Below are positions 1 to 64,000 of a DNA stretch of 64,000 nucleotides, piece by piece (position 1 is the first letter of the stretch; every line of letters starts with the position of its first letter). The notes beneath the pieces were generated by a model. That model worked only from the letters and a program-made list of their open reading frames with translations, had not been told where the DNA came from and searched no databases. The stretch lies in contig NC_088325.1 of NCBI RefSeq assembly GCF_910592395.1, positions 560,001-624,000 on the forward strand, in the 5' to 3' direction. A program made the translations under genes and the position numbers. The stretch is from Lineus longissimus (taxonomy: Eukaryota > Nemertea > Pilidiophora > Heteronemertea > Lineidae).

Positions 1-1436
1 TTCAGATCAAACCCAGTCTTTTTGTTAACAATATTTCTCGCGTTGAAAACAGTCTTGGTCGATTGGATAAAGCTATCACGTCAGTCATACTTATACGGGT
101 TGAGGGATCCCATAGAAGAGTATTTAGGTGGTACGTGTCTGAAATATCAAGCCAGTCCTTCGCCAAAGTAGTGTTTTAAATCCCATGATCTGGTGGAAAA
201 ACGGGCGGAAAATCTGCGTACCATCAAACTTTTAGGTCTTTTTTTTCGATTCGCGAGAATATAAAAAAATTGTATTTTTTAGTTTGACAGACTGCGAAAT
301 AACAACGACTTTAGCCAGTATTTTCGCGAAAATATCATAAGTCAACAACTAATATCCTCCGTCTCTGTCTCAAATGTTATTGACCTTCTGAGTAAGTAAT
401 ATGAGCTCACCCTTGGGTAAAAGCAGCTGGTAGAATCAGGGAACGCTGTAATGGCCATAAAACTGCTTATTCTAGAGGGCGAATATCAGTTGACAAAGGA
501 AAACAGGTCTGTGATATTGTCTATCCTATAACATGGAGACTAGTAAGATCTCGGTTTCGCGTGCAGTAGTACAGTAATTAGGATCCCTTACTCAAGTTAC
601 TGTAGAAAGGCCACAAACAGTGGATATGGCAGTGCCAGTTCGAACAAACATGTAAAACCCAACGATCAGGGTGCGTACAACATAACTATTTGCCTGGCCT
701 AGCTTTATCTCACCAGGACTCTTGAAATACAGTCTTTTGGGCGTTTCAAAAACCTTATAAAATAGGGTTTTTTCAAACTAGACAGATTTTGCCAGGGAAA
801 TGAAAAATCCCTCAATGTTTTTGAGCTTGTGAACAGCCTCATATGGTTTCCATATCCCTTAAAAATCTCTTTGTGTCACCTCAAAAACCATTAGAGGTTT
901 TCTAAAAGTTGCAAAACCTCTATTTTTAAGAGTGTACGAAGCTGAGCAGACTGTATTGCTCCGACACTGCTCAATACTTGCACCTTTGTGCGTCTGATGC
1001 ACGAACTTTTGTTATGCGAATATGCCAGAGTATTATTACAAAGACCCGGCAAACTAATCTAGATACCCTTGGGTGGCTTTTTAGGGAATAATCTCAGAAG
1101 AAAATATACATTATGGATGGATCTATGATGATAATCACAAACCACACGAGTCCCATCATGCATACCATGATTCTCTTATTATCCGAATCAAAAAGTAGTT
1201 TTTGCAATTTTTCTTCACCGGCGAATTCTTGCCGGTTTTTGGTACACATGTACATGCAGTTGACTCGGGTGTAAATGGAATTATTGTCCTTGGTGCCTTT
1301 TTTGGACATTATTATCCTGAAGACAGAAAACTCTTTCACACCAAGGCCTGCGCTTAGGAAAAATTTCTTTGACATTTCTAAGTGTATAGTACCCCCAGGT
1401 ATACGGCACGGCTTAACCCGCCGGCCATGAGGGAAT

Positions 1437-1600
1437 TCCTTTATGGCCCAGTGGTTGGCGCGTTGGCCCCACAGTGGAAGTTAAGCAACGTTGAGCGCGG
1501 TCAACCTTTGGATCGGTGACCGGCGCGAACAATACATCTGGCGACCTTCCCAGGACAATACACTAAGCGCCATTTGACCATCGGCGCTCCGAAACTTTTC
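1437..1600 (+). mobile_element. 5S rRNA-derived SINE head
   Basis: GTTAAGCAACGTTGAG and GGATCGGTGACC match boxes A and C of the metazoan 5S rRNA internal promoter (the second with one change). Just upstream, TGGCCCAGTGG resembles a tRNA A box. A full 5S gene is not present. The body and 3' end are not defined. Confidence 0.6.
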
Positions 1601-2799
1601 TTTCACGAAGCATACTTTCGTCCAATCAGAGCCGCCGAAATCAGTTTACCCATGACTGCGATTACCAGCAATGTCTCGCAGGTTCAGTCACGTGATCGGA
1701 TCATTGTTTACTTTTGAAGAAATCAGTGGTGTCACGTTGCTATGATGGAGTATTACTTGATATCTGTTGCCGTGTACTATTGCACTGTGGGTAGCTTGTC
1801 TGCCAAGAAAGCAGTGAATTGGCTGAGGGCCACACTGGCTCCTTTTTGAAGACAAACCTTTGCCTCTCCGCAGTTTCGTATTTTTCTTTTGAGTAACATT
1901 ATCATACACCGAAAGAAATCGTGCTAGTAAATACTTTGCAATGCCTCTGACCTATCTGCTTTCGCAATGGACAAGGGAGTCAACCTCGGTCCCCATTAGG
2001 ATATATCTAGCACATGCTGAAGGTCACATAAGTGAGGTTAGTTTGGCCAATGGAAGGAAAAAGGCCGAGTTCCACTTAATAGCGATATGGAATACTCTGA
2101 GAAAGTTTAGCGACCCCAGGGGCAGTGTACACTAAGCAGTGTACCAACGAGTATCTGGCAGATAAGGTGCTTTTACTGGAATGACTTTGAAAGCCAACTG
2201 TCGAAATGGAAGTGCTTATTAACCCTTTATAGCTTTGAGCATTGCCAAGCGCTTTGGTCAATTTCCAGTGGAAATGGCCCGATCAATTGCCTGGGGCAGT
2301 CGGCTTTGTTTGTACCTGAGCGCAGTAGTGTGGGCGATACATCATCTCGCCCCCAAGCATTACAAAGGTTCGAGCTGAACCAGGTCATACACTATTCAAA
2401 CAGTCAAAATCGAATAAGGAATACTGTTATATGACTTCAATAAATTTTCTTGGGACGGAATTACTGTATGATATATATGTATAAGTATGTCGTTATTGTC
2501 ACAGATTAACGGGAGAGTAAGGCGAAAGATACCAAAATGGAAGTGTGGAGTTGTTTATCGTGACGTCATCACCTGCCATGCTGGAAGGACAAAAGAGAGC
2601 AAGTCCAAATGACCATGACAACATTGATTCAGTTAAGTCAGGCACAACAAATCATTGTTCTGCCCTCCAACATGGCTGCCAATAAAAATACGATACCGTC
2701 CGAAAGGAAGCCCAAGATTGATTATAACATGCATTCGAAATTTGGTTGAAGGGGTTAAAGCAGTTCCAGCAGTGGTCACAAAGATGGTCATCAGCCTCG

Positions 2800-2926
2800 A
2801 TTAAGGGGGCGATCGGTTAAGGGGGCGATCGGTTAAGGGGGCGATCGGTTAAGGGGGCGATCGGTTAAGGGGCGATCGGTTAAGGGGGCGATCGGTTAAG
2901 GGGGCGATCGGTTTAGGGGGCGATCG
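2800..2926. repeat. 16-bp minisatellite, about 8 copies
   Basis: Unit GATCGGTTAAGGGGGC repeated head to tail; each copy contains the palindrome CGATCG. One copy lacks a G. Confidence 0.95.
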
Positions 2927-2992
2927 TAAGAAAAGGACGCCAGATATTGCATTGAGAATTTTGATTGGATGTCTAATCATCATTACCGTCAT

Positions 2993-3017
2993 CGTCATCA
3001 TCATCATCATCATCCAG
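2993..3017. repeat. (CAT)n microsatellite
   Basis: Run of CAT/ATC triplets. A second similar run is at about 3886-3914. Confidence 0.9.
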
Positions 3018-4822
3018 TATCAGCTTCGTGGCCCAAACTTGGTCCTTTGCCATTTGATTTTCTGACGGCGCAGCGGGCACTTGGTCAACAAAAAATAATA
3101 TACTTTTCTACAAAACCACGAATTAAAGAAAATCCTTTGCTTGTTTGCGCGAGTTGCACGATGCAAGTTCCGGTGAAAAATGTCTTACCAACAACACTGG
3201 TAGCGAATTGTACGAGTTCACCTTGATAAAAATATAGTATGGAGAACTAATGGATTAAACAAATAATATTCTTTTGTCATAATTTTTATTTGAAAATGTC
3301 AAAGTGATATCGTTCTAGTGAATTCCTTTGGCCATTCATTAGATATCATAATATGAACATTATAGTATTTTTCCTTAGTACCGATCGAATACCTGTGCTT
3401 TTAACAAGAAACATGATATGCCTTGCGTCTTGCCAATGGTACTGGCATTGGGGAAGAAGAGGATCAGGATGCATTAGGAGACATGTTCCAATCTTGCTAA
3501 GCTGCGAGACATGTTTTTGACATGAGACTCCGCGCAATTTGTTTGGGATCGACATTTAAAGAGGGCTGGTTGTACCTTTTGCCGTACCTGGTCTTTGATT
3601 GTTGCCTGTCAAAACCCCCATCATGCCAGAGTGTAACACCTGTGACTCCTCCCAATATTTCAGCTGGAGAGACCATGACCTTTCAATAGAGGGAACACAG
3701 AAAAACGCGTTAATCTATCTTTCAGCGTTCCCAGACAATGGGTGATATGAATAAAGTCTAGCAATTGCTTTTACGAAGTTTCATCACAATGCTAATACAT
3801 ATCGACTTAGATAGCGGGGCCTTAGTATCGAACGCAGCGACTTGTTTCAATACCATTTGCAGCAACTGCTTCTACCATATTTGAACTCATCATCATCATC
3901 ATCATCATCATCATGTCTCACAGACATGCGACCCGTCTCATTCAACAAGGCGGTACCATGGCTGTCTTCTCTGTTCCTAGGCGAAGCAGATTCTCTTTCC
4001 TGCATCCCGGAACGAATTCTCTTTGCACACCCACAAGTTCCAACCCGAGGCGAATGAATAACGTGTTAGGCAAGAGCCGCTACAGTTTAATACCCTTGTC
4101 TGATGAAGACACTCAACTGAACTGAACAAGGAATTTACCAATATTTTGTTAAAAACATCAACCCGGTGTCTGGAATAACAAGCGTAATCGATATGCGATG
4201 ATATTGCTATGTACTGATCGAGGAGATAAAATATTTTGTGAGAAATCGATAAAATGTATCCTGAGAGTTCAATAAATGGTCCATACACACAGGCTGCTTC
4301 CAAGAATGACAACCAGGACTTGCTGATTGTTTCAGAGTCCACAAACATTTGTTCAAACTTGAATTTGAGACTTTCCAATCAAGAAAGAACGAAATGTATA
4401 CACGTTTAACGATGCCACTGTGCAGACTCTTATACATGTATATAAGACGCCTTTTCTTTGCCAGAACTCGAAGCGCTTAAGAATGCAAACACTGTGTGTG
4501 GTTTAGTCAGTTCTGAAACTGCCTTTGGTACACAAAGATACTAACTCTGCCTGCGCTTTCATTCTCCACGCAGACATAACTTCCCTCTGCCATCATTGGA
4601 CACCATATTACACGTCACTGGTAGCTGGACTTGCAAAGTAACGCTAAATCCGATGTACAGAAATATGGATTGAGGAAATCGCTTTATTATAAATGTGTGG
4701 AAAAACTAACCATTATCGATACGGTGAATTCTGATATTTAACCGACATTGATGATCGCGGAGATCTTTGACATCGTTCTGAAATGTCGCGAAACGCAAAA
4801 GAATGGTCTGCGAAAATTTTGG

Positions 4823-5073
4823 ATTTTACAGTATTGAAATAAATTAATGCTGGCCTTGACACAATCAGGTGACGAGTAACTAGTGTTGTCCTACAGATGT
4901 GCAAAAAAATCAATGTCTAAGACCAGTGGGTATCGGTAACCTTTATTTCCATTTTACAGTATTGAAAGGAATTAGTGCTCGCCTTGACGTGACACAATCA
5001 GGTAATGAGCAACTATCTATATCCTACAGATGTGCAATAAATCTATATTTAAGACCACTGGGTATCGGTAACG
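4823..5073. repeat. Two-copy tandem duplication, ~128-bp unit
   Basis: Copies 4823-4950 and 4951-5073 share ATTTTACAGTATTGAAA, GACACAATCAGGT, CCTACAGATGTGCAA and GGGTATCGGTAAC in order. Confidence 0.85.
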
Positions 5074-6231
5074 TATAATATTTGCCTTGTCAATACCATG
5101 GACAAACCCTTTTATCGTCTTTCATTACGCTTCCACAAACATCAACGGGCATCTCTGTAAAAATGATCAGATAATACGTGTCTTTCCGTATGGAGATGAA
5201 AATACTAACTAGCTTGAAACCGATGCTGAAATGAAAAATGTTACATCCAACCACAGGTGCTTGATGAAGATGAAAACACTGATCCACTGAACACAAGGCT
5301 AAGATCACTTCATACTTGAAAACTGACAGGGAAACTGCTGTACGAAACGTCGCGAAAAGACAGAGAAAGAGATTGAAAAGAATCTGTAACCAAAATATAC
5401 GCAATCATGTCGTAATAAGATGTGAACTTTCCGACCCTGAATAACAAAGAATGAGGACATGTGACTGCTCTTTCTGTCTGTGTGGCACTGTGTGCTTGCG
5501 ACCACTGCAACTCGTCCACAGGGCGAACAGTGGCTGTTCGATGAAAAGTCGCCTTTGAAGGTGTTATGCCAGAAACTATGGCGAACCATACGATAGGACA
5601 ATTGCACCTTAAGCTATTCAAATGTATTAGATGCAATGGCAGACAACAGACTGTCATATAATTGACATTTACTGACATTTCTCTTGACGTCAATTATAAC
5701 CTTATCATGGAATCTAAAAAACACCAAATGGCTACTTCTTTTCCGAGTACTGTATTACAAAGAAGTAATAAGCCAGATAGTCTTTATTCATTCGTGTCAT
5801 GATTAATACTGTGAACTTCCCGCAGTTAAACCACTTATCCGACAGAGTTCCTTTGCAGGAATTACAAATAAGGAGCTTGAAATGAAAGCTTGGGTTAAGT
5901 TGGAAGTAAAGATCCCTCGCAATATTCCTTTGAGGACTTTGAATCTGCACCACGATCTTGCAAAAGTGGGAGAAAAAAATCCAGATTTTGTACCCGGTTG
6001 TACGTTAAAGGGATGCTATAGGCAGGAGCTGCAGTTTAATTGGCCATCTACAGGTGACTAATATGCACGGTAAGGGCACTAGGTCATTCACCACTAAATA
6101 TATCCCGCATACCCCTACTGGCGACTTTGGATAACTTTATCTTACCTACCCAGCTACCAGGAGAGTCTCTTTAATTGGGCAAGATTACTGTGTGGGTAAG
6201 TGATAGATGGCTGTAAATAGAGATATTCTAA

Positions 6232-6244
6232 GGGGGGGGGGGGG
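6232..6244. repeat. Poly-G run
   Basis: 13 consecutive G. Similar runs: 11328-11342 (15 G) and 40007-40020 (14 C). Their length is error-prone in assemblies. Confidence 0.9.
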
Positions 6245-6800
6245 CGGAGGGATTCAAAAGCAGAACTTCGTATCTGCCACCAGTGATTATACAAGACCGC
6301 TAACACCTCAATGATTTATAGTGCTATCACCGTGAATTTGATGCATGCGTTTAGAGATTTCGGCAGGCTAGGAAGGTGCGAATTGATTTGGTGAAAGGAT
6401 AGCTTAATGTCCATGGTATAGGATTGGTTGTTCAAAACTCGGACAATCGGTTACTTCATCTCCACCTGACTCGGGTGAATGGATAGCAGTTTTGACTCGG
6501 GTTTTAGGATAAAAACCTCGTCAAAAGGGTAACTTACCACATCAGGATATTCACTGAGGTGATATTACCTTTCTGTGCCACTTTACCAATCCCCTCACGG
6601 TAACCACATAAATAGGTACCAACAATAGCACACTGGGAGCTAATATAAGCTAATATAGCTAAGCAAGCTAATAAGGTTACCAGTTACCATCAAAGATGCC
6701 AACACAAGGTTATGTGACTGAGGTCATTCCGCAACTTAAGGACATATAGAGCGGAGTGTCTCTGCAGGTGGTACATCGTTCGTTCTTACCAGTAGCTCAG

Positions 6801-6990
6801 AAAATAGAAATGCAGTTATACACAATGGCGTAGAGCAGTTATAATCCATGCAAATTTGCTGAAACTTGGTATTTATAGTATTTGTATATCTGCCTACACA
6901 ACGGTAATGATGAAATTTATGTACAGTACGTGTTAAGGCAGTTGGAAATTTTCAAATTCATTTACAAATTTCAAATTTTTAACGACTGGC
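6801..6990. repeat. Dispersed element family 1, copy 1
   Basis: Shares GAAATGCAGTTATACACAAT, AATTTGCTGAAACTTGGTA and TCTACACAA with 26822-26945 and 56698-56890, all in the same orientation. No terminal repeats or ORF seen. Confidence 0.75.
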
Positions 6991-7235
6991 GTTGGCCTTT
7001 AAAGGTATGACGAAGTCAGAATGAAACCGTCAAAGGTTAGATGAGTTGAGGATTAAACTCAAAGATCAAACGCCTAAGGACGTACGCATTTCCTTTCAGT
7101 GTCTTTCAATAAAGTATTGACGTATCCAGAAACAAAACGGCATATTTGTACCCGAAGAAAGACACGTTATTATTTTATCGTATTATTATTAGCTTGATAT
7201 TTGCCTGTGCAGAAAAGCTCATATTCTTTTATCAG

Positions 7236-7960
7236 AGGAAGATGCTTACATGTACCTGCTAAAGCAAGGCATACACCTAATTGACAATATAAGATACATT
7301 TGGATTCACGCAGTTACCTTCATACACCTATTCCGTCACAACGCCTTAAGCCCCACTTATAACCTTCAAGAGTATGACTATCAGTAAACGAGGACACAAA
7401 AATTGTACAATTTTAACTTCAGCTATAAATAAGTCCCTTAATATCAACCTTTGGCCACGTGTAGCTGAAATCTATGTACTTTGTTTCTAGGTTGCTTGGC
7501 CTACTTGCATCAACAAATGCGCAATGATAGACATATTCACTTTTTTACACTCTCAAACCACTAATAATCCAATCCACTAATAATCCACTAATCCACTAAT
7601 AATCCACTAATCCACTAATCCACTAATAATCCACTAATCCACTCATATTTGTTTGGATGTTCTAAGGCTGCTGTCACTTGGAAGTTTGCTCCGTTTTTGT
7701 CAGAGAAATCAAGACCCCTGATATGTTTCATCATATTGTTTACTCGAGTTTCCCGTATTCTTATGCAGAAAATCTCTCTTTTATAAGAAGGCGACACTTC
7801 GAATTTATGCATTGGCTGATTACAGCAAGGCATACAGCTAATTGACAATAAGTGACATTTGGATTGAATCAACTATCTTCTTACATACATGTATATTCTG
7901 TTACGACGCCTTAAGCTCCACTCATAACCTTCAAGAATGAAACTGTCAATGAACGGGAAC
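7236..7960. repeat. Spaced duplication flanking a (CCACTAAT)n microsatellite
   Basis: 7236-7400 and 7790-7960 share AGCAAGGCATACA, CTAATTGACAATA, ACATTTGGATT, ACGCCTTAAGC and CATAACCTTCAAGA/TATAACCTTCAAGA. Between them, 7557-7640 is an irregular CCACTAATAAT array. Confidence 0.8.
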
Positions 7961-8735
7961 ACAAAGATTATATGCTTTTGACTCTGAATAACTCCGATAG
8001 TGAGTTTTTATACAGCGCAATTCCTGAAACCTAGCTCTTGCTCAAAGCGCAAAAGTGATTATCTTTTCTGTGACACCCAGTACCAACGGCGTATTGCAAA
8101 TTACCAGTCATTTCCTCAGATTTGCCTGAATATGACAAAGTTTTGATGTACCTTTGAGTGTTTCCAGTTGCACACACGACAAAGGCCTGACGAGAAAGGT
8201 TATGCCAGAGATCTGTCAGCTTTGGAGAAAGTCAAATCACTTTCATCTGATTTATAAACGCCATGACCTGTTTCTGACATTTCCGACACCGAGGTATTTG
8301 GCAATTTCCTGAATGACACATTCGTTAATCTATACCATTTTTAGCAAGTGACGTTAATGGGTTTTGGAATTTTGAAGGTTTGTATTTTTCAACACAAGTC
8401 AGGTTAAGAACTGCTTCTACAAAGCGACCTAGCAGTTGAAAGGAAAAGGTGGGGAGGTAGTAGAGATCTTTGTAGAAGTGTTTATTTTTTAATCATTTTA
8501 TCTAGTAAGGATTGATCTTTTCTATTCTTGATGTCAACAAGGATTGACCTTTGCTATCAAGTACAAAATCCAATCAGAAGAAGGGGAGGGTGCGGAATTA
8601 AGCTCCTCGAAATAGCCCGACCCTCAGCAGGTTAACATACACTCAAGCCTCCCACAATCCACACGCACGTTAATGCAATGAGATCTTCAACCCTACAGAA
8701 CGCTTGGCACAAAACGCTCTTATCGTTGACTTGAG

Positions 8736-9289
8736 CTGAACGGGTGGATGTCGTCCTGGGTGCCGACAAATAGTACCCAGGTTCGAGATCGACTGGACAA
8801 TAAGCACCCTGGGTGCCATTACACTAGACAAACAGCACCCAGCCTCTTCTTCTACACTTTTCCTATACCTGCAACCGAGGTTGGCCCCACGCTCACGGAG
8901 GTCACGTGTCACGATTACCATCACTTTGCAAGATGGCGACCGTCCGTGTTTCCAACCGCGCTCTAAAAACCTTTCTTTCATCAGTTCCATCTTATTCAAA
9001 CGGGGTATTCGTCTCTAAGGGGAGAGAGATAAAGAACCTATAGGCCTAAACGCGTTTTGTTCTGTTTATGTGTTCTTTTTATTTCGCGCACTGCTAATGC
9101 CGCAAGTACCACGGCGCGAGATAAAACGAGAATGCAAGAAACGTCCTCGTCCCTAAGATCCGTAAGCCAGGCAAAAAGAAGCTGGTTGCTGTTTGTCTAG
9201 TGTAATGGCACCCAGGGTGCTTATTGTCCAGTCGATCTCGAACCTGGGTACCATTTGTCGGCACCCAGGACGACATCCACCCTTTCAGC
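8736..9289. mobile_element. Long-TIR foldback DNA transposon (MULE-like)
   Basis: Arms 8736-8843 and 9181-9288 are inverted repeats of about 108 bp with only a few mismatches (CTGAACGGGTGG / CTGAAAGGGTGG at the tips). They are flanked by a direct repeat TTGACTTGAG at 8726-8735 and 9290-9299. A 10-bp target duplication with long TIRs suits Mutator-like or foldback elements. The ~340-bp centre encodes nothing recognisable, so it is non-autonomous. Confidence 0.85.
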
Positions 9290-9299
9290 TTGACTTGAG

Positions 9300-11780
9300 C
9301 TTGAAGCAAAATGTTATTGAAAAGTGTGATACTTTATATCTTAAACTTATATCTTTTGTTCTCTCAAAATGGGGAAAACTCCGGTTTTTAAACAAGCCCG
9401 TTCAAGGGAAGATTCAATCTTACTGAACCAAGATAGTGGGTTTCGAGTGTGAATGTTGCCATTGAGTGTTTGTTTATTTGATAAAAGCAGGCACTCCCTA
9501 CATCTCATGCTGAAGTTAACAAAGAAGATGCACCAGAGAAAGTAAACGAAGCAAGACAACGCTGAGATACAATGCTGTAATAAATTCTGTGCTTCAGGAG
9601 ATCAGGATCTGGCATGTCTAAGCAGAGCCTAGTTACTCACTTTAACTTTAGTTTGGAGAAAAACAAAGAAAACTGAAGTGTTCGTTTGTTTCTCGGAATG
9701 ATTATAACTTTTGGCATGGGAAAGTTACCAGGCGAGATCAACTAGGCCTAGCATGGCCTTACACGAGAAATGAGTGGTACACTGATTTGCAATAGCATGC
9801 ATGTAGACGTGAAGCATGAAACCTAGTGACTACACAACTGGTATTAATAGCATCCCGCGAAGTTACTATTTATAGCTCACAAGGTCATTTGCATAAGATA
9901 TTGATGACGTTTTAGTCACGTGACAGTCGGACATCGACACTTATTTCTACGCATTTGAGCTTATTTCAAAGTCAATTATCTTTGACCCTGCATTGTGGTT
10001 AGCATGAATGATACCATAGAGTCAGAGAGAGAAATATTCAGAACAATTATGTAGTATTTCCAAGACTCGGACATGTGCCAGATTGAATCTAACTGCCCTT
10101 GTTAGAAAGCCTGAATCCATTACGAAACCGCATGTTTGTCCGACATTGCCTGTAATTCAGCGATGGGGAAATAGAGGGCAGCAGCTGCAGTGACCTCATC
10201 TTCGCGGAATGCTATTCAATTTTGATGAAAATATGAGCTAAGAGGTTAGTTCTGCCTTTTCACGGCAGCAGTTGCTTGGCTGTCAATCTAAATGTGTCAT
10301 TACAATAAGGAGAAATCAATGAAGGATGAACTTTTGAACGAAATGAATTTTCCCCGTCATACATCAGGCACGTGAGCCTGATCCAATTAGTTGTAGCAAG
10401 CCAGACAAAAATATAGCATCTTTAATTAAGTTTGTAAGAATTTTCTCAGTTATTACATGAGTGCCGCAACTGTATCACAAGCTCACTGCAATAACCTTAA
10501 TCAACTTACTTAAAATTAATAACAACAGAATCCATGGAATAACTGACGATCCAGGCTTTCTGCTTCGATAAAGTATATTGGCGTGTAACAATAACCAAGT
10601 GCAAAAGCTTTAATTAACCAAAAGGGACATATCAAAACAACATTGGTAAGACTTTATAAGTTTTCTTCGTCAGTTAATCAGTGATGTAAAAATGTTCCGA
10701 TATTTTGTAGCGATGCACACGAGTAAGGCATCTTAAATTGATTTCAGTTAGAAAAGGTTTCAACGCATTCGACAACGTGAGCTGAAGTTTCTCCTTCATC
10801 GAATCGGTAATTTGACTGTATTCCAAATTTGTGTTGAGTATAAGAATACGACCTTTCCTTAACAATGCAAAATGTTAATTCAGATCATGCTTCAGTCTGT
10901 ATGTTTCCAATCATCTGAAGGATTTCTAAAAGTCCAAATCGAGAAAGTCAACCTTTGTTCCAAATGAACTTGCTATCGAGATGTCGGTGCCATCTGTGGT
11001 CTAATCTATCACAAGCGATTGGACGGGTCCGTTTTATTGTCGCGAGAGATTACGAGATTTGACAATAACAACGTCCTCCTGAGTGTGATCAGCGCAAGCA
11101 TGTGACGAATAATCTTTATTCAGTGAATAATTATTTTAGAGATTTGGAACTTCTCCGGAAATAAGTAATACAATCCGAACTAAATTCAGTCGAAATCTCA
11201 GCCATTTAACGTGTTTTTGCAAAAGACGACAATGAGAGATCGACGGTGGATGAGGTTAGGTACACTCAAGTACTGATACTTATATTCATAAACAAAAATA
11301 GCATGTCACAAGGAGTTTAGAATACAAGGGGGGGGGGGGGGGAGGGGGCTGTAATTGAAATATTTGGTTCGTTCCTGTACACTACAGAATCGATGACGAT
11401 AAGGATCAAAGAGGTTAAGGTCGCGAGGTGCCATTTCCAACACGTTTGAAGGTAAACCAAATTCAATGTATGTCCTAAAATTAGGGAAATGACCTTTTGC
11501 GCTGACATCTTTGATGGTCATCTTAATATATCAGCTTTGACTCTAGTCAGCTTACTGTCGTTTCCTTTTCATGTGGTTTCCATAAGGGCATCGAAAAAGA
11601 CAATGACGACCAGGAAGGTTAAGATTTCACTCAACTGAGGCGCCATTTCAAGATAACACGTCGGTAGGTTATCGAAATGTGGCGATGCAAAAACATTGTT
11701 TGGTAAGGACAGTTACCAAAGAAGAGGCGCGATTAGGTCATTGACATTCCTTGCGTAGACCAGATTTAACCTTCAAACTG
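9300..11780. other. No gene recognised
   Basis: AT-rich sequence with only short open frames and no splice-supported coding run. One poly-G tract at 11328-11342. Nothing else seen. Confidence 0.6.
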
Positions 11781-11789
11781 TGTGCAGCC

Positions 11790-11990
11790 GGCGACGACAC
11801 TCAAACACCAACCTTTGTGCTGTCGGAGTAGTGGAAATATCAGCGCCAGTCACCGCTGAGCTCCCGGGTCCGATTCCCGGTCGGTCCCGGCACACTCATA
11901 TGAAAGAGAGTGCGACTCTTTTCGACTTCATAGGATTCCCCCGGGGCCTCCGGTTTCCTCCTACTTGCATTACAATCGCCCAATATTGTC
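11790..11990 (+). mobile_element. tRNA-derived SINE
   Basis: B-box-like GGGTCCGATTCCCGG at 11866-11880, preceded by a tRNA-like upstream part and followed by a body with CCCCGGGGCCTCCGGTTTCC. No cloverleaf with acceptor stem is apparent, so it is SINE-like and not a tRNA gene. Confidence 0.5.
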
Positions 11991-11999
11991 TATAGAGCT

Positions 12000-14220
12000 A
12001 ATACTGAGAGCTGATACTGTTCCAGTTGACGCTTAGCTCCAACTAATATTTTAGCAACCTTTACTGGTAAGGAACAGTAACTTTTAGCTGAGGCGTGACT
12101 CCGAAATGAGTTTTAATAAGTAAATGGGTAATTATCAGTCAAAAGTGCAGACGGAGGTGGGCGAAGCCAAATAGAATTCAAACAATGGGGTTCAAACGAT
12201 GCCATCATAACACTAATGGTTGTCTGCGAGGCGCAGCGGGTGGGATTGACGTCACCTGTTATCCCTGCTGTCACATTGGGAAGTTCTATTCCTATTCCGA
12301 GGTATCCGCCATTGTGATCTATGATAGCGTCAGCGATGCTTTGGAGTCGCGATCGTCGTATTTTCAAAGTTTTATGGTCGTTAAATGCTTTTTAAATGGT
12401 TTTTGAGATACTTGGGAGCACTGTATGAAACAAAAGCGCTAAAAAGGTCTTTAAAAAAATTTCGGGATAATAACCAAATATACATTTCTTGTTGTTGTTG
12501 TTGTTGTTTTTTACGAGTTAGCCGATAGGTGGCGCCGTTTTAAACATGTCTCAAATTAGTCCGAGATAGCATTGCTTTCCTCCTGTCGGAGCCTGGCTTC
12601 ATCATGGAAGCCTTATAGTAAAAGGGATTAACGTGTCTCCGATACCTTATCATTTTGCTTAAGTGTGAACATATCTGGTTGATATCGAGAAGCAAAGTAT
12701 GATCCCTTCCTTATATTTCACGCTGAGGCAAACACAGACTAGGAGACGTGCAATACTGATTATGTACAATCTAATAGTCCATACGCTCTATGATAGTAAC
12801 GTGCTTTGTCATTTGTCGTTTGTGCGTAGGGTCCGATTTTTATCCACGCCTCAAGGGCTGTCCCCTGCCGATTTTAGTGGACTTTTACCGGCCTTTAGGC
12901 CCCTGGTTTTATATCAGAGTTTCCCTTCACGGGTTCCCTACCAGGGCTAAGGAGGCCGGTCGCCCGCTATGTATTTGCGATAATCGATTCTACAACGGGA
13001 TTCTGTCATTCTTCGACGAAAACCTTTGCATGATGCGGGTTTATCACTGCAAGTGCCCACCACATTAAAAGACCCATCCGTGTAGCCTGCTACAGAACCT
13101 CATTCAGTTCTAATCATGGCCAATCATCGGAAAAATGGATGATACCATGGAATCAGTTTGTTTTCTTTGGTAAGCAGTTTTTCATCGGCTCGAAGTCAAT
13201 CCAGTGCAATGGCATTCTTGACAAGGTTAAATTGAATCATCAATGATGTGGTACTGAACTAACAGCGATTTCAGCGGTAAAAAATGGAATGGGTTTTGCT
13301 CGTAATACGAGAAAGTGGCCAGGTTGTGGTTACTGACGAAGTAGCTGGATTGCTAGGATTGCTTTTTTAAATTTCAAAAACACTTTTGCTGTAATTGGTA
13401 TTGGTTGATTACCATGACTCAAACCAATAGCAGTATTTTCAGAGTATTGAACAATTTCATACTGATTTACCTCCAAACCACACATGTCACATACCGTATG
13501 TATGAATCGCAACGTAGGTTATTGTTATCAAAAGAGCTTCATTTTGAAATCGAGTGCAAATCTTACCTGCCTTATCAATACGGTACCATCCTACAATAAC
13601 ACCACACTCACCAGACTATAGAATCTTTTTTCAAACACCCTGTATATTTCCATAAAATTTAGCCCGAGTTGAGATTACGACGATGAGATAACGTAAAGTG
13701 ATAGTCTCTGATAATCTGCGCTGGGATGATACAAAATGATGTCAAAGGCCAATGAAAGGAATGACGTTATTTCCTTCAGTCATGAGGCTGACTTTGATGC
13801 CGCATCTCAGGCAGTAGGATGCTAATGAGGCAATCTTTGATGTCTTTAATGGCGACATTAAGCCATAAAAACGTGGGCTAACTTAGTTTTTTGCTGATAA
13901 ATATTCAAACGATGGATATGAATGACAATCAAATATAGAAAAATTCAAAAACATTTCACAAAGCTGTGTTGGTATTTTAATTTACCAACTGGCCCCTAGG
14001 AGCGAATATTTTGTGCGGGAACGTTTGTTTGATGTGAAGTAAGCACGGAAATAACACTTTTACCCTGCTCGGAAATGTTGTCACGAATTCAAAAGCTAGT
14101 CGCTTTTTGGATGCGGCACACTGCCTAATGAATGAAATAAAGAAGCTACACGATCTTGACTTTGAAATGTATATAATGGATACAACGAAAATGATAAAGC
14201 CTACAGCTCGTATATTATAT
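12000..14220. other. No gene recognised
   Basis: Short open frames at 12699-13068 have no recognisable motif or splice context. Only a TTG microsatellite is evident. Confidence 0.55.
12488..12508. repeat. (TTG)n microsatellite
   Basis: Seven TTG/TGT triplets followed by a T run. Confidence 0.9.
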
Positions 14221-14221
14221 A

Positions 14222-15138
14222 CACCAATGTTCACTGTAAAGATTGGCCTACACTGATCTAACCACTTGTTATAACTCCCTCAATGTTCACTGTAAACGAT
14301 TGGCCTACACTGATCTAACCACTTGTTATAACTCCCTCAATGTTCACTGTAAACGATTGGCCTACACTGATCTAACCACTTGTTACAACCCCCTCAATGT
14401 TCACTGTAAACGATTGGCCTACACTGATCTAACCACTTGTTACAACTCCCTCAATGTTCACTGTAAACGATTGGCCTACACTGATTTAACCACTTGTTAC
14501 AACTCCCTCAATGTTCACTGTAAACGATTGGCCTACTCTGATCTAACCACTTGTTATAACCCCCTAAATGTTCACTATAAACGATTGGCCTACACTGATC
14601 TAACCACTTGTTACAACTCCCTCAATGTTCACTGTAAACGATTGGCCTACACTGATCTAACCACTTGTTATAACTCCCTCAATGTTCACTGTAAACGATT
14701 GGCCTACTCTGATCTAACCACTTGTTATAACCCCCTCAATGTTCACTGTAAACGATTGGCCTACACTGATCTAACCACTTGTTATAACTCCCTCATTGTT
14801 CACTGTAAACGATTGGCCTACTCTGATCTAACCACTTGTTATAACTCCCTCAATGTTCACTGTAAACGATTGGCCTACACTGATCTAACCACTTGTTATA
14901 ACTCCCTCAATGTTCACTGTAAACGATTGGCCTACACTGATCTAACCACTTGTTATAACTCCCTCATTGTTCACTGTAAACGATTGGCCTACACTGATCT
15001 AACCACTTGTTATAACTCCCTCAATGTTCACTGTAAACGATTGGCCTACACTGATCTAACCACTTGTTATAACTCCCTCAATGTTCACTGTAAACGATTG
15101 GCCTACACTGATCTAACCACTTGTTATAACTCCCTCAA
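14222..15138. repeat. 57-bp satellite, about 16 copies
   Basis: Unit includes GATTGGCCTACACTGATCTA and CCACTTGTTATAACTCCCTC. Because 57 is a multiple of three it leaves an open frame of 322 codons, but the peptide is simply the repeat read through and there is no gene context. Confidence 0.95.
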
Positions 15139-15139
15139 C

Positions 15140-15240
15140 ATTTTGCATGTTGCAAAGTGTCGCAAGCCGGGGGAGATGCAAATGGCATTGATGATGACAC
15201 TTCGAAACTAGGGCACCAGATGTGCTCAGCCCGGCCAGGA
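15140..15240. repeat. 3' flank of the 57-bp array, shared with the 48-bp array
   Basis: GCAAAGTGTCGCAAGCCGG ... ATTGATGATGACAC ... CAGCCCGG is homologous to 16083-16145 (GCAAAGTGTCAACAAACCG ... ATTGATGACAC ... CAGCCCGG). Confidence 0.75.
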
Positions 15241-15710
15241 CTGCTACACTTATTAGACAGAAATTAACAACAGTAGTGAAATATTTGAACTCTTAAAATC
15301 GATATTGCAATACTAGGGAGGTTTCGCAATTCACACGAAGGACGAATAAGGACGGTCTGTGGAGTCCTGGGCTACTTAATTTACGCGACAAATATCGTAC
15401 ATCTTCTTTTGTCATTGTCTGAAGGAGACAACGCGGACATTTAGAAAAGAATCGCTGATAAAAATGGATTTAAATACTTTGTTCGTAGCTCTTGATCTTA
15501 AGGCTTGCTAAACCTGACCACGGCAATATCAACCTGATACGCTTGTTGAGATAACTCTCCTTTAAAAGTAAATATTTAAGCAGCCAAAAGCGTGGTAATG
15601 ACACTTAAATGACATGAACTTCCTGGGTAACTAGTTATACTTTGCCCAGGTCAACCTCAACTACTGGCAGTAATTATCAAAATGTAAAAACAACATTGTC
15701 TACTTTGCCT

Positions 15711-16085
15711 CATTACACCGTAACGTAACTCCTATTGCGCATCATTTTACCGTGCTTCATTACACCGTAACGTTAACTCCCATTGCCAATCATTTTACTC
15801 TACATCATTACACCGTAACGTTAACTCCCATTGTCAATCATTTCACCGTGCTTCATTACACTGTAATGTTAACTCCCATTGCCCATCATTTTACTCTGCT
15901 TCATTACACCGTAACGTTAACTCCCATTGCCCATCATTTTACTCTACATCATTACACCGTAATGTTAACTCCCATTGCCCATCATTTTACTCTGCCTCAT
16001 TACACCGTAATGTTAACTCCCATTGCCAATCATTTTACTCTGCTTCATTACACCGTAATGTTAACTCCCATTGCCCATCATTTTG
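15711..16085. repeat. 48-bp satellite, about 8 copies
   Basis: Unit includes CATTACACCGTAACGTTAAC and TCCCATTGCCCATCATTTTA. The 126-codon open frame across it is a by-product of the unit length. Confidence 0.95.
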
Positions 16086-16694
16086 CAAAGTGTCAACAAA
16101 CCGTAATGATATTGATGACACATCAAAACTAGGTCAGCCCGGGCGAACAACAACGAAACGAAAACTTTAAACGATCTTGATACATATCTAAACAATCATA
16201 ATTAAGTAACCTACCTTATTTTTTGAGGTAACATCTCTATCCATTTCTCCTCAATGAAGCATTTAATCCCTCTTAATCCTGCGATAATCCAAAGGTTAAT
16301 TTAATCCTTACGCGACATAGCTTATCCAGCTCGACATACGATGTGGATATCGCCAAGTCTAACTATCGAATGACGACTGCATATATGTGTGATTAACCGC
16401 TGTTCCGCATCGAGTGGCGCTGGTGGTTTCAATGGCATTCATTACGCTCGTCGGTGTGCTGGCCTCAATCAATAGAAAGCGCTGTTCTTTTTATTCTTGA
16501 GCTAATATTATACGATAACTCCATTGATATGCGCACGGCTCATATGCTAGCAATGTGAAGGTCGATCAATTTTTGCGGATTCGTGAATAGCCGCAATTCG
16601 CGAAATTAAAAAACCACGAAAAAACCGAAAGAGATTCGGTAATCCACCAAATGAAGAAACGGCGTGTCCCCAGATCCAGGACATGATTCGGTGA

Positions 16695-16900
16695 TGGCAG
16701 CTTTAATGCAGCTGCCGCTGAAGTCTCCCGACCGCCCTCAAAGACAATGGTGGCACCTCGTCATTCAGAAAAGGACTTAAGACCTGGCTTTTCAACATCT
16801 AATTCTAAGGCAGCGCTTGAACAGTTTATAACTGAGTAGCGCTTTAAATATACGGACATTACATTACTGATCTGGCTCCTACATTTAGTTCCCCTTTAAC
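16695..16900 (+). mobile_element. Decayed 3' end of a non-LTR retrotransposon
   Basis: One frame reads SFRKGLKTWLFNI then stop, the pattern at the end of CR1/L2-type ORF2 proteins. It is followed by GTAGCGCTTTAAATATA, like the terminal sequence of such elements. The element is otherwise unrecognisable. Confidence 0.5.
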
Positions 16901-18181
16901 ATTTTGCTTATCTGGAAGGCCGGCTACTGCCTTAACTGAATACCATTCTGCTTCTGAAGTGCAACCGGCGGTTAAAGGCCTGCGCCGTTCGTTAAAAATT
17001 TAAAACTTGTAATTGAATTTGAACATTTCCAATAGCGTAAAAAGTAAAGAACGTAAACAACATTGCCGACAACTATGATTGACTGAAGTGGCACTGCAGT
17101 TACGTCAATTAATCGAAGAGACTTCCATCGATTTTTGGAGAACTCGAAACCATTGCGTCAGTCCACATTCGCAGAATAAATGCGTTGATATGCGCCGAGT
17201 AGCGACAGCGGCATGTGGAGTGTGGTACTTTATTTATTGATGAAACTGGTCGAGCCCCCCTAAAGATTTGAAGCGCCTTTTAAGTCGTATGACATCGCGT
17301 TTGTCGGCGTCGAGGTATTGACTGAACAAACTGGGACACTCGGCTTTTCCGTTAAAACAGTTAAAGGACTATGACGCCCGCTGAAAATTTGAAATTTGAA
17401 TTTGAGATTTTTCAATTACATGTATGTCAAATACACATTGAATGTAAATTTCAATATTTGCTTGTGGACCGATAGCGTTTGAACTGTACGCCAATTTTCA
17501 TCGTGTCGACGTGTCTGGTATACTGTGCAGCGGTAATGTTTATTCATCTACTTGTGTCACAAGAGAAATGGACAGCGCGGGTCTTTAAATGCTGTTAAAT
17601 ATATGTACATGTAGTACCTTAGTTGACAGTCCCTGTCTAAACATAATTTGAAGTTGACATGCTTACCTTCCGTTGCGTTGCTGGGGCTGCGTTTGAAGTA
17701 GTTGTTGTCATTCTGTTTATCTGGCAGATGTTTCAACTAGGTAAAGCAAGTTATTGACTTTGATACATGAAGTGTGTGTCGCATCCTTAAAGGTTTATCC
17801 GTCATTCAAAAATTTGAAAATGGAACTCGAATCTGAAAAATTGTGTCCGGGAAGCAGCAGCAAGTACCAGTGACTTGGCTTACCTGAAGTGCTGCCATAA
17901 CTCCCTGCTATCGCATTTGATGTCACAGCATCGGCGGATCGTTGGCGTGTCAGCCGTATGCAGACATTCCCCCAGTCCAATTAGGGCGTGACAACATTTC
18001 GGGGAAGAGTAAAATTGCTATCATCGTGATTAATAACGTGTTTCCTCGACATAAACAAACCTTCCCACAAAAATGGTTGCTTCTGAACCAGATATATTGA
18101 CCAAGAAAATCAAGTTGTTTCACATGACACCAAATGCAGGTCAAAATCCGTTTATCAACCAATCATCTCCCTACTGAGACC

Positions 18182-18377
18182 AAGTACAACCTCTCTATTA
18201 AGGACACCCTCGAGACTGACAAGTGTTGTCTTTAATAGAGAGTTGTCCTGATTAGATAGGTCAAGTTGAATGGAAACAACCAATTTAGGACCAAAACTAG
18301 TGTCCTTGATATAGAAGTAGACCTTAATAGAGAGGATGTCCTTAGTAGAGAGGTGTCAGCTAAGGGAGGTTCCACTG
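18182..18377. mobile_element. MITE, pogo/Tc1-like termini, copy 1 (diverged)
   Basis: Inverted ends AACCTCTCTATTAAGGACAC / GAGGTTCCACTGTAA, internal AATAGAGAG motifs and ACTAGTGTCC shared with the copy at 20535-20694. Confidence 0.75.
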
Positions 18378-18591
18378 TAATATGTTGCCTGCAAAACAAG
18401 GCATCGATTTTGTTACACTCTGTATATAATCTGTCAGTCGATACGGTACATGTCATTGTATGGTATATATCGATACCACAATATGTTGAGATGTATCTAA
18501 ATACGGGTTGCTCTTTCTATGTGAAGAGTTATACAATGTAATGGATAAGGTAGAGGAAGACCACACATGACTGCCTTATCCAAACAAAAGT

Positions 18592-18722
18592 AACGTTACA
18601 GTAAGTTACAGTACGTTACAGTACGTTACAGTACGTTACAGTACGTTACAGTACGTTACAGCACGTTACAGTACGTTACAGCACGTTACAGTACGTTACA
18701 GCACGTTACAGTACGTTACAAT
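18592..18722. repeat. 10-bp minisatellite (CGTTACAGTA)n
   Basis: About 13 head-to-tail copies. An A/C alternation (ACAGTACG / ACAGCACG) in the right half shows a 20-bp higher-order period. Confidence 0.95.
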
Positions 18723-18839
18723 ACTACGCAACAGGAGAAGTAAATCCACACCCGTCCACTCCTTTAAGAGAAGAATATTTGAATTTGCACGAACTGTCTG
18801 TCTATCCTTAATTTTATTGATTGGCTCCATTTTACAGGC

Positions 18840-19050
18840 CGTTGTGGATCAGTTAACTGAACCGGTGCAGTCGCTTGAAATGTCTTCGGATAGATTGCCT
18901 GGGGAACAAAGGCTTATATTGTGCGTTCTAATCGCGTTGGTATTGCCAGTCATGGCCTCTTACAACCATACCTGTTTATTGCCAATATCCGTCAGAATGC
19001 AATTGAGCTGGACACATTTCCAGAGGGACACTTTTTACTTCTACACCAGA
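18840..19050. repeat. Dispersed element family 2, copy 1
   Basis: Contains GAAATGTCTTCGGATAG, GTCAGAAT and GGGACACTTTTTACTTCTAC, in the same order as 49000-49145. Related ends occur at 47325-47390 and, inverted, at 54427-54490. Confidence 0.65.
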
Positions 19051-19091
19051 TCTAGTCAGAACGAAATACGCTTTATTCTGCAGGCAAAAGG

Positions 19092-19215
19092 GTTCATGCA
19101 TGGATCTATGACGGTGATTAATCACTAACGCTCCATCCATGGATGGGTGATGGAGAATCTCAACTTTATCTATCCATGGAGGGACCTCCGTGGATGGAAC
19201 GTCCATCGGCCATCC
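19092..19215. repeat. Dispersed self-complementary ATCCATGGAT-rich element, copy 1
   Basis: Repeated CCATCCATGGATGG, GGATCTATGA and TGATGGAGAAT motifs. Related copies are at 25160-25325, 37665-37950 and 53345-53690, with fragments at 1105-1150 and 24905-25010. Confidence 0.7.
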
Positions 19216-19807
19216 TAGAGCCATGCGTATGTACGAAAAGCTGACACATATACTTTCTTTCCGTGACTATCATAAAAAATAAATACAGAATTGATTGAGT
19301 TTAATTTATGCTTACTATCACGAAGCCTAATGCTTGCTTAATTTCATATGAAGTTTCTTTAATCCACAGTATCAGTTTAAGCAGTATGTTCTGCTCATTA
19401 TTGGACGTGCACTGAATTCTGTTAAAATATCGAATAATTTAATCATCACGTAGCACACACACCAGGTGTTCATTTAATTGTTTCCCCTCCGAACTTCCCC
19501 ATACTCCGGTGCAAACCAGGCACGCACCACCGCCAAGCACTACGTTCCCATTTCTTCCGCGAGATGCCGCCACTATAATGGACCAGCAACAACGAGGCAA
19601 TCAGAATAGAGTGGTTCAATTACACCTTCCTCTCCGTAACGGAGAGTTTCGAAAGGTACCTAATTAGAAATTATTGCAATATCAAAGAACCTGCGTCGCA
19701 CGGTGATACTATTGCGTGAAATTCCTTCGAGTTCTAACCGCGAGTGTGCTGCTTCGAGCGCGGAATAGCCAGGCAATGCACCGTGGATTCTACCTTTAGA
19801 AGACACA

Positions 19808-20005
19808 GAAGGCCGTCTACACGAGACCAAACCGATCTGGATCGATCCGGATTGGTCTAGATTAGTCTGCCGTGTAAACGCACATGAATGTGATATGGTC
19901 TGGTACGATGAACATACCTCATAACGAAACTTACGTTATTCATGACGTCGTGAGCGAAGTGATCTGGTCGTGTCTGATTTGGTTCAGTACCGTGTACGAG
20001 GCCCT
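19808..20005. mobile_element. Possible MITE with imperfect inverted ends
   Basis: Left GGCCGTCTACACGAGACCAAA and right TTTGGTTCAGTACCGTGTAC...GGCC are roughly inverted. 51612-51650 has a related GGCCGTTTACACGGGACCAAA end. Confidence 0.4.
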
Positions 20006-20534
20006 GATAGTGTCGCATTGTCTAAATTGCAGATAATTTTTCATAAATTTTTCAACCAATGGCGTACCCCTTGAAGAGACGCGGTCGAATTGTAGAGGTC
20101 GGCCGGAAAATGACCACCCTGTTCAGCAACCACATACTTATCCCCGTCACAGAATAAATACCGTTGATATCATGAGAGAACGCATTTATCAATCGTAAAA
20201 TTCCTGTATCATCTTGAATATGCGCCTAATTAGGAATCAACATTTCGGTATGGCCATCCCTCAGAATAGTCAATCATGTTTGCATCCCGAATGCGCAGCG
20301 GGACTTCAGGGAGTAAATTGCCGGCTTAGCAATGCTTTGGCCAAGCTCTCTCGACCAGCAGTTAGTCTGTCATTGCAAAATTGTCAGCGACTTATCGTCG
20401 ACGTCTTCCTGATTGATTAAAAAGACAAGTTTGGGACAAAAATCAGTGTCCTCATAGAGTGGGTGTCCTATTTTTATATACAGAGGTGCCGCTTATGTAC
20501 ATTTTGTTTACGTGTGCAGCACTGTATAGATATA

Positions 20535-20694
20535 CAGTAGAACCTCTCTATTAAGGACACCATCGGGACTGACAAGTGCTGTCCTTAATAGAGAGGTGTC
20601 CTGATTAGAGAGGTCAAATCGAATGGAAACAATCAATTTGGGCCCAAAACTAGTGTCCTCAATAGAGAGGTGTCCACTAAGAGAGGTTCTACTG
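20535..20694. mobile_element. 160-bp MITE, pogo/Tc1-like, TA target duplication
   Basis: Starts CAGTAGAACCTCTCT and ends in its inverse AGAGAGGTTCTACTG, flanked by TA on both sides (20533-20534, 20695-20696). No transposase. A partial relative lies at 20425-20495. Confidence 0.85.
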
Positions 20695-21296
20695 TACTTG
20701 TAAGCAACATATCTTGATTGCCTGATGCATCCGAGGTGTTTTAGAACAAAAATCCATACCTCACTGCCAGTATTGGTTGTCTGATTTGACACCTATCGGG
20801 AGTGGCGCCACCCTCGCGTGTGTTTAGAAAACACTGACAGTGTGCTGTCAGTTCCTTAAACAAAAGCTGCCCTAAGGCCTATATATCATAACAAAACAGG
20901 TGGCATTTCTTTTGCTGTCTGAGCTACGCTCATCAAGAAGAAACACTCGTGTACATAATTGCTCTTCCTGAAGGATCTAAATACACTGATAAAACATGTC
21001 AGGTGTTGGTTAGAATTTACGCAGCTTCGACAAAAAATTAGAATAAAAAAATATGTTTAGGTTTTGCTAATCATGACAGGGAGGGCTGTTTTGTACTGCG
21101 ATCACGTGAAGTTCTTATCATCACTTTGTTTTCCTTGAAGCTGAAACAATATATTGATGGGCTTTTGGTTTTTGCTAATCATGAATGAGAAGGCTGTTCT
21201 TAAAGTATTAGGCGGTGAGTTTGTATTGTGATCACATCAATAACATTAACCACATACTTATATAATCATTTTGTATTCCATAAATCTGAAACATTA

Positions 21297-22275
21297 GTCC
21301 CATAGAGTGCCTAGTGCCTAGTCCCATAGAGCGCCGAGTCCCATGAAGCGCCGAGTCCCATGAAGCGCCGAGTCCCATGGAGTGCCGAGCCCCAGAGCGC
21401 CGAGCCCCATAGAGCGGCGAGCCCCATAGAGCGGCGAGCCCCATAGAGCGGCGAGCCCCATAGAGCGGCGAGCCCCATAGAGCGGCGAGCCCCATATATA
21501 GAGCGGCGAGCCCATATATAGAGCGGCGAGCCCCATATATAGAGCGGCGAGTCCCATATATAGAGCGGCGAGTCCCATATATAGAGCGGCGAGTCCCATA
21601 TATAGAGCGGCGAGTCCCATATATAGAGCGGCGAGTCCCATATATAGAGCGGCGAGTCCCATATATAGAGCGGCGAGTCCCATATATAGAGCGGCGAGTC
21701 CCATATATAGAGCGGCGAGTCCCATATATAGAGCGGCGAGTCCCATATATAGAGCGGCGAGTCCCATATATAGAGCGGCGAGTCCCATATATAGAGCGGC
21801 GAGTCCCATATATAGAGCGGCGAGTCCCATATATAGAGCGGCGAGTCCCATATATAGAGCGGCGAGTCCCATATATAGAGCGGCGAGTCCCATATATAGA
21901 GCGGCGAGTCCCATATATAGAGCGCCGAGTCCCATATATAGAGCGCCGAGTCCCATATATAGAGCGGCGAGTCCCATATATAGAGCGCCGAGTCCCATAT
22001 ATAGAGCGCCGAGTCCCATATATAGAGCGCCGAGTCCCATATATAGAGCGCCGAGTCCCATATATAGAGCGGCGAGTCCCATATATAGAGCGCCGAGTCC
22101 CATATATAGAGCGCCGAGTCCCATATATAGAGCGCCGAGTCCCATATATAGAGCGCCGAGTCCCATATATAGAGCGCCGAGTCCCATATATAGAGCGCCG
22201 AGTCCCATATATAGAGCGCCGAGTCCCATATATAGAGCGCCGAGTCCCATAGAGCGCCGAGTCCCATAGAGCGAC
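21297..22275. repeat. Composite 21-bp/17-bp satellite, about 45 units
   Basis: The central block has about 34 units of 21 bp (CCCATATATAGAGCGGCGAGT). Both ends carry 17-bp units lacking a TATA tetranucleotide (CCCATAGAGCGGCGAGC). Within the 21-bp block, GGC variants dominate on the left and GCC variants on the right. Open minus-strand frames across it are read-through of the unit. Confidence 0.95.
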
Positions 22276-22279
22276 GAAC

Positions 22280-24625
22280 GAAAATTTAACAATTATTAAT
22301 GTTAATTACACAGGAAATCGGCAGCATAAAGTAGCTATTCAGCAGAGAGAGAGGATTGAACAGGTCCTAATGGTTTTCGGCGATTCCCTCATGCCGATTT
22401 TCGTCCACGAAAGAACTCAAAAGGACTCCGCCAGGACCGAAAATTCCTCTCTGGACCTTTTTACGCACATTCTTTATATCGATAGATTTAACCCTTTTTT
22501 TCAGCAGACATAGATTTGAACCTTTGACAGACGAAAAAATAGAAAGTAAATTTATGTGATTTATTAAAATGACCACGAGACCCCCTCAGATGAGTAATTT
22601 TGTGACACATTGCGTACTGGTGATTTAGTTCACGAGCAGAAAAAGTTACACTGAGACAATTGACGCATGGCTTGCCTGTACCGGGCTGGCCTACCCGCCA
22701 CAAGAGGGACGAAGATCGACCTCGAATAGTGGCGTTTCATTCGCCAGGCCGAACGTAAACAAATACTTATATCGCATTAATTACAAAATGTATTTTCAGG
22801 AGTCACACCATACGCACATTGGCCAATCGAAAATATCATAGGGTATGCACCTAGTGAACGTCTGGTCATCCCTAAAAATAGCGCTGGGAAAGTCTGGCCC
22901 CTGCAAACAGCTATCCTGAAAAATAGCTCCACGAACCTGCGATACATGGTAAATACAATACAGAGTCGAGGCCTCCGTCTGCGCAGAAGGCTAAATTGCG
23001 TACGACTGGACTTCCTGGCTGCACATAGGCTTGATGCACAGTGCAGTGGATCGGCGCCTATTTCAATAGGCTACAGTTCGCCTAAAAAGTCTCTACGTCG
23101 GGATACAAGATACAAAACCGATGAAAGATATCGATCGCGTCTTTCAGTTTTTAGGTAGAAAAACATCTCTTTTAGCAAAGCCATTATCCCTCTCCGTGTG
23201 TAAGAGGATCATTACCCCAAGAGGAAATAAATCTTTTCGGGCAACAATTTGCAAGTTTTTTCTACGAAGGTATTAGGCGACACAAAAAAGAGTGAGATAC
23301 TTTTAATGTTGAATAACTTCCAATAGCTATATTCTCTAATTTGCCAAGTCGAAGTTTAGGTCGAGCGTATTTGGCGACATAGAGACAATACCTTTGCGGA
23401 TTATACTCATGGCGCCAAATGTGAATGCTAAATATTGTTAAAAGTGCACTAAGTGGCAATTTTCTTTTTCACGTTTCTTTGGCGAAAATAGAAAATAAAA
23501 CTTTTTTGAGGTGGAGGGTTTTTCGTATGGTCGGGCGGGGACGATCAACAACAACTTTTTCCCTGGCCTAACAGAGAGATAATTACGCGGCAACGTGCGG
23601 CTAAGTATAGTTTTGATCGTTCGCACTTTTATAACAGATTATTGTCAAAGCATGAAAAATTACCTTTTCGAACCTGACTGACCAATTTGGAATGAAATCC
23701 GACCATATTTGTGTTTTTCATTAAGGGTCGCTAGACACTGATGGTCCCATTCGATGAGTTCACGGCAGGCTCTAGCCATTTGCTTTGATGTATGTTTGTA
23801 AATGTGACCGTGGAGAATTGTCACGGAATGTGCCGACTGTGATGACATTGCAAAAATAGATAGTACCATTTAGCCAGGATATTATAATATCAATTCATCA
23901 GGACACTGCCAACAGGTAGCTTGATCAAAGCATCAGATGTTCAGACCATTTCCAAAAATAAATTAGGCGTGCGAAGGCAATCTTGACACTAGAGGCCCTG
24001 ATTTCGTTCCTTACAACGCCTCTGGTACTGGTAAGTTGCCACCATCTTGAAAAATTGTACCGCGGATGTGGAAAAGGAAAGAATTATCCCTCGATTCGCA
24101 CACCGGCTACCGCATCACCACGTAGCCCGCGAAAATGATTGCTGCCCTACGCTGCATTTATAGTTCTCCATAAAATTACCTGACAACCCACCAAAAGGTG
24201 TCAGGTTTTATTAACAAAGATCATATTTTGTTATTTATTGATAAAATAAACTCTTTTATGAAAGAAACTGGCACTTATAACAATGTAGACCTGAACGAGA
24301 CTTACATGTACTGTCTGAACTGGTGACGCAGTAGATGACGTAGGATTATCACAGATGCCGATATCCAAGATGGAGGCAAAAGTGTAACCAAAGTCTTACT
24401 TTCCCCCGAAACCGTACAGCTATCACAGCACCAACTAACTGACATATCATTTCCTTATCACTGGAGAATATCCTACAATATATGTGACGTTGGCCATAAT
24501 ATCACTTCGGGAATCAGGAGATGATTTGCAACCTCCGGGCCATAATATTGCCATGATAAGAGTTTTATCTAGAAATAATGTTGTTTGTGATTAGTTTTAC
24601 ACCGGCGCTTATGATTTAGTAATTC
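22280..24625. other. No gene recognised
   Basis: Scattered frames under 75 codons on both strands, none with domain motifs. No repeat structure seen. Confidence 0.55.
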
Positions 24626-24629
24626 GCTG

Positions 24630-24900
24630 AGGACATGCCAACAGCAGTCACGAATTCTGTTTGAATATACTACGTGTTTCGAAAAATATTTTACAGTTTT
24701 GCTTTATAATATCTTCTCATATGTTGCCATATTTTACCTACTCTCTGTAGAGAACGTAGGCATATCTATAGATTGCATTATTCCGCTGGGGGAAATTAGG
24801 CAACAGCAGTCATGATATATGTTTGAGTATACTACGTGTTTCACAATATATTAGACAGTTTTGCTTTATGATATCTCATAGAGTTGCTATATATTACCAA
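24630..24900. repeat. Two-copy duplication, ~115-bp units
   Basis: 24630-24745 and 24795-24900 share CAACAGCAGTCA, ATACTACGTGTTTC, ACAGTTTTGCTTTAT and GTTGC.ATAT.TTACC. Confidence 0.85.
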
Positions 24901-25159
24901 GTAAAAGTGTCCATCTATGGATCAATAATCTATGATTATCACAGAGTACGCTTTACACAGGAATCTCATCTCAGATTCAATAATGGCCAATGGACGATCC
25001 ATTGATGCAGGAGTTCCAACGTATGCCCGTTGGGTCCCATAAAACTAAACGTCTGCAGTAAAGTACAAACCCGTTTGAAAACAGTTTTCAGAATTCTCGC
25101 AAATAAGAATACATGTAGTTCACTAAGTTTAATATGACTTCTTTGATGGCCTGTCACAA

Positions 25160-25325
25160 AATGTATTAAGGTTTCCATCCATGAATCAATGATGGGGATT
25201 CGCCATCTTCTATCTGCATGCCGATCCATCGTCGTGGTGCGTCTATCCATCCTTCAGTGAAAGGATGAGACTTTAGGACTGATATTCACCGCCGATAAGT
25301 CGGCCTGTCGAGCCGTGGATGGGCC
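25160..25325. repeat. Dispersed ATCCATGGAT-rich element, copy 2
   Basis: TTTCCATCCATGAATCAATGATGGGGATTC-like start (in part), then GCCGATCCATCG and CGTGGATGGGCCC; see copy 1. Confidence 0.55.
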
Positions 25326-25689
25326 CAAGTTGACGAGGAGAGATTATCAAATATGCCAAACACTTTCCTTTTCTCATGCAGCATGACATTCTGTACTCTT
25401 CATTCTGCCATGTCCTCTAAATCATAACTTAATGTGGACCGAATATCTCCATATCGCATTTCGTTGATTCGTTTATTACCAATGTACTCCAAACTATTCA
25501 AATAATGCTGATAAGTGGTTTAGTTTAATGCACATCAACATCAGTAGATAGGCTTGGATAACCAAGAGCACTTTCGATATGGAGATTATGGGTGTCTTTA
25601 CGCATAGTCTTATTGTCTGTGCCATGTATCTGTACTACACGACCCTCACTATGGGCCGTGAAAACCGCAAAAAATCTGTACATGTTTTT

Positions 25690-25872
25690 GTAAGCGGTCG
25701 TCGCTCGCGCAAACTTGTCTTGCATGTTTTTGTGAAAGAGGACGTCGAAGAACGCGGTCGTATATCAAAACAGACGTTGGGTGGCGCTCGCGCAAACTTG
25801 CCTCACATGTTTTTGTGAAAGAGGACGTCGAAGAACGCGGGCGTATATCAAAACAGACGTTGGGTGGCGCTC
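25690..25872. repeat. 83-bp minisatellite, about 2.2 copies
   Basis: Unit includes CGCTCGCGCAAACTTG, CATGTTTTTGTGAAAGAGGA and AAACAGACGTTGGGTGGCG; adjacent copies are almost identical. Confidence 0.9.
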
Positions 25873-26821
25873 ACCAGCCGAAAATACCAAATGATTCTTT
25901 TGATGGAACTCGTAAACGAGCGTATATCAACACGTAAGCTCACTTGTATATTTTTTTGTGGTATAATCCTACTCCACTCTGTTTTATTAGACATTCTCGC
26001 CGATATTTATATCGGTCATATCTGTGTGGCCCCTGAATTAGATGTTTCCTTTAAAGAAATGTCGGTGTATTTATATTCCCTTGTTTAGGCCTATTGACCA
26101 CCTTGAAAGGTGTACAGTGGGGGTCGGTGTTATCAAAATTAGCAATGATGACCCTTTGAAAAGACTTTAGAGCAATGTGAATTTGTCATGTTTTTAATCA
26201 ATTAGTCATGGAAATCATTGAATATCATGGGCCTTGAACAGGACGTGAACAGCTTCTGGTACACGCAGATTGGTTTGTACATTGTTACTTTAATGGAACG
26301 GTAAACTCCAGCTGCCTGTGGAGAACGTCAATACAACATGGCCGAAACTATTTACACAGAACATCTATCGACAATGCTATTTAGCCACATGGAAGGTGGT
26401 TGCCTATAGCGCAGGTAAATGCGTGCTGAAAGAAGGACCATGACTCAAACCTGGAGCTATGAAGTCCGTATTTCGGCTTCATTTTTGCCGAAATGGGGTG
26501 GGTTTTGCATCTAAGCTCTTCATATAGATATGCTTGTTATCTGACCATTATCGACATGTCTCGCCTCTTACAACAGTATCATGTCTGTCATTTACTATCA
26601 GCGCCTATCCGCCTCGCCGAAACAACTGACATAAATGAACCCGGTGATTTTAGGCCGGGAGACTCTACATCCCACTCAAGTTAATCCTTTGATGTACTTC
26701 TGCGGTATCATCCGCTAATCGAGGTACATGACCCAGCGGTGAAGGATACTGCCATATAGATGCCTCCATCGGCCCCCGCTGTTTAAAGGGGCGTGGCGTT
26801 CGTATTCACTGGTGGTCCAGG

Positions 26822-26945
26822 AAAATAGAAATGCAGTTATACACAATGCCGTACTGGAGGTATGTTGCACAGGAATTTGCTGAAACTTGGTATTTATAGT
26901 ATATGTCTACACAAGGGCGATTTCAAAGCAATATTTAGTACGTAT
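26822..26945. repeat. Dispersed element family 1, copy 2
   Basis: See the copy at 6801-6990. The two agree closely from GAAATGCAGTTATACACAAT through CTTGGTATTTATAGTAT. Confidence 0.75.
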
Positions 26946-26949
26946 TTGT

Positions 26950-29900
26950 TTCGTACATATTTACGTGGTTTTTCATTCGACTCAAAAACCTCCACGGGGT
27001 GCATATCGTCTTTGGGGGAATAACCTTCAATGGCTTTTCAGAAGCTCAAAGACCTACCTTTATTTCTAGAAGTGTAGAAGTTATCTGTCGTTGTTGTACT
27101 CATGCTATTCACTAAAAACTTTGTTACCATGAAACCACGGGCCTAATTGGTCCGTATTAAATCCAATACGGTTCTAGCGCTTCACTTAAACCTTCCTGTG
27201 AGTCCTATTCAGTGTCATTCGTAACTAGCATCACATTTGTAACCTGCTGGAAGTCCAATTGGATGTCGCTAGCTCTTCGGCATAAGCACCAGCAAGAAAC
27301 TATCATTAGGGTGACGGTGTAGCTAGTCGAGAGCAATTACCACAGTGACAAGAGCTCGCGGGCGCTGATTAGCACGCCGAGGTGACACAAAAACGCATCA
27401 AAGAGTAGGCTGTTTTTAAACTCGGAATCTTAATCAAACCCATTGACAACGCGGCATTCCTGAGATGTGAATTAGCCTCGGAAAGATTTGATATTTGCGG
27501 TAGGACTGGAAGAATATGGTGCACTTTTAATAATAATGACTGCTTTACTACAAAAGTTATATCATTCATACTGGGATGGATATGTCCCGAAGCGGTTCTT
27601 AGATGATGGGTCCCCAATGGGGAACTCTGACTCCCAACACGTCTAAGTTATTGCAACACCTCCGTTGATCGAGAGGACAACGACCATATGTTGATTCGAA
27701 CCCAGCGCTCTTCGATTGGAACCAGTGTATGTCAGTTTGTATTGTTCGAGTTCAACGGGACCGTGACTACAATGCACGGTACCAGTTGGCCTGCCTGATC
27801 AAGCCATTTCACAAAACAAAACGGAATATCGTAATATCAGTCGTATAAGTCGTGGTGTTTTGGCGCCACTATATATGTTGACCATTGGGGAATCATTCTC
27901 TGGCCCAAAATACATCTACCACATATTTCTTTGATAAAACTACCAGTCTGTAAGGTCACATATTATCTGATATCGTTAGGTTGTGAGATGTCGACTAAAT
28001 TACGTCCAGTCCTCACATTATACCACCATGAATATAACAGAGTAGGTACTCAAGAGTAGATTAGCGCGGTGGTAACACTTTGGTAGCTTATTAGGACGCT
28101 GGTATGATAGGGAAAATAAAGGAGTGATGTATATATATGATCGTCTCTGGCGAATTGAGATCGATGCCATTACCGCCAACGGCTTCAACGCACAGTATCG
28201 AAAACCGTTTTCGCAGCCGTGTTTTGATCAGCTCCTGTTGATATTTACCACAATAGACTCAGTCTCTCTCCTCAGATTCTTTCCTTCTGGTTTATTTTCC
28301 CATGCCGGTTAAGGTATATCGACCTCCAAGAAAGTTGTTTCATGGGGGTCGGTACTATTAAGATTTGCCACGATAACCATCCTACTTCGGAATGAAACTA
28401 GTGGCAAGGAATTCAGCAGACTTATTCATCTGCGAGGTAATTAATCGATCAAAAGAAGCCGCCACTGTGCGGTGACGTCATTAGGACATCTGTATGCTTT
28501 GGCGTTACCTTTTGAGCGTGGGAATGGCTACATTTCTAACTATGCAATGAGTAGCGAGGAATTCTTAAGGGACTATTTGTCTGCGGCTTCGTCGGGAAGT
28601 AACCTATTGATTTGCCTCAAAAGAGAGCGAGCCGAAGCAGAGGAAACGAACCAATTGCGCCTCAGACCCTCCTAATACCTCCTCTCATTGAATTAGATTA
28701 GCCCCACATGAGGGCCACTTCCTCAGAGCGAACCGTAATGGCCGCAATAAGCAACGTCGTGTCGCCATAGTAACCAGACGGTCAATTTTGATTTGAAGCC
28801 ATCGATAGCCGCTGCCGAAATGTCCAGCACCCTGTGTCTTAAATTCATGGCCTGTTTTGAATAAATCGATTAGTGACCGAGGGATGCGGTACATCGGGTA
28901 TAAATCGATTTGATTAGGAAACGAAGGCTGTGGGACGCCATGAATAATTGTTGTTTACCCCGACATATTTTTCGTTTCAAGCAAATTGATAGCCCGAGAT
29001 TCCGACTATAGTAACCTGTCATCAGGGCTAGGCAACAATGCCAATTGCACCTGGCGCGAGTATGGAAGCGGAAACGTTCCAATATCGTGTTATCCTTGAA
29101 AATGCCATCAAAAATTCTCGCGACACGAGATGTGGATGATTAGGATTTGATAGACTTGTCCCAGAGGATTAAGAAGAACCCTCAGTCACGTGCGGATGGT
29201 GATAGGCAATGACCTTAGCGAAACCTATAGTCGGCTTCCGAAGTAATTGTCACTGTCCTTTTCGGCGCTGTGCAGCTGATTTATCAAAATAATATTCGCT
29301 GAGGCCAAAAGTAGTTTTGCTTCTTAAGAGGCCGCAGCAGGAAATGCCGCAGTGGAATCGGACCTTAAACAGCGGACAGCGATTTGGCCATACTACATGT
29401 CATAATATCTTACTATTACCAGCTATTGCGGGCCTAGCCAATCAAGCCAATTGGTGCACCTGCTTAATTGGTCCTGGCAAGCCTAATGGAAAATGCATAG
29501 GAAATATCAATAAAGTTGGCTTTTTGGGCGGGTTGTTAAAATAATCCCAACTCCCGACTTCTGACACAATTCTATATATGTCTAGGTATTTACTGGCAAA
29601 ATTTGGAGTGATTTGGATGGAAATTCGATGGGTCCATCTATAGGTTGAAAATTTTGGTAAATCTGTAATGCTTCACTCGTAGCCCGTAGTGTAAATTCCT
29701 GAGAAATTGGGTTTTGGGGGCTTTTCTAGCTGCGCTAGCTCCGAAACTATACATTTGATACAAACTCCCGACTTCAGACGTGGTTGATATAACTCTTAGG
29801 ATAACATTCCCAAGATTTCAGCTTTATTGGAGAAAAATTCATAGTGTCCATAGGGGGGCTGAAAATTGGAGGATTTTCAATTTTTTTCCCAACAAATATG

Positions 29901-32900
29901 CAAAAAATATTACTTTCCACCTACAATTAATCAAAATTTCGCAAACTATCATAAAGTATATCCTTGCGACAATCATTTGTGAAGCTTTCAAAACTTTTGG
30001 CTGATTAATTTGCCCCTAAATCAGCAAAAACCAAACATTTTAGTGTTTGCATGCACCAATGCACAGGAGGCTAATTGCCAGATTAATTCACACCTGTCCA
30101 ATCTCAAACAATAGGAATGATGGAGTCTCCCTCTATTCAAAACAGAGTGTGCTAGGCCTGCCATAGCTGGTACGGGCGGGCGGTGAGTGTGAGTGAGTAG
30201 TATCACTTGTACAAAATAAATAAGGCTAAATCGTGATAAAAGGGACGGCGGAAGGCTCTTCCGTTCTTGAAGTGCAACTTGATTTCAAATCAGTTCACCT
30301 AAAAGCGAAACCAAATGAGCTTTCACCAGGGTTGTTACAGACGAATCCGAGCCACTTCTCGCTAAGATTTCTCGGGTATCAGTCTGCAGTCTAGGCCATA
30401 TTATATCCTTATCTGCTAAAACTCAGCCTCGTTTTTGTACCAATGCATGATAGTGCATTGGTACTGCAATGTACTACCTGTCTGATAGAGAGTAGCCAAA
30501 TGATTATGTGCCACTAAAAGTGTCCCCTGTGACCATACAGTTACCCACATCTGTTTCAATCTTGCTGATATTGGAGAATAGGTTACTCACTGACTGTTTA
30601 TAATATTTATCCTCAAACATATTATCCTATTTAGCTCCAGTAGACAGATTAATAATCCTAAATAATCCTGAAGGATGTGGCTGCCCTTTTTGGGCGTGTT
30701 CTGGGAGGCTTAAAGGGCATTGAGGGTGAAATATCCACTAGGCCTCTCTCTTGATATCTTGACTAATGGTATGCAAAATGTTGATTTCATATCTCAACTG
30801 GTCTCTGCTATATTATTGGTTATAGTCATGAGGGGCAGGGTTCTAAAATGCCAATCAACAGAAAAAAGCTGTCGTCTTAGCGTGGTCTCAGCCAATTAGC
30901 TCAGTATCTATGCACATTTTGGCACATAATGATGCCTTCTTTCAGATGCAAGCGGTCTGATGACTTGTTGATGAATAGTTCTGAGAAATCTTCTAATGAA
31001 CAGTGGCTTGATAGATGCGGTCAAACATGCTAAGAGACACATGTTGGGTGCCATGTTCTGTGAGGCTTAGAGTTCAAGACAGTTGATGTATGATATCCAT
31101 GGGTGCATAATGTCCTAAGGTACCAAAATATAGTCATCTTAAACTGAAATATACCACACATGATGCAAAGTTAGTACTTTGTTAGTGCTCATTTTGCAAA
31201 TCAGAGTTAAAAATCCCGGACATGACCTACTTCCTTGATGCACATTCTGTATACCCTGCACTAGAATGCATGCGTCAGTTAGGCGTTGGCGTAGTGGTAT
31301 TTTCACAATTTGTTAAGTTAGTTCATTGTAGAGTTTGAAGTAACTACTACATATACCATATTGATCATATATATATCCCAAATGTCCACTTAGATTAGTT
31401 AGCATAGCCCCATAGGTTTTTTAATATTTATGAATTTTTTCGATCTTTCACCCATGGGTGGATGGAGCCCATGTGGTCAGCATGAGCTAGTAGCTAAGTT
31501 TAGTTAGGGGAGACTTTTTTTATTTGTTGGTGCTCGGATCCGCCGACCTCCCGATGTCCGAAATAAGAAAAAAAATAAAAATTTTATATCTAGCCAGTCT
31601 CGGATCCGCCGATTCGAACATTACCGATTTTACAAAAAAAATAATTTTTTTTAAATTTTGAACTCCGACGCCCGACAGTAACTTAAAAGACTAATAGTTG
31701 TCCAACAGACAACATGCTTGGGGTTGTTTCTTTTGGATTGCTATCCAGTCAATCACGGATGCCTCTCCATCCCGGAAATGGTTTATGGCTATATTGAGCG
31801 TGTCCTAATTAGAGTCTGACCTGCTTGCAGCGGATATGCCACTCAGGATACCAAACCGACGCCATCAGATAAGGCGGGAACTGATATCAATTACATCTTC
31901 CTGGTCTGGATCGTAGACTTTATGTGATGTCTTAAAGACCGAGTCTGGGTATAAAAGGCTAATCATCTGTCACGACCCCAGTTCTCCAACTAACTAGGTT
32001 GCTACCAGGCCTCCAACAGTCATAATCAAATTATCCCAAATAACTTTGTCAATAGACTGTGGAACCTCTTCACAAGTGTCAGTCATGTCTATGAATATCT
32101 AATGAACATCATACTCAAAGCTCGAATCCTGTCTTTCAGCCAATAGCAGGGAAATTCAATTATTAGGGGGTTTCCTTTCAATATTTTGAATGTGAGTGAC
32201 AGCTACTAGCCTAACGTATAAGCCCGCCTCCACTAGCCTAGAACGAATCAGGATGCTGCACTGAGCACTCCAACATTTTGCTGGCTGCCAGGAAAACTTC
32301 AAAGCCATGCTATTTAGGTTATCACAGTGGGTACTTGAGTTTGCTAGATAAGCTGTCGGCATCAATTAGTGAACTCAAGCAGTTGATTTCCTCGGGGAGG
32401 ATAATTCTTGATTTTGGGGAATTGGTTTAGATATATTTTGTGTATCCTGTCTGAAATACTAAATAAATTGATATTCCGAAGTTTTATAATTTTTTTAATT
32501 GTTTATAACCTTTGACATTGAAATCATTGAAATCACAGCCCTTTCATAGCCTCTGGTAAATTTGCACAGCAATACAGCTTTAAGAAAAAATGGGGATTAA
32601 AAACCCTGCCCATAAAGTTAAATGATAGTTCCATTACGAAAACAATTTGACACATAGATACAGATTATTCCCATTTGTGTCCCATGTATGGGGTCTTGTC
32701 TGAATTGGGATACCACGCTCTCACAAGGTCAATAACACAGTTGGGCATGATGTCCCGATGATGGCCGTATGTCACAAACCTTCTTCCATGTCTTCTTGTG
32801 TTTTGATCAGCCAGAAGTAAATTTTGTTGAAATAAATTTATAAATATTTTGCAAGGACCATTTTGCAAGGCATCTCAATTTATTTGAATTTCTCTTGAGA

Positions 32901-32990
32901 TGGTCATATGGCACACTTCTGTAGTCTTCAAATAAAATAAAAATACTTTCAAAAACTTTTGTTTCAATTTAATGAACAAACCATCGAACT
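26950..32990. other. Six kilobases without a recognisable gene
   Basis: Only short random frames. A weak duplication links 29545-29690 and 29765-29900 (CTCCCGACTTC...), CTCGGATCCGCCGA occurs twice at 31535-31610, and a perfect hairpin lies at 30437-30464. A regulatory or noncoding-RNA role cannot be judged from sequence alone. Confidence 0.5.
30437..30464. repeat. Perfect short hairpin
   Basis: GTACCAATGCA, six-base loop TGATAG, TGCATTGGTAC: an 11-bp perfect inverted repeat in otherwise featureless sequence. Confidence 0.9.
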
Positions 32991-32993
32991 TTA

Positions 32994-33195
32994 AGGCCTG
33001 TGAACACTAGCAAAATATTAGCAACATTTTTACAACATTTGCGGTTGCAACAAATGTTACAAAAATGTTGCATAGTGTGTACAGAGCAAAACGCGTCTTA
33101 CAACATGTTGTAAAATTGTTGTAAAAATGTTGCAAATTAAATGCAATGCAATTCTTTGTTGCATGTTGTAACAATGTTGCAAACTCTTCAGCCAA
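32994..33195. mobile_element. Palindrome-rich MITE-like element (AACATGTTGTAA)
   Basis: Dense short palindromes (ACAACATGTTGT, CATTTTTACAACATTTGC and its inverse GTTGTAAAAATGTTGC). Termini not defined. Confidence 0.5.
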
Positions 33196-33586
33196 TCAGA
33201 AATAGGATTTGGGTCATGTGATCTACCTGAGGTCATGTGAACCTCCAGAATATCTTTCGAGGTGTCTGTCAAAGGCCATAGTTTGAAACTTGCCTGAAGT
33301 CGAACTGAACACCAGAGAGGAAGCGGTTTTAACACTGGTAACTCTCGTGTGCACCGTTCGAAAATGCAACCTTTTGGGATAATTCCCCTAAATTCGTCAC
33401 TGGATAAGTCATTGATTAAAACTACAATGCTTAGTTTCGTCATCCACCTCAATCGTTGGTACGTCGGTCACCTATAACTTTTTGATTTGTGTCACTTAAT
33501 CGGGCGATGTCACCTAATCAGTTGATTTTTGTCACTTATTCAGTACGGTGACCTAATCGGGCGATGTCACCTTTTGTCATGTTTGC

Positions 33587-33792
33587 TTGTAACACGACCA
33601 TCCCGGTCAAACACGGCCGAGAGCTGCACATGGCAAGCCGATGGCGCTCAAGAGTTGGCTCCAAGTCACTTGAGTGACGATATTGCTCATGGTCAAGAGT
33701 CGCCATGTGCTCATCTAGACCAAGTAGCGACAGTCATCAATGGAAAGTTCATGGACTTAACATTTTCAGACCGATATCAGTTTACGGTATAA
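33587..33792 (+). pseudogene. Orphan tail fragment of a paralogous IgSF receptor
   Basis: The frame ending at 33792 aligns to the very end of the receptor tail: TAESCTWQ / TAESSSRQ, DGAQEL / NGAQEM, PCAHLDQVATV / LYAHLDPVAPV and GKFMDL / GEYLDF. DNA identity is also visible. Both terminal tyrosines are replaced (Cys and Phe), destroying the ITIM. No Ig, FN3 or TM exon is recognisable upstream, so this is probably the remnant of a tandem duplicate, 375 bp before the intact gene's start codon. Confidence 0.65.
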
Positions 33793-34167
33793 GTGACCAC
33801 GAGTTGAGAGTATAATGTATATCATGCTTCTTTGTTCTTTGCTAATTATATCATATTTTATATTCGCCTGTCAAACTTCTGTTTGCTATTTTTTTGTCAC
33901 GGAAAATCTGTTGTTTGAGTTAGAGACCATATACACATCTGATAGTTTGCCAAGTCAACGATCGGAAGGAATACCAGACCAGTAGGTCAGATCGACCAAC
34001 ATAACGTCATCTGGTCACAAAATTTGATACCTTACCATCACATGATCCTGAGTCATCATTCTTGATGCCGAGAGTAGTTATCGCGTTCAAATGGAGTTAC
34101 TTTAGATATTAGTGTAAACTAATCTCTCCATGCTCGAATTTCCCAGCCAACTACAACTCTGATCGCG

Positions 34168-34213
34168 ATGAAACTTCTACAACTTTCGATACTTTCAGTA
34201 CTCTTGATCAGAG
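34168..34213 (+). CDS. IgSF exon 1: signal peptide
   Basis: ATG followed by a short hydrophobic leader (MKLLQLSILSVLLIRG). It ends in phase 1 at a strong donor (GAG|GTAAGT). The G of the last codon joins GT of the next exon to give glycine at a plausible cleavage region. Confidence 0.8.
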
Positions 34214-37200
34214 GTAAGTCATTTTTGCGTAGTTTACATTTTTATTATTGCGGTGATTGCTGTTCACTGCTGCAATATTGTTATTAGTAAAACAGAGTTG
34301 GCTATTCATTCCTGATTGTCACGGCTATGGTACTATAAGGAAGGGCAAGGTAAAAAACCTTGGGTAAAGCTAATCAAGTCGGTTACCCTTGGGCAGCCCT
34401 GTGAAGTCACTAATTTACTATAATCGAATCGACAGCTAAAGCTAATAGCCATAAGCATAACAGTCCCAACCTAAAAACTAAACCAAGAAAACTGGAATCA
34501 GCGGCCAACTTCAAATTAAAAAATTCACTCAAAAAAAAGTCACTCAAAACATTTGCTTCGTATCACAATTTTTTCATTCGAATATTCTTCTATTCCCACT
34601 ATTGATCCACCTCGTTAACATTGTTACAATGTTATTTCGTAATGTGTTGGTCTGTTTGCATTGACAAAAGATCGTGTCTTCATTTTCTAATCTTAGGTAC
34701 TCCTGAGGTAAAGATAACGACTACCACCAGCAATTCAAGTCCACGCATCGGAGAAACGATAACGCTGAGTTGTAACATTGCGGGTGGAACCGCCAGCGAT
34801 ATAAGGTGGTCGAATTCCTTCTTTTCTATCGGAAAGGTTACCAACGATTGCTTAGTTGCTTCAAAGCGGTACAAATCAAGAGTAACAAACATTCAATGTG
34901 ATACGAATAATTATAATTTTCAATTAAGTAATGTTAAACCTTTGGACGGCGGGGTTTGGTGGTGTGAGGCTAACATACATTGGAAACCAAGCTACCTGTT
35001 AGTTTCAGGTAAGTTTAAAAAACGCATAAATCAATGCAGAACACAAATTCATCCTTAAAAGGGAAAGTGAAACGACAGAACGATAACGGGAAGTTGTCAT
35101 TAAGAAGGCCGCAACCAGGTTGAGATGATTTTTGTAGGTGAGATGCTGGAGTGATGGCCATAAACCATGTTTGATGTTTTCGATATGCAGCACTGATAAT
35201 CGCCCTTCTAAGAGAAGACAGTGTCAATATCTCGGAATTTGGAATGCTCCTTATTATGCGATTACTGACGTCAAACCAGGAGGACCACATCAGTTGAGTG
35301 CTGGTCAGACGTGTGTAGGACATAATAGAAAAACGTACAACCAAAATCACCAGAGCGCTGCGAAGCCACTCGAAACATCGCCTTCGTATCATCATTTTTT
35401 CGATGGATTAATCCTCTATTCCACTTAAAAGTTCCTCCTTGTAAACATGTTGTTTCAAAGCTACTTTGTACTGTGTTGGCCCGTGTGTATACTTCGACAA
35501 AAGATCGTGTTGCTTTTCCAGTTTCAGTTAATCCTGCGGTAACGAATACCATCAGCAATTTACGACCACGCCTCGAAGAAACGATAACGCTGAGTTGTAA
35601 CATTGCGAGTGGAACCGCCAGCGATGTCAAGTGGTGGCACTTTATCATGGATGAAGAAATTGTTACCGACAATTGCTTTGTTGTTTCAAACTCTAAAAAA
35701 TCAAGATTAACAAACATTCAATGTGATACGAATAATTATAATTTTCAATTAAGTAATGTTCAACTTTCGGACCAGGGGAATTGGTTGTGTGAGGCTGATG
35801 GACAAGTAGCCATAAGCAGGCTGAGTTTGGATGTTTTAGGTAAGTTTGAAAAATACATAAATCAATGCAGAACACAATTCTTCCTTAAAGGAGATAGTGA
35901 AACGACGGAACGATATATAATATATAATAGGGAAGTTGTAACGAAAGGCCGCAACCAGGTTGAGATTATATGTTTGGTAAGATGCTGGATGCTTTTCAAA
36001 TCATTTTATGATATGTATTAATACCTTTTACGTAACGTTTTTAGGTAATGTATCTAGGCCTATTTATTTTCATCTCTGTGAGGCGCCGCGATATAAACAT
36101 GAGCGGCGCCATACAAATATCGTTTTATTATTATTATTATATGGAGCGATGGCCACTAACCAGTTTGATGTTTTCAGTATGTTAAAAAAGTCAATGCAGC
36201 ACTGAAAATCGCTCTTATAAGAGAAGAGTGTTAATATCTCGGAATTTGGATTGTTCCTTATTAAGCCGAGACATTTTTAACGTCAAACCAGGAGGACCAC
36301 ATCTGTTGAGAAATCGCGAGATGAGTAATCATTACTTTCCTGCCTGCCCCAAGATCTTCTACTTCACCGGACCATAACAATCACCATTTGTCTGGTGCCA
36401 TGAAATTCTACATTCAATGGCAGTGTGTCCGAAGACAATACAGAGGCTACATGCACCTACATGTATGTCCAAGCAGACGACTGACTTTCAGGGGATTTAG
36501 TGATAATCCCTGAACTATTTTGAAGAGGCCATATTTAGGATCATTTTCTTGCACTTGCATTCTACCGCGAGGGAGCATGGCATGTAGTAGGAGCTGGTAC
36601 AAGAGCTTAATAACAATCATACGCTGTTTCATACGCTGTTTGGTATGACTCAGTGGTGTTTTTTTACTTTATCGTATGAACATTGGCCAAAAGCTGTTTG
36701 TAAAGCCACACTCGCGGGATTTCCAATGTTTTTTCAATCGATGTGTTCACCTTTTTTTGAAACCCGTAAAAATCATAACACATCCTAGTCTAATACCACT
36801 AGGAACCAACGTCAGTGGCGCCAATGCCGGGGGCCTAATTCTAAACGATTTTATTTGTGTTATTCGCAACAGGAATATATTCATACGTTTTAAATGTTAT
36901 ATACGATGCGAAAGAAATGCTAACTGTTAATAGTTTGTCCTATAAGTTTTCTGTTTCATTCATAAATTACACGAATTTGATTCTTGTTATGCACGTGCTG
37001 CTTATTTCAATAACAAATTTCATGATAAAAAATCGACGACTAACTCTGTAATATACGTTGTCCCTTACGAATTAGCTCCCGATTGGTTGCCAGTGTGTAG
37101 CCACTATGAGCCAATCGTGAGGCAAACTCACAAATGTAATGCATGAGTCTGCACGTGACAGACTAAACACATCTCAGGCACTCAATTAAGAGAGTAGCTT

Positions 37201-40200
37201 CACGCCAAGTATGGAACCTCACTTAAATATCAACAGAAAAGAACAGACAAGAACATAATTGGATTGTGACAGATTACCATGGATGAGATAGCTCCCCGCT
37301 ATAGCCTCGGTCTCATGAATGTTCGCCTTTTCAGGTTTAATATTTGCAATACATTCTGTGGCGGGTGGTTCTCCAACTGAGGTTGGCATCTCGCGATTTC
37401 GCATTCCGCATCTCGCGGTTTATAATAAGCCTTGTCAGTGGGAAGAAGCAAGGGTGCGCCTGTTGGTACAGCTTCAAAGAAGCCACCATCCAAGTTTTAA
37501 TTTCGAGGGGGATCTTGTAGATTTACAGGGGGGGTCGTTGAGTTTAAAGTTTAATATGGCACGACTTGTTGAAAAAGAATCGGGTGATACAAAACACAAT
37601 GTAATCTGTCTTGAATTCTAGATGCACCAGATACTTTGCAAATGAAAACCAACTACACAGGAAAAAGTGTTCATCCATAGATCTATGATGGCGATTGATT
37701 ATCTAGGTTCCATCCATAGGCCCAACCATGGATAGATGATGGAGAATCCCCATCATATATCCACTGTTAGACTTGGTGACTGAACTGCTACTCCGATGGG
37801 TTTATACTTTACTGCATATGGTCATTTTTAGGGGAACCAACGGCAGTGGGCCTATGATGGAATTTCCAACATTAGGTTGTCCATGGGCCATCAGTGCATC
37901 CACCCATGGGCCCATCAATGATCCATGCATGGACAATTCTGCCTGTGTACCTCTCGATCATGAGCCGGCATATTTTCAACTACAAATATCTCCCTGTAAA
38001 TATCAGACTATACATGTAGTAATTACCACTGGTCAGTTTCATAAACACTTCTTTGAAGTGCAATCTTTGCCAAATAGCCTTCCACCATGCAAACTTCGAA
38101 TACCTAATTATTTGGCCAAAATGGGTTGGATTTCTATTTAAAACCAACTCTATAGAGCTTTGTTTTAGCATGCTACACCAATCTCTTAGGTTTTGCCTTA
38201 GATTAATCAGTTACACCTTCTGTTTTCAGTTTCGCCTGATGTTGAAGTCAAAATCAGTAAGACAACTGTGAATGAACATGAATCCGTGCGGTTTGAATGT
38301 GCTACCAGCGGAGGCTACGCGAAGCGCATCGAGCGGTACCAGTGGCTTTGGATGAAGAGCGGCTCCACTGTGGAACAGGTTATCCAAGACTCCGAGACCA
38401 GCACGCAGAATGGGGAGTTTTTCGAGTTCGTGCGCATACCATACGACAGGAGTGGGACGTACTCGTGTAAGGCTTGGAATCTTGGTGGGATGGGACAGGC
38501 ATCGGCAGTCCTGACTGTGCATTGTAAGTTTGGTTCTACATTCTTTGTGATATATCTACTGAGATATTTAACTGAATCTTCTAATCCAAACTGAAAATCC
38601 TTCTGAAATTCCTTTCCATATATTTGTGATCACTTTGAATACCGTTACAACTATTCATTAGCTCATCTGTCTGACAACAAATCATTTAAAATTATTGCTT
38701 TGTAATTAAATAGGTGGAAACATAGTATAATGTCTGTGAAGGGTTTACAGAGAAGGAGCAGAAGGAATTCACAGAGGTCCTGGCGAAGGACTGAAAAGAA
38801 CTTAACAGTTTTTATCCGTTTACAAAATCTTTCCCCGATGCAGTGCACACTGCATTATGCATTGGCCACTGAACACTTCCTTTTCACCCACAGTTTCTCC
38901 TAGAATAGACCCAGAGGCCAACATGAAGTATGACGTGGTGGGTGAGATAGGCAAAGAGGCATCGTTTGAACTGTTCATCATCGCCAACCCGACTCCGGCA
39001 ACAACTGGTTACACCTGGTCCAAAGATGACAACATTCTTTCGAACTCATCGTCCGAATATGAAATCATATCCGGCCCGACGTCGAGCAAGTTGGTCATCG
39101 AACACGTCAAATCCTCCGATTATGGGAACTATTCGTGCTCTGTGAAAACGAGCAGATTTCAAGTGAAGGTTTTCAAATTTAAGCTTTTCAAACCAGGTAA
39201 GTTGTATCATCTGTTGTTAGTGGTTTCCCTACGGAGATGGGTGTATTTCAATGGCCACCTCAAGAGTACATTCTGAAGCCCTTGGTAGGAATGGGGTTCC
39301 AGAAGAATCTAATAGTGTGACTACGTGTATCGAATAGTGAGAGAGAAGGAGTTCGAGGCCAATCTGCCCTGTGCTAGATAACTTTATTTGAACTGAACTA
39401 AAACATGACAGATACAAAACTATCACAATACATTACGATGTCAGAAAGGTAATGATTGGTCAAGCTATTGTACAGATAGGCGTGACACGAGCGTCCGGCT
39501 CGGGGGCGGAGCAGTGTAGACGTGCTTGCAGAGTCCGAATGGTTCCCACAGTAGGTATAAAATTCCGCCGAATTCTTTTAATTTTGAAGCCAACATTTTT
39601 AGGTCAAATTACCCCCCAAAACCAATTACACAAGATTATTTAATATGTTTCGAGATATGGAATCTGAGAGGTTTTAGGAACTCTGAAGGATTTATTTAAG
39701 GACCCAGAAGAGGTTAATGGCAATAAAAAAATCAGAAGACGAAGGTCTACAGTAATAATGTATCTCGTAGTGTATAAAAAAAACCGGAGGGCAAAATTCT
39801 TTGATTCCATCCATAATTTCGAGTGAAGTGCGTATCAAACAACTAAATATCAATCACAACCGTTCAGTACCTACTCGATACTCGAATGAAACAAGCAATT
39901 ATACAACCAAGGACCTCCAGCTCGGTATTGATTCCTTAAATCCGACACAATCGTGGTCGTTGCCCTGTTAACCGTTTGGGTGCCAAATGACATTTTAGGG
40001 TAAAAACCCCCCCCCCCCCCAAGGTCTTCGGACATGTTAGAAGGTCAATACAACGCATCATGAACCATTCACCTGTGGTTGTGTTTTAAGGCTGTATATG
40101 TGTCTATGCTGTCAGAAAGTGACATCACAGGAAATCGTGACGTCAATTCCAAACTTATGTACATGTAGTTCGTGATTCCAACACTGAGACGTTGAAAGAC

Positions 40201-43200
40201 CAAATTTGCACATTCATCTCATAACTATATATCACAACTGTTTCTTCATTTTAGGTACACCTTCTGCACCCAGCAAACTCGAAGTTGTCAATTCAACTGC
40301 CGTAGCAGCGACGCTCAAATGGATCTCAGAAATCAATGGCGGGTTGGAGCAGAGATTTTACGTCCAATACAAGAAGTTTGCCGACAACTGGGATGTTGCC
40401 CCCGAGGTTCCCGAAGGAGGAATAACTGATCCAGGTCTCAAGAAAGCCGTGTATCATAAGATTATGGGTCTTGAGTCGAATGTCTGGTATATGTTTCGGG
40501 TGCGCAGCAGGAACTCCCACCCGGGGACTCACACCAGTAACTTTAGCAACGTGGCTTCTTGGGAAACACTAGGTTTGTGGATCTCTTTTAGAGACTTTTA
40601 TAGACATTCGATCTCTTCAGTTGTTTAGTTCACACCTGAGCTGCGTTATTTACCTTTTGGGGAATACCTCTGATGCACGTCATGGGTTTCTATGAATCGT
40701 TACTCTCAGCAGTACGGCAGGTCTTTGAATAGGACAAGAAGCTGAGATGCGTCCAACCGCCTTGGCGTCTATTGAGATAGGGGTATGGTTGATTTCGATT
40801 TCGCAACTTCGCCAAGTTACATGCCGTCAACAGCGGCATACCACACAAGTAGGCAATTTCATTTCTCCGTTAGACCTGCCCATATCCTCATCATATGCAT
40901 GGCCAATGTTTAAACCATTCCTTCAAACATGTTTGTTTTTTAAATTTGCAGAGAAACCCAAAACGTCCCTCATAGGTAAGAATCGAATAGGTAAAAAGTA
41001 ACCGTGGGCTGGGAACGAGTGACTGGAAAATATACAGGGCTTAAAGCTGAACTGCATGCACAAAACCAGAGCAGCTCATGCGGCAATAGTAAGAAATTCA
41101 AACGACCGAAAGGCCCTTCTGAATACGGCCTGAAACATGATAGACTCCAATGCTTCGATGCGCTTGATTTCACAAACCAGCAAGCCACAGGACGATGCGG
41201 ACAGTCTCGGAGAATTATTGAAGAGAAAAAAATCAAAATCTTCTGCAGGGATTCGAACCCGGGAACTAGGGCTCGGAATACAAACGCCCTAACAGTCTGA
41301 GCAAGGGGGCCTTCTTGTGAACTGCTGCCAGCAAATATATCTTATATGAATGGCGATTATGCTTTATTTTTGAGAGATGAACCAGAAATTTTCTCAAGTA
41401 CATGGAATAGAAGAAGACACCAAAACAAAGGTGAACATTGCTAAGAGAAAACGTAGACTCCGCATACATAATCACGCACAGCAAAGAAAAAATGACTTTC
41501 TCCCTTCAGTTGCCCACTGGAAGCCGCTCAAAGATGTCGAACAAAGATTACACACAAATGTTTGCACATTCTATAAAGGCGTATTAAACGACAGGCATTT
41601 CAAGCAGCCAAGTGGCCTTGAGGATAAGAGTGTTGGCAAATAAAACGAGAGGTCTCAAGTTCGAGTCCCGTTGAGAGGACCTTTTTATTTTTTTCCTTCC
41701 AGAATTCTCTGCGAAGGTCCGCATCGTCCCACGGCTTGCTGGTTTGTGAAATCAAGCGCATCGACGCATTGGAGGTCTATCATATTTCAGGCCGTATTCA
41801 GAAGGGCCTTTCGGTCGTTTGAATTTCTTACTATTGCCGCATGAGGTGCTCTGGTTTTGTGCATGCAGTTCAGCTTTAAGATCTGATAATGCCGGACCGA
41901 CACAGACGACTGCATGACCCACACCGTGCCTAAACAAGAGGCCGATAAGTCATATTATTAATATTATTATTATATGGTGGTCGAAGATGGTGGTGATGCT
42001 GTATACAGGAGCAGGGTCTTCAATGATGAGGTTGATGACCAAGTGTGTCAGGTTGACTTTAGCCGAATATGGACAAATAAAAGCTCGACGGATCGAACAT
42101 AGAAACGTCGATTCTTATTTCAACATGTCCTGATAATCTATTCATCCATATATACTGCACGCTGTCTGGCTAAAAAGGCTGAGTCTGATGAAGATAACAT
42201 CCAAAGGTTTTTTCTTTACAGCAGCTGTTGGCGGTCTTGTTGGAGCCGGCATTGTGGCGATAACAGGCGTCATTCTGGCTGTTATTTTAAGGTAAGCTAC
42301 TTCGGATGCAGGTCTGTTGGTAAAACGGCGACAGATTTCGGTGAAGTTGAAGCGAGGGGTGGGGGCAAAAAGTTGTCGACACTGGTTTCTTGATCGCACT
42401 ATAATTACGATCTACAGTTAATATCCCAGAAGCTAGCAACACATGAAGCTAGCTGATGATATATATTCGATAAATAATCTTTCAGATTTTTATCAAACAT
42501 TGACGGTTCATAGAGGTGGGTAATGAATCATTGAGGAAAGTCATTTGACATACATCCACCAATCTGAAATTAACCTGCCATGCACTAGTGATCGCTATTC
42601 GCGTAGAGTGACGAGAATCCCAAATTCCAGATCTTAGCCTCTCTAATAAATTGTATTTACTTCTGTAGGAAACGTTGTCTGCTGCGATGGAGAAAGAGGC
42701 AGTGTCATCAACCGGCAAATGACAACGCTGATTACGATGATACCAGGGTTGAATTCACAACAGCCGGAAATCCTCAGGAACAGATTTACGCCGAAATTGA
42801 GACAGATCACGTAAATGATGATGCCAGGGTTGAATTCACAACAGCCGGAAATCGCCCTGTACACACCTACGCCAACATTGAGACAGATCAGGTAAATGAT
42901 GTGTTTGACCCTGAACGCTGGCATGGACAAAAAACCCCACAGCCATTGCCTCCGGGGCACCGCGTTCCGGTTCACGGAGCCCGTAGGAATGAGCCTGCGG
43001 AGTCCGACGATGACGTGGACGCTGACGTGGGTGTTCCAGGTCAACGCCTAGTTCCTGCAACTCAGCAGAATCAAACGGAGTGTGGCTCCTCAGACGATGA
43101 GTCTGGGGAGTATATCTTAAGCGATCCAATAAGCGACCAGGAGGGACAGGAGCCTGAAGGTACATACAATGACCTACCAATCCACGTAACAGACGCACAG

Positions 43201-43821
43201 AAAGAGCTAAGAATCCACAAGGACGCGCCGCCTGACCAAAGTACAGCAGAGAGCAGTTCAAGACAGGCTAATGGCTCCTCAGACGATGAGTCTGGGGAGT
43301 ATATCTTAAGCGATCCAATAAGCGACCAGGAGGGACAGGAGCCTGAAGGTACATACAATGACCTACCAATCCTCGTAACAGACGCACAGAAAGAGCTAAG
43401 AATCCACAAGGACGCGCAGCCTGATCAAAGTACAGCAGAGAGCAGTTCAAGACAAGCTAATGGCTCCTCAGACGATGAGTCTGGGGAGTATATCTTAAGC
43501 GATCCGATAAGCGACCAGGAGGGACAGGAGCCTGAAGATACATACAATGACGTACCAATCCTCGTAGCAGACGCACAGAAAGAACTAAGAATCCACAAGG
43601 ACGCGCAGCCTGACCAAAGTACAGCAGAGAGCAGTTCAAGACAAGGTATTGGGTCTAATGAGCGGACTCCTAGTCGCTCGAATGGCGCCCAAGAGATGGT
43701 TACAAGTCGTTCGAACGACAATATGGGAAACGAGCAAGGGTCACTATACGCGCATTTAGATCCAGTAGCGCCAGTAACGCATGGAGAGTACTTGGACTTC
43801 AGACAACTAAGTTCGGAATAA
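34168..43821 (+). CDS. IgSF receptor gene: 4 Ig + FN3 + TM + tyrosine-containing repeated tail (9 exons)
   Basis: Joining 34168-34213, 34697-35008, 35528-35839, 38230-38523, 38894-39196, 40255-40572, 40952-40975, 42222-42291 and 42669-43821 gives one frame of about 943 codons with GT-AG introns. All extracellular introns are phase 1, the classic Ig exon-shuffling arrangement. Order: signal peptide (1-16), Ig1 (17-120), Ig2 (121-224), Ig3 (225-322), Ig4 (323-423), FN3 (424-529), an 8-residue linker, TM helix (about 538-559) followed by a basic stop-transfer run, then a cytoplasmic tail of about 380 residues. Ig domains N-terminal to a single membrane-proximal FN3 recall nephrin-type receptors; the tail's YxxL/I motifs suggest SH2-dependent signalling as in inhibitory or adhesion receptors. 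No orthologue is recognised. A plasma-membrane location is inferred. Start chosen: first ATG of a hydrophobic leader that splices in frame to Ig1. Confidence 0.85.
34697..35008 (+). CDS. IgSF exon 2: Ig domain 1
   Basis: Symmetric phase 1-1 exon of 312 nt. It carries the B-strand cysteine (TLSCNI), a C-strand tryptophan (IRW) and the F-strand cysteine (GVWWCEA). An extra cysteine pair (TNDC and NIQC) lies between them, probably a second disulfide. Acceptor TCTTAG|GT, donor CAG|GTAAGT. Confidence 0.88.
35528..35839 (+). CDS. IgSF exon 3: Ig domain 2, tandem copy of Ig1 exon
   Basis: 312 nt, phase 1-1, the same length as exon 2 and clearly homologous, including the shared NIQCDTNNYNFQLSNV stretch and the extra cysteine pair. 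Two tandem acceptors 6 nt apart (CCAG|TTTCAG|TT) allow exon starts at 35522 or 35528; both keep frame, so a two-residue alternative is possible. Donor TTAG|GTAAGT. Confidence 0.88.
35985..36150 (+). mobile_element. Probable short SINE-like insertion with (ATT)n tail
   Basis: This segment is present only in duplication unit 2 of the Ig exons and ends in GGCGCC...ATATCG then (TTA)n. A GCGC-rich hairpin followed by an ATT-type tail is typical of invertebrate SINE/LINE 3' ends. Boundaries are inferred from the alignment gap. Confidence 0.45.
37335..37621 (+). CDS. Possible alternative terminal exon (weak)
   Basis: After a good acceptor (CCTTTTCAG|GT) the frame compatible with phase-1 splicing from Ig2 stays open for about 95 codons and ends at a TAG. 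It contains two cysteines (KPCQW, VICLEF) but no recognisable Ig motif order. Used as a terminal exon it would give a secreted two-Ig protein. It could equally be chance open sequence in the 2.4-kb intron. Confidence 0.2.
37665..37950. repeat. Dispersed ATCCATGGAT-rich element, copy 3 (IgSF intron)
   Basis: Contains CATCCATAGATCTATGATGG and AGTGGGCCTATGATGGAA, the latter exact in the copy at 53345-53690. Lies in the 2.4-kb intron before the Ig3 exon. Confidence 0.75.
38230..38523 (+). CDS. IgSF exon 4: Ig domain 3 (I-set-like)
   Basis: 294 nt, phase 1-1. B-strand VRFECA, C-strand YQWLW, F-strand DRSGTYSCKAWN followed by a G strand (ASAVLTV). Full canonical disulfide. Acceptor TTTTCAG|TT, donor T|GTAAGT. 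Confidence 0.9.
38894..39196 (+). CDS. IgSF exon 5: Ig domain 4 lacking the B-strand cysteine
   Basis: 303 nt, phase 1-1. The F-strand motif SSDYGNYSCSV and C-strand YTWSKD identify an Ig fold, but the B-strand position reads ASFELFIIANP, with Phe where Cys is expected. The canonical disulfide therefore cannot form. Acceptor CCCACAG|TT, donor CCAG|GTAAGT. Confidence 0.85.
40255..40572 (+). CDS. IgSF exon 6: fibronectin type III domain
   Basis: 318 nt, phase 1-1. FN3 hallmarks: N-terminal TPSAPSKLEVV, a core tryptophan in ATLKWISE, a YVQYKK C'-strand and VWYMFRVRSRNS (the Y-x-F/V-R-V F strand), ending in SNFSNVASWET. Acceptor ATTTTAG|GT; the donor is the unusual G|GTTTGT. Confidence 0.9.
40952..40975 (+). 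CDS. IgSF exon 7: 24-nt microexon
   Basis: Between a good acceptor (AATTTGCAG) and donor (ATAG|GTAAGA) lie 24 nt in phase 1-1 encoding EKPKTSLI plus a split codon. Skipping it would also keep frame, so it may be an optional stalk segment between FN3 and TM. Confidence 0.6.
   Translation, partial: RNPKRPS
41036..41315 (-). mobile_element. tRNA-derived SINE, inverted-pair member 1
   Basis: On the minus strand, B box GGTTCGAATCCC with upstream TTGCTCAGACTGTTAGGGCG (A-box-like), then a body ending CATGCAGTTCAGCTTTAAG. The body matches 41615-41885 in opposite orientation. Confidence 0.75.
41615..41885 (+). mobile_element. tRNA-derived SINE, inverted-pair member 2
   Basis: B box AAGTTCGAGTCCCG, then the body (GGCTTGCTGGTTTGTGAAAT, GAAGGGCCTTTCGGTCGTTT) ending GCAGTTCAGCTTTAAG. 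Inverted relative to the copy 300 bp upstream. Both are in the intron before the IgSF TM exon. Confidence 0.75.
42222..42291 (+). CDS. IgSF exon 8: transmembrane helix
   Basis: 70 nt, phase 1 to phase 2. It encodes 22 uninterrupted hydrophobic/small residues (AVGGLVGAGIVAITGVILAV...), followed across the junction by RKRCLLRWRKRQ, a basic stop-transfer. Acceptor CTTTACAG|CA, donor AAG|GTAAGC. Confidence 0.88.
42669..43821 (+). CDS. IgSF exon 9: cytoplasmic tail with YxxI motifs and 3 x 63-residue repeats
   Basis: 1,153 nt ending at TAA. Residues 561-943. A first pair of related segments, about 20 residues each, carries VEFTTAGN followed by IYAEIETD or TYANIETD. Then three almost identical 63-residue repeats (from codons 699, 762 and 825) each carry a CK2-like acidic serine cluster (SSDDES), GEYILSDPI and GTYNDLPI (YNDV in repeat 3). 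The C-terminus has SLYAHL, a full ITIM consensus (S-x-Y-x-x-L) around Tyr920, and GEYLDF. Acceptor TCTGTAG|G. Confidence 0.88.
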
Positions 43822-43937
43822 TAGGTATCAACATCCCAATAGGTGGCGCTGATTATAACTTTTGTGTGCGTCTAACAGACAACATTCTCATCTCTGCCAC
43901 ACCAACGAAATACCCTAGTGACAGTCAGAGTCACGTC

Positions 43938-44490
43938 GCGGCGGCCATGGCTGGTACCCTATCAAGACCGATCAGAAAACTCTTAAAGGGACACCTCTGT
44001 CGAGGTGTTTGTATGTGCTTGTGACAAAACCGACGTACAGGTGGCGCCTGTGTATAACATGATACATTGTATTGTTAACGTAGTCTGTAGGGAAGGTTGT
44101 GACCGTCGTTTACGTCACGCCGGTTTTCATTGGTACAGGACTCCGTCAAGGCCACAACATTCCGCCCTACATTTATAATCTCTTTCTCACGGATTTAATC
44201 CCTTTCTTCTATAAGTACCTTTTCCTTGATGAACAGATGACGGGTGAACTAAATTCTTATATTATGATTGCAGAAAAAACGTCCTTAACTCTTTTCGAAT
44301 GAGTGATTTTGTAATATATTTCGTTCATTTTAACACGGTATAGTCATAATTGTAGTCGAGATTCCTGACGTAAGCGATGGTCACCACCACTTCGGTCCTA
44401 TCAGTTGTAGATGTTAAATATATCCATAGTCTGCATTATATATACACCCGGGAAGAGTCTAGCAGCCCTAGTGGTGGGGATGTGAACCAA
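43938..44490. repeat. Left member of a long direct-repeat pair
   Basis: From GTCGCGGCGG to GGAAGAGTCTAGCAGCCCTAGTGG, this matches 46303-46815 over most of its length, with small indels. The two copies bracket about 1.8 kb containing the 61-bp satellite. Begins about 115 bp after the IgSF stop codon and may lie in its 3' UTR. Confidence 0.85.
44099..44302 (+). pseudogene. Reverse-transcriptase-like fragment, copy 1
   Basis: The frame contains GTGLRQGHNIPPYIYNLF followed by LTDLIPFF, resembling the G-(V/L)-R-Q-G ... N-L-F-x-x-D-L motif of non-LTR retrotransposon reverse transcriptases. No catalytic YxDD or other RT block is present, so this is a short decayed fragment within the left direct repeat. 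Confidence 0.45.
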
Positions 44491-44633
44491 TACCTCCAGT
44501 GAAGTATCACTTCCTAAAATATAAGCTTCTATTCATTAGCTTTGTAAATATGCTATATCGGTTTCAGAATAAGATGTTAAAAGCTAGGCATTGCCTTAAA
44601 TTTTGGTGATGACCACTTTTGATCAACCAATTG

Positions 44634-45545
44634 GGACTTGTATGTTGATTGCATGTATCCGAGATGGTAAGGTTGGATCGTTTAAAGAAGACTTAGACTT
44701 GTATGTTGATTGCATGCATCCGAGATGGCGAGGTTGGATCGTTTATAGAAGGCTCGGACTTGTATGTTGATTGCATGTATCCGAGATGGTAAGGTTGGAT
44801 CGTTTATAGAAGGCTTGGACTTGTATGTTGATTGCATGTATCCGAGATGGTAAGGTTGGATCGTTTATAGAAGGCTTGGACTTGTATGTTGATTGCATGT
44901 ATCCGAGATGGTGAGGTTGGATCGTTTATAGAAGGCTTGGACTTGTATGTTGATTGCATGTATCCTAGATGGCGAGGTTGGATCGTTTATAGAAGGCTTG
45001 GACTTGTATGTTGATTGCATGTATCCGAGATGGTAAGGTTGGATCGTTTATAGTAGGCTTGGACTTGTATGTTGATTGCATGTATCCGAGATGGTAAGGT
45101 TGGATCGTTTATAGAAGGCTTGGACTTGTATGTTGATTGCATGTATCCGAGATGGTATGGTTGGATCGTTTATAGAAGGCTCGGACTTGTATGTTGATTG
45201 CATGTATCCGAGATGACGAGGTTGGATCGTTTATAGAAGGCTTGGACTTGTATGTTGATTGCATGTATCCGAGATGGTAAGGTTGGATCGTTTATAGAAG
45301 GCTTGGACTTGTATGTTGATTGCATGTATCCGAGATGGTAAGGTTGGATCGTTTATAGAAGGCTTGGACTTGTATGTTGATTGCATGTATCCGAGATGGC
45401 GAGGTTGGATCGTTTATAGAAGGCTCGGACTTGTATGTGGATTGCATGTATCCGAGATGGCGAGGTTGGATTGTTTATAGAAGGCTTGGACTTGTATGTT
45501 GATTGCATGTATCCGAGATGGCGAGGTTGGATCGTTTAGAAGGCT
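44634..45545. repeat. 61-bp minisatellite, about 15 copies
   Basis: Unit starts GGACTTGTATGTTGATTGCA and includes GAGATGGTAAGGTTGGATCG; period 61 bp. Copies differ at few sites (GGTAAGG/GGCGAGG). The first and last units are the most diverged. Confidence 0.95.
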
Positions 45546-45549
45546 TACC

Positions 45550-46300
45550 GCATTTATTTAGTTATGCATGTATAATAAGAATTACTAACAAAACTGTCAT
45601 GATTTTTGGGCAGCGACATGTATTCATCAAAGAAGGGGAGAGTTGCACAGTGAAATAGAGCTTATCACGGTCAAGTTGTGGTAAATACATGGCTGGGATC
45701 AAAGTGGATTCTCAATCTATAGCTGATTCTAAATCTACAGAGTCAGGCTATCACAGAAATATGCTTTTTGAGAATATATGTAAGAAAATAGCAATTGGTA
45801 TTGGAATGTTGTAAATGTTATCATGATATTGGTAAAGGGTTACAATACTTAACACACAAAATTAGGTGAGGATTGATAAGGACTTAACTGAAGGAGATAA
45901 CGCCAGCGTTAGTGACAAATGTTGTTTTGAATAACCGGGCCGAGGCCTTTTTCCGATTTGTCGCTCAATTACAGTCTGAGTTTGATGACAGTTCCCATTG
46001 GTTCCCATTGTCTTTGTTCACGACCATTCCGACAGTCTATACACTATGCGTTGCCTAAATTATCCAAAGTCCCAGAACATGTATAAGTGTCGTGTAACAC
46101 AAATAAGGGATACGTCATGGACACAAACCTTGTGTCGCTTGATCTATAGCAACAGCTAGTTTTCTCTTGTAGTCTTTTTTAACTGCATGTTTAGTGGTAT
46201 AACTCAATCCTAATTGATTGTCTTTATAGTTGTCGGGATCACGAGCCGATACAACATTTACTTCTTTGTTCTGGTTATAATATCGACCTATTAACGCATT
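45550..46300. other. Unique spacer between satellite and right direct repeat
   Basis: No open frame of note and no transposon motif. It is part of the ~1.8 kb bracketed by the two direct repeats. Confidence 0.5.
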
Positions 46301-46302
46301 CC

Positions 46303-46815
46303 TCGTCGCGGCGGCGGTGGTTTTGCTGCTACCCTATCAGAAAACTGTTAAAGGGACACCTATGTCGAAGTGATTTTATGTGCTTTGTGACTAAACCGAC
46401 GTACATAGCGCTTGTGTAATACATGATGTATGGTATAATATAGGGAAGGTTGTGACCGTCGTTTACGTCACGCCGGTTTTCATTGGTACAGGACTCCGTC
46501 AAGGCCACAACATTCCGCCGTACATTTATAATCTCTTTCTCACGGATTTAATCCCTTTCTTCTATAAGTACATTTTCCTTGATGAACAGATGACGGGTGA
46601 ACTAAATACTTATATTATGATTGCAGCAAAAACGTCCTTACGTCTTTTCAAATGAGTGATTTTGTAATATATTTCGTTCATTTTAGCACGGTATAGTCAT
46701 GATTGTAGTCGAGATTCCTGACGTAAGCGGTGGTCACCGTCAATTATATATATTCATAGTCTGCTTTATATATACATCCGGGAAGAGTCTAGCAGCCCTA
46801 GTGGTTGAGAGGTGA
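46303..46815. repeat. Right member of the long direct-repeat pair
   Basis: Second copy of 43938-44490 in the same orientation. LTR-like in arrangement, but with no primer-binding site, polypurine tract or gag/pol seen between the copies. Confidence 0.85.
46452..46655 (+). pseudogene. Reverse-transcriptase-like fragment, copy 2
   Basis: Nearly identical to the fragment at 44099-44302, with a handful of substitutions (AEKTSLTLFE / AAKTSLRLFK), inside the right direct repeat. Confidence 0.45.
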
Positions 46816-47324
46816 ACTATAGTTGGCGCAACTTTTATGGAGACTAAAGGGATTCGTTAAAGGAGAACTTTAACTTAGAACCAATCGGTATCATTCCTCT
46901 CAGAGAAAGATTCCCCATCCACTTATGTCAATGGTGTTAACCCCCCTAGTTGTGGAAGTATCCGGTGGCGTTTTTCTGGACCACCCTGTATATACGACTT
47001 GCGAAATAAAAGTTGCCATGTTATTAGCCTTCGTTTCATTTGTCCTTTGGGGTATGGACCCCTACCCAAGGTTGGGTAGGGTTTGTCTATATTCAAGGGA
47101 GATGGTGCGCTCTACAAGAGAGACGGGTCGTGATGTTGTTCTAGGTAATGAGCTGGCCCTACTCCAAGTAGGCCACTTGAGTTGCCAGGTCGGTTATTTC
47201 GGCGGAAAGCACGGAGATGCAGATGGGCTTGATATTGTCCTGGGGATGCTGTCCACTTCAAACCAGGGCTTTGTTTCAGACATAATCGTATTTATTTAGA
47301 TAATATATACATTTATACCCAATA

Positions 47325-47390
47325 CAGAACCATATTGCAGAATACAATAGGGCCGGACACTTTTTCCAGGGGGGACACTTTTTACTTTGA
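47325..47390. repeat. Dispersed element family 2 terminus
   Basis: AACCATATTGCAGAATACAA then TAGGGCCGGACACTTTTTCC, present in inverse orientation at 54427-54490 almost unchanged. Confidence 0.75.
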
Positions 47391-47630
47391 CACCGGCTGT
47401 TCGAAGCTCCGCTATCTGCTAACGGTGGTTGGCGGGCGCTAAATCACCGTTATCTCAGCGTGCCGCAAAGTTTGCTCCGTTTGGCCGTCTGTTAGTTAGC
47501 GGATACTCAAGGGCTCCGCCATGGGGAACCGTCAAGCTTTAGCGGCACTTTAGGGTTCCTCTAGGTATAGTAGCGGTCACTAAAACTAAGCGGTCGCTAA
47601 ACTAACCAGGCTTTGAACAACTGGGCGCTG
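47390..47630. mobile_element. MITE-like element, TAGCGGTCGCTA-rich
   Basis: Imperfect inverted ends (GGCTGTTCGAAGC / GGCTTTGAACAACTGGGC) with internal TAGCGGTCGCTAA motifs. 60880-61020 carries the same motif set (GGGCCCGGTTGTCCAAAACC, TAGCGGTCGCTAAG). Confidence 0.6.
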
Positions 47631-47714
47631 GGCAAACATAAGTTTAACAAAACATTGGTGCATAACATTAGGTGCCCTCTGGTGCAAATGTAAAGACTAT
47701 GGGAAATACTAATG

Positions 47715-47915
47715 GAAGTGACTACTTGGCAAGCCCGGCTTACCAAACAGCGACTTTTTCTTGTCCTGAATGGAGAGCCAAACAGGGTAGATTTGTTACC
47801 TGTTTGGCAAGCCCGGCTGGCCGAACAGGGTGGCTTTTTAGTGCTGTTTGGCAAGCGGCTCTCCAAACAGGACAAATAAAGATGCCTGTTCGGCGAGCGG
47901 CTTGCCAAATAGACC
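47715..47915. repeat. Four spaced palindromic units (CTGTTTGGCAAGC...)
   Basis: CTTGGCAAGCCCGGCTTACC, CCTGTTTGGCAAGCCCGGCT, CTGTTTGGCAAGCGGCTCTC and CCTGTTCGGCGAGCGGCTTG each run into an approximate inverse ending CCAAACAG or CCGAACAG. Spacing is about 45-65 bp. This makes both strands open across the region, which is why reading frames appear there. Confidence 0.7.
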
Positions 47916-48999
47916 CGGCCAATACTAATATACTACAGATTGGAAATCCATACCGAAGTACAAAGTATGGAAATCGATAGCAAAGTAAGTGGAACAGTGT
48001 TGTAAGAATACATGCATTGCCAAAGCACCTCGTAGAATGTTTGACAACGTTTAGATTTTCGGTGATTTCAAGATATATGTTTTAGCAGTTGCTTTTCTTA
48101 GACCATTGAATTGCACTACTTGTACTTCTGATACAGATGATAGTATTTGCGCGAATGTTTAACGGAAACGCTCGGACATGAACTCACTGACGCAGCTCAG
48201 TTACTCAGTGAAACTAGGCCCTGCCTACAGCCACTTCTGAAACCCTTCTCGAGGTAAACTGGTCGAAAATGACCACCAAATTGATGTCGTAAAGTTATAT
48301 TGGCCCAGATTTAGACCACTTTACGACGTCTCACAGGAATCAGTTAGGTCAAGCACCTGTAATAATGTTTTAATGTTTTTTTCCCCTTAAGTCGATATAA
48401 TCTATATGCTGATAACTTTTTCCCAGACGTACCCAGGGAGGAACGCTTTCACAGCCAAACAGATCTATCCTAGCCTGCCAAACCATGTAATTTTCGTTGT
48501 CCGTTACGCAATAGTTCAGGGTTTGGGGGGGGTCTGAAGTAAGGGGGGTGATTTTTTTACGGCTTTTAATCCGCAAATCAGCTTTTTCACCACGACGGGT
48601 TAATTTGAGCCCCACAACCACATAAGTAAGCCAATTTCAAACACAGTCACTTAATTCACAATTCAAGAAGAACAGTATTTAAAATGGAAATTACCATTCA
48701 ACTGGTAACACCACGCATATGTCTCAAACCATGGAGGTATCATTAATACCTCCATGCTCAAACTGAACTATTTTCGTACAACCGCGATCTGGTATAATAC
48801 AGGTGCGTGACCTAAAGACGACAAACAGGCCAAGTTATGCAAAGTTGAACCTGTGATACCCGTATACATCATGGCCTTGAATAAGGCTATACCCTACACA
48901 CACACAAAAAATATTATAGTATACATGTATGTTAATGGTACAGGAACAATCACAATGTCTTAAATACACTTTTAAAGTCCGGTGAGGAAGTTTGAAATG

Positions 49000-49145
49000 T
49001 CTAAGGATAGGATGAATGGGGATTCTATCGTGCACTTTAGTCTCGGAGCTATTGGCGTAGAGGCCTCTACAGAACCATATGCCATCATCCGTCAGAATAT
49101 AGGACCGGACAATTTTTCAGGGGGACATGTTTTACTTCTACACCG
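49000..49145. repeat. Dispersed element family 2, copy 2
   Basis: GAAATGTCTAAGGATAGGAT, GTCAGAATATAGGACCGGAC and GGGACATGTTTTACTTCTAC in the same order as 18840-19050. Confidence 0.65.
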
Positions 49146-49464
49146 GTTTATAGTGGATTCCTTTCGAAGTCTTTCTCATTTTCACAGTTCCCGTATTTTA
49201 ACGTTATTATCCTTCATAATCACCAGGCAATAATAAAATCACACCAGGCAGGTCTTAAATTAATGACATTCGCCTCGCCGCCACGAGCTTGGGATGCGGA
49301 CCTACTTTTTCAGCATGCATGAGGTAAACAATATCAATGAGCGCATGACGTCATCATCAAACCTATTTGGTGAAATGCTAAAGGTCTGCACATTGTTATA
49401 GAAGAGTGTACACATCCCAAAATTCTGTTTGAAATTGTTGGAGATCACGTGAAGAAACAGCGGA

Positions 49465-49610
49465 TCATTGGAGAGTTTTCACAAAGCCCCCCGAAACGCC
49501 AACGTGAACACGTACCACATTGTTATACCTCCTGATGACGAAGTCGAACAATGGGATAGGCGTTTACGTTGAAGTTTCGGGGGGTTTTGCGAAAAGTCTC
49601 TAATCCCGCC
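49465..49610. mobile_element. Short MITE with inverted arms
   Basis: GAGAGTTTTCACAAAGCCCC on the left is inverted as GGGGTTTTGCGAAAAGTCTC on the right, with CCTCCTGATGACGAAGTCGA in the centre. A one-armed copy lies at 60425-60515. Confidence 0.75.
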
Positions 49611-49768
49611 GTGGGTCGCGCAATAACCCATCACTTTTGTTATGGTTTAGTAAAATGATTTTGATATCAATAGCAGTCAAGTGACGGGCACACCTGAAGC
49701 CTTAATGGAAACCTGCTTGGCGTCAAAAAGTATGTGAATTAGTTTATGACGTCATTACAGAGCGTCTG

Positions 49769-50634
49769 TTATGCTAATGGATTATACGTTTGATATCGTT
49801 TGGCCGCGCTTGGGGTCCGGTGATGCCGCGGAGGTCCTTGGGCGCCTCCTAATGAGTCTGTAGCTGAATTATTAGGCGAATGAATCTGAGAGTTTTTATT
49901 GCTTTTTGAATAGTACGGCCTGTGTGGTGTATTGTCAGGCTGGCCGTCGGGCTCCCCTCCACCGCGCCGACCCGCCGGCCGTTTGGAGGAGGGGTCTGGT
50001 ATAGAGCTATCCCGAGAGTCCGACTCGTCAAAGTCTCGCCGCGGTGGAGAAACGGACCGGTGTCGAGACGGTGAGCGTGATGGGGAATCAATAGCGAAGC
50101 CGATATCACTAGGGTCCAACGGGCTCCTCGAGCTCTTTGGAGTCGGGGTCCGCACATGTGCCGAACTAGAGCTCCCGTCTACCAACTTCCGCTGGTCAGC
50201 CGGTCGCCGGGGTTTGCTGCGGCGGCCATCCGGGCGATGCTTTTTGCGCCGGTCATGCGCGTCCCTGGGATCCCGGTCTCTATCCCGGGGCGACGTGTCT
50301 CGCCGGTGATGGCGGTTGGGCGAATCCCTGTCCCGTTTCGGTCGCTGTGCCAGCGGCGGCGGCTCAGAGTACCGGTCGTCCCGATGATGAGGGCGACTTA
50401 AGGTTGATTCGTGTGATTTGGGATGCCTCCTGTCCACTAGCCCGTCATACGTCGGCGGATTAAAGCTCTCCATCTCCTTCGCCTTTTCCTTGTCAGCCTT
50501 TTCTACCTCTGCAGCTTTCTTGGCTTTCTTCATGGCATTTTTTCGATAACAATAGAAGATGAGCATGTCGAATATCTCGAAGATGCTAAGCAGACTGGCG
50601 CCGATGTACAGGCCCATAGAGCCCCCGATGTCAC
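49769..50634 (-). CDS. DEG/ENaC last exon: TM2, GAS filter, PY motif and R/D/S-rich tail
   Basis: 866 nt from acceptor CCTTCAG|GT to the stop. Begins DIGGSMGLYIGASLLSIFEIFD, the family's TM2 with Gly-Ala-Ser filter, then a lysine/glutamate helix (KKAKKAAEVEKADKEK). PPTYDGL (residues 970-976) fits the PPxYxxL Nedd4-binding PY motif of vertebrate ENaC subunits. The rest is very rich in Arg, Asp, Pro, Ser and His (RDRDRDPRD, SPSRSPSRHRSVSPPRR) and probably disordered. No clear polyadenylation signal was seen just downstream. Confidence 0.92.
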
Positions 50635-53600
50635 CTGAAGGAAGGAACAACCTTCGAATCAGAATTGCAATTTAAAAGATATGAGGTAAACAGAGAAAAG
50701 TAAAGATAACGTCATGTTTAATGAACACCAGCAATAGTGACAAAAGTTGTTTCATCAACCAGGCCCTGAATGCAGGTATAAATTCACTCTATCAATCAAT
50801 CAATCAGTCTCCCCAGTCCGGCATTTGAACACCAAGAGCAGAATCTTGTGCTGGATCCTGCACCAGTCTTGTAGCCAGTGCAGGTGAACCAGCACAGGGG
50901 AAATATGGTCAAACTTTCCAACCAAACACACAACTCTTGCGGCAGAGTGTTGTATCAACTTACTGAGTAACGAAATGACTGTATAGGCCGGTTGTTGGCT
51001 GATCTCCTGGTAATACAATTCGCGGAAAAAGATGTCCATGCTGATGAAGTTTGCCCTGAAATATATAGCGATGTGATGAATTTCAAGGAAGACGCAGGTC
51101 AAGATGGATGGAGGTGGTGACGCGAGATTCCGAGTCGGCAGATTCAGGGAAAGACGTACTGAGCCGCTGCCAACGACCGTAGAAACTAGCGACGTACCCT
51201 TGCACAGTCGTGTTGCCATTGTGAGTAAGTGAGTGACTATCAAGTACTAAAAGAAGTTTAATCTTTTTGTGTCACCCTGTAAATCAACGTTACCACGTTG
51301 GTTCCGTTTTCTGCCACCAGGTGCCGTCAACTTACGCATAGTATTTTTCATCCAGCTTATTGCCGTCTAAGTAGGCTTTCATATCCGTCTGGACGAGGTC
51401 CATGGCGTCGAAAAACCTGGTGTGATTCCTGCCATAAACAGGGCTTAGCTCGTCTAATGATTTGTACTCGTCCAGTTTTGTGAACCTGGATGGGAGAAAG
51501 GAATAAGAGGCCATTTGCCAGGAACGCTTTTGCCACCATGGGTCGGGAAAACAAACCATCTCTACAATATATCTTCACAGTGAAAGACGCCAAATATTGG
51601 CACGAGAGGCAATAGGGCCGTTTACACGGGACCAAACTAAACCAGGACAGACCAGCATTTTGATTAGCATATGGTTTTGTAAACAAACTCTTTCAATGAG
51701 GCGATGTTTTAACACCCTGTATTCGGAATTCTGCAATCAGACTTCAGAAATTCCGGAAACTCATTTTCCTAACTTCTGACAGAAAACTACGCCATAATTC
51801 TCACGAAAATATGAGAACGAAAATAGACCTGACTTACCCGAGGGCTGTGTCTAGCGACGCCTTATCCTTAAACACGGGGACGTATTTCGTAAAATACGGT
51901 TTCAGATCCGTATTCGAGAGAATCAGGTTCGAAAGAGACTGCTCAGCTGTCTTCAACGAATTGTATTTATCCTGAATGTCCGAATTTCTACCCTTCGTGT
52001 TCTCGAAGAAGTTGCGTAACCTGTAATGATTTGACAAAAATGCGGCTCAGGTGTAGTTTTGGTTTTTACTCCTTACAAAGGGACAACTTGGGAAAAAGAT
52101 ATCTTGGTTTTTCATACAAAAAGGCCTCCAGCTTCCAGCCAAAGTTGGCGGTAGCCTAAGTGACAGCGAGTAGCCTAAAGCGTTAAGGCACTGCCGCCGA
52201 AAACTCCCTCGGACGACGGAGTTGGCGTCCAGTGTTCTTCAAGCTTAAGACGGAAACTTCTTCCTGAGATGCCACACCACCGCACTTACCTGTTCAGCCT
52301 CACCACGAAGTCTGGAGCCGTGAACGCTTTCGAGACGGCAGTCTTGCCTTGAGACTCGTCCTGGATTATGCCAAGGGCCCCAGTCGCAGTAGTGAAGACC
52401 AGTTTAAAGATGTGTTGGATGTCCTCGAGTTCAACCATGGCCGATGCGACCGTACTTTTCATTTCTTTGAGAATCTGAAAGTAGGTCATACTCAGTACTC
52501 TGCGCAGTAATATTTGGTGAAGCAGTCGTACTGTCATAGCTTGATTTGGCCGACATTGAATCTGAACGTGTTGAAAACACTCATTTGCAGGTTGAATGAT
52601 GCGGGTGAAATCTCGGTTTTCGATCCACATACACAATACATAAACAAACAGCGCAATGGCGCTCTTTCTGCCAGTGACAAATCTTCAAAAGCGCCCCCAA
52701 TGTGTTATTTATTCATTATGTGAGTAGAGCAACAGGCCATCTACAAAATCAAGTGTCAGTAAGGGGTTAAAAAATTGCAAAAGGGTTAAGGTAGAAAAGG
52801 GAGCAAGAAATCAAAGAGGTCTCAAAGAGAACAAAGTTCCACTTCAGACGTTCGCTCCCTGTACATCGTGCAGTGCATTTATGTACAGGGGTCCGTTTAC
52901 ATTGTTCAGTGCATTTGAATACAGGGGGCGTACTTTGTGGATTCTTTCTCCGTCTTTAACTTTAGCTCTTCATGAATATTTTATAACGTTTTAACCCATT
53001 TGTTTCAGTGGCCTATATGGTAGACTCATGTTCGGGCCATCCACGGCGCAAGTGGAATTAGTCCTACTCGTGCTCGAGTTGTCAACAGCTGAAGTGGAAT
53101 TATATAGACTAAAAATATTACTTATCAAGAAAAAGAAAACTCACTTTGCTTATTTCGATCTCATTCGACTTGATGGTCAAAATAACTTTCGCAGCCTCGT
53201 TCAGAGGATACATGAAGACCTCACTCATCACCATCCCGAGGTTGGTGTCGTATTTCGTACATTGCTTTTCATAAGGCAGCGTCCATTTTGCCTGGAACTG
53301 GTCCCGTCGATATGGCACCTAAAATGAACGGTAAACAGAGATGAAACTCTCCATGCATGGACCGATCACGGGATATCATCATTAACGTTCCATCGATGGG
53401 TCACCGAGGATATGTGATGGAAAATTTCTATCATAGATCCATCGATGGAACCCATTGTCGTATCTATCATGAGCCCATCATTGATTAATGGATGGAATCC
53501 ATTATAATTTTTTCGACAGGCCATCATGTTACTCAAATCGGTATGTACTCTGCTGCATAGGCATACGTTCATCCTTATGGGACCAAACGTCAGTGGGCCT

Positions 53601-56600
53601 ATGATGGAACTCCTATCAATTGAATGTCCATGGCCCATCAATGGATCTACCATTGGCCTTCATAGAATCTATGATGGGATCCCAGCGTAAAACGTGGCGT
53701 ACCGGCCTTTAAAAGCCCATACAAGCAGGAATGGAACGACGTCATCAGATAATTCCAGTTCTTGTCATGCGCGAAAAGGATCACTCACCTTGTGGAAGAA
53801 GACGTCAACAAGGAACTTGCCCATTCTCGTGTAGCTATCCCTCAACGACACCAACAGGGTCTCGCAGGTCTTTAGCAGCGCCGCCTGCTTGGGCAGCGTA
53901 ACGGCCGAACTCAGTACGGTCTTCGGAATGATCATAGCGTGCTGTTCGACAGAGTACTCCGCCTTATATTTCTGCGTATCCATCGCTTTAGCTTGGGTGT
54001 AGTGAGATTTCACTTGTAGCAACACGTCTTTTGCGTCTCTGCTCAATGTGCTTCTTGCAGCTAATCGGTCGTCCAAGACGGCCTGGAGAGACCGCTTCAG
54101 GTCAACGTCTCCTTTCCCTGCCGCGGCGCCATTCTCGCCCGTAATGCGTTCAAACTTTCTGTAAGAGTCGATGATGAGTTCCCTGTACATGAGCGTGACA
54201 GGGTTGAAGTAGCTTGTGTATTTGGAGACCACTGGTCGGTAGAAGTTCCAGTCGAGGACAAACCTGAAGCAAAATATGCTGGTTTAAGTGAACTATCCGA
54301 CTGTACTCTGGTTGTGGCTTTGTCTTAAGGACGGTTTGCGAGGAACGTGCAACAAAACGAAGATTTTGATGTCTTTCCTTACAACAATGGTCCTTGTGCT
54401 CAGCCAGAGGCCAGTGTAACAGTAACAAATGCCCCCCTGGAAAATGTGTCCGGCCCTATTGTATTCTGCAATATGGTTCTATAGAGACCCTGACCGTCAA
54501 TAGCTCAGAGATTGAAGCGCATAATAGAATCCTTTGTTTCCCGGGCATTCTATCCGAGGACATTTAAACTTCTACACCGGTCGCTAATTCTGGTGACCGT
54601 TGCTACGGAAGTAGACACCATAATCTGTTATTGAAAAAGACACTAGGTTATTTTTCACCCCTAAAAAGCTGGCAATTCCTTTCATACGTTGTCTGGTATA
54701 CTGCCCGTTTTCAATTCTTGGGCGGTTTGGGACAAGAAAATAACAAGATGGGGGCATAGTAGGCCGCGATAGCCATCTTAATAGATAGTACTCACTTTTG
54801 AAAGTCATAAACCTCATTAATCTTCTTGAAGACATCCTCCGCATCTCGGATGAGTTCCTCGATGTGTTTCTGCATCCTGTCCAAGGCCTTTGGCAGCTCG
54901 TCATTCAGGACCTTCCTCAGCTCAACCGCCCTGCCGACCAACTTGTTAATCATCCCCGCATCTTCGGCCAGGAGCTCCGTCCTGGTCGCAGTGACCGTGT
55001 CGCGAGCCTTGCTAAACTTCTCTTGGAGTTTCGTCTTGTTTGCAATTTGGAACAGCTTGTAGACGTCTGCTTTAGCACTTTTTAAGTAGCTCAGGTTTGG
55101 CTGGTAGAAGAATGTTTCACAACCTGGTTGGCAGCTACAGGCCTCAACATTCTTTTCGAATTCCCCTGGAATAGGATTGAAATTTTGATATCAGTGTTTA
55201 AAAATGTTAATAGGTTTTTTCATATCGTGCTGGCCAAACCAGATCATAATTACCAAAAGATAGCGGTGTTGTGCAGATTATCCGTAGGATAGGCAAGATT
55301 AAAGACTCTGGGATAGGCCTAGCAAAATAACGCTCTTTCACAGCTGTCGGCTATCATTCTTGTTGGGCTCAGACAGCACGGCTATGATCAGATACGGATG
55401 TTTGATTGGTCAAAACCTGTCACCTGACAGGAAGTCCTACGCAATTTCTGCTTGAGGAAATGGCGAATGGCCGCAACACTGACAGGCGACAATCAGAGGA
55501 AAATGTATCAGAATTAGTTCTACAAACCCTTCGTTTCATTCTCACATCTCATGGCCACGTCTTTCAAGCAATCCTTGACACCTGTTGACAAAACAAAACA
55601 ATGGTAAACTGATGAGGGAACCGATAATCGATTTTGTTCGCCAGTCCTATTGTTTATGCAAAGTGACATCACGAGCCATAAACACCACTATCAATTTGGC
55701 GAAAGTTAAACATTTTCATGATATTTTTCACCTTGAGGCCGCGATTGGGCAGAGTGCCCATGTCACTGTTCACTTTTCATGCGTGACAAAAAAACCGAAC
55801 AAGCCATTTTCAACTCGTAACAACAGAAACATGACAAGTGAGTGCGGCGTGAACCTTATATAACTGCGGCCTTAGGAATACAAGTCTAATTTCTCATATG
55901 TTTTACTGACTTAAACTGAACATCAATCGTGCATATGTGACCCGTCACAGCAAAACCAGGCGCATATCGCTCTGAGCTTGACAGGTTGATCGAGACGGAC
56001 TATTTGTTCATTTCACTGTTGTCTGCCTTTTGTGAAATATGAGCACATCAATTTCTTCTATTATCTCCTGGTGTCATTAAGGCTCATCTAATGTGCGACA
56101 TGCGACTGGTTTTGCTGTGACGGGTCACATATTATTGGAATAATCCGCTGGCCAAAGGCCTTTGCCTGGCAAATAATCAAAGGACATCGACATACGTCAA
56201 AAACAAGACGACAGGTGATACAAATCTGTCGTCAAACAGTATTTTTCAGTCAAATTTTAAAATAAAAAAAGTCGCTATCAAATACATCTGTACGCGAACT
56301 GTCTACTTATTTTAGTAGTTAATTTTATTCCCGAAGGCGTCGCAGCAGAATGTTGTTCCCTTCTTTCATAACCTTAAATGCAACAATCTGATTGGTCGCG
56401 ACTCACCTGGCACCTCCATATATGGAAGGGTACAGCCGCAATTCTTGACGAAGAAATCGGTCCAGCATTCTCTCCTACAGGCCATCTGGGTGTAATACGT
56501 GAAGTACTTCAACGTTTTGGTTTTCGTGCAGTTGCCGTAAGGCGGCTCCACTCGCTTCATCTATAAAGAAAGCGTCGTCAATGGTGATCATCGCTGCCAA

Positions 56601-59600
56601 GTCTCACTCGACCTGCTGTAGAGGGACTATGAGAGAATTTCAACGGGTGTATGTAAAATTCGTCATTAGGACCGAAGACCGGGAGATTGGGGGTTCGCTA
56701 TGAATGCAGTTATACACGAGGCCGTAGTGCAGGTATTATGCATACAAATTTGCTGAAACTTGGTAGCCACAGTCTTTTCATAGCTGTCTACATAACAGCA
56801 ATAAGTGAATTATGTGAAGAGATTCATTTTTAAAGGCCTTTTAAAGGCCTTTTAAATTTGTTATTGAATTTGAAAATTTCCAATCGAGTAGATAACAATA
56901 ATTATGTACAATTCACATACGATTGTCAGCACAGCACAGCACAGCACATTCCCGCAGCTAATCAGATATAGAGGTGGCATCATTGCAGTAATTAAACACT
57001 GCAGTGTGACGAAACTTGGCACGCATTGTTTTTATATGCATGTGCGCATTACATCAACGCTATTTCCGATACTTAATCACAAAATGTCATTTTCTTAAAC
57101 GATTTAATAATCTCTGAACTGAAAATTAAACGTGTGTATGTTACAACCATATCGATACTTACATGTACATCGTGCTGCACTCCGAGTACATTTACCGTGA
57201 AACACGAAGAACAAAAAAGCATCTGCTAAACAAAAGGAAATGAAAGAAGACTCCTGCGCAGCTCCGGAACTGGCTTTATTGATGACGTCCGTGACTGTCA
57301 CTGTCAACACAGGCCGCCATGACTGAAATTCTACTCCGAGAATCTTGGAGTAACAACAGGCGCGTGAAGATACCAGAGTACAAATCGATCAGCCCCGAAT
57401 TGACTGGTGCACAATAACCTACATCTTCCATGACCAGGTCATTGTGTGCTTTCTGTAGGTTTAATTGGACCTGATCGTTAGTTAAAATTGACTGTTAGAT
57501 TTTGGTATCTTCACGCGCCTGTTGCCATGGTGTGATGAAAGTCTGTGTTGGCAGAGAGAATATCCTTCGATCTGCTTGGAGAATGAAATAAAATATAAAC
57601 AAAGGATAGAATAAAATAAATAAATGAATTCGTACCAACCAACCCCTTGAATTTACAGAATTTATATTCAGAATGAGAAATAATAACATGAAGTTTTGTT
57701 TGGTTTATATTCCCTCGGTATTCTACCTCTGATCAATCTTGAATTATATATTCTTCATCGACCAGTGCGTCGTCGTTCGTTCCAAAACACATTTGTTACA
57801 ATGTGTCATTTTTAGTAAATATGAATTATTTATAAGGAACAAAAACGGAAGTTTTGGTGCCTTCCAATAAATATATTCATTACATGTCCGCGACCAATAA
57901 ATATATTCATTACATGTCCGCGACCAATAAATATATTCATCACATGTCCGCGACCAATAAATATATTCATCACATGTCCGCGACCAATAAATATATTCAT
58001 TACAGGTCCGCGACCAATAAATATATTCATTACAGGTCCGCGACCAATAAATATATTCATTGCATGTCCGCGACCAATAAATATATTCATCACATGTCTG
58101 CGACCAATAAATATATTCATTACAGGTCCGCGACCAATAAATATATTCATCACATGTCCGCGACCAATAAATATATTCATTACATGTCCGCGACCAATGA
58201 ATATATTCATTACATGTCCGCGACCAATAAATATATTCATTACATGTCCGCGACCAATAAATATATTCATTGCATGTCCGCGACCAATAAATATATTCAT
58301 TGCATGTCCGCGACCAATTTATCACAACAACTAACGCATATACATATTGCATTTTTTTAAACTGCGAATATCAAGTACATGTGATTTTAAATGATACAAA
58401 AAAATTAACAAAATGGCCAAAAGCTGCAACAAAACCATAAGCTGAATTGACACGTTATTTGATCCGTGTAACAGATTTAAACGTCCTAGAAGAGAAAGTC
58501 CCGGGAACAAAGGATTCTATCATGCGTTATCATCATCCATATCTTAATACGTGCATAATATCGCTGTCCAGTAATGAAAGTTATTATCCCTTCAGGTTCA
58601 GGACTTTTTAATGAAAAACCCGATACATGCGCGCGGACAAGAAACATCTAATTATTTTCTTTTGCCTAATTTCAGGATAGTGCATGTCACTACTACACAG
58701 TGTATTTATCCACCTACCACGTTGACGCTGAGGCCAATAAAAGCATGACTTCCGGTTGGCATACCGAGGCCCATTTCAAAGACGCTGGCAATGTCGTTGC
58801 GATCGAAGAGGAGAAATTTTAAGCCAGCCGAATCGTGAGGGCCTATCATAGCCTCGTAATTCTCAGCATTTAATGTCAGGCGAAGACCAGCATTTAAACC
58901 TGGAAAAAAATCAAAAAATTTAAAATCAGGTGTCTATCGGGCGCAAGTGGGGATAGATTTGAATATACCCTAACCAATTATCAACTCCATTGTGGCTTTA
59001 AGCGAAGCATAACAAGGCGAAATTTGAAATCACCAACCCGCTGAAGCAAATAATTAATCCTGGATATCAGAAATTTAAAGATTCGTATGGCCGGCTTGAA
59101 ATCATTGGCCGACTCACCGTCTTCAGATTGAGGCCAATGAAAGTGTAATACCCAGGACTCACCCCCGACCCCAGTTCAACAATAGCCGGGATGTCCCTGT
59201 TGTCGTGCAAGAGGAACTTGACGCCCTCTGATTTGTGGGGCCCTGCCATATACTCATACGACTCGACGTTTACTAGAAGGCTGAGGCCTGCAGCGCCCCC
59301 TGAAATGCAGCGGTGTGTTTGAAAATTAAACTGATGTTGATAAAATTGCTGCAGAGAAGTTGGCTGCTTGTCTAGTGTCAGCAGTCCTCCGCTGTTTTTC
59401 CGAATCTCGAAAGCCATTTACAGATTTGACATTTTACCGAATAACCTCTTCGGCTGCAAATTTTTGCCAGTGAAAACCCCCCAAAATGTTTTTCAAAGAG
59501 CTCAAAAACCTTCATTTCGAAGAGTGCTGAAACATACTCGACATAAAAAACGACAAAAATGTAGTACTCACCCGTATTTTTTGTAACTTTTGAATTATCC

Positions 59601-62600
59601 GGCGCATCTGCTAATGCATTTTTCGCTCTTATGTTGAAAATATAACAGAGGCCATGGTCCGTAAACTCGAGAGTGAAGTTATGTGGACCACAGTCCACAC
59701 CCTCCCATTTACAGCTGCCAAAGTGAAAAGAGACAAGATTGGTTATATGAAATATACACTAGTTTCACCGATATACGACCACCGTCCTATATTCTATTCA
59801 AACTCGATGTTATTCATACATGGTCGTATCATCCCATTCCACACGTTTATCACATCGTTTGTAAATTTACAATTTCCTCTTTTTGTTTCTCCGATTCAAG
59901 TGCCGACAGCTGACGTCATCAAAACATGCGTTCCAACCAGAAAATGTGAATTCTTTCGAATGGCTCACCGTAAAATATTAGTAAAACATAGCCATGTAGT
60001 AATTTGCATCCTCAAGTGTCACGTTAACATGATAACAAAAAACACTGACGTCATCAACGCATGCGTACTCACCTCACAATCATATCCTCCTTCGTGTGAC
60101 CCATTGTTATTAATAATTCCTTCTCGGTGAGATTGGTCGCATTAAAGTTCTTGAGAATGGAGGTGACATTTAATTCATCTTTCGTCCCTTCGTGTGGTTG
60201 ATAAATAGCCTTTATTAGATCGAGCTTCTTCGCCGCCGCTGCTTTTGTGATTCTAAAAAAACCCAACAGAATCAAAAATATAATGAATGAGGTCATTCAG
60301 TTATATTTCTGAAAAATGAATAGCGAAGCTACCTCTTAATAACGTCAGAAGACATCGCGTCCTGCGTATTATTTTGGCGATAGGGATTTTTCGCAAATCT
60401 TTGAGTCGCCAAGACGAACGTTTGTCTCATTGTTCGACCTCCTGATAACGGAGTCGAACAATGGAATAGGCGTTCACGTGGACGTTTTGGGGGCTTTACG
60501 AAAACACCCTATTGGCCATGAGTTAACCGTGAAATTCTCCGAATTCACAGTCACTGTAACTAGCCGAGGTGTTACCGACAGCTGAAAAAAATTGTTCGTG
60601 AATTTCCCGTATTTCCCGTGACCAGACAAGGTTTTATTGACAATAGATAGAATTTTCCGTGAAATTCGCCGAATCCACTTTGAGTACAGCCAAATTTGAC
60701 CGACAATTGAAAATTCTCGGCTCTCTCCCTTCACTATTTTTTCAAACATTTCTGTGTCAGAAATCAGAAGTGAAAGTGGCTTCTACAAAAACCCTTTCCC
60801 TGGATTGGCATCCGGGCCCGATTGTTCAAAACAAATCATGTCACTAACTTCGCGTGAACTTTCACCGAAAACACCAGGGCCCGGTTGTCCAAAACCTGGT
60901 TAATAGTTAGCAACCGCTAAGTTTTAGCGACCGCTACTTAACTTGGCTAAACCCCATGAAAAACCCTTGCGGTATCGCTAACTTAGCGGTCGCTAAGCCT
61001 AACAGAGCGAACTAATCTTTAGACAGGTTTGGCGTCTGTAACATGAAGCACTAAGCAAAGAGGTCTGTCATGCCACCAAGTCCTGCGCTAATTCATTTAG
61101 GCGACACTCGTAAATCATCTTCTATATACTTAGAAATCCAGGAATTCAATAGAAAATCTTTCATAACATGAATTTACCACGAGCGTACCAGAGGGGAGGA
61201 TGGCTAATCTCAAATAATGTATCCACCTATTAATAGTTGGTTGCTGCACCTAAATGAATGCAGATGCAGAAAACAGCTTGCGATAAGGGTTTAAAAATAT
61301 TTAAACATGACAAATACTTTTCAAAACCATCGCCAACAATAAAACGCTTGTAAAAACGAGAATAAATCAGAGACTTTTAATAAATTTGTATTGAAAAACT
61401 CTGAATGATAATGAAACGAAATGTATCGTCTATGCCTGGCTCGGGCCTTGTTTCGAAAACATGATCAGTCATCAATGTTTTGCCATGTCTTAACACTGGT
61501 GAGATCTTAATTCCTCAACTTAATCGCCATGTTGAAGCGTACCACGCTATACACCCAAGGAGAAGAGTCCATTGGTCATCTTCATTGTTATTTAGGGTAA
61601 TTCAATACTATTCGGGCAGGTTTTTTTGACATCGGTGGCACCAAAATGGGCAATTAAAAAGGGTCACCCTAAATAACAAAGGTCGTAACCATTTGACTGT
61701 TATCCTGTCTGTATAGCAGGGTATTTTTGTGGACACGGTGCGCAATTTATCAACGCTAATGGTATTATCAGTTTAGGAAAAATTGGGTAACTGACGCACA
61801 CCATTGTTTTATTACACCTGCAAAATTTGAAAACTTAATTGGGTAAAAAGTTAATTCATCTTCTGCCTTATCAAAATTACAAAATGGCCAACCGTCACCA
61901 AACTTCGTGCCCTAGCGTCAAAGGTAAGAACCAACCTTTAGGGCACCTACCTATAGGTGTTCTGATTGCATAACGCTACACCAGGAAAACGGATGGTTTT
62001 ATTAAAGTTCACCTCGACTTGGACCATCACTGGGGCAGAGGCCAAGAACTCGATACGATTACTAACTTGGAACAGCAGGAACGACAAGGAGCCGAAGAAA
62101 AGAAGGCACCACAGCATTCTGAAACAGGAAGTGTACGGGTTTACTGGCAGTGGTACGGGCTTACCTGTATGCATTTTGATTACATAAGGCTACGGACGGG
62201 AAGCGGATGGTTTTATTAAAGTTGATCTCGACCTTTGCCATGACGGGTGCTGATGCTAGGTAGATGATGCGGTTGCAAATCTGGATCACCAGAAAGGTCA
62301 GAGAACCAAAGAAGAGAAGAAACCACAGGACCCTGGAATAGAGAGCAAGTTTGTATCGAAAGGGGTCGAAATACATCACCCTGCCAGAGATACTGACGTC
62401 AGACGACGTTTTATCGACACATCGCCTCATCGTTGTGCGTATCATCGTAACTTTTTTATTTGGAATTAGAATCATGACGTAAATGGCGATAATATGCACG
62501 ACGTGGCGATGATATATCGCCTGACTAAAGGTGAATATAGTGAACGGTCACATGACACAAAAAGGCTTATAAAGATTTGAATAAAAGAATAACTCGTCTC

Positions 62601-63399
62601 ATATCTAACAACTTCGTCAGTCGGTTTTGGAGGCAAAAAGCCCTGCATGGAAAATTGGTTTAATGGGAATGTACTGATTTCAACAAGACTAACAATGGAA
62701 GGTGGGTTTATTGAGTGAGTCCACGAGCGCACGGCCCTGCAAAGAAAAGTGGACTTCATGGAGTACTTCAGTCCACACGGCCCTGCAAAGAAAACTGGCC
62801 TTAGTTGAAATTTATCTGGTCGACAAGGACATGTACATGTATGGCTTTAATGGAAAGTGGTGGGTTTAGTGGAAGTAAAAAGGACAAGCAATGAGAAAGC
62901 AGGTTTAATGGAAATTGACGTGAATCCACTAGGCTAATTAAAGCAGTGGAAATTGAGTTAATGGACATTTATTGACTTCAAATACATGGAAAGTCAAAAT
63001 AGCCCAGAAATGAAAACTTGACTGAATTGAATCGAAGGTTAGTCAGTCAAAAAGGCCCAGCAATGGAAAGACAAATGGGCGAGGTCCAGCGTCAAGATAT
63101 ACTGTGTTTGCAACAGGTCTGGAAAAGGACCTTGCAGGCAAAGGTTTTGGTAACCAACAGGATAAATGAACAACCCTACCTTCGGAACCACGTGGTACCG
63201 AGTTCCCACATGAAGTGTACGCCATGGAAACTCGTATACTGTGTAAATCCGAGGAAGTTCTCCGCCAGGGTTTCCGGTGTCTCCACGGCCTTGGTGTCAT
63301 CCGTCCTGGTCGACGACCGGCGCTTTCCGTACTCAACGCTGTCGCGATTACCCTTTCCGCAATCTCCATTTTCGATTTCGAATGCCCGGTTTTTGTAGC
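49769..63399 (-). CDS. DEG/ENaC/ASIC-family channel with duplicated exons and a giant ectodomain insertion
   Basis: Eighteen exons on the minus strand splice in perfect phase; one transcript uses 16 and encodes at least 1,198 residues. Family marks in order (numbered from the first residue seen): N-terminal His-Gly gating motif (FHG, 59-60), TM1 with FPSVALCNQN after it, the cysteine-rich ectodomain (CKWEGVDC, PPYGNC, CGC, C-x7-C, CSCQPGC), and TM2 with the GAS selectivity filter (922-924) after LLSDIGG. Such channels are trimeric Na+ channels of the plasma membrane gated by protons, peptides or force. Odd: two exon pairs that look mutually exclusive (61951-62332; 58718-59299), about 460 extra residues before TM2 and a 260-residue tail with a PY motif. 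The start-codon exon is not identified; it must lie upstream of 63399, possibly beyond the window. Confidence 0.92.
50964..51055 (-). CDS. DEG/ENaC exon: pre-TM2 palm strand
   Basis: 92 nt, phase 2 to 1, acceptor TATTTCAG|G, donor TCA|GTAAGT. Encodes NFISMDIFFRELYYQEI and QPAYTVISLLS, strongly ASIC-like (x-x-DIFFxxLxYxxI ... AYxxxxLL). The split codon gives Ser at the degenerin position before DIGG. Confidence 0.9.
51336..51485 (-). CDS. DEG/ENaC insertion exon 5, returning to the family fold
   Basis: 150 nt, phase 2-2, acceptor CATCCAG|G, donor ATGC|GTAAGT. Contains an N-glycosylation site (NHT) and ends NKLDEKYYA. From this point the sequence again resembles the ASIC segment before the palm strand that leads to TM2. 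Confidence 0.83.
51838..52020 (-). CDS. DEG/ENaC insertion exon 4
   Basis: 183 nt, phase 2-2, acceptor ATTACAG|G, donor TCGG|GTAAGT. Helical (NSDIQDKYNSLKTAEQSLS) with DLKPYFTKYVPVF. Skipping keeps frame. Confidence 0.8.
52290..52474 (-). CDS. DEG/ENaC insertion exon 3
   Basis: 185 nt, phase 0 to 2, acceptor ACTTTCAG|ATT, donor ACAG|GTAAGT. Helical, charged (ILKEMKSTVASAMVELEDIQ...), ending in DFVVRLN. Confidence 0.8.
53145..53318 (-). CDS. DEG/ENaC insertion exon 2
   Basis: 174 nt, phase 0-0 (58 codons), acceptor TTTTAG|GTG, donor AAA|GTGAGT. Contains YEKQCTKYD, the only other cysteine of the insertion, which might pair with the one in the previous exon (inference). Its skipping would keep frame. 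Confidence 0.82.
53345..53690. repeat. Dispersed ATCCATGGAT-rich element, copy 4 (channel intron)
   Basis: Contains AGTGGGCCTATGATGGAA and TGTCCATGGCCCATCAATGG as in copy 3. Lies between insertion exons 1 and 2 of the channel gene. Confidence 0.75.
53789..54263 (-). CDS. DEG/ENaC insertion exon 1
   Basis: 475 nt, phase 2 to 0, acceptor GCTTCAG|G, donor AAG|GTGAGT. 159 residues (about 491-649) with no family motif; mostly helix-forming, with one cysteine (KTCETL) and a Gly/Ala linker (GENGAAAGKGD). Flanked by in-phase exons on both sides. Confidence 0.82.
54796..55165 (-). CDS. DEG/ENaC exon: CSCQPGC motif, then start of helical insertion
   Basis: 370 nt, phase 1 to 2, acceptor TATTCCAG|GG, donor AAAA|GTGAGT. 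Begins VEACSCQPGCETFFYQPNLS, the last family cysteine block. From about residue 412 it leaves the family pattern and becomes a heptad-like charged helix (LRKVLNDELPKALDRMQKH and similar) without cysteine. Confidence 0.9.
55528..55581 (-). CDS. DEG/ENaC 54-nt exon carrying C-x7-C
   Basis: Phase 1-1, good acceptor (TTTTGTCAACAG|GT), weak donor (AAGG|GTTTGT). Encodes VKDCLKDVAMRCENETK. Its C-x7-C falls exactly where ASIC/ENaC proteins have a cysteine pair between the CGC and C-x-C motifs, so I include it despite the donor. Skipping keeps frame but would drop two conserved cysteines. Confidence 0.72.
55934..56132. mobile_element. ~199-bp MITE with TIR ATATGTGACCCGTCACAGCA
   Basis: Left TATGTGACCCGTCACAGCAA and right TTGCTGTGACGGGTCACATA are exact inverses, extending into AAACCAG and GCGCAT/GCGACAT. 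Lies in the channel intron upstream of the 54-nt exon. A partial relative runs off the window end at 63932-64000. Confidence 0.85.
56407..56560 (-). CDS. DEG/ENaC exon: thumb, PPYGNC ... CGC
   Basis: 154 nt, phase 0 to 1, acceptor CTTTATAG|ATG, donor CCAG|GTGAGT. Encodes VEPPYGNC, YYTQMACRREC and KNCGCTLPYMEVPG, the disulfide-rich thumb signature. Either palm exon (both end in phase 0) joins it in frame. Confidence 0.92.
56698..56890. repeat. Dispersed element family 1, copy 3 (intron of the channel gene)
   Basis: Contains ATGCAGTTATACACGAGG and AAATTTGCTGAAACTTGGTA, then an AAAGGCCTTTTAAA segment also echoed near 6995-7005 and 16975. Confidence 0.7.
57867..58320. repeat. 30-bp minisatellite, 15 copies (channel intron)
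   Basis: Unit ACCAATAAATATATTCATTA + CATGTCCGCG. Variants at two positions (CATG/CAGG; TTAC/TCAC/TTGC). It is open on both strands because 30 is a multiple of three. Lies between palm exon C2 and the thumb exon. Confidence 0.95.
58718..58899 (-). CDS. DEG/ENaC palm/beta-ball exon, version C2 (mutually exclusive candidate)
   Basis: 182 nt, phase 1 to 0, acceptor TTTTTTCCAG|GT, donor GTG|GTAGGT. Same length, phases and motif order as C1 with about half the residues identical (AGLRL, GPH, KFLL, FIGL). The His-Asp...Pro motif has become FDRNDIA and V-x-P-G has become MPTG. The intron between C1 and C2 is 218 nt. Including both would shift the frame. Confidence 0.88.
59118..59299 (-). CDS. DEG/ENaC palm/beta-ball exon, version C1 (mutually exclusive candidate)
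   Basis: 182 nt, phase 1 to 0, acceptor CATTTCAG|GG, donor ACG|GTGAGT. Encodes AGLSLLVN...GVKFLLHDNRDIP...GSGVSPGYYTFIGL. It keeps the family's His-Asp...Pro and V-x-P-G motifs, so it looks like the ancestral version. Confidence 0.9.
59572..59714 (-). CDS. DEG/ENaC exon: first conserved cysteines and GLCYIFN motif
   Basis: 143 nt, phase 2 to 1, acceptor TTGGCAG|C, donor ACGG|GTGAGT. Encodes CKWEGVDCGPHNF and TDHGLCYIFN, matching the family pattern C-x-W-x-G-x-x-C ... G-x-C-Y-x-F-N. It precedes both alternative palm exons. Confidence 0.9.
60073..60252 (-). CDS. DEG/ENaC exon: proximal ectodomain
   Basis: 180 nt, phase 2 to 2, acceptor TTTTTTAG|A, donor GTGAG|GTGAGT. Encodes ITKAAAAKKLDLIKAIYQ and then a charged helical stretch with two N-x-T sites, ending HTKEDMIV, the finger region before the first conserved cysteine. 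Confidence 0.87.
60880..61020. repeat. TAGCGGTCGCTA-type element (channel intron)
   Basis: Related to 47390-47630 by GGGCCCGGTTGT.CAAAACC and TAGCGGTCGCTAAG. In the intron between the TM1 pair and the next exon. Confidence 0.55.
61951..62118 (-). CDS. DEG/ENaC TM1 exon, version B (mutually exclusive candidate)
   Basis: 168 nt, phase 2 to 2, acceptor CTGTTTCAG|A, donor ATAG|GTAGGT. It encodes the same segment as version A, with 41 of 55 residues identical. Most changes are in the helix (I/E, Y/F, C/S, I/F), while NFNKTIRFP and VALCNQN are kept. Only 46 nt separate it from version A, too short for normal splicing of A to B. Confidence 0.9.
62165..62332 (-). CDS. DEG/ENaC TM1 exon, version A (mutually exclusive candidate)
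   Basis: 168 nt, phase 2 to 2, acceptor CTATTCCAG|G, donor ACAG|GTAAGC. Encodes TM1 (VLWFLLFFGSLTFLVIQICN) and the post-TM1 segment with NFNKTIRFPSVALCNQN. Joined to the previous exon it restores Arg at the split codon. Confidence 0.92.
63180..63399 (-). CDS. DEG/ENaC exon: cytoplasmic N-terminus with HG motif
   Basis: 220 nt, phase 1 to 2, acceptor CATTCCAG|GC, donor GAAG|GTAGGG. It encodes 73 residues ending ENFLGFTQYTSFHGVHFMWE, the conserved pre-TM1 segment with the His-Gly gating motif. No methionine precedes the motif, so an upstream exon supplies the start. A longer open frame at 63043-63369 is a different, non-coding frame. Confidence 0.88.
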
Positions 63400-63931
63400 C
63401 TGGAATGATTATGCAAATAAAATAATTATGTCTTTACGGTATCATGATTATTTTCATGTGTTTACGTAATGTAGACATTGGTCAATCCGGCGTACAAGTA
63501 TGTCAAATGTTTAATAGAAAATTATACACCTTGGAACGAAACTGTGCTTTCAAATCTAAACTGAAAAGAAAGGTCAACCTATGCTGAAATAAGATGAAAA
63601 GATATGTAATTTTTTTTTTCATTGCCAAGAATAGTTTTGTCAGGCAACCCCAACATATGCACCAAGGTGGTGGACGTCATTACACCATGCGATTGGTAAA
63701 CACACTCAACCTCTTGACACACAAGCCGTCAAACAAAATCTTAAGCGTATAATGAGAGGCGCAGGTTACTTTTCTCTAATGGAGGTAATTCCCTGCAGCC
63801 TTTGATTGTCCACATTATTCCCTCACAGCCAGCACGAAAAATGACAGCCACCTTTTTGTTGATCCGAAACCTCTCACTTTTATCGAAATACAACATGTGA
63901 AGCTTTTCATCAAATATGACTCGCTCTACCA

Positions 63932-64000
63932 AAACTAGGCGCTTGTCGCATCTTAACTTGACAGGTTGATACGGACTTGTTGTTCATTTCCCTATTGTAG
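63932..64000. repeat. Partial MITE copy at the window edge
   Basis: CCAAAACTAGGCGC..TCGC, CTTGACAGGTTGAT and TTGTTCATTTC..TGTTGT-like sequence match the interior of 55934-56132. Truncated by the window end. Confidence 0.65.

Follow-up and report, generated by a model that had tools for sequence, protein, structure and literature searches.

The DEG/ENaC gene on the minus strand of the window (the entire 64,000-nucleotide stretch of Lineus longissimus DNA analyzed here) raised the question whether the several hundred residues encoded between its last cysteine block and its second transmembrane helix (TM2) are a genuine part of the channel, where they are inserted, and what they might do. The gene comprises 15 exons (63399-49769, all on the minus strand) which, joined in frame, encode a DEG/ENaC subunit no shorter than 1197 residues, and for two of the 15 exons alternative copies exist. 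The N-terminal exon (63180..63399) contains the HG region (FTQYTSFHG). As it starts at an acceptor, at least one further coding exon must lie upstream, and the first coding exon was not found upstream of 63399. The TM1 exon is present as copy a (62165..62332) and copy b (61951..62118), each of 168 nt and with equal phases, which are separated by 46 nt and share 42 of 56 residues. They are followed by a finger-region exon (60073..60252, ITKAAAAKK to DMIV), an exon encoding CKWEG to CYIFN (59572..59714), two 182-nt copies of a β-ball/palm exon (a, 59118..59299; b, 58718..58899; 30 of 61 residues identical), and two thumb exons (56407..56560, PPYGNC to CGC, and 55528..55581). The exon 54796..55165 encodes the last cysteine block, CSCQPGC, and knuckle helix α6 up to NKT, and then runs without a break into the insert. 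Downstream of the insert are the exon of the pre-TM2 palm strand (50964..51055, NFISMDIFF) and the terminal exon (49769..50634) with TM2, its GAS filter, a 262-residue tail, and the stop codon. The PPTYDGL sequence in this tail conforms to PPxYxxL, the PY motif as it occurs in ENaC.

Membership in the family is supported by a match to Pfam ASC (PF00858) in two stretches (1.9e-86, 291.3 bits versus a cut-off of 23.6). Only two sets of hydropathy windows exceed 1.6, with starts at residues 71-78 and 917-920, corresponding to two transmembrane helices. The protein has the cysteine-rich extracellular domain, with 4.4% cysteine in the channel core compared to 0.4% in the insert, and a GxS selectivity filter in TM2 (GLYIGASLLSIFE). 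The best PDB sequence matches were ASIC2 (6l6p, 4.6e-61) and ASIC1 (6ave, 8.7e-57). The protein resembles ASIC in the core family fold as judged by sequence, in the GAS filter, and in the aligned Asn393 sequon, but differs by 463 extra residues after the Asn393 position. It is closer in sequence to ASIC than to ENaC, and a PDB search with only the insert gave no chain up to an E value of 10. In the case of FaNaC, the best-matched stretches were confined to the channel part (residues 70-384 with 7yvb and 180-341 with 8on7), and the insert was without a match. The position of ASIC H73 in the wrist is occupied by Val in TM1 copy a, the SAPV motif also being present in copy b, and that of Y71 by Ala, so that the aromatic residue is missing; a passage of PMC10507113 describes H73 and an aromatic residue at Y71 as important in ASIC. 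Because of these two exchanges, ASIC-type proton gating appears unlikely. At the position of the palm residue K211, Asn is aligned and a Lys is found one place upstream.

The original prediction held that six exons between 55165 and 51336 encode, in perfect phase, an insertion of about 460 residues with two cysteines. The coordinates of all six exons hold, with GT/AG borders present, and the exons are joined in frame to 51055-50964 and then to the TM2 exon; the insert amounts to 463 residues (410-872) with two cysteines. The assignment of six exons to the insertion needed correction, since the insert starts inside 55165-54796 and ends inside 51485-51336; both are partly channel, and only the four exons 53789..54263, 53145..53318, 52290..52474, and 51838..52020 are entirely insert. 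Both borders of the insert thus fall within exons that also code for conserved channel, the exon 51336..51485 encoding the insert end together with LDEKYY, which aligned with the KSEQYI following Asn393 in ASIC1. In all six exons the coding frame was the sole stop-free forward frame and had the best codon score of the six frames, the codon table having been trained on the other exons. An exon-chaining search in which the cysteine block and the pre-TM2 exon were fixed scored 100.5 bits on the real DNA with a chain of 531 codons and recovered the same seven exons with two edges shifted in frame. In dinucleotide-shuffled DNA a legal chain was absent in 87 of 100 cases, and none of the other 13 exceeded 15.3 bits or 130 codons.

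The alignment with human ASIC1 (6ave) by phmmer breaks the window protein at 409/873, opposite chain residues 394/395, and the NKT at the end of α6 aligns with the Asn393 sequon. Asn393 is located between α6 and α7 according to a section of PMC3562204. By alignment, the insertion position is therefore directly after Asn393, in the turn between the knuckle helices α6 and α7.

The insertion, first seen in one gene, is not confined to it but marks a gene family. In 16 further DEG/ENaC genes of the same assembly a homologous insert was clear at this position, and in one more it was weak. In blastp comparisons of inserts alone, the window insert matched those of L021 (2e-24), L011 (2e-18), and L030 (2e-18), and in a genome search the values of the four best paralogues ranged from 4.8e-21 to 5.4e-14. 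In ten genes (L010, L011, L016, L020, L024, L027, L028, L037, L038, and L015/L030, the last being two retrieved pieces of one 551-residue frame counted as one gene) the cysteine block and all or most of the insert lie in one open frame; the open frame of L034 contains the cysteine block and about 400 residues. The intron after the insert has an identical place and phase in all 12 genes inspected, the window gene included, and the eight complete inserts measured comprise 437-476 residues. No insert was present in any of eight other single-frame paralogues, and none was seen in L026.

In a tree from an alignment that used the window protein as its anchor, one branch (96/99) contained 20 rows, 19 of them insert-bearing if L016 (weak) and L032 (no profile match, counted from position only) are included; the twentieth, L036, was not counted. 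L018 and L019 were placed in this clade by the tree before insert exons were seen there; the revised tree grouping labelled L034 and omitted L018, L019, and L036. Loci with fewer than 150 covered positions (L002, L004, L006, L007, L008, L017, and L035) were left out of the trees, and L017, L035, and L036 are excluded from the insert counts. The profile evidence varied: for L016 it was 8.9e-5 and 0.0017 with a later profile, without a tblastn match at 0.001; for L023 it was 1.9e-7 and later 0.011, with a tblastn match to L010 of 5e-15; and L013 (5.4e-8) was unlisted at 0.05 with a wider profile and matched L010 in tblastn at 1e-39. The loci are a subset, many ASC matches in the genome lying outside it, and were picked mostly by a TM1 match starting like that of the window protein, plus other multi-exon clusters; the share of insert-bearing genes therefore does not come from a random sample.

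These results establish one reading frame, one insertion position, and common descent within the family, and they bear on two other explanations of the insert exons. That the exons are open by chance or belong to another gene has next to no probability in our estimate. We found no point in its support, and reading frame, codon use, homology, and the intron shared within the channel family all speak against it, as does the fact that all seven genome matches outside the window lying mainly in the insert (E ≤0.01) sit in stretches with ASC matches. A separate gene is excluded by the ten genes in which an open frame spans the cysteine block and all or most of the insert. These paralogues also answer, at the gene level, the objection that transcripts might splice directly past the insert. 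A dominance of short isoforms is in keeping with phase arithmetic and translation of the skipped form, as the five exons 54263-51336 (1167 nt in total) can be skipped in frame. Skipping would, however, leave about 80 helix-prone residues of exon 55165-54796 without a return path, and in the single-frame paralogues cysteine block and insert share an open frame; we consider such a dominance very improbable.

The expectation that the knuckle carries a helical module outside the cell was supported by the placement of the insert, by helical periodicity, by the lack of a clear transmembrane segment, and by the enrichment of sequons in the pooled inserts. The helical moment had z values of 3.1-6.4 in all ten inserts, without an excess at the strand angle, and the content of glycine plus proline was 4.1-7.3%. 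No clear transmembrane segment was found in the ten inserts examined, and N-glycosylation sequons were enriched in the pooled inserts (59 compared to 34.2 in shuffles), the window insert alone having one versus 2.3 expected. These data support a module that is helical and outside the cell. An AF2 model of the α6 exon alone showed one helix (residues 22-118 of 122, mean pLDDT 74.9), with block values of only about 49-77 for the α6 part itself, and AF2 run on single sequences may be too ready to predict long helices. For exon 54263-53789 alone the pLDDT was 40.5, and nothing was inferred from this model. Nine of ten pairs showed far lower conservation in the insert than in the channel core; in most pairs, the insert reached roughly half the identity of the core. 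Weak constraint would also be in keeping with this drop. An alignment of six inserts, three of them partial, contained 15 scattered invariant columns.

No family reached its cut-off when the window insert was searched against Pfam and NCBIfam (best DUF948, 0.0007, 20.2 bits versus 37.2). For nine aligned sequences searched against Pfam, no family occurred in more than two (best E 0.0011; cut-offs compared for the first member). By these searches, no known domain fits the insert. A nine-row insert profile gave 16 weak PDB matches (best 0.0044), mostly to viral stalks and designed bundles, which we read as generic helix similarity. Three candidate similarities were rejected against shuffles: an internal repeat, whose score was reached by 15 of 100 shuffles; a duplicated pre-TM2 strand where exon 54263 begins, matched by 50 of 1000; and a resemblance between insert and channel core, matched by 171 of 200.

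We consider it somewhat more probable than any other outcome taken together that these genes form a DEG/ENaC paralogue family with a homologous all-helical extracellular module at the α6/α7 turn, most likely serving as a sensor or anchor. The favoured function, as far as can be judged from sequence, would be that of a rigid helical projection continuous with α6. In this arrangement α6 would be prolonged into a long helix reaching into the module, the chain would come back as a bundle beside its exit point, and three bundles would stick out from the knuckles of the predicted trimer. A ligand, a matrix contact, or force acting on the bundle could then be passed on to finger, palm, and pore, because α6 is part of the knuckle and, in the related DEG/ENaC channel FaNaC, contributes to the FMRFamide pocket, as stated in an excerpt of PMC11993918. 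In view of such transmission, the module would most probably sense or anchor outside the cell and not be an inert tag.

The most serious alternative, though clearly less probable, is that the module acts passively, as a spacer, a shield, or a handle for assembly, without a part in gating. Keeping a distance from neighbours, protection, or a choice of trimer subunits would agree with fast sequence drift at persisting length and helicity and with the pooled sequon enrichment, and the large number of paralogues may call for a way of sorting them into trimers. The insert, however, runs on from α6, which is part of the extracellular domain's structure. Its retention in the window gene and in 16 paralogues with a clear insert, with no loss shown inside the clade (L036 not counted), suggests use. 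Binding of a diffusible ligand such as a peptide or other cue, with the genes acting as chemoreceptors with differing inserts, would suit an expanded family with rapidly diverging inserts and the role of α6 in the FaNaC pocket. A conserved pocket was not recognisable in the scattered invariant columns, no ligand is known, and this reading seems rather improbable to us. We also give a low probability to a specific form of the sensor or anchor hypothesis, in which a sodium channel became a nemertean receptor family, α6 is drawn out into a stiff, far-reaching arm from which the chain comes back as a helical bundle, and pull or binding at the far end opens or closes the pore. If true, this would be a new coupling of an external tether or ligand to the DEG/ENaC gate.

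To our knowledge, variation in DEG/ENaC outer domains occurs mainly in short loops. Loop insertions between knuckle helices were described earlier for Trichoplax channels; those of TadNaC are predicted loops, for which the relevant passage of PMC6827283 gives neither a length nor a helical domain. Tags inserted in ASIC outer domains typically impair trafficking, as mentioned in part of PMC3562204. A natural family with a helical module of 53 kDa at a single site reveals a place where the fold tolerates large additions. As profile searches split insert-bearing genes at the insert, such genes are easily missed or mis-annotated. An insert of more than 400 residues could provide an outside arm for sensing or anchoring, and channels with and without the module, as well as diverged modules on similar cores, are ready-made comparison sets that could address how force or ligands reach the pore.

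The original prediction had placed six exons, coding for about 460 residues, between the last cysteine block (CSCQPGC) and the pre-TM2 strand of the minus-strand DEG/ENaC gene, and their borders proved to be correct, with GT/AG sites and a chain that stays in frame. The spliced protein has 1197 residues, a lower bound because the first exon found opens at an acceptor and the start lies further upstream. Exons at two places are present in duplicate, and the reading frame stays open in each of the four resulting combinations. ASC, the Pfam profile of DEG/ENaC, matched it at 1.9e-86, split over two stretches. In each of the six exons the coding frame was the only stop-free one of the three forward frames compared, and it had the top codon score among six frames with a codon table taken from the other exons. 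Exon chaining across the stretch gave 100.5 bits and 531 codons for the real DNA, whereas 87 of 100 shuffles gave no chain and the remaining ones did not exceed 15.3 bits and 130 codons. The six-exon chain is more than chance.

The alignment to human ASIC1 (structure 6ave) is interrupted at window residues 409/873 and chain residues 394/395. As the chain count runs one ahead of the usual ASIC1 numbering (H73 is chain residue 74), the break falls after Asn393, which the accessible text of PMC3562204 places between the knuckle helices alpha6 and alpha7. At Asn393 ASIC1 reads NKS, and the window protein similarly has NKT at the aligned place. The first residues of the insert are encoded by the cysteine-block exon, and LDEKYY, directly behind the insert, is encoded in the last insert exon and aligns with the opening residues of the ASIC stretch that comes next; each end of the insert is therefore fixed within an exon of the channel.

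The TM1 exon is present in two copies of equal length and phase (62332-62165 and 62118-61951, minus strand), which share 42 of 56 residues and are spaced by 46 nt. They are probably mutually exclusive, since an intron of this size looks too short for splicing. Two copies of a beta-ball/palm exon (59299-59118 and 58899-58718, minus strand; both of 182 nt, with identity at 30 of 61 residues) must be used one at a time, because the frame would be lost if the two were joined or if both were skipped. Judged from the sequence, the two pairs would allow four channel forms. The cytoplasmic tail (exon 50634-49769, minus strand) contains PPTYDGL, which fits the PPxYxxL pattern of the ENaC PY motif; this pattern occurred in 19 of 5000 shuffled tails. 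Tandem arrays were located within an intron of the channel gene (57864-58318, 30-bp units) and at 21477-22251 (21-bp units), 14225-15138 (57-bp units) and 44634-45546 (61-bp units). On the plus strand, 34606-43821 contains open frames that encode Ig and fibronectin III domains and, after them, a frame carrying 189-bp repeats; this is likely an immunoglobulin-superfamily gene.

The genome (391,118,348 bases, 30 contigs) was searched for ASC and yielded at least 104 matches, counted exon by exon with 93 of 221 candidates scored. We inspected eight genes that have a single long open frame (L001-L008) and 22 multi-exon genes. Rather than the single gene first envisaged, a family was found: a homologous insert, scored by tblastn or profile, was clear in 16 of the 22 (L009/10, L011, L013, L014, L015/30, L018/38, L019/37, L020, L021, L022, L023, L024, L025, L027, L028 and L034). 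The match was weak in L016, and L032 has an insert by position only; none was seen in L026, and L017, L035 and L036 were counted neither way. A comparable insert was absent from all of L001-L008, seven of which have 99-127 residues from the last cysteine to the TM2 motif, while L005, with a different cysteine pattern, has 50; in the window protein the distance, counted from its cysteine block, is 531 residues (positions 381 to 912). In ten genes (L010, L011, L016, L020, L024, L027, L028, L037, L038 and L015/30, the last with 551 residues), the cysteine block and the whole or most of the insert lie in a single open frame; in L034 such a frame covers the block plus about 400 residues. All 12 genes looked at agree in the position and phase of the intron that follows the insert. 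In L016 (2418-5060, plus strand), about 700 residues separate the cysteine block from the pre-TM2 end motif, and an Arg/Gly-rich, repetitive middle part shares the open frame with the block.

In a tree whose alignment was anchored on the window protein, and thereby biased, 20 rows lay past one branch (support 96/99), with L001, L003, L005 and L026 outside. Nineteen of these rows have the insert, including L016 with its weak match and L032 by position; the remaining one is L036. L018 and L019 were assigned to this clade before their insert exons were retrieved; their frames then matched the earlier insert profile at 4.3e-26 and 4e-54. A second tree, run without L018, L019 and L036, separated the 17 labelled rows from the others by a single branch (86/94; 82% of 200 bootstrap trees). 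L005 and L003 formed long branches in both trees. The insert of this gene family has a common position, frame and descent.

The properties of ten inserts (L030 and L034 partial) support the proposed helical, extracellular module: the helical hydrophobic moment exceeded shuffles (z 3.1-6.4); at the strand angle no such excess was seen. Gly plus Pro content was 4.1-7.3%, each insert had 0-3 cysteines, the top hydropathy window was 1.61 (L024), and the eight complete inserts measured 437-476 residues. Pooled sequons numbered 59 versus 34.2 in shuffles; the excess was greatest in L021, L030 and L034, and the window insert has one. Identity was well below that of the channel core in nine of ten pairs, as for window and L021 (23% versus 50%) or L011 and L034 (37% versus 70%), the tenth being L010 and L020 (54% versus 64%); the window-L020 insert value rests on 75 columns only. 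AF2 modelled the alpha6 exon alone as a single helix spanning residues 22-118, with block pLDDT of about 49-77 across alpha6 and up to 97 beyond; the next insert exon by itself gave no usable model. Comparison of the insert with known families and solved structures returned nothing past generic helix similarity.

In the accessible main text of a survey including Lineus longissimus transcriptomes (PMC9949801) the words insertion and knuckle are absent, and no large insert of such kind was found described in the accessible open-licence PMC literature. In the proposed arrangement, alpha6 would run on as a long helix into the insert, the chain would return as a bundle to the point where it left, and the knuckles would carry three such bundles. 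According to the accessible parts of the sources, the FaNaC peptide pocket includes alpha6 (PMC11993918) and sodium self-inhibition of ENaC has been linked to its knuckle (cited in PMC6827283). For these reasons we favour, with moderate confidence, an insert that may act as an outside sensor or anchor over one that is a passive spacer.
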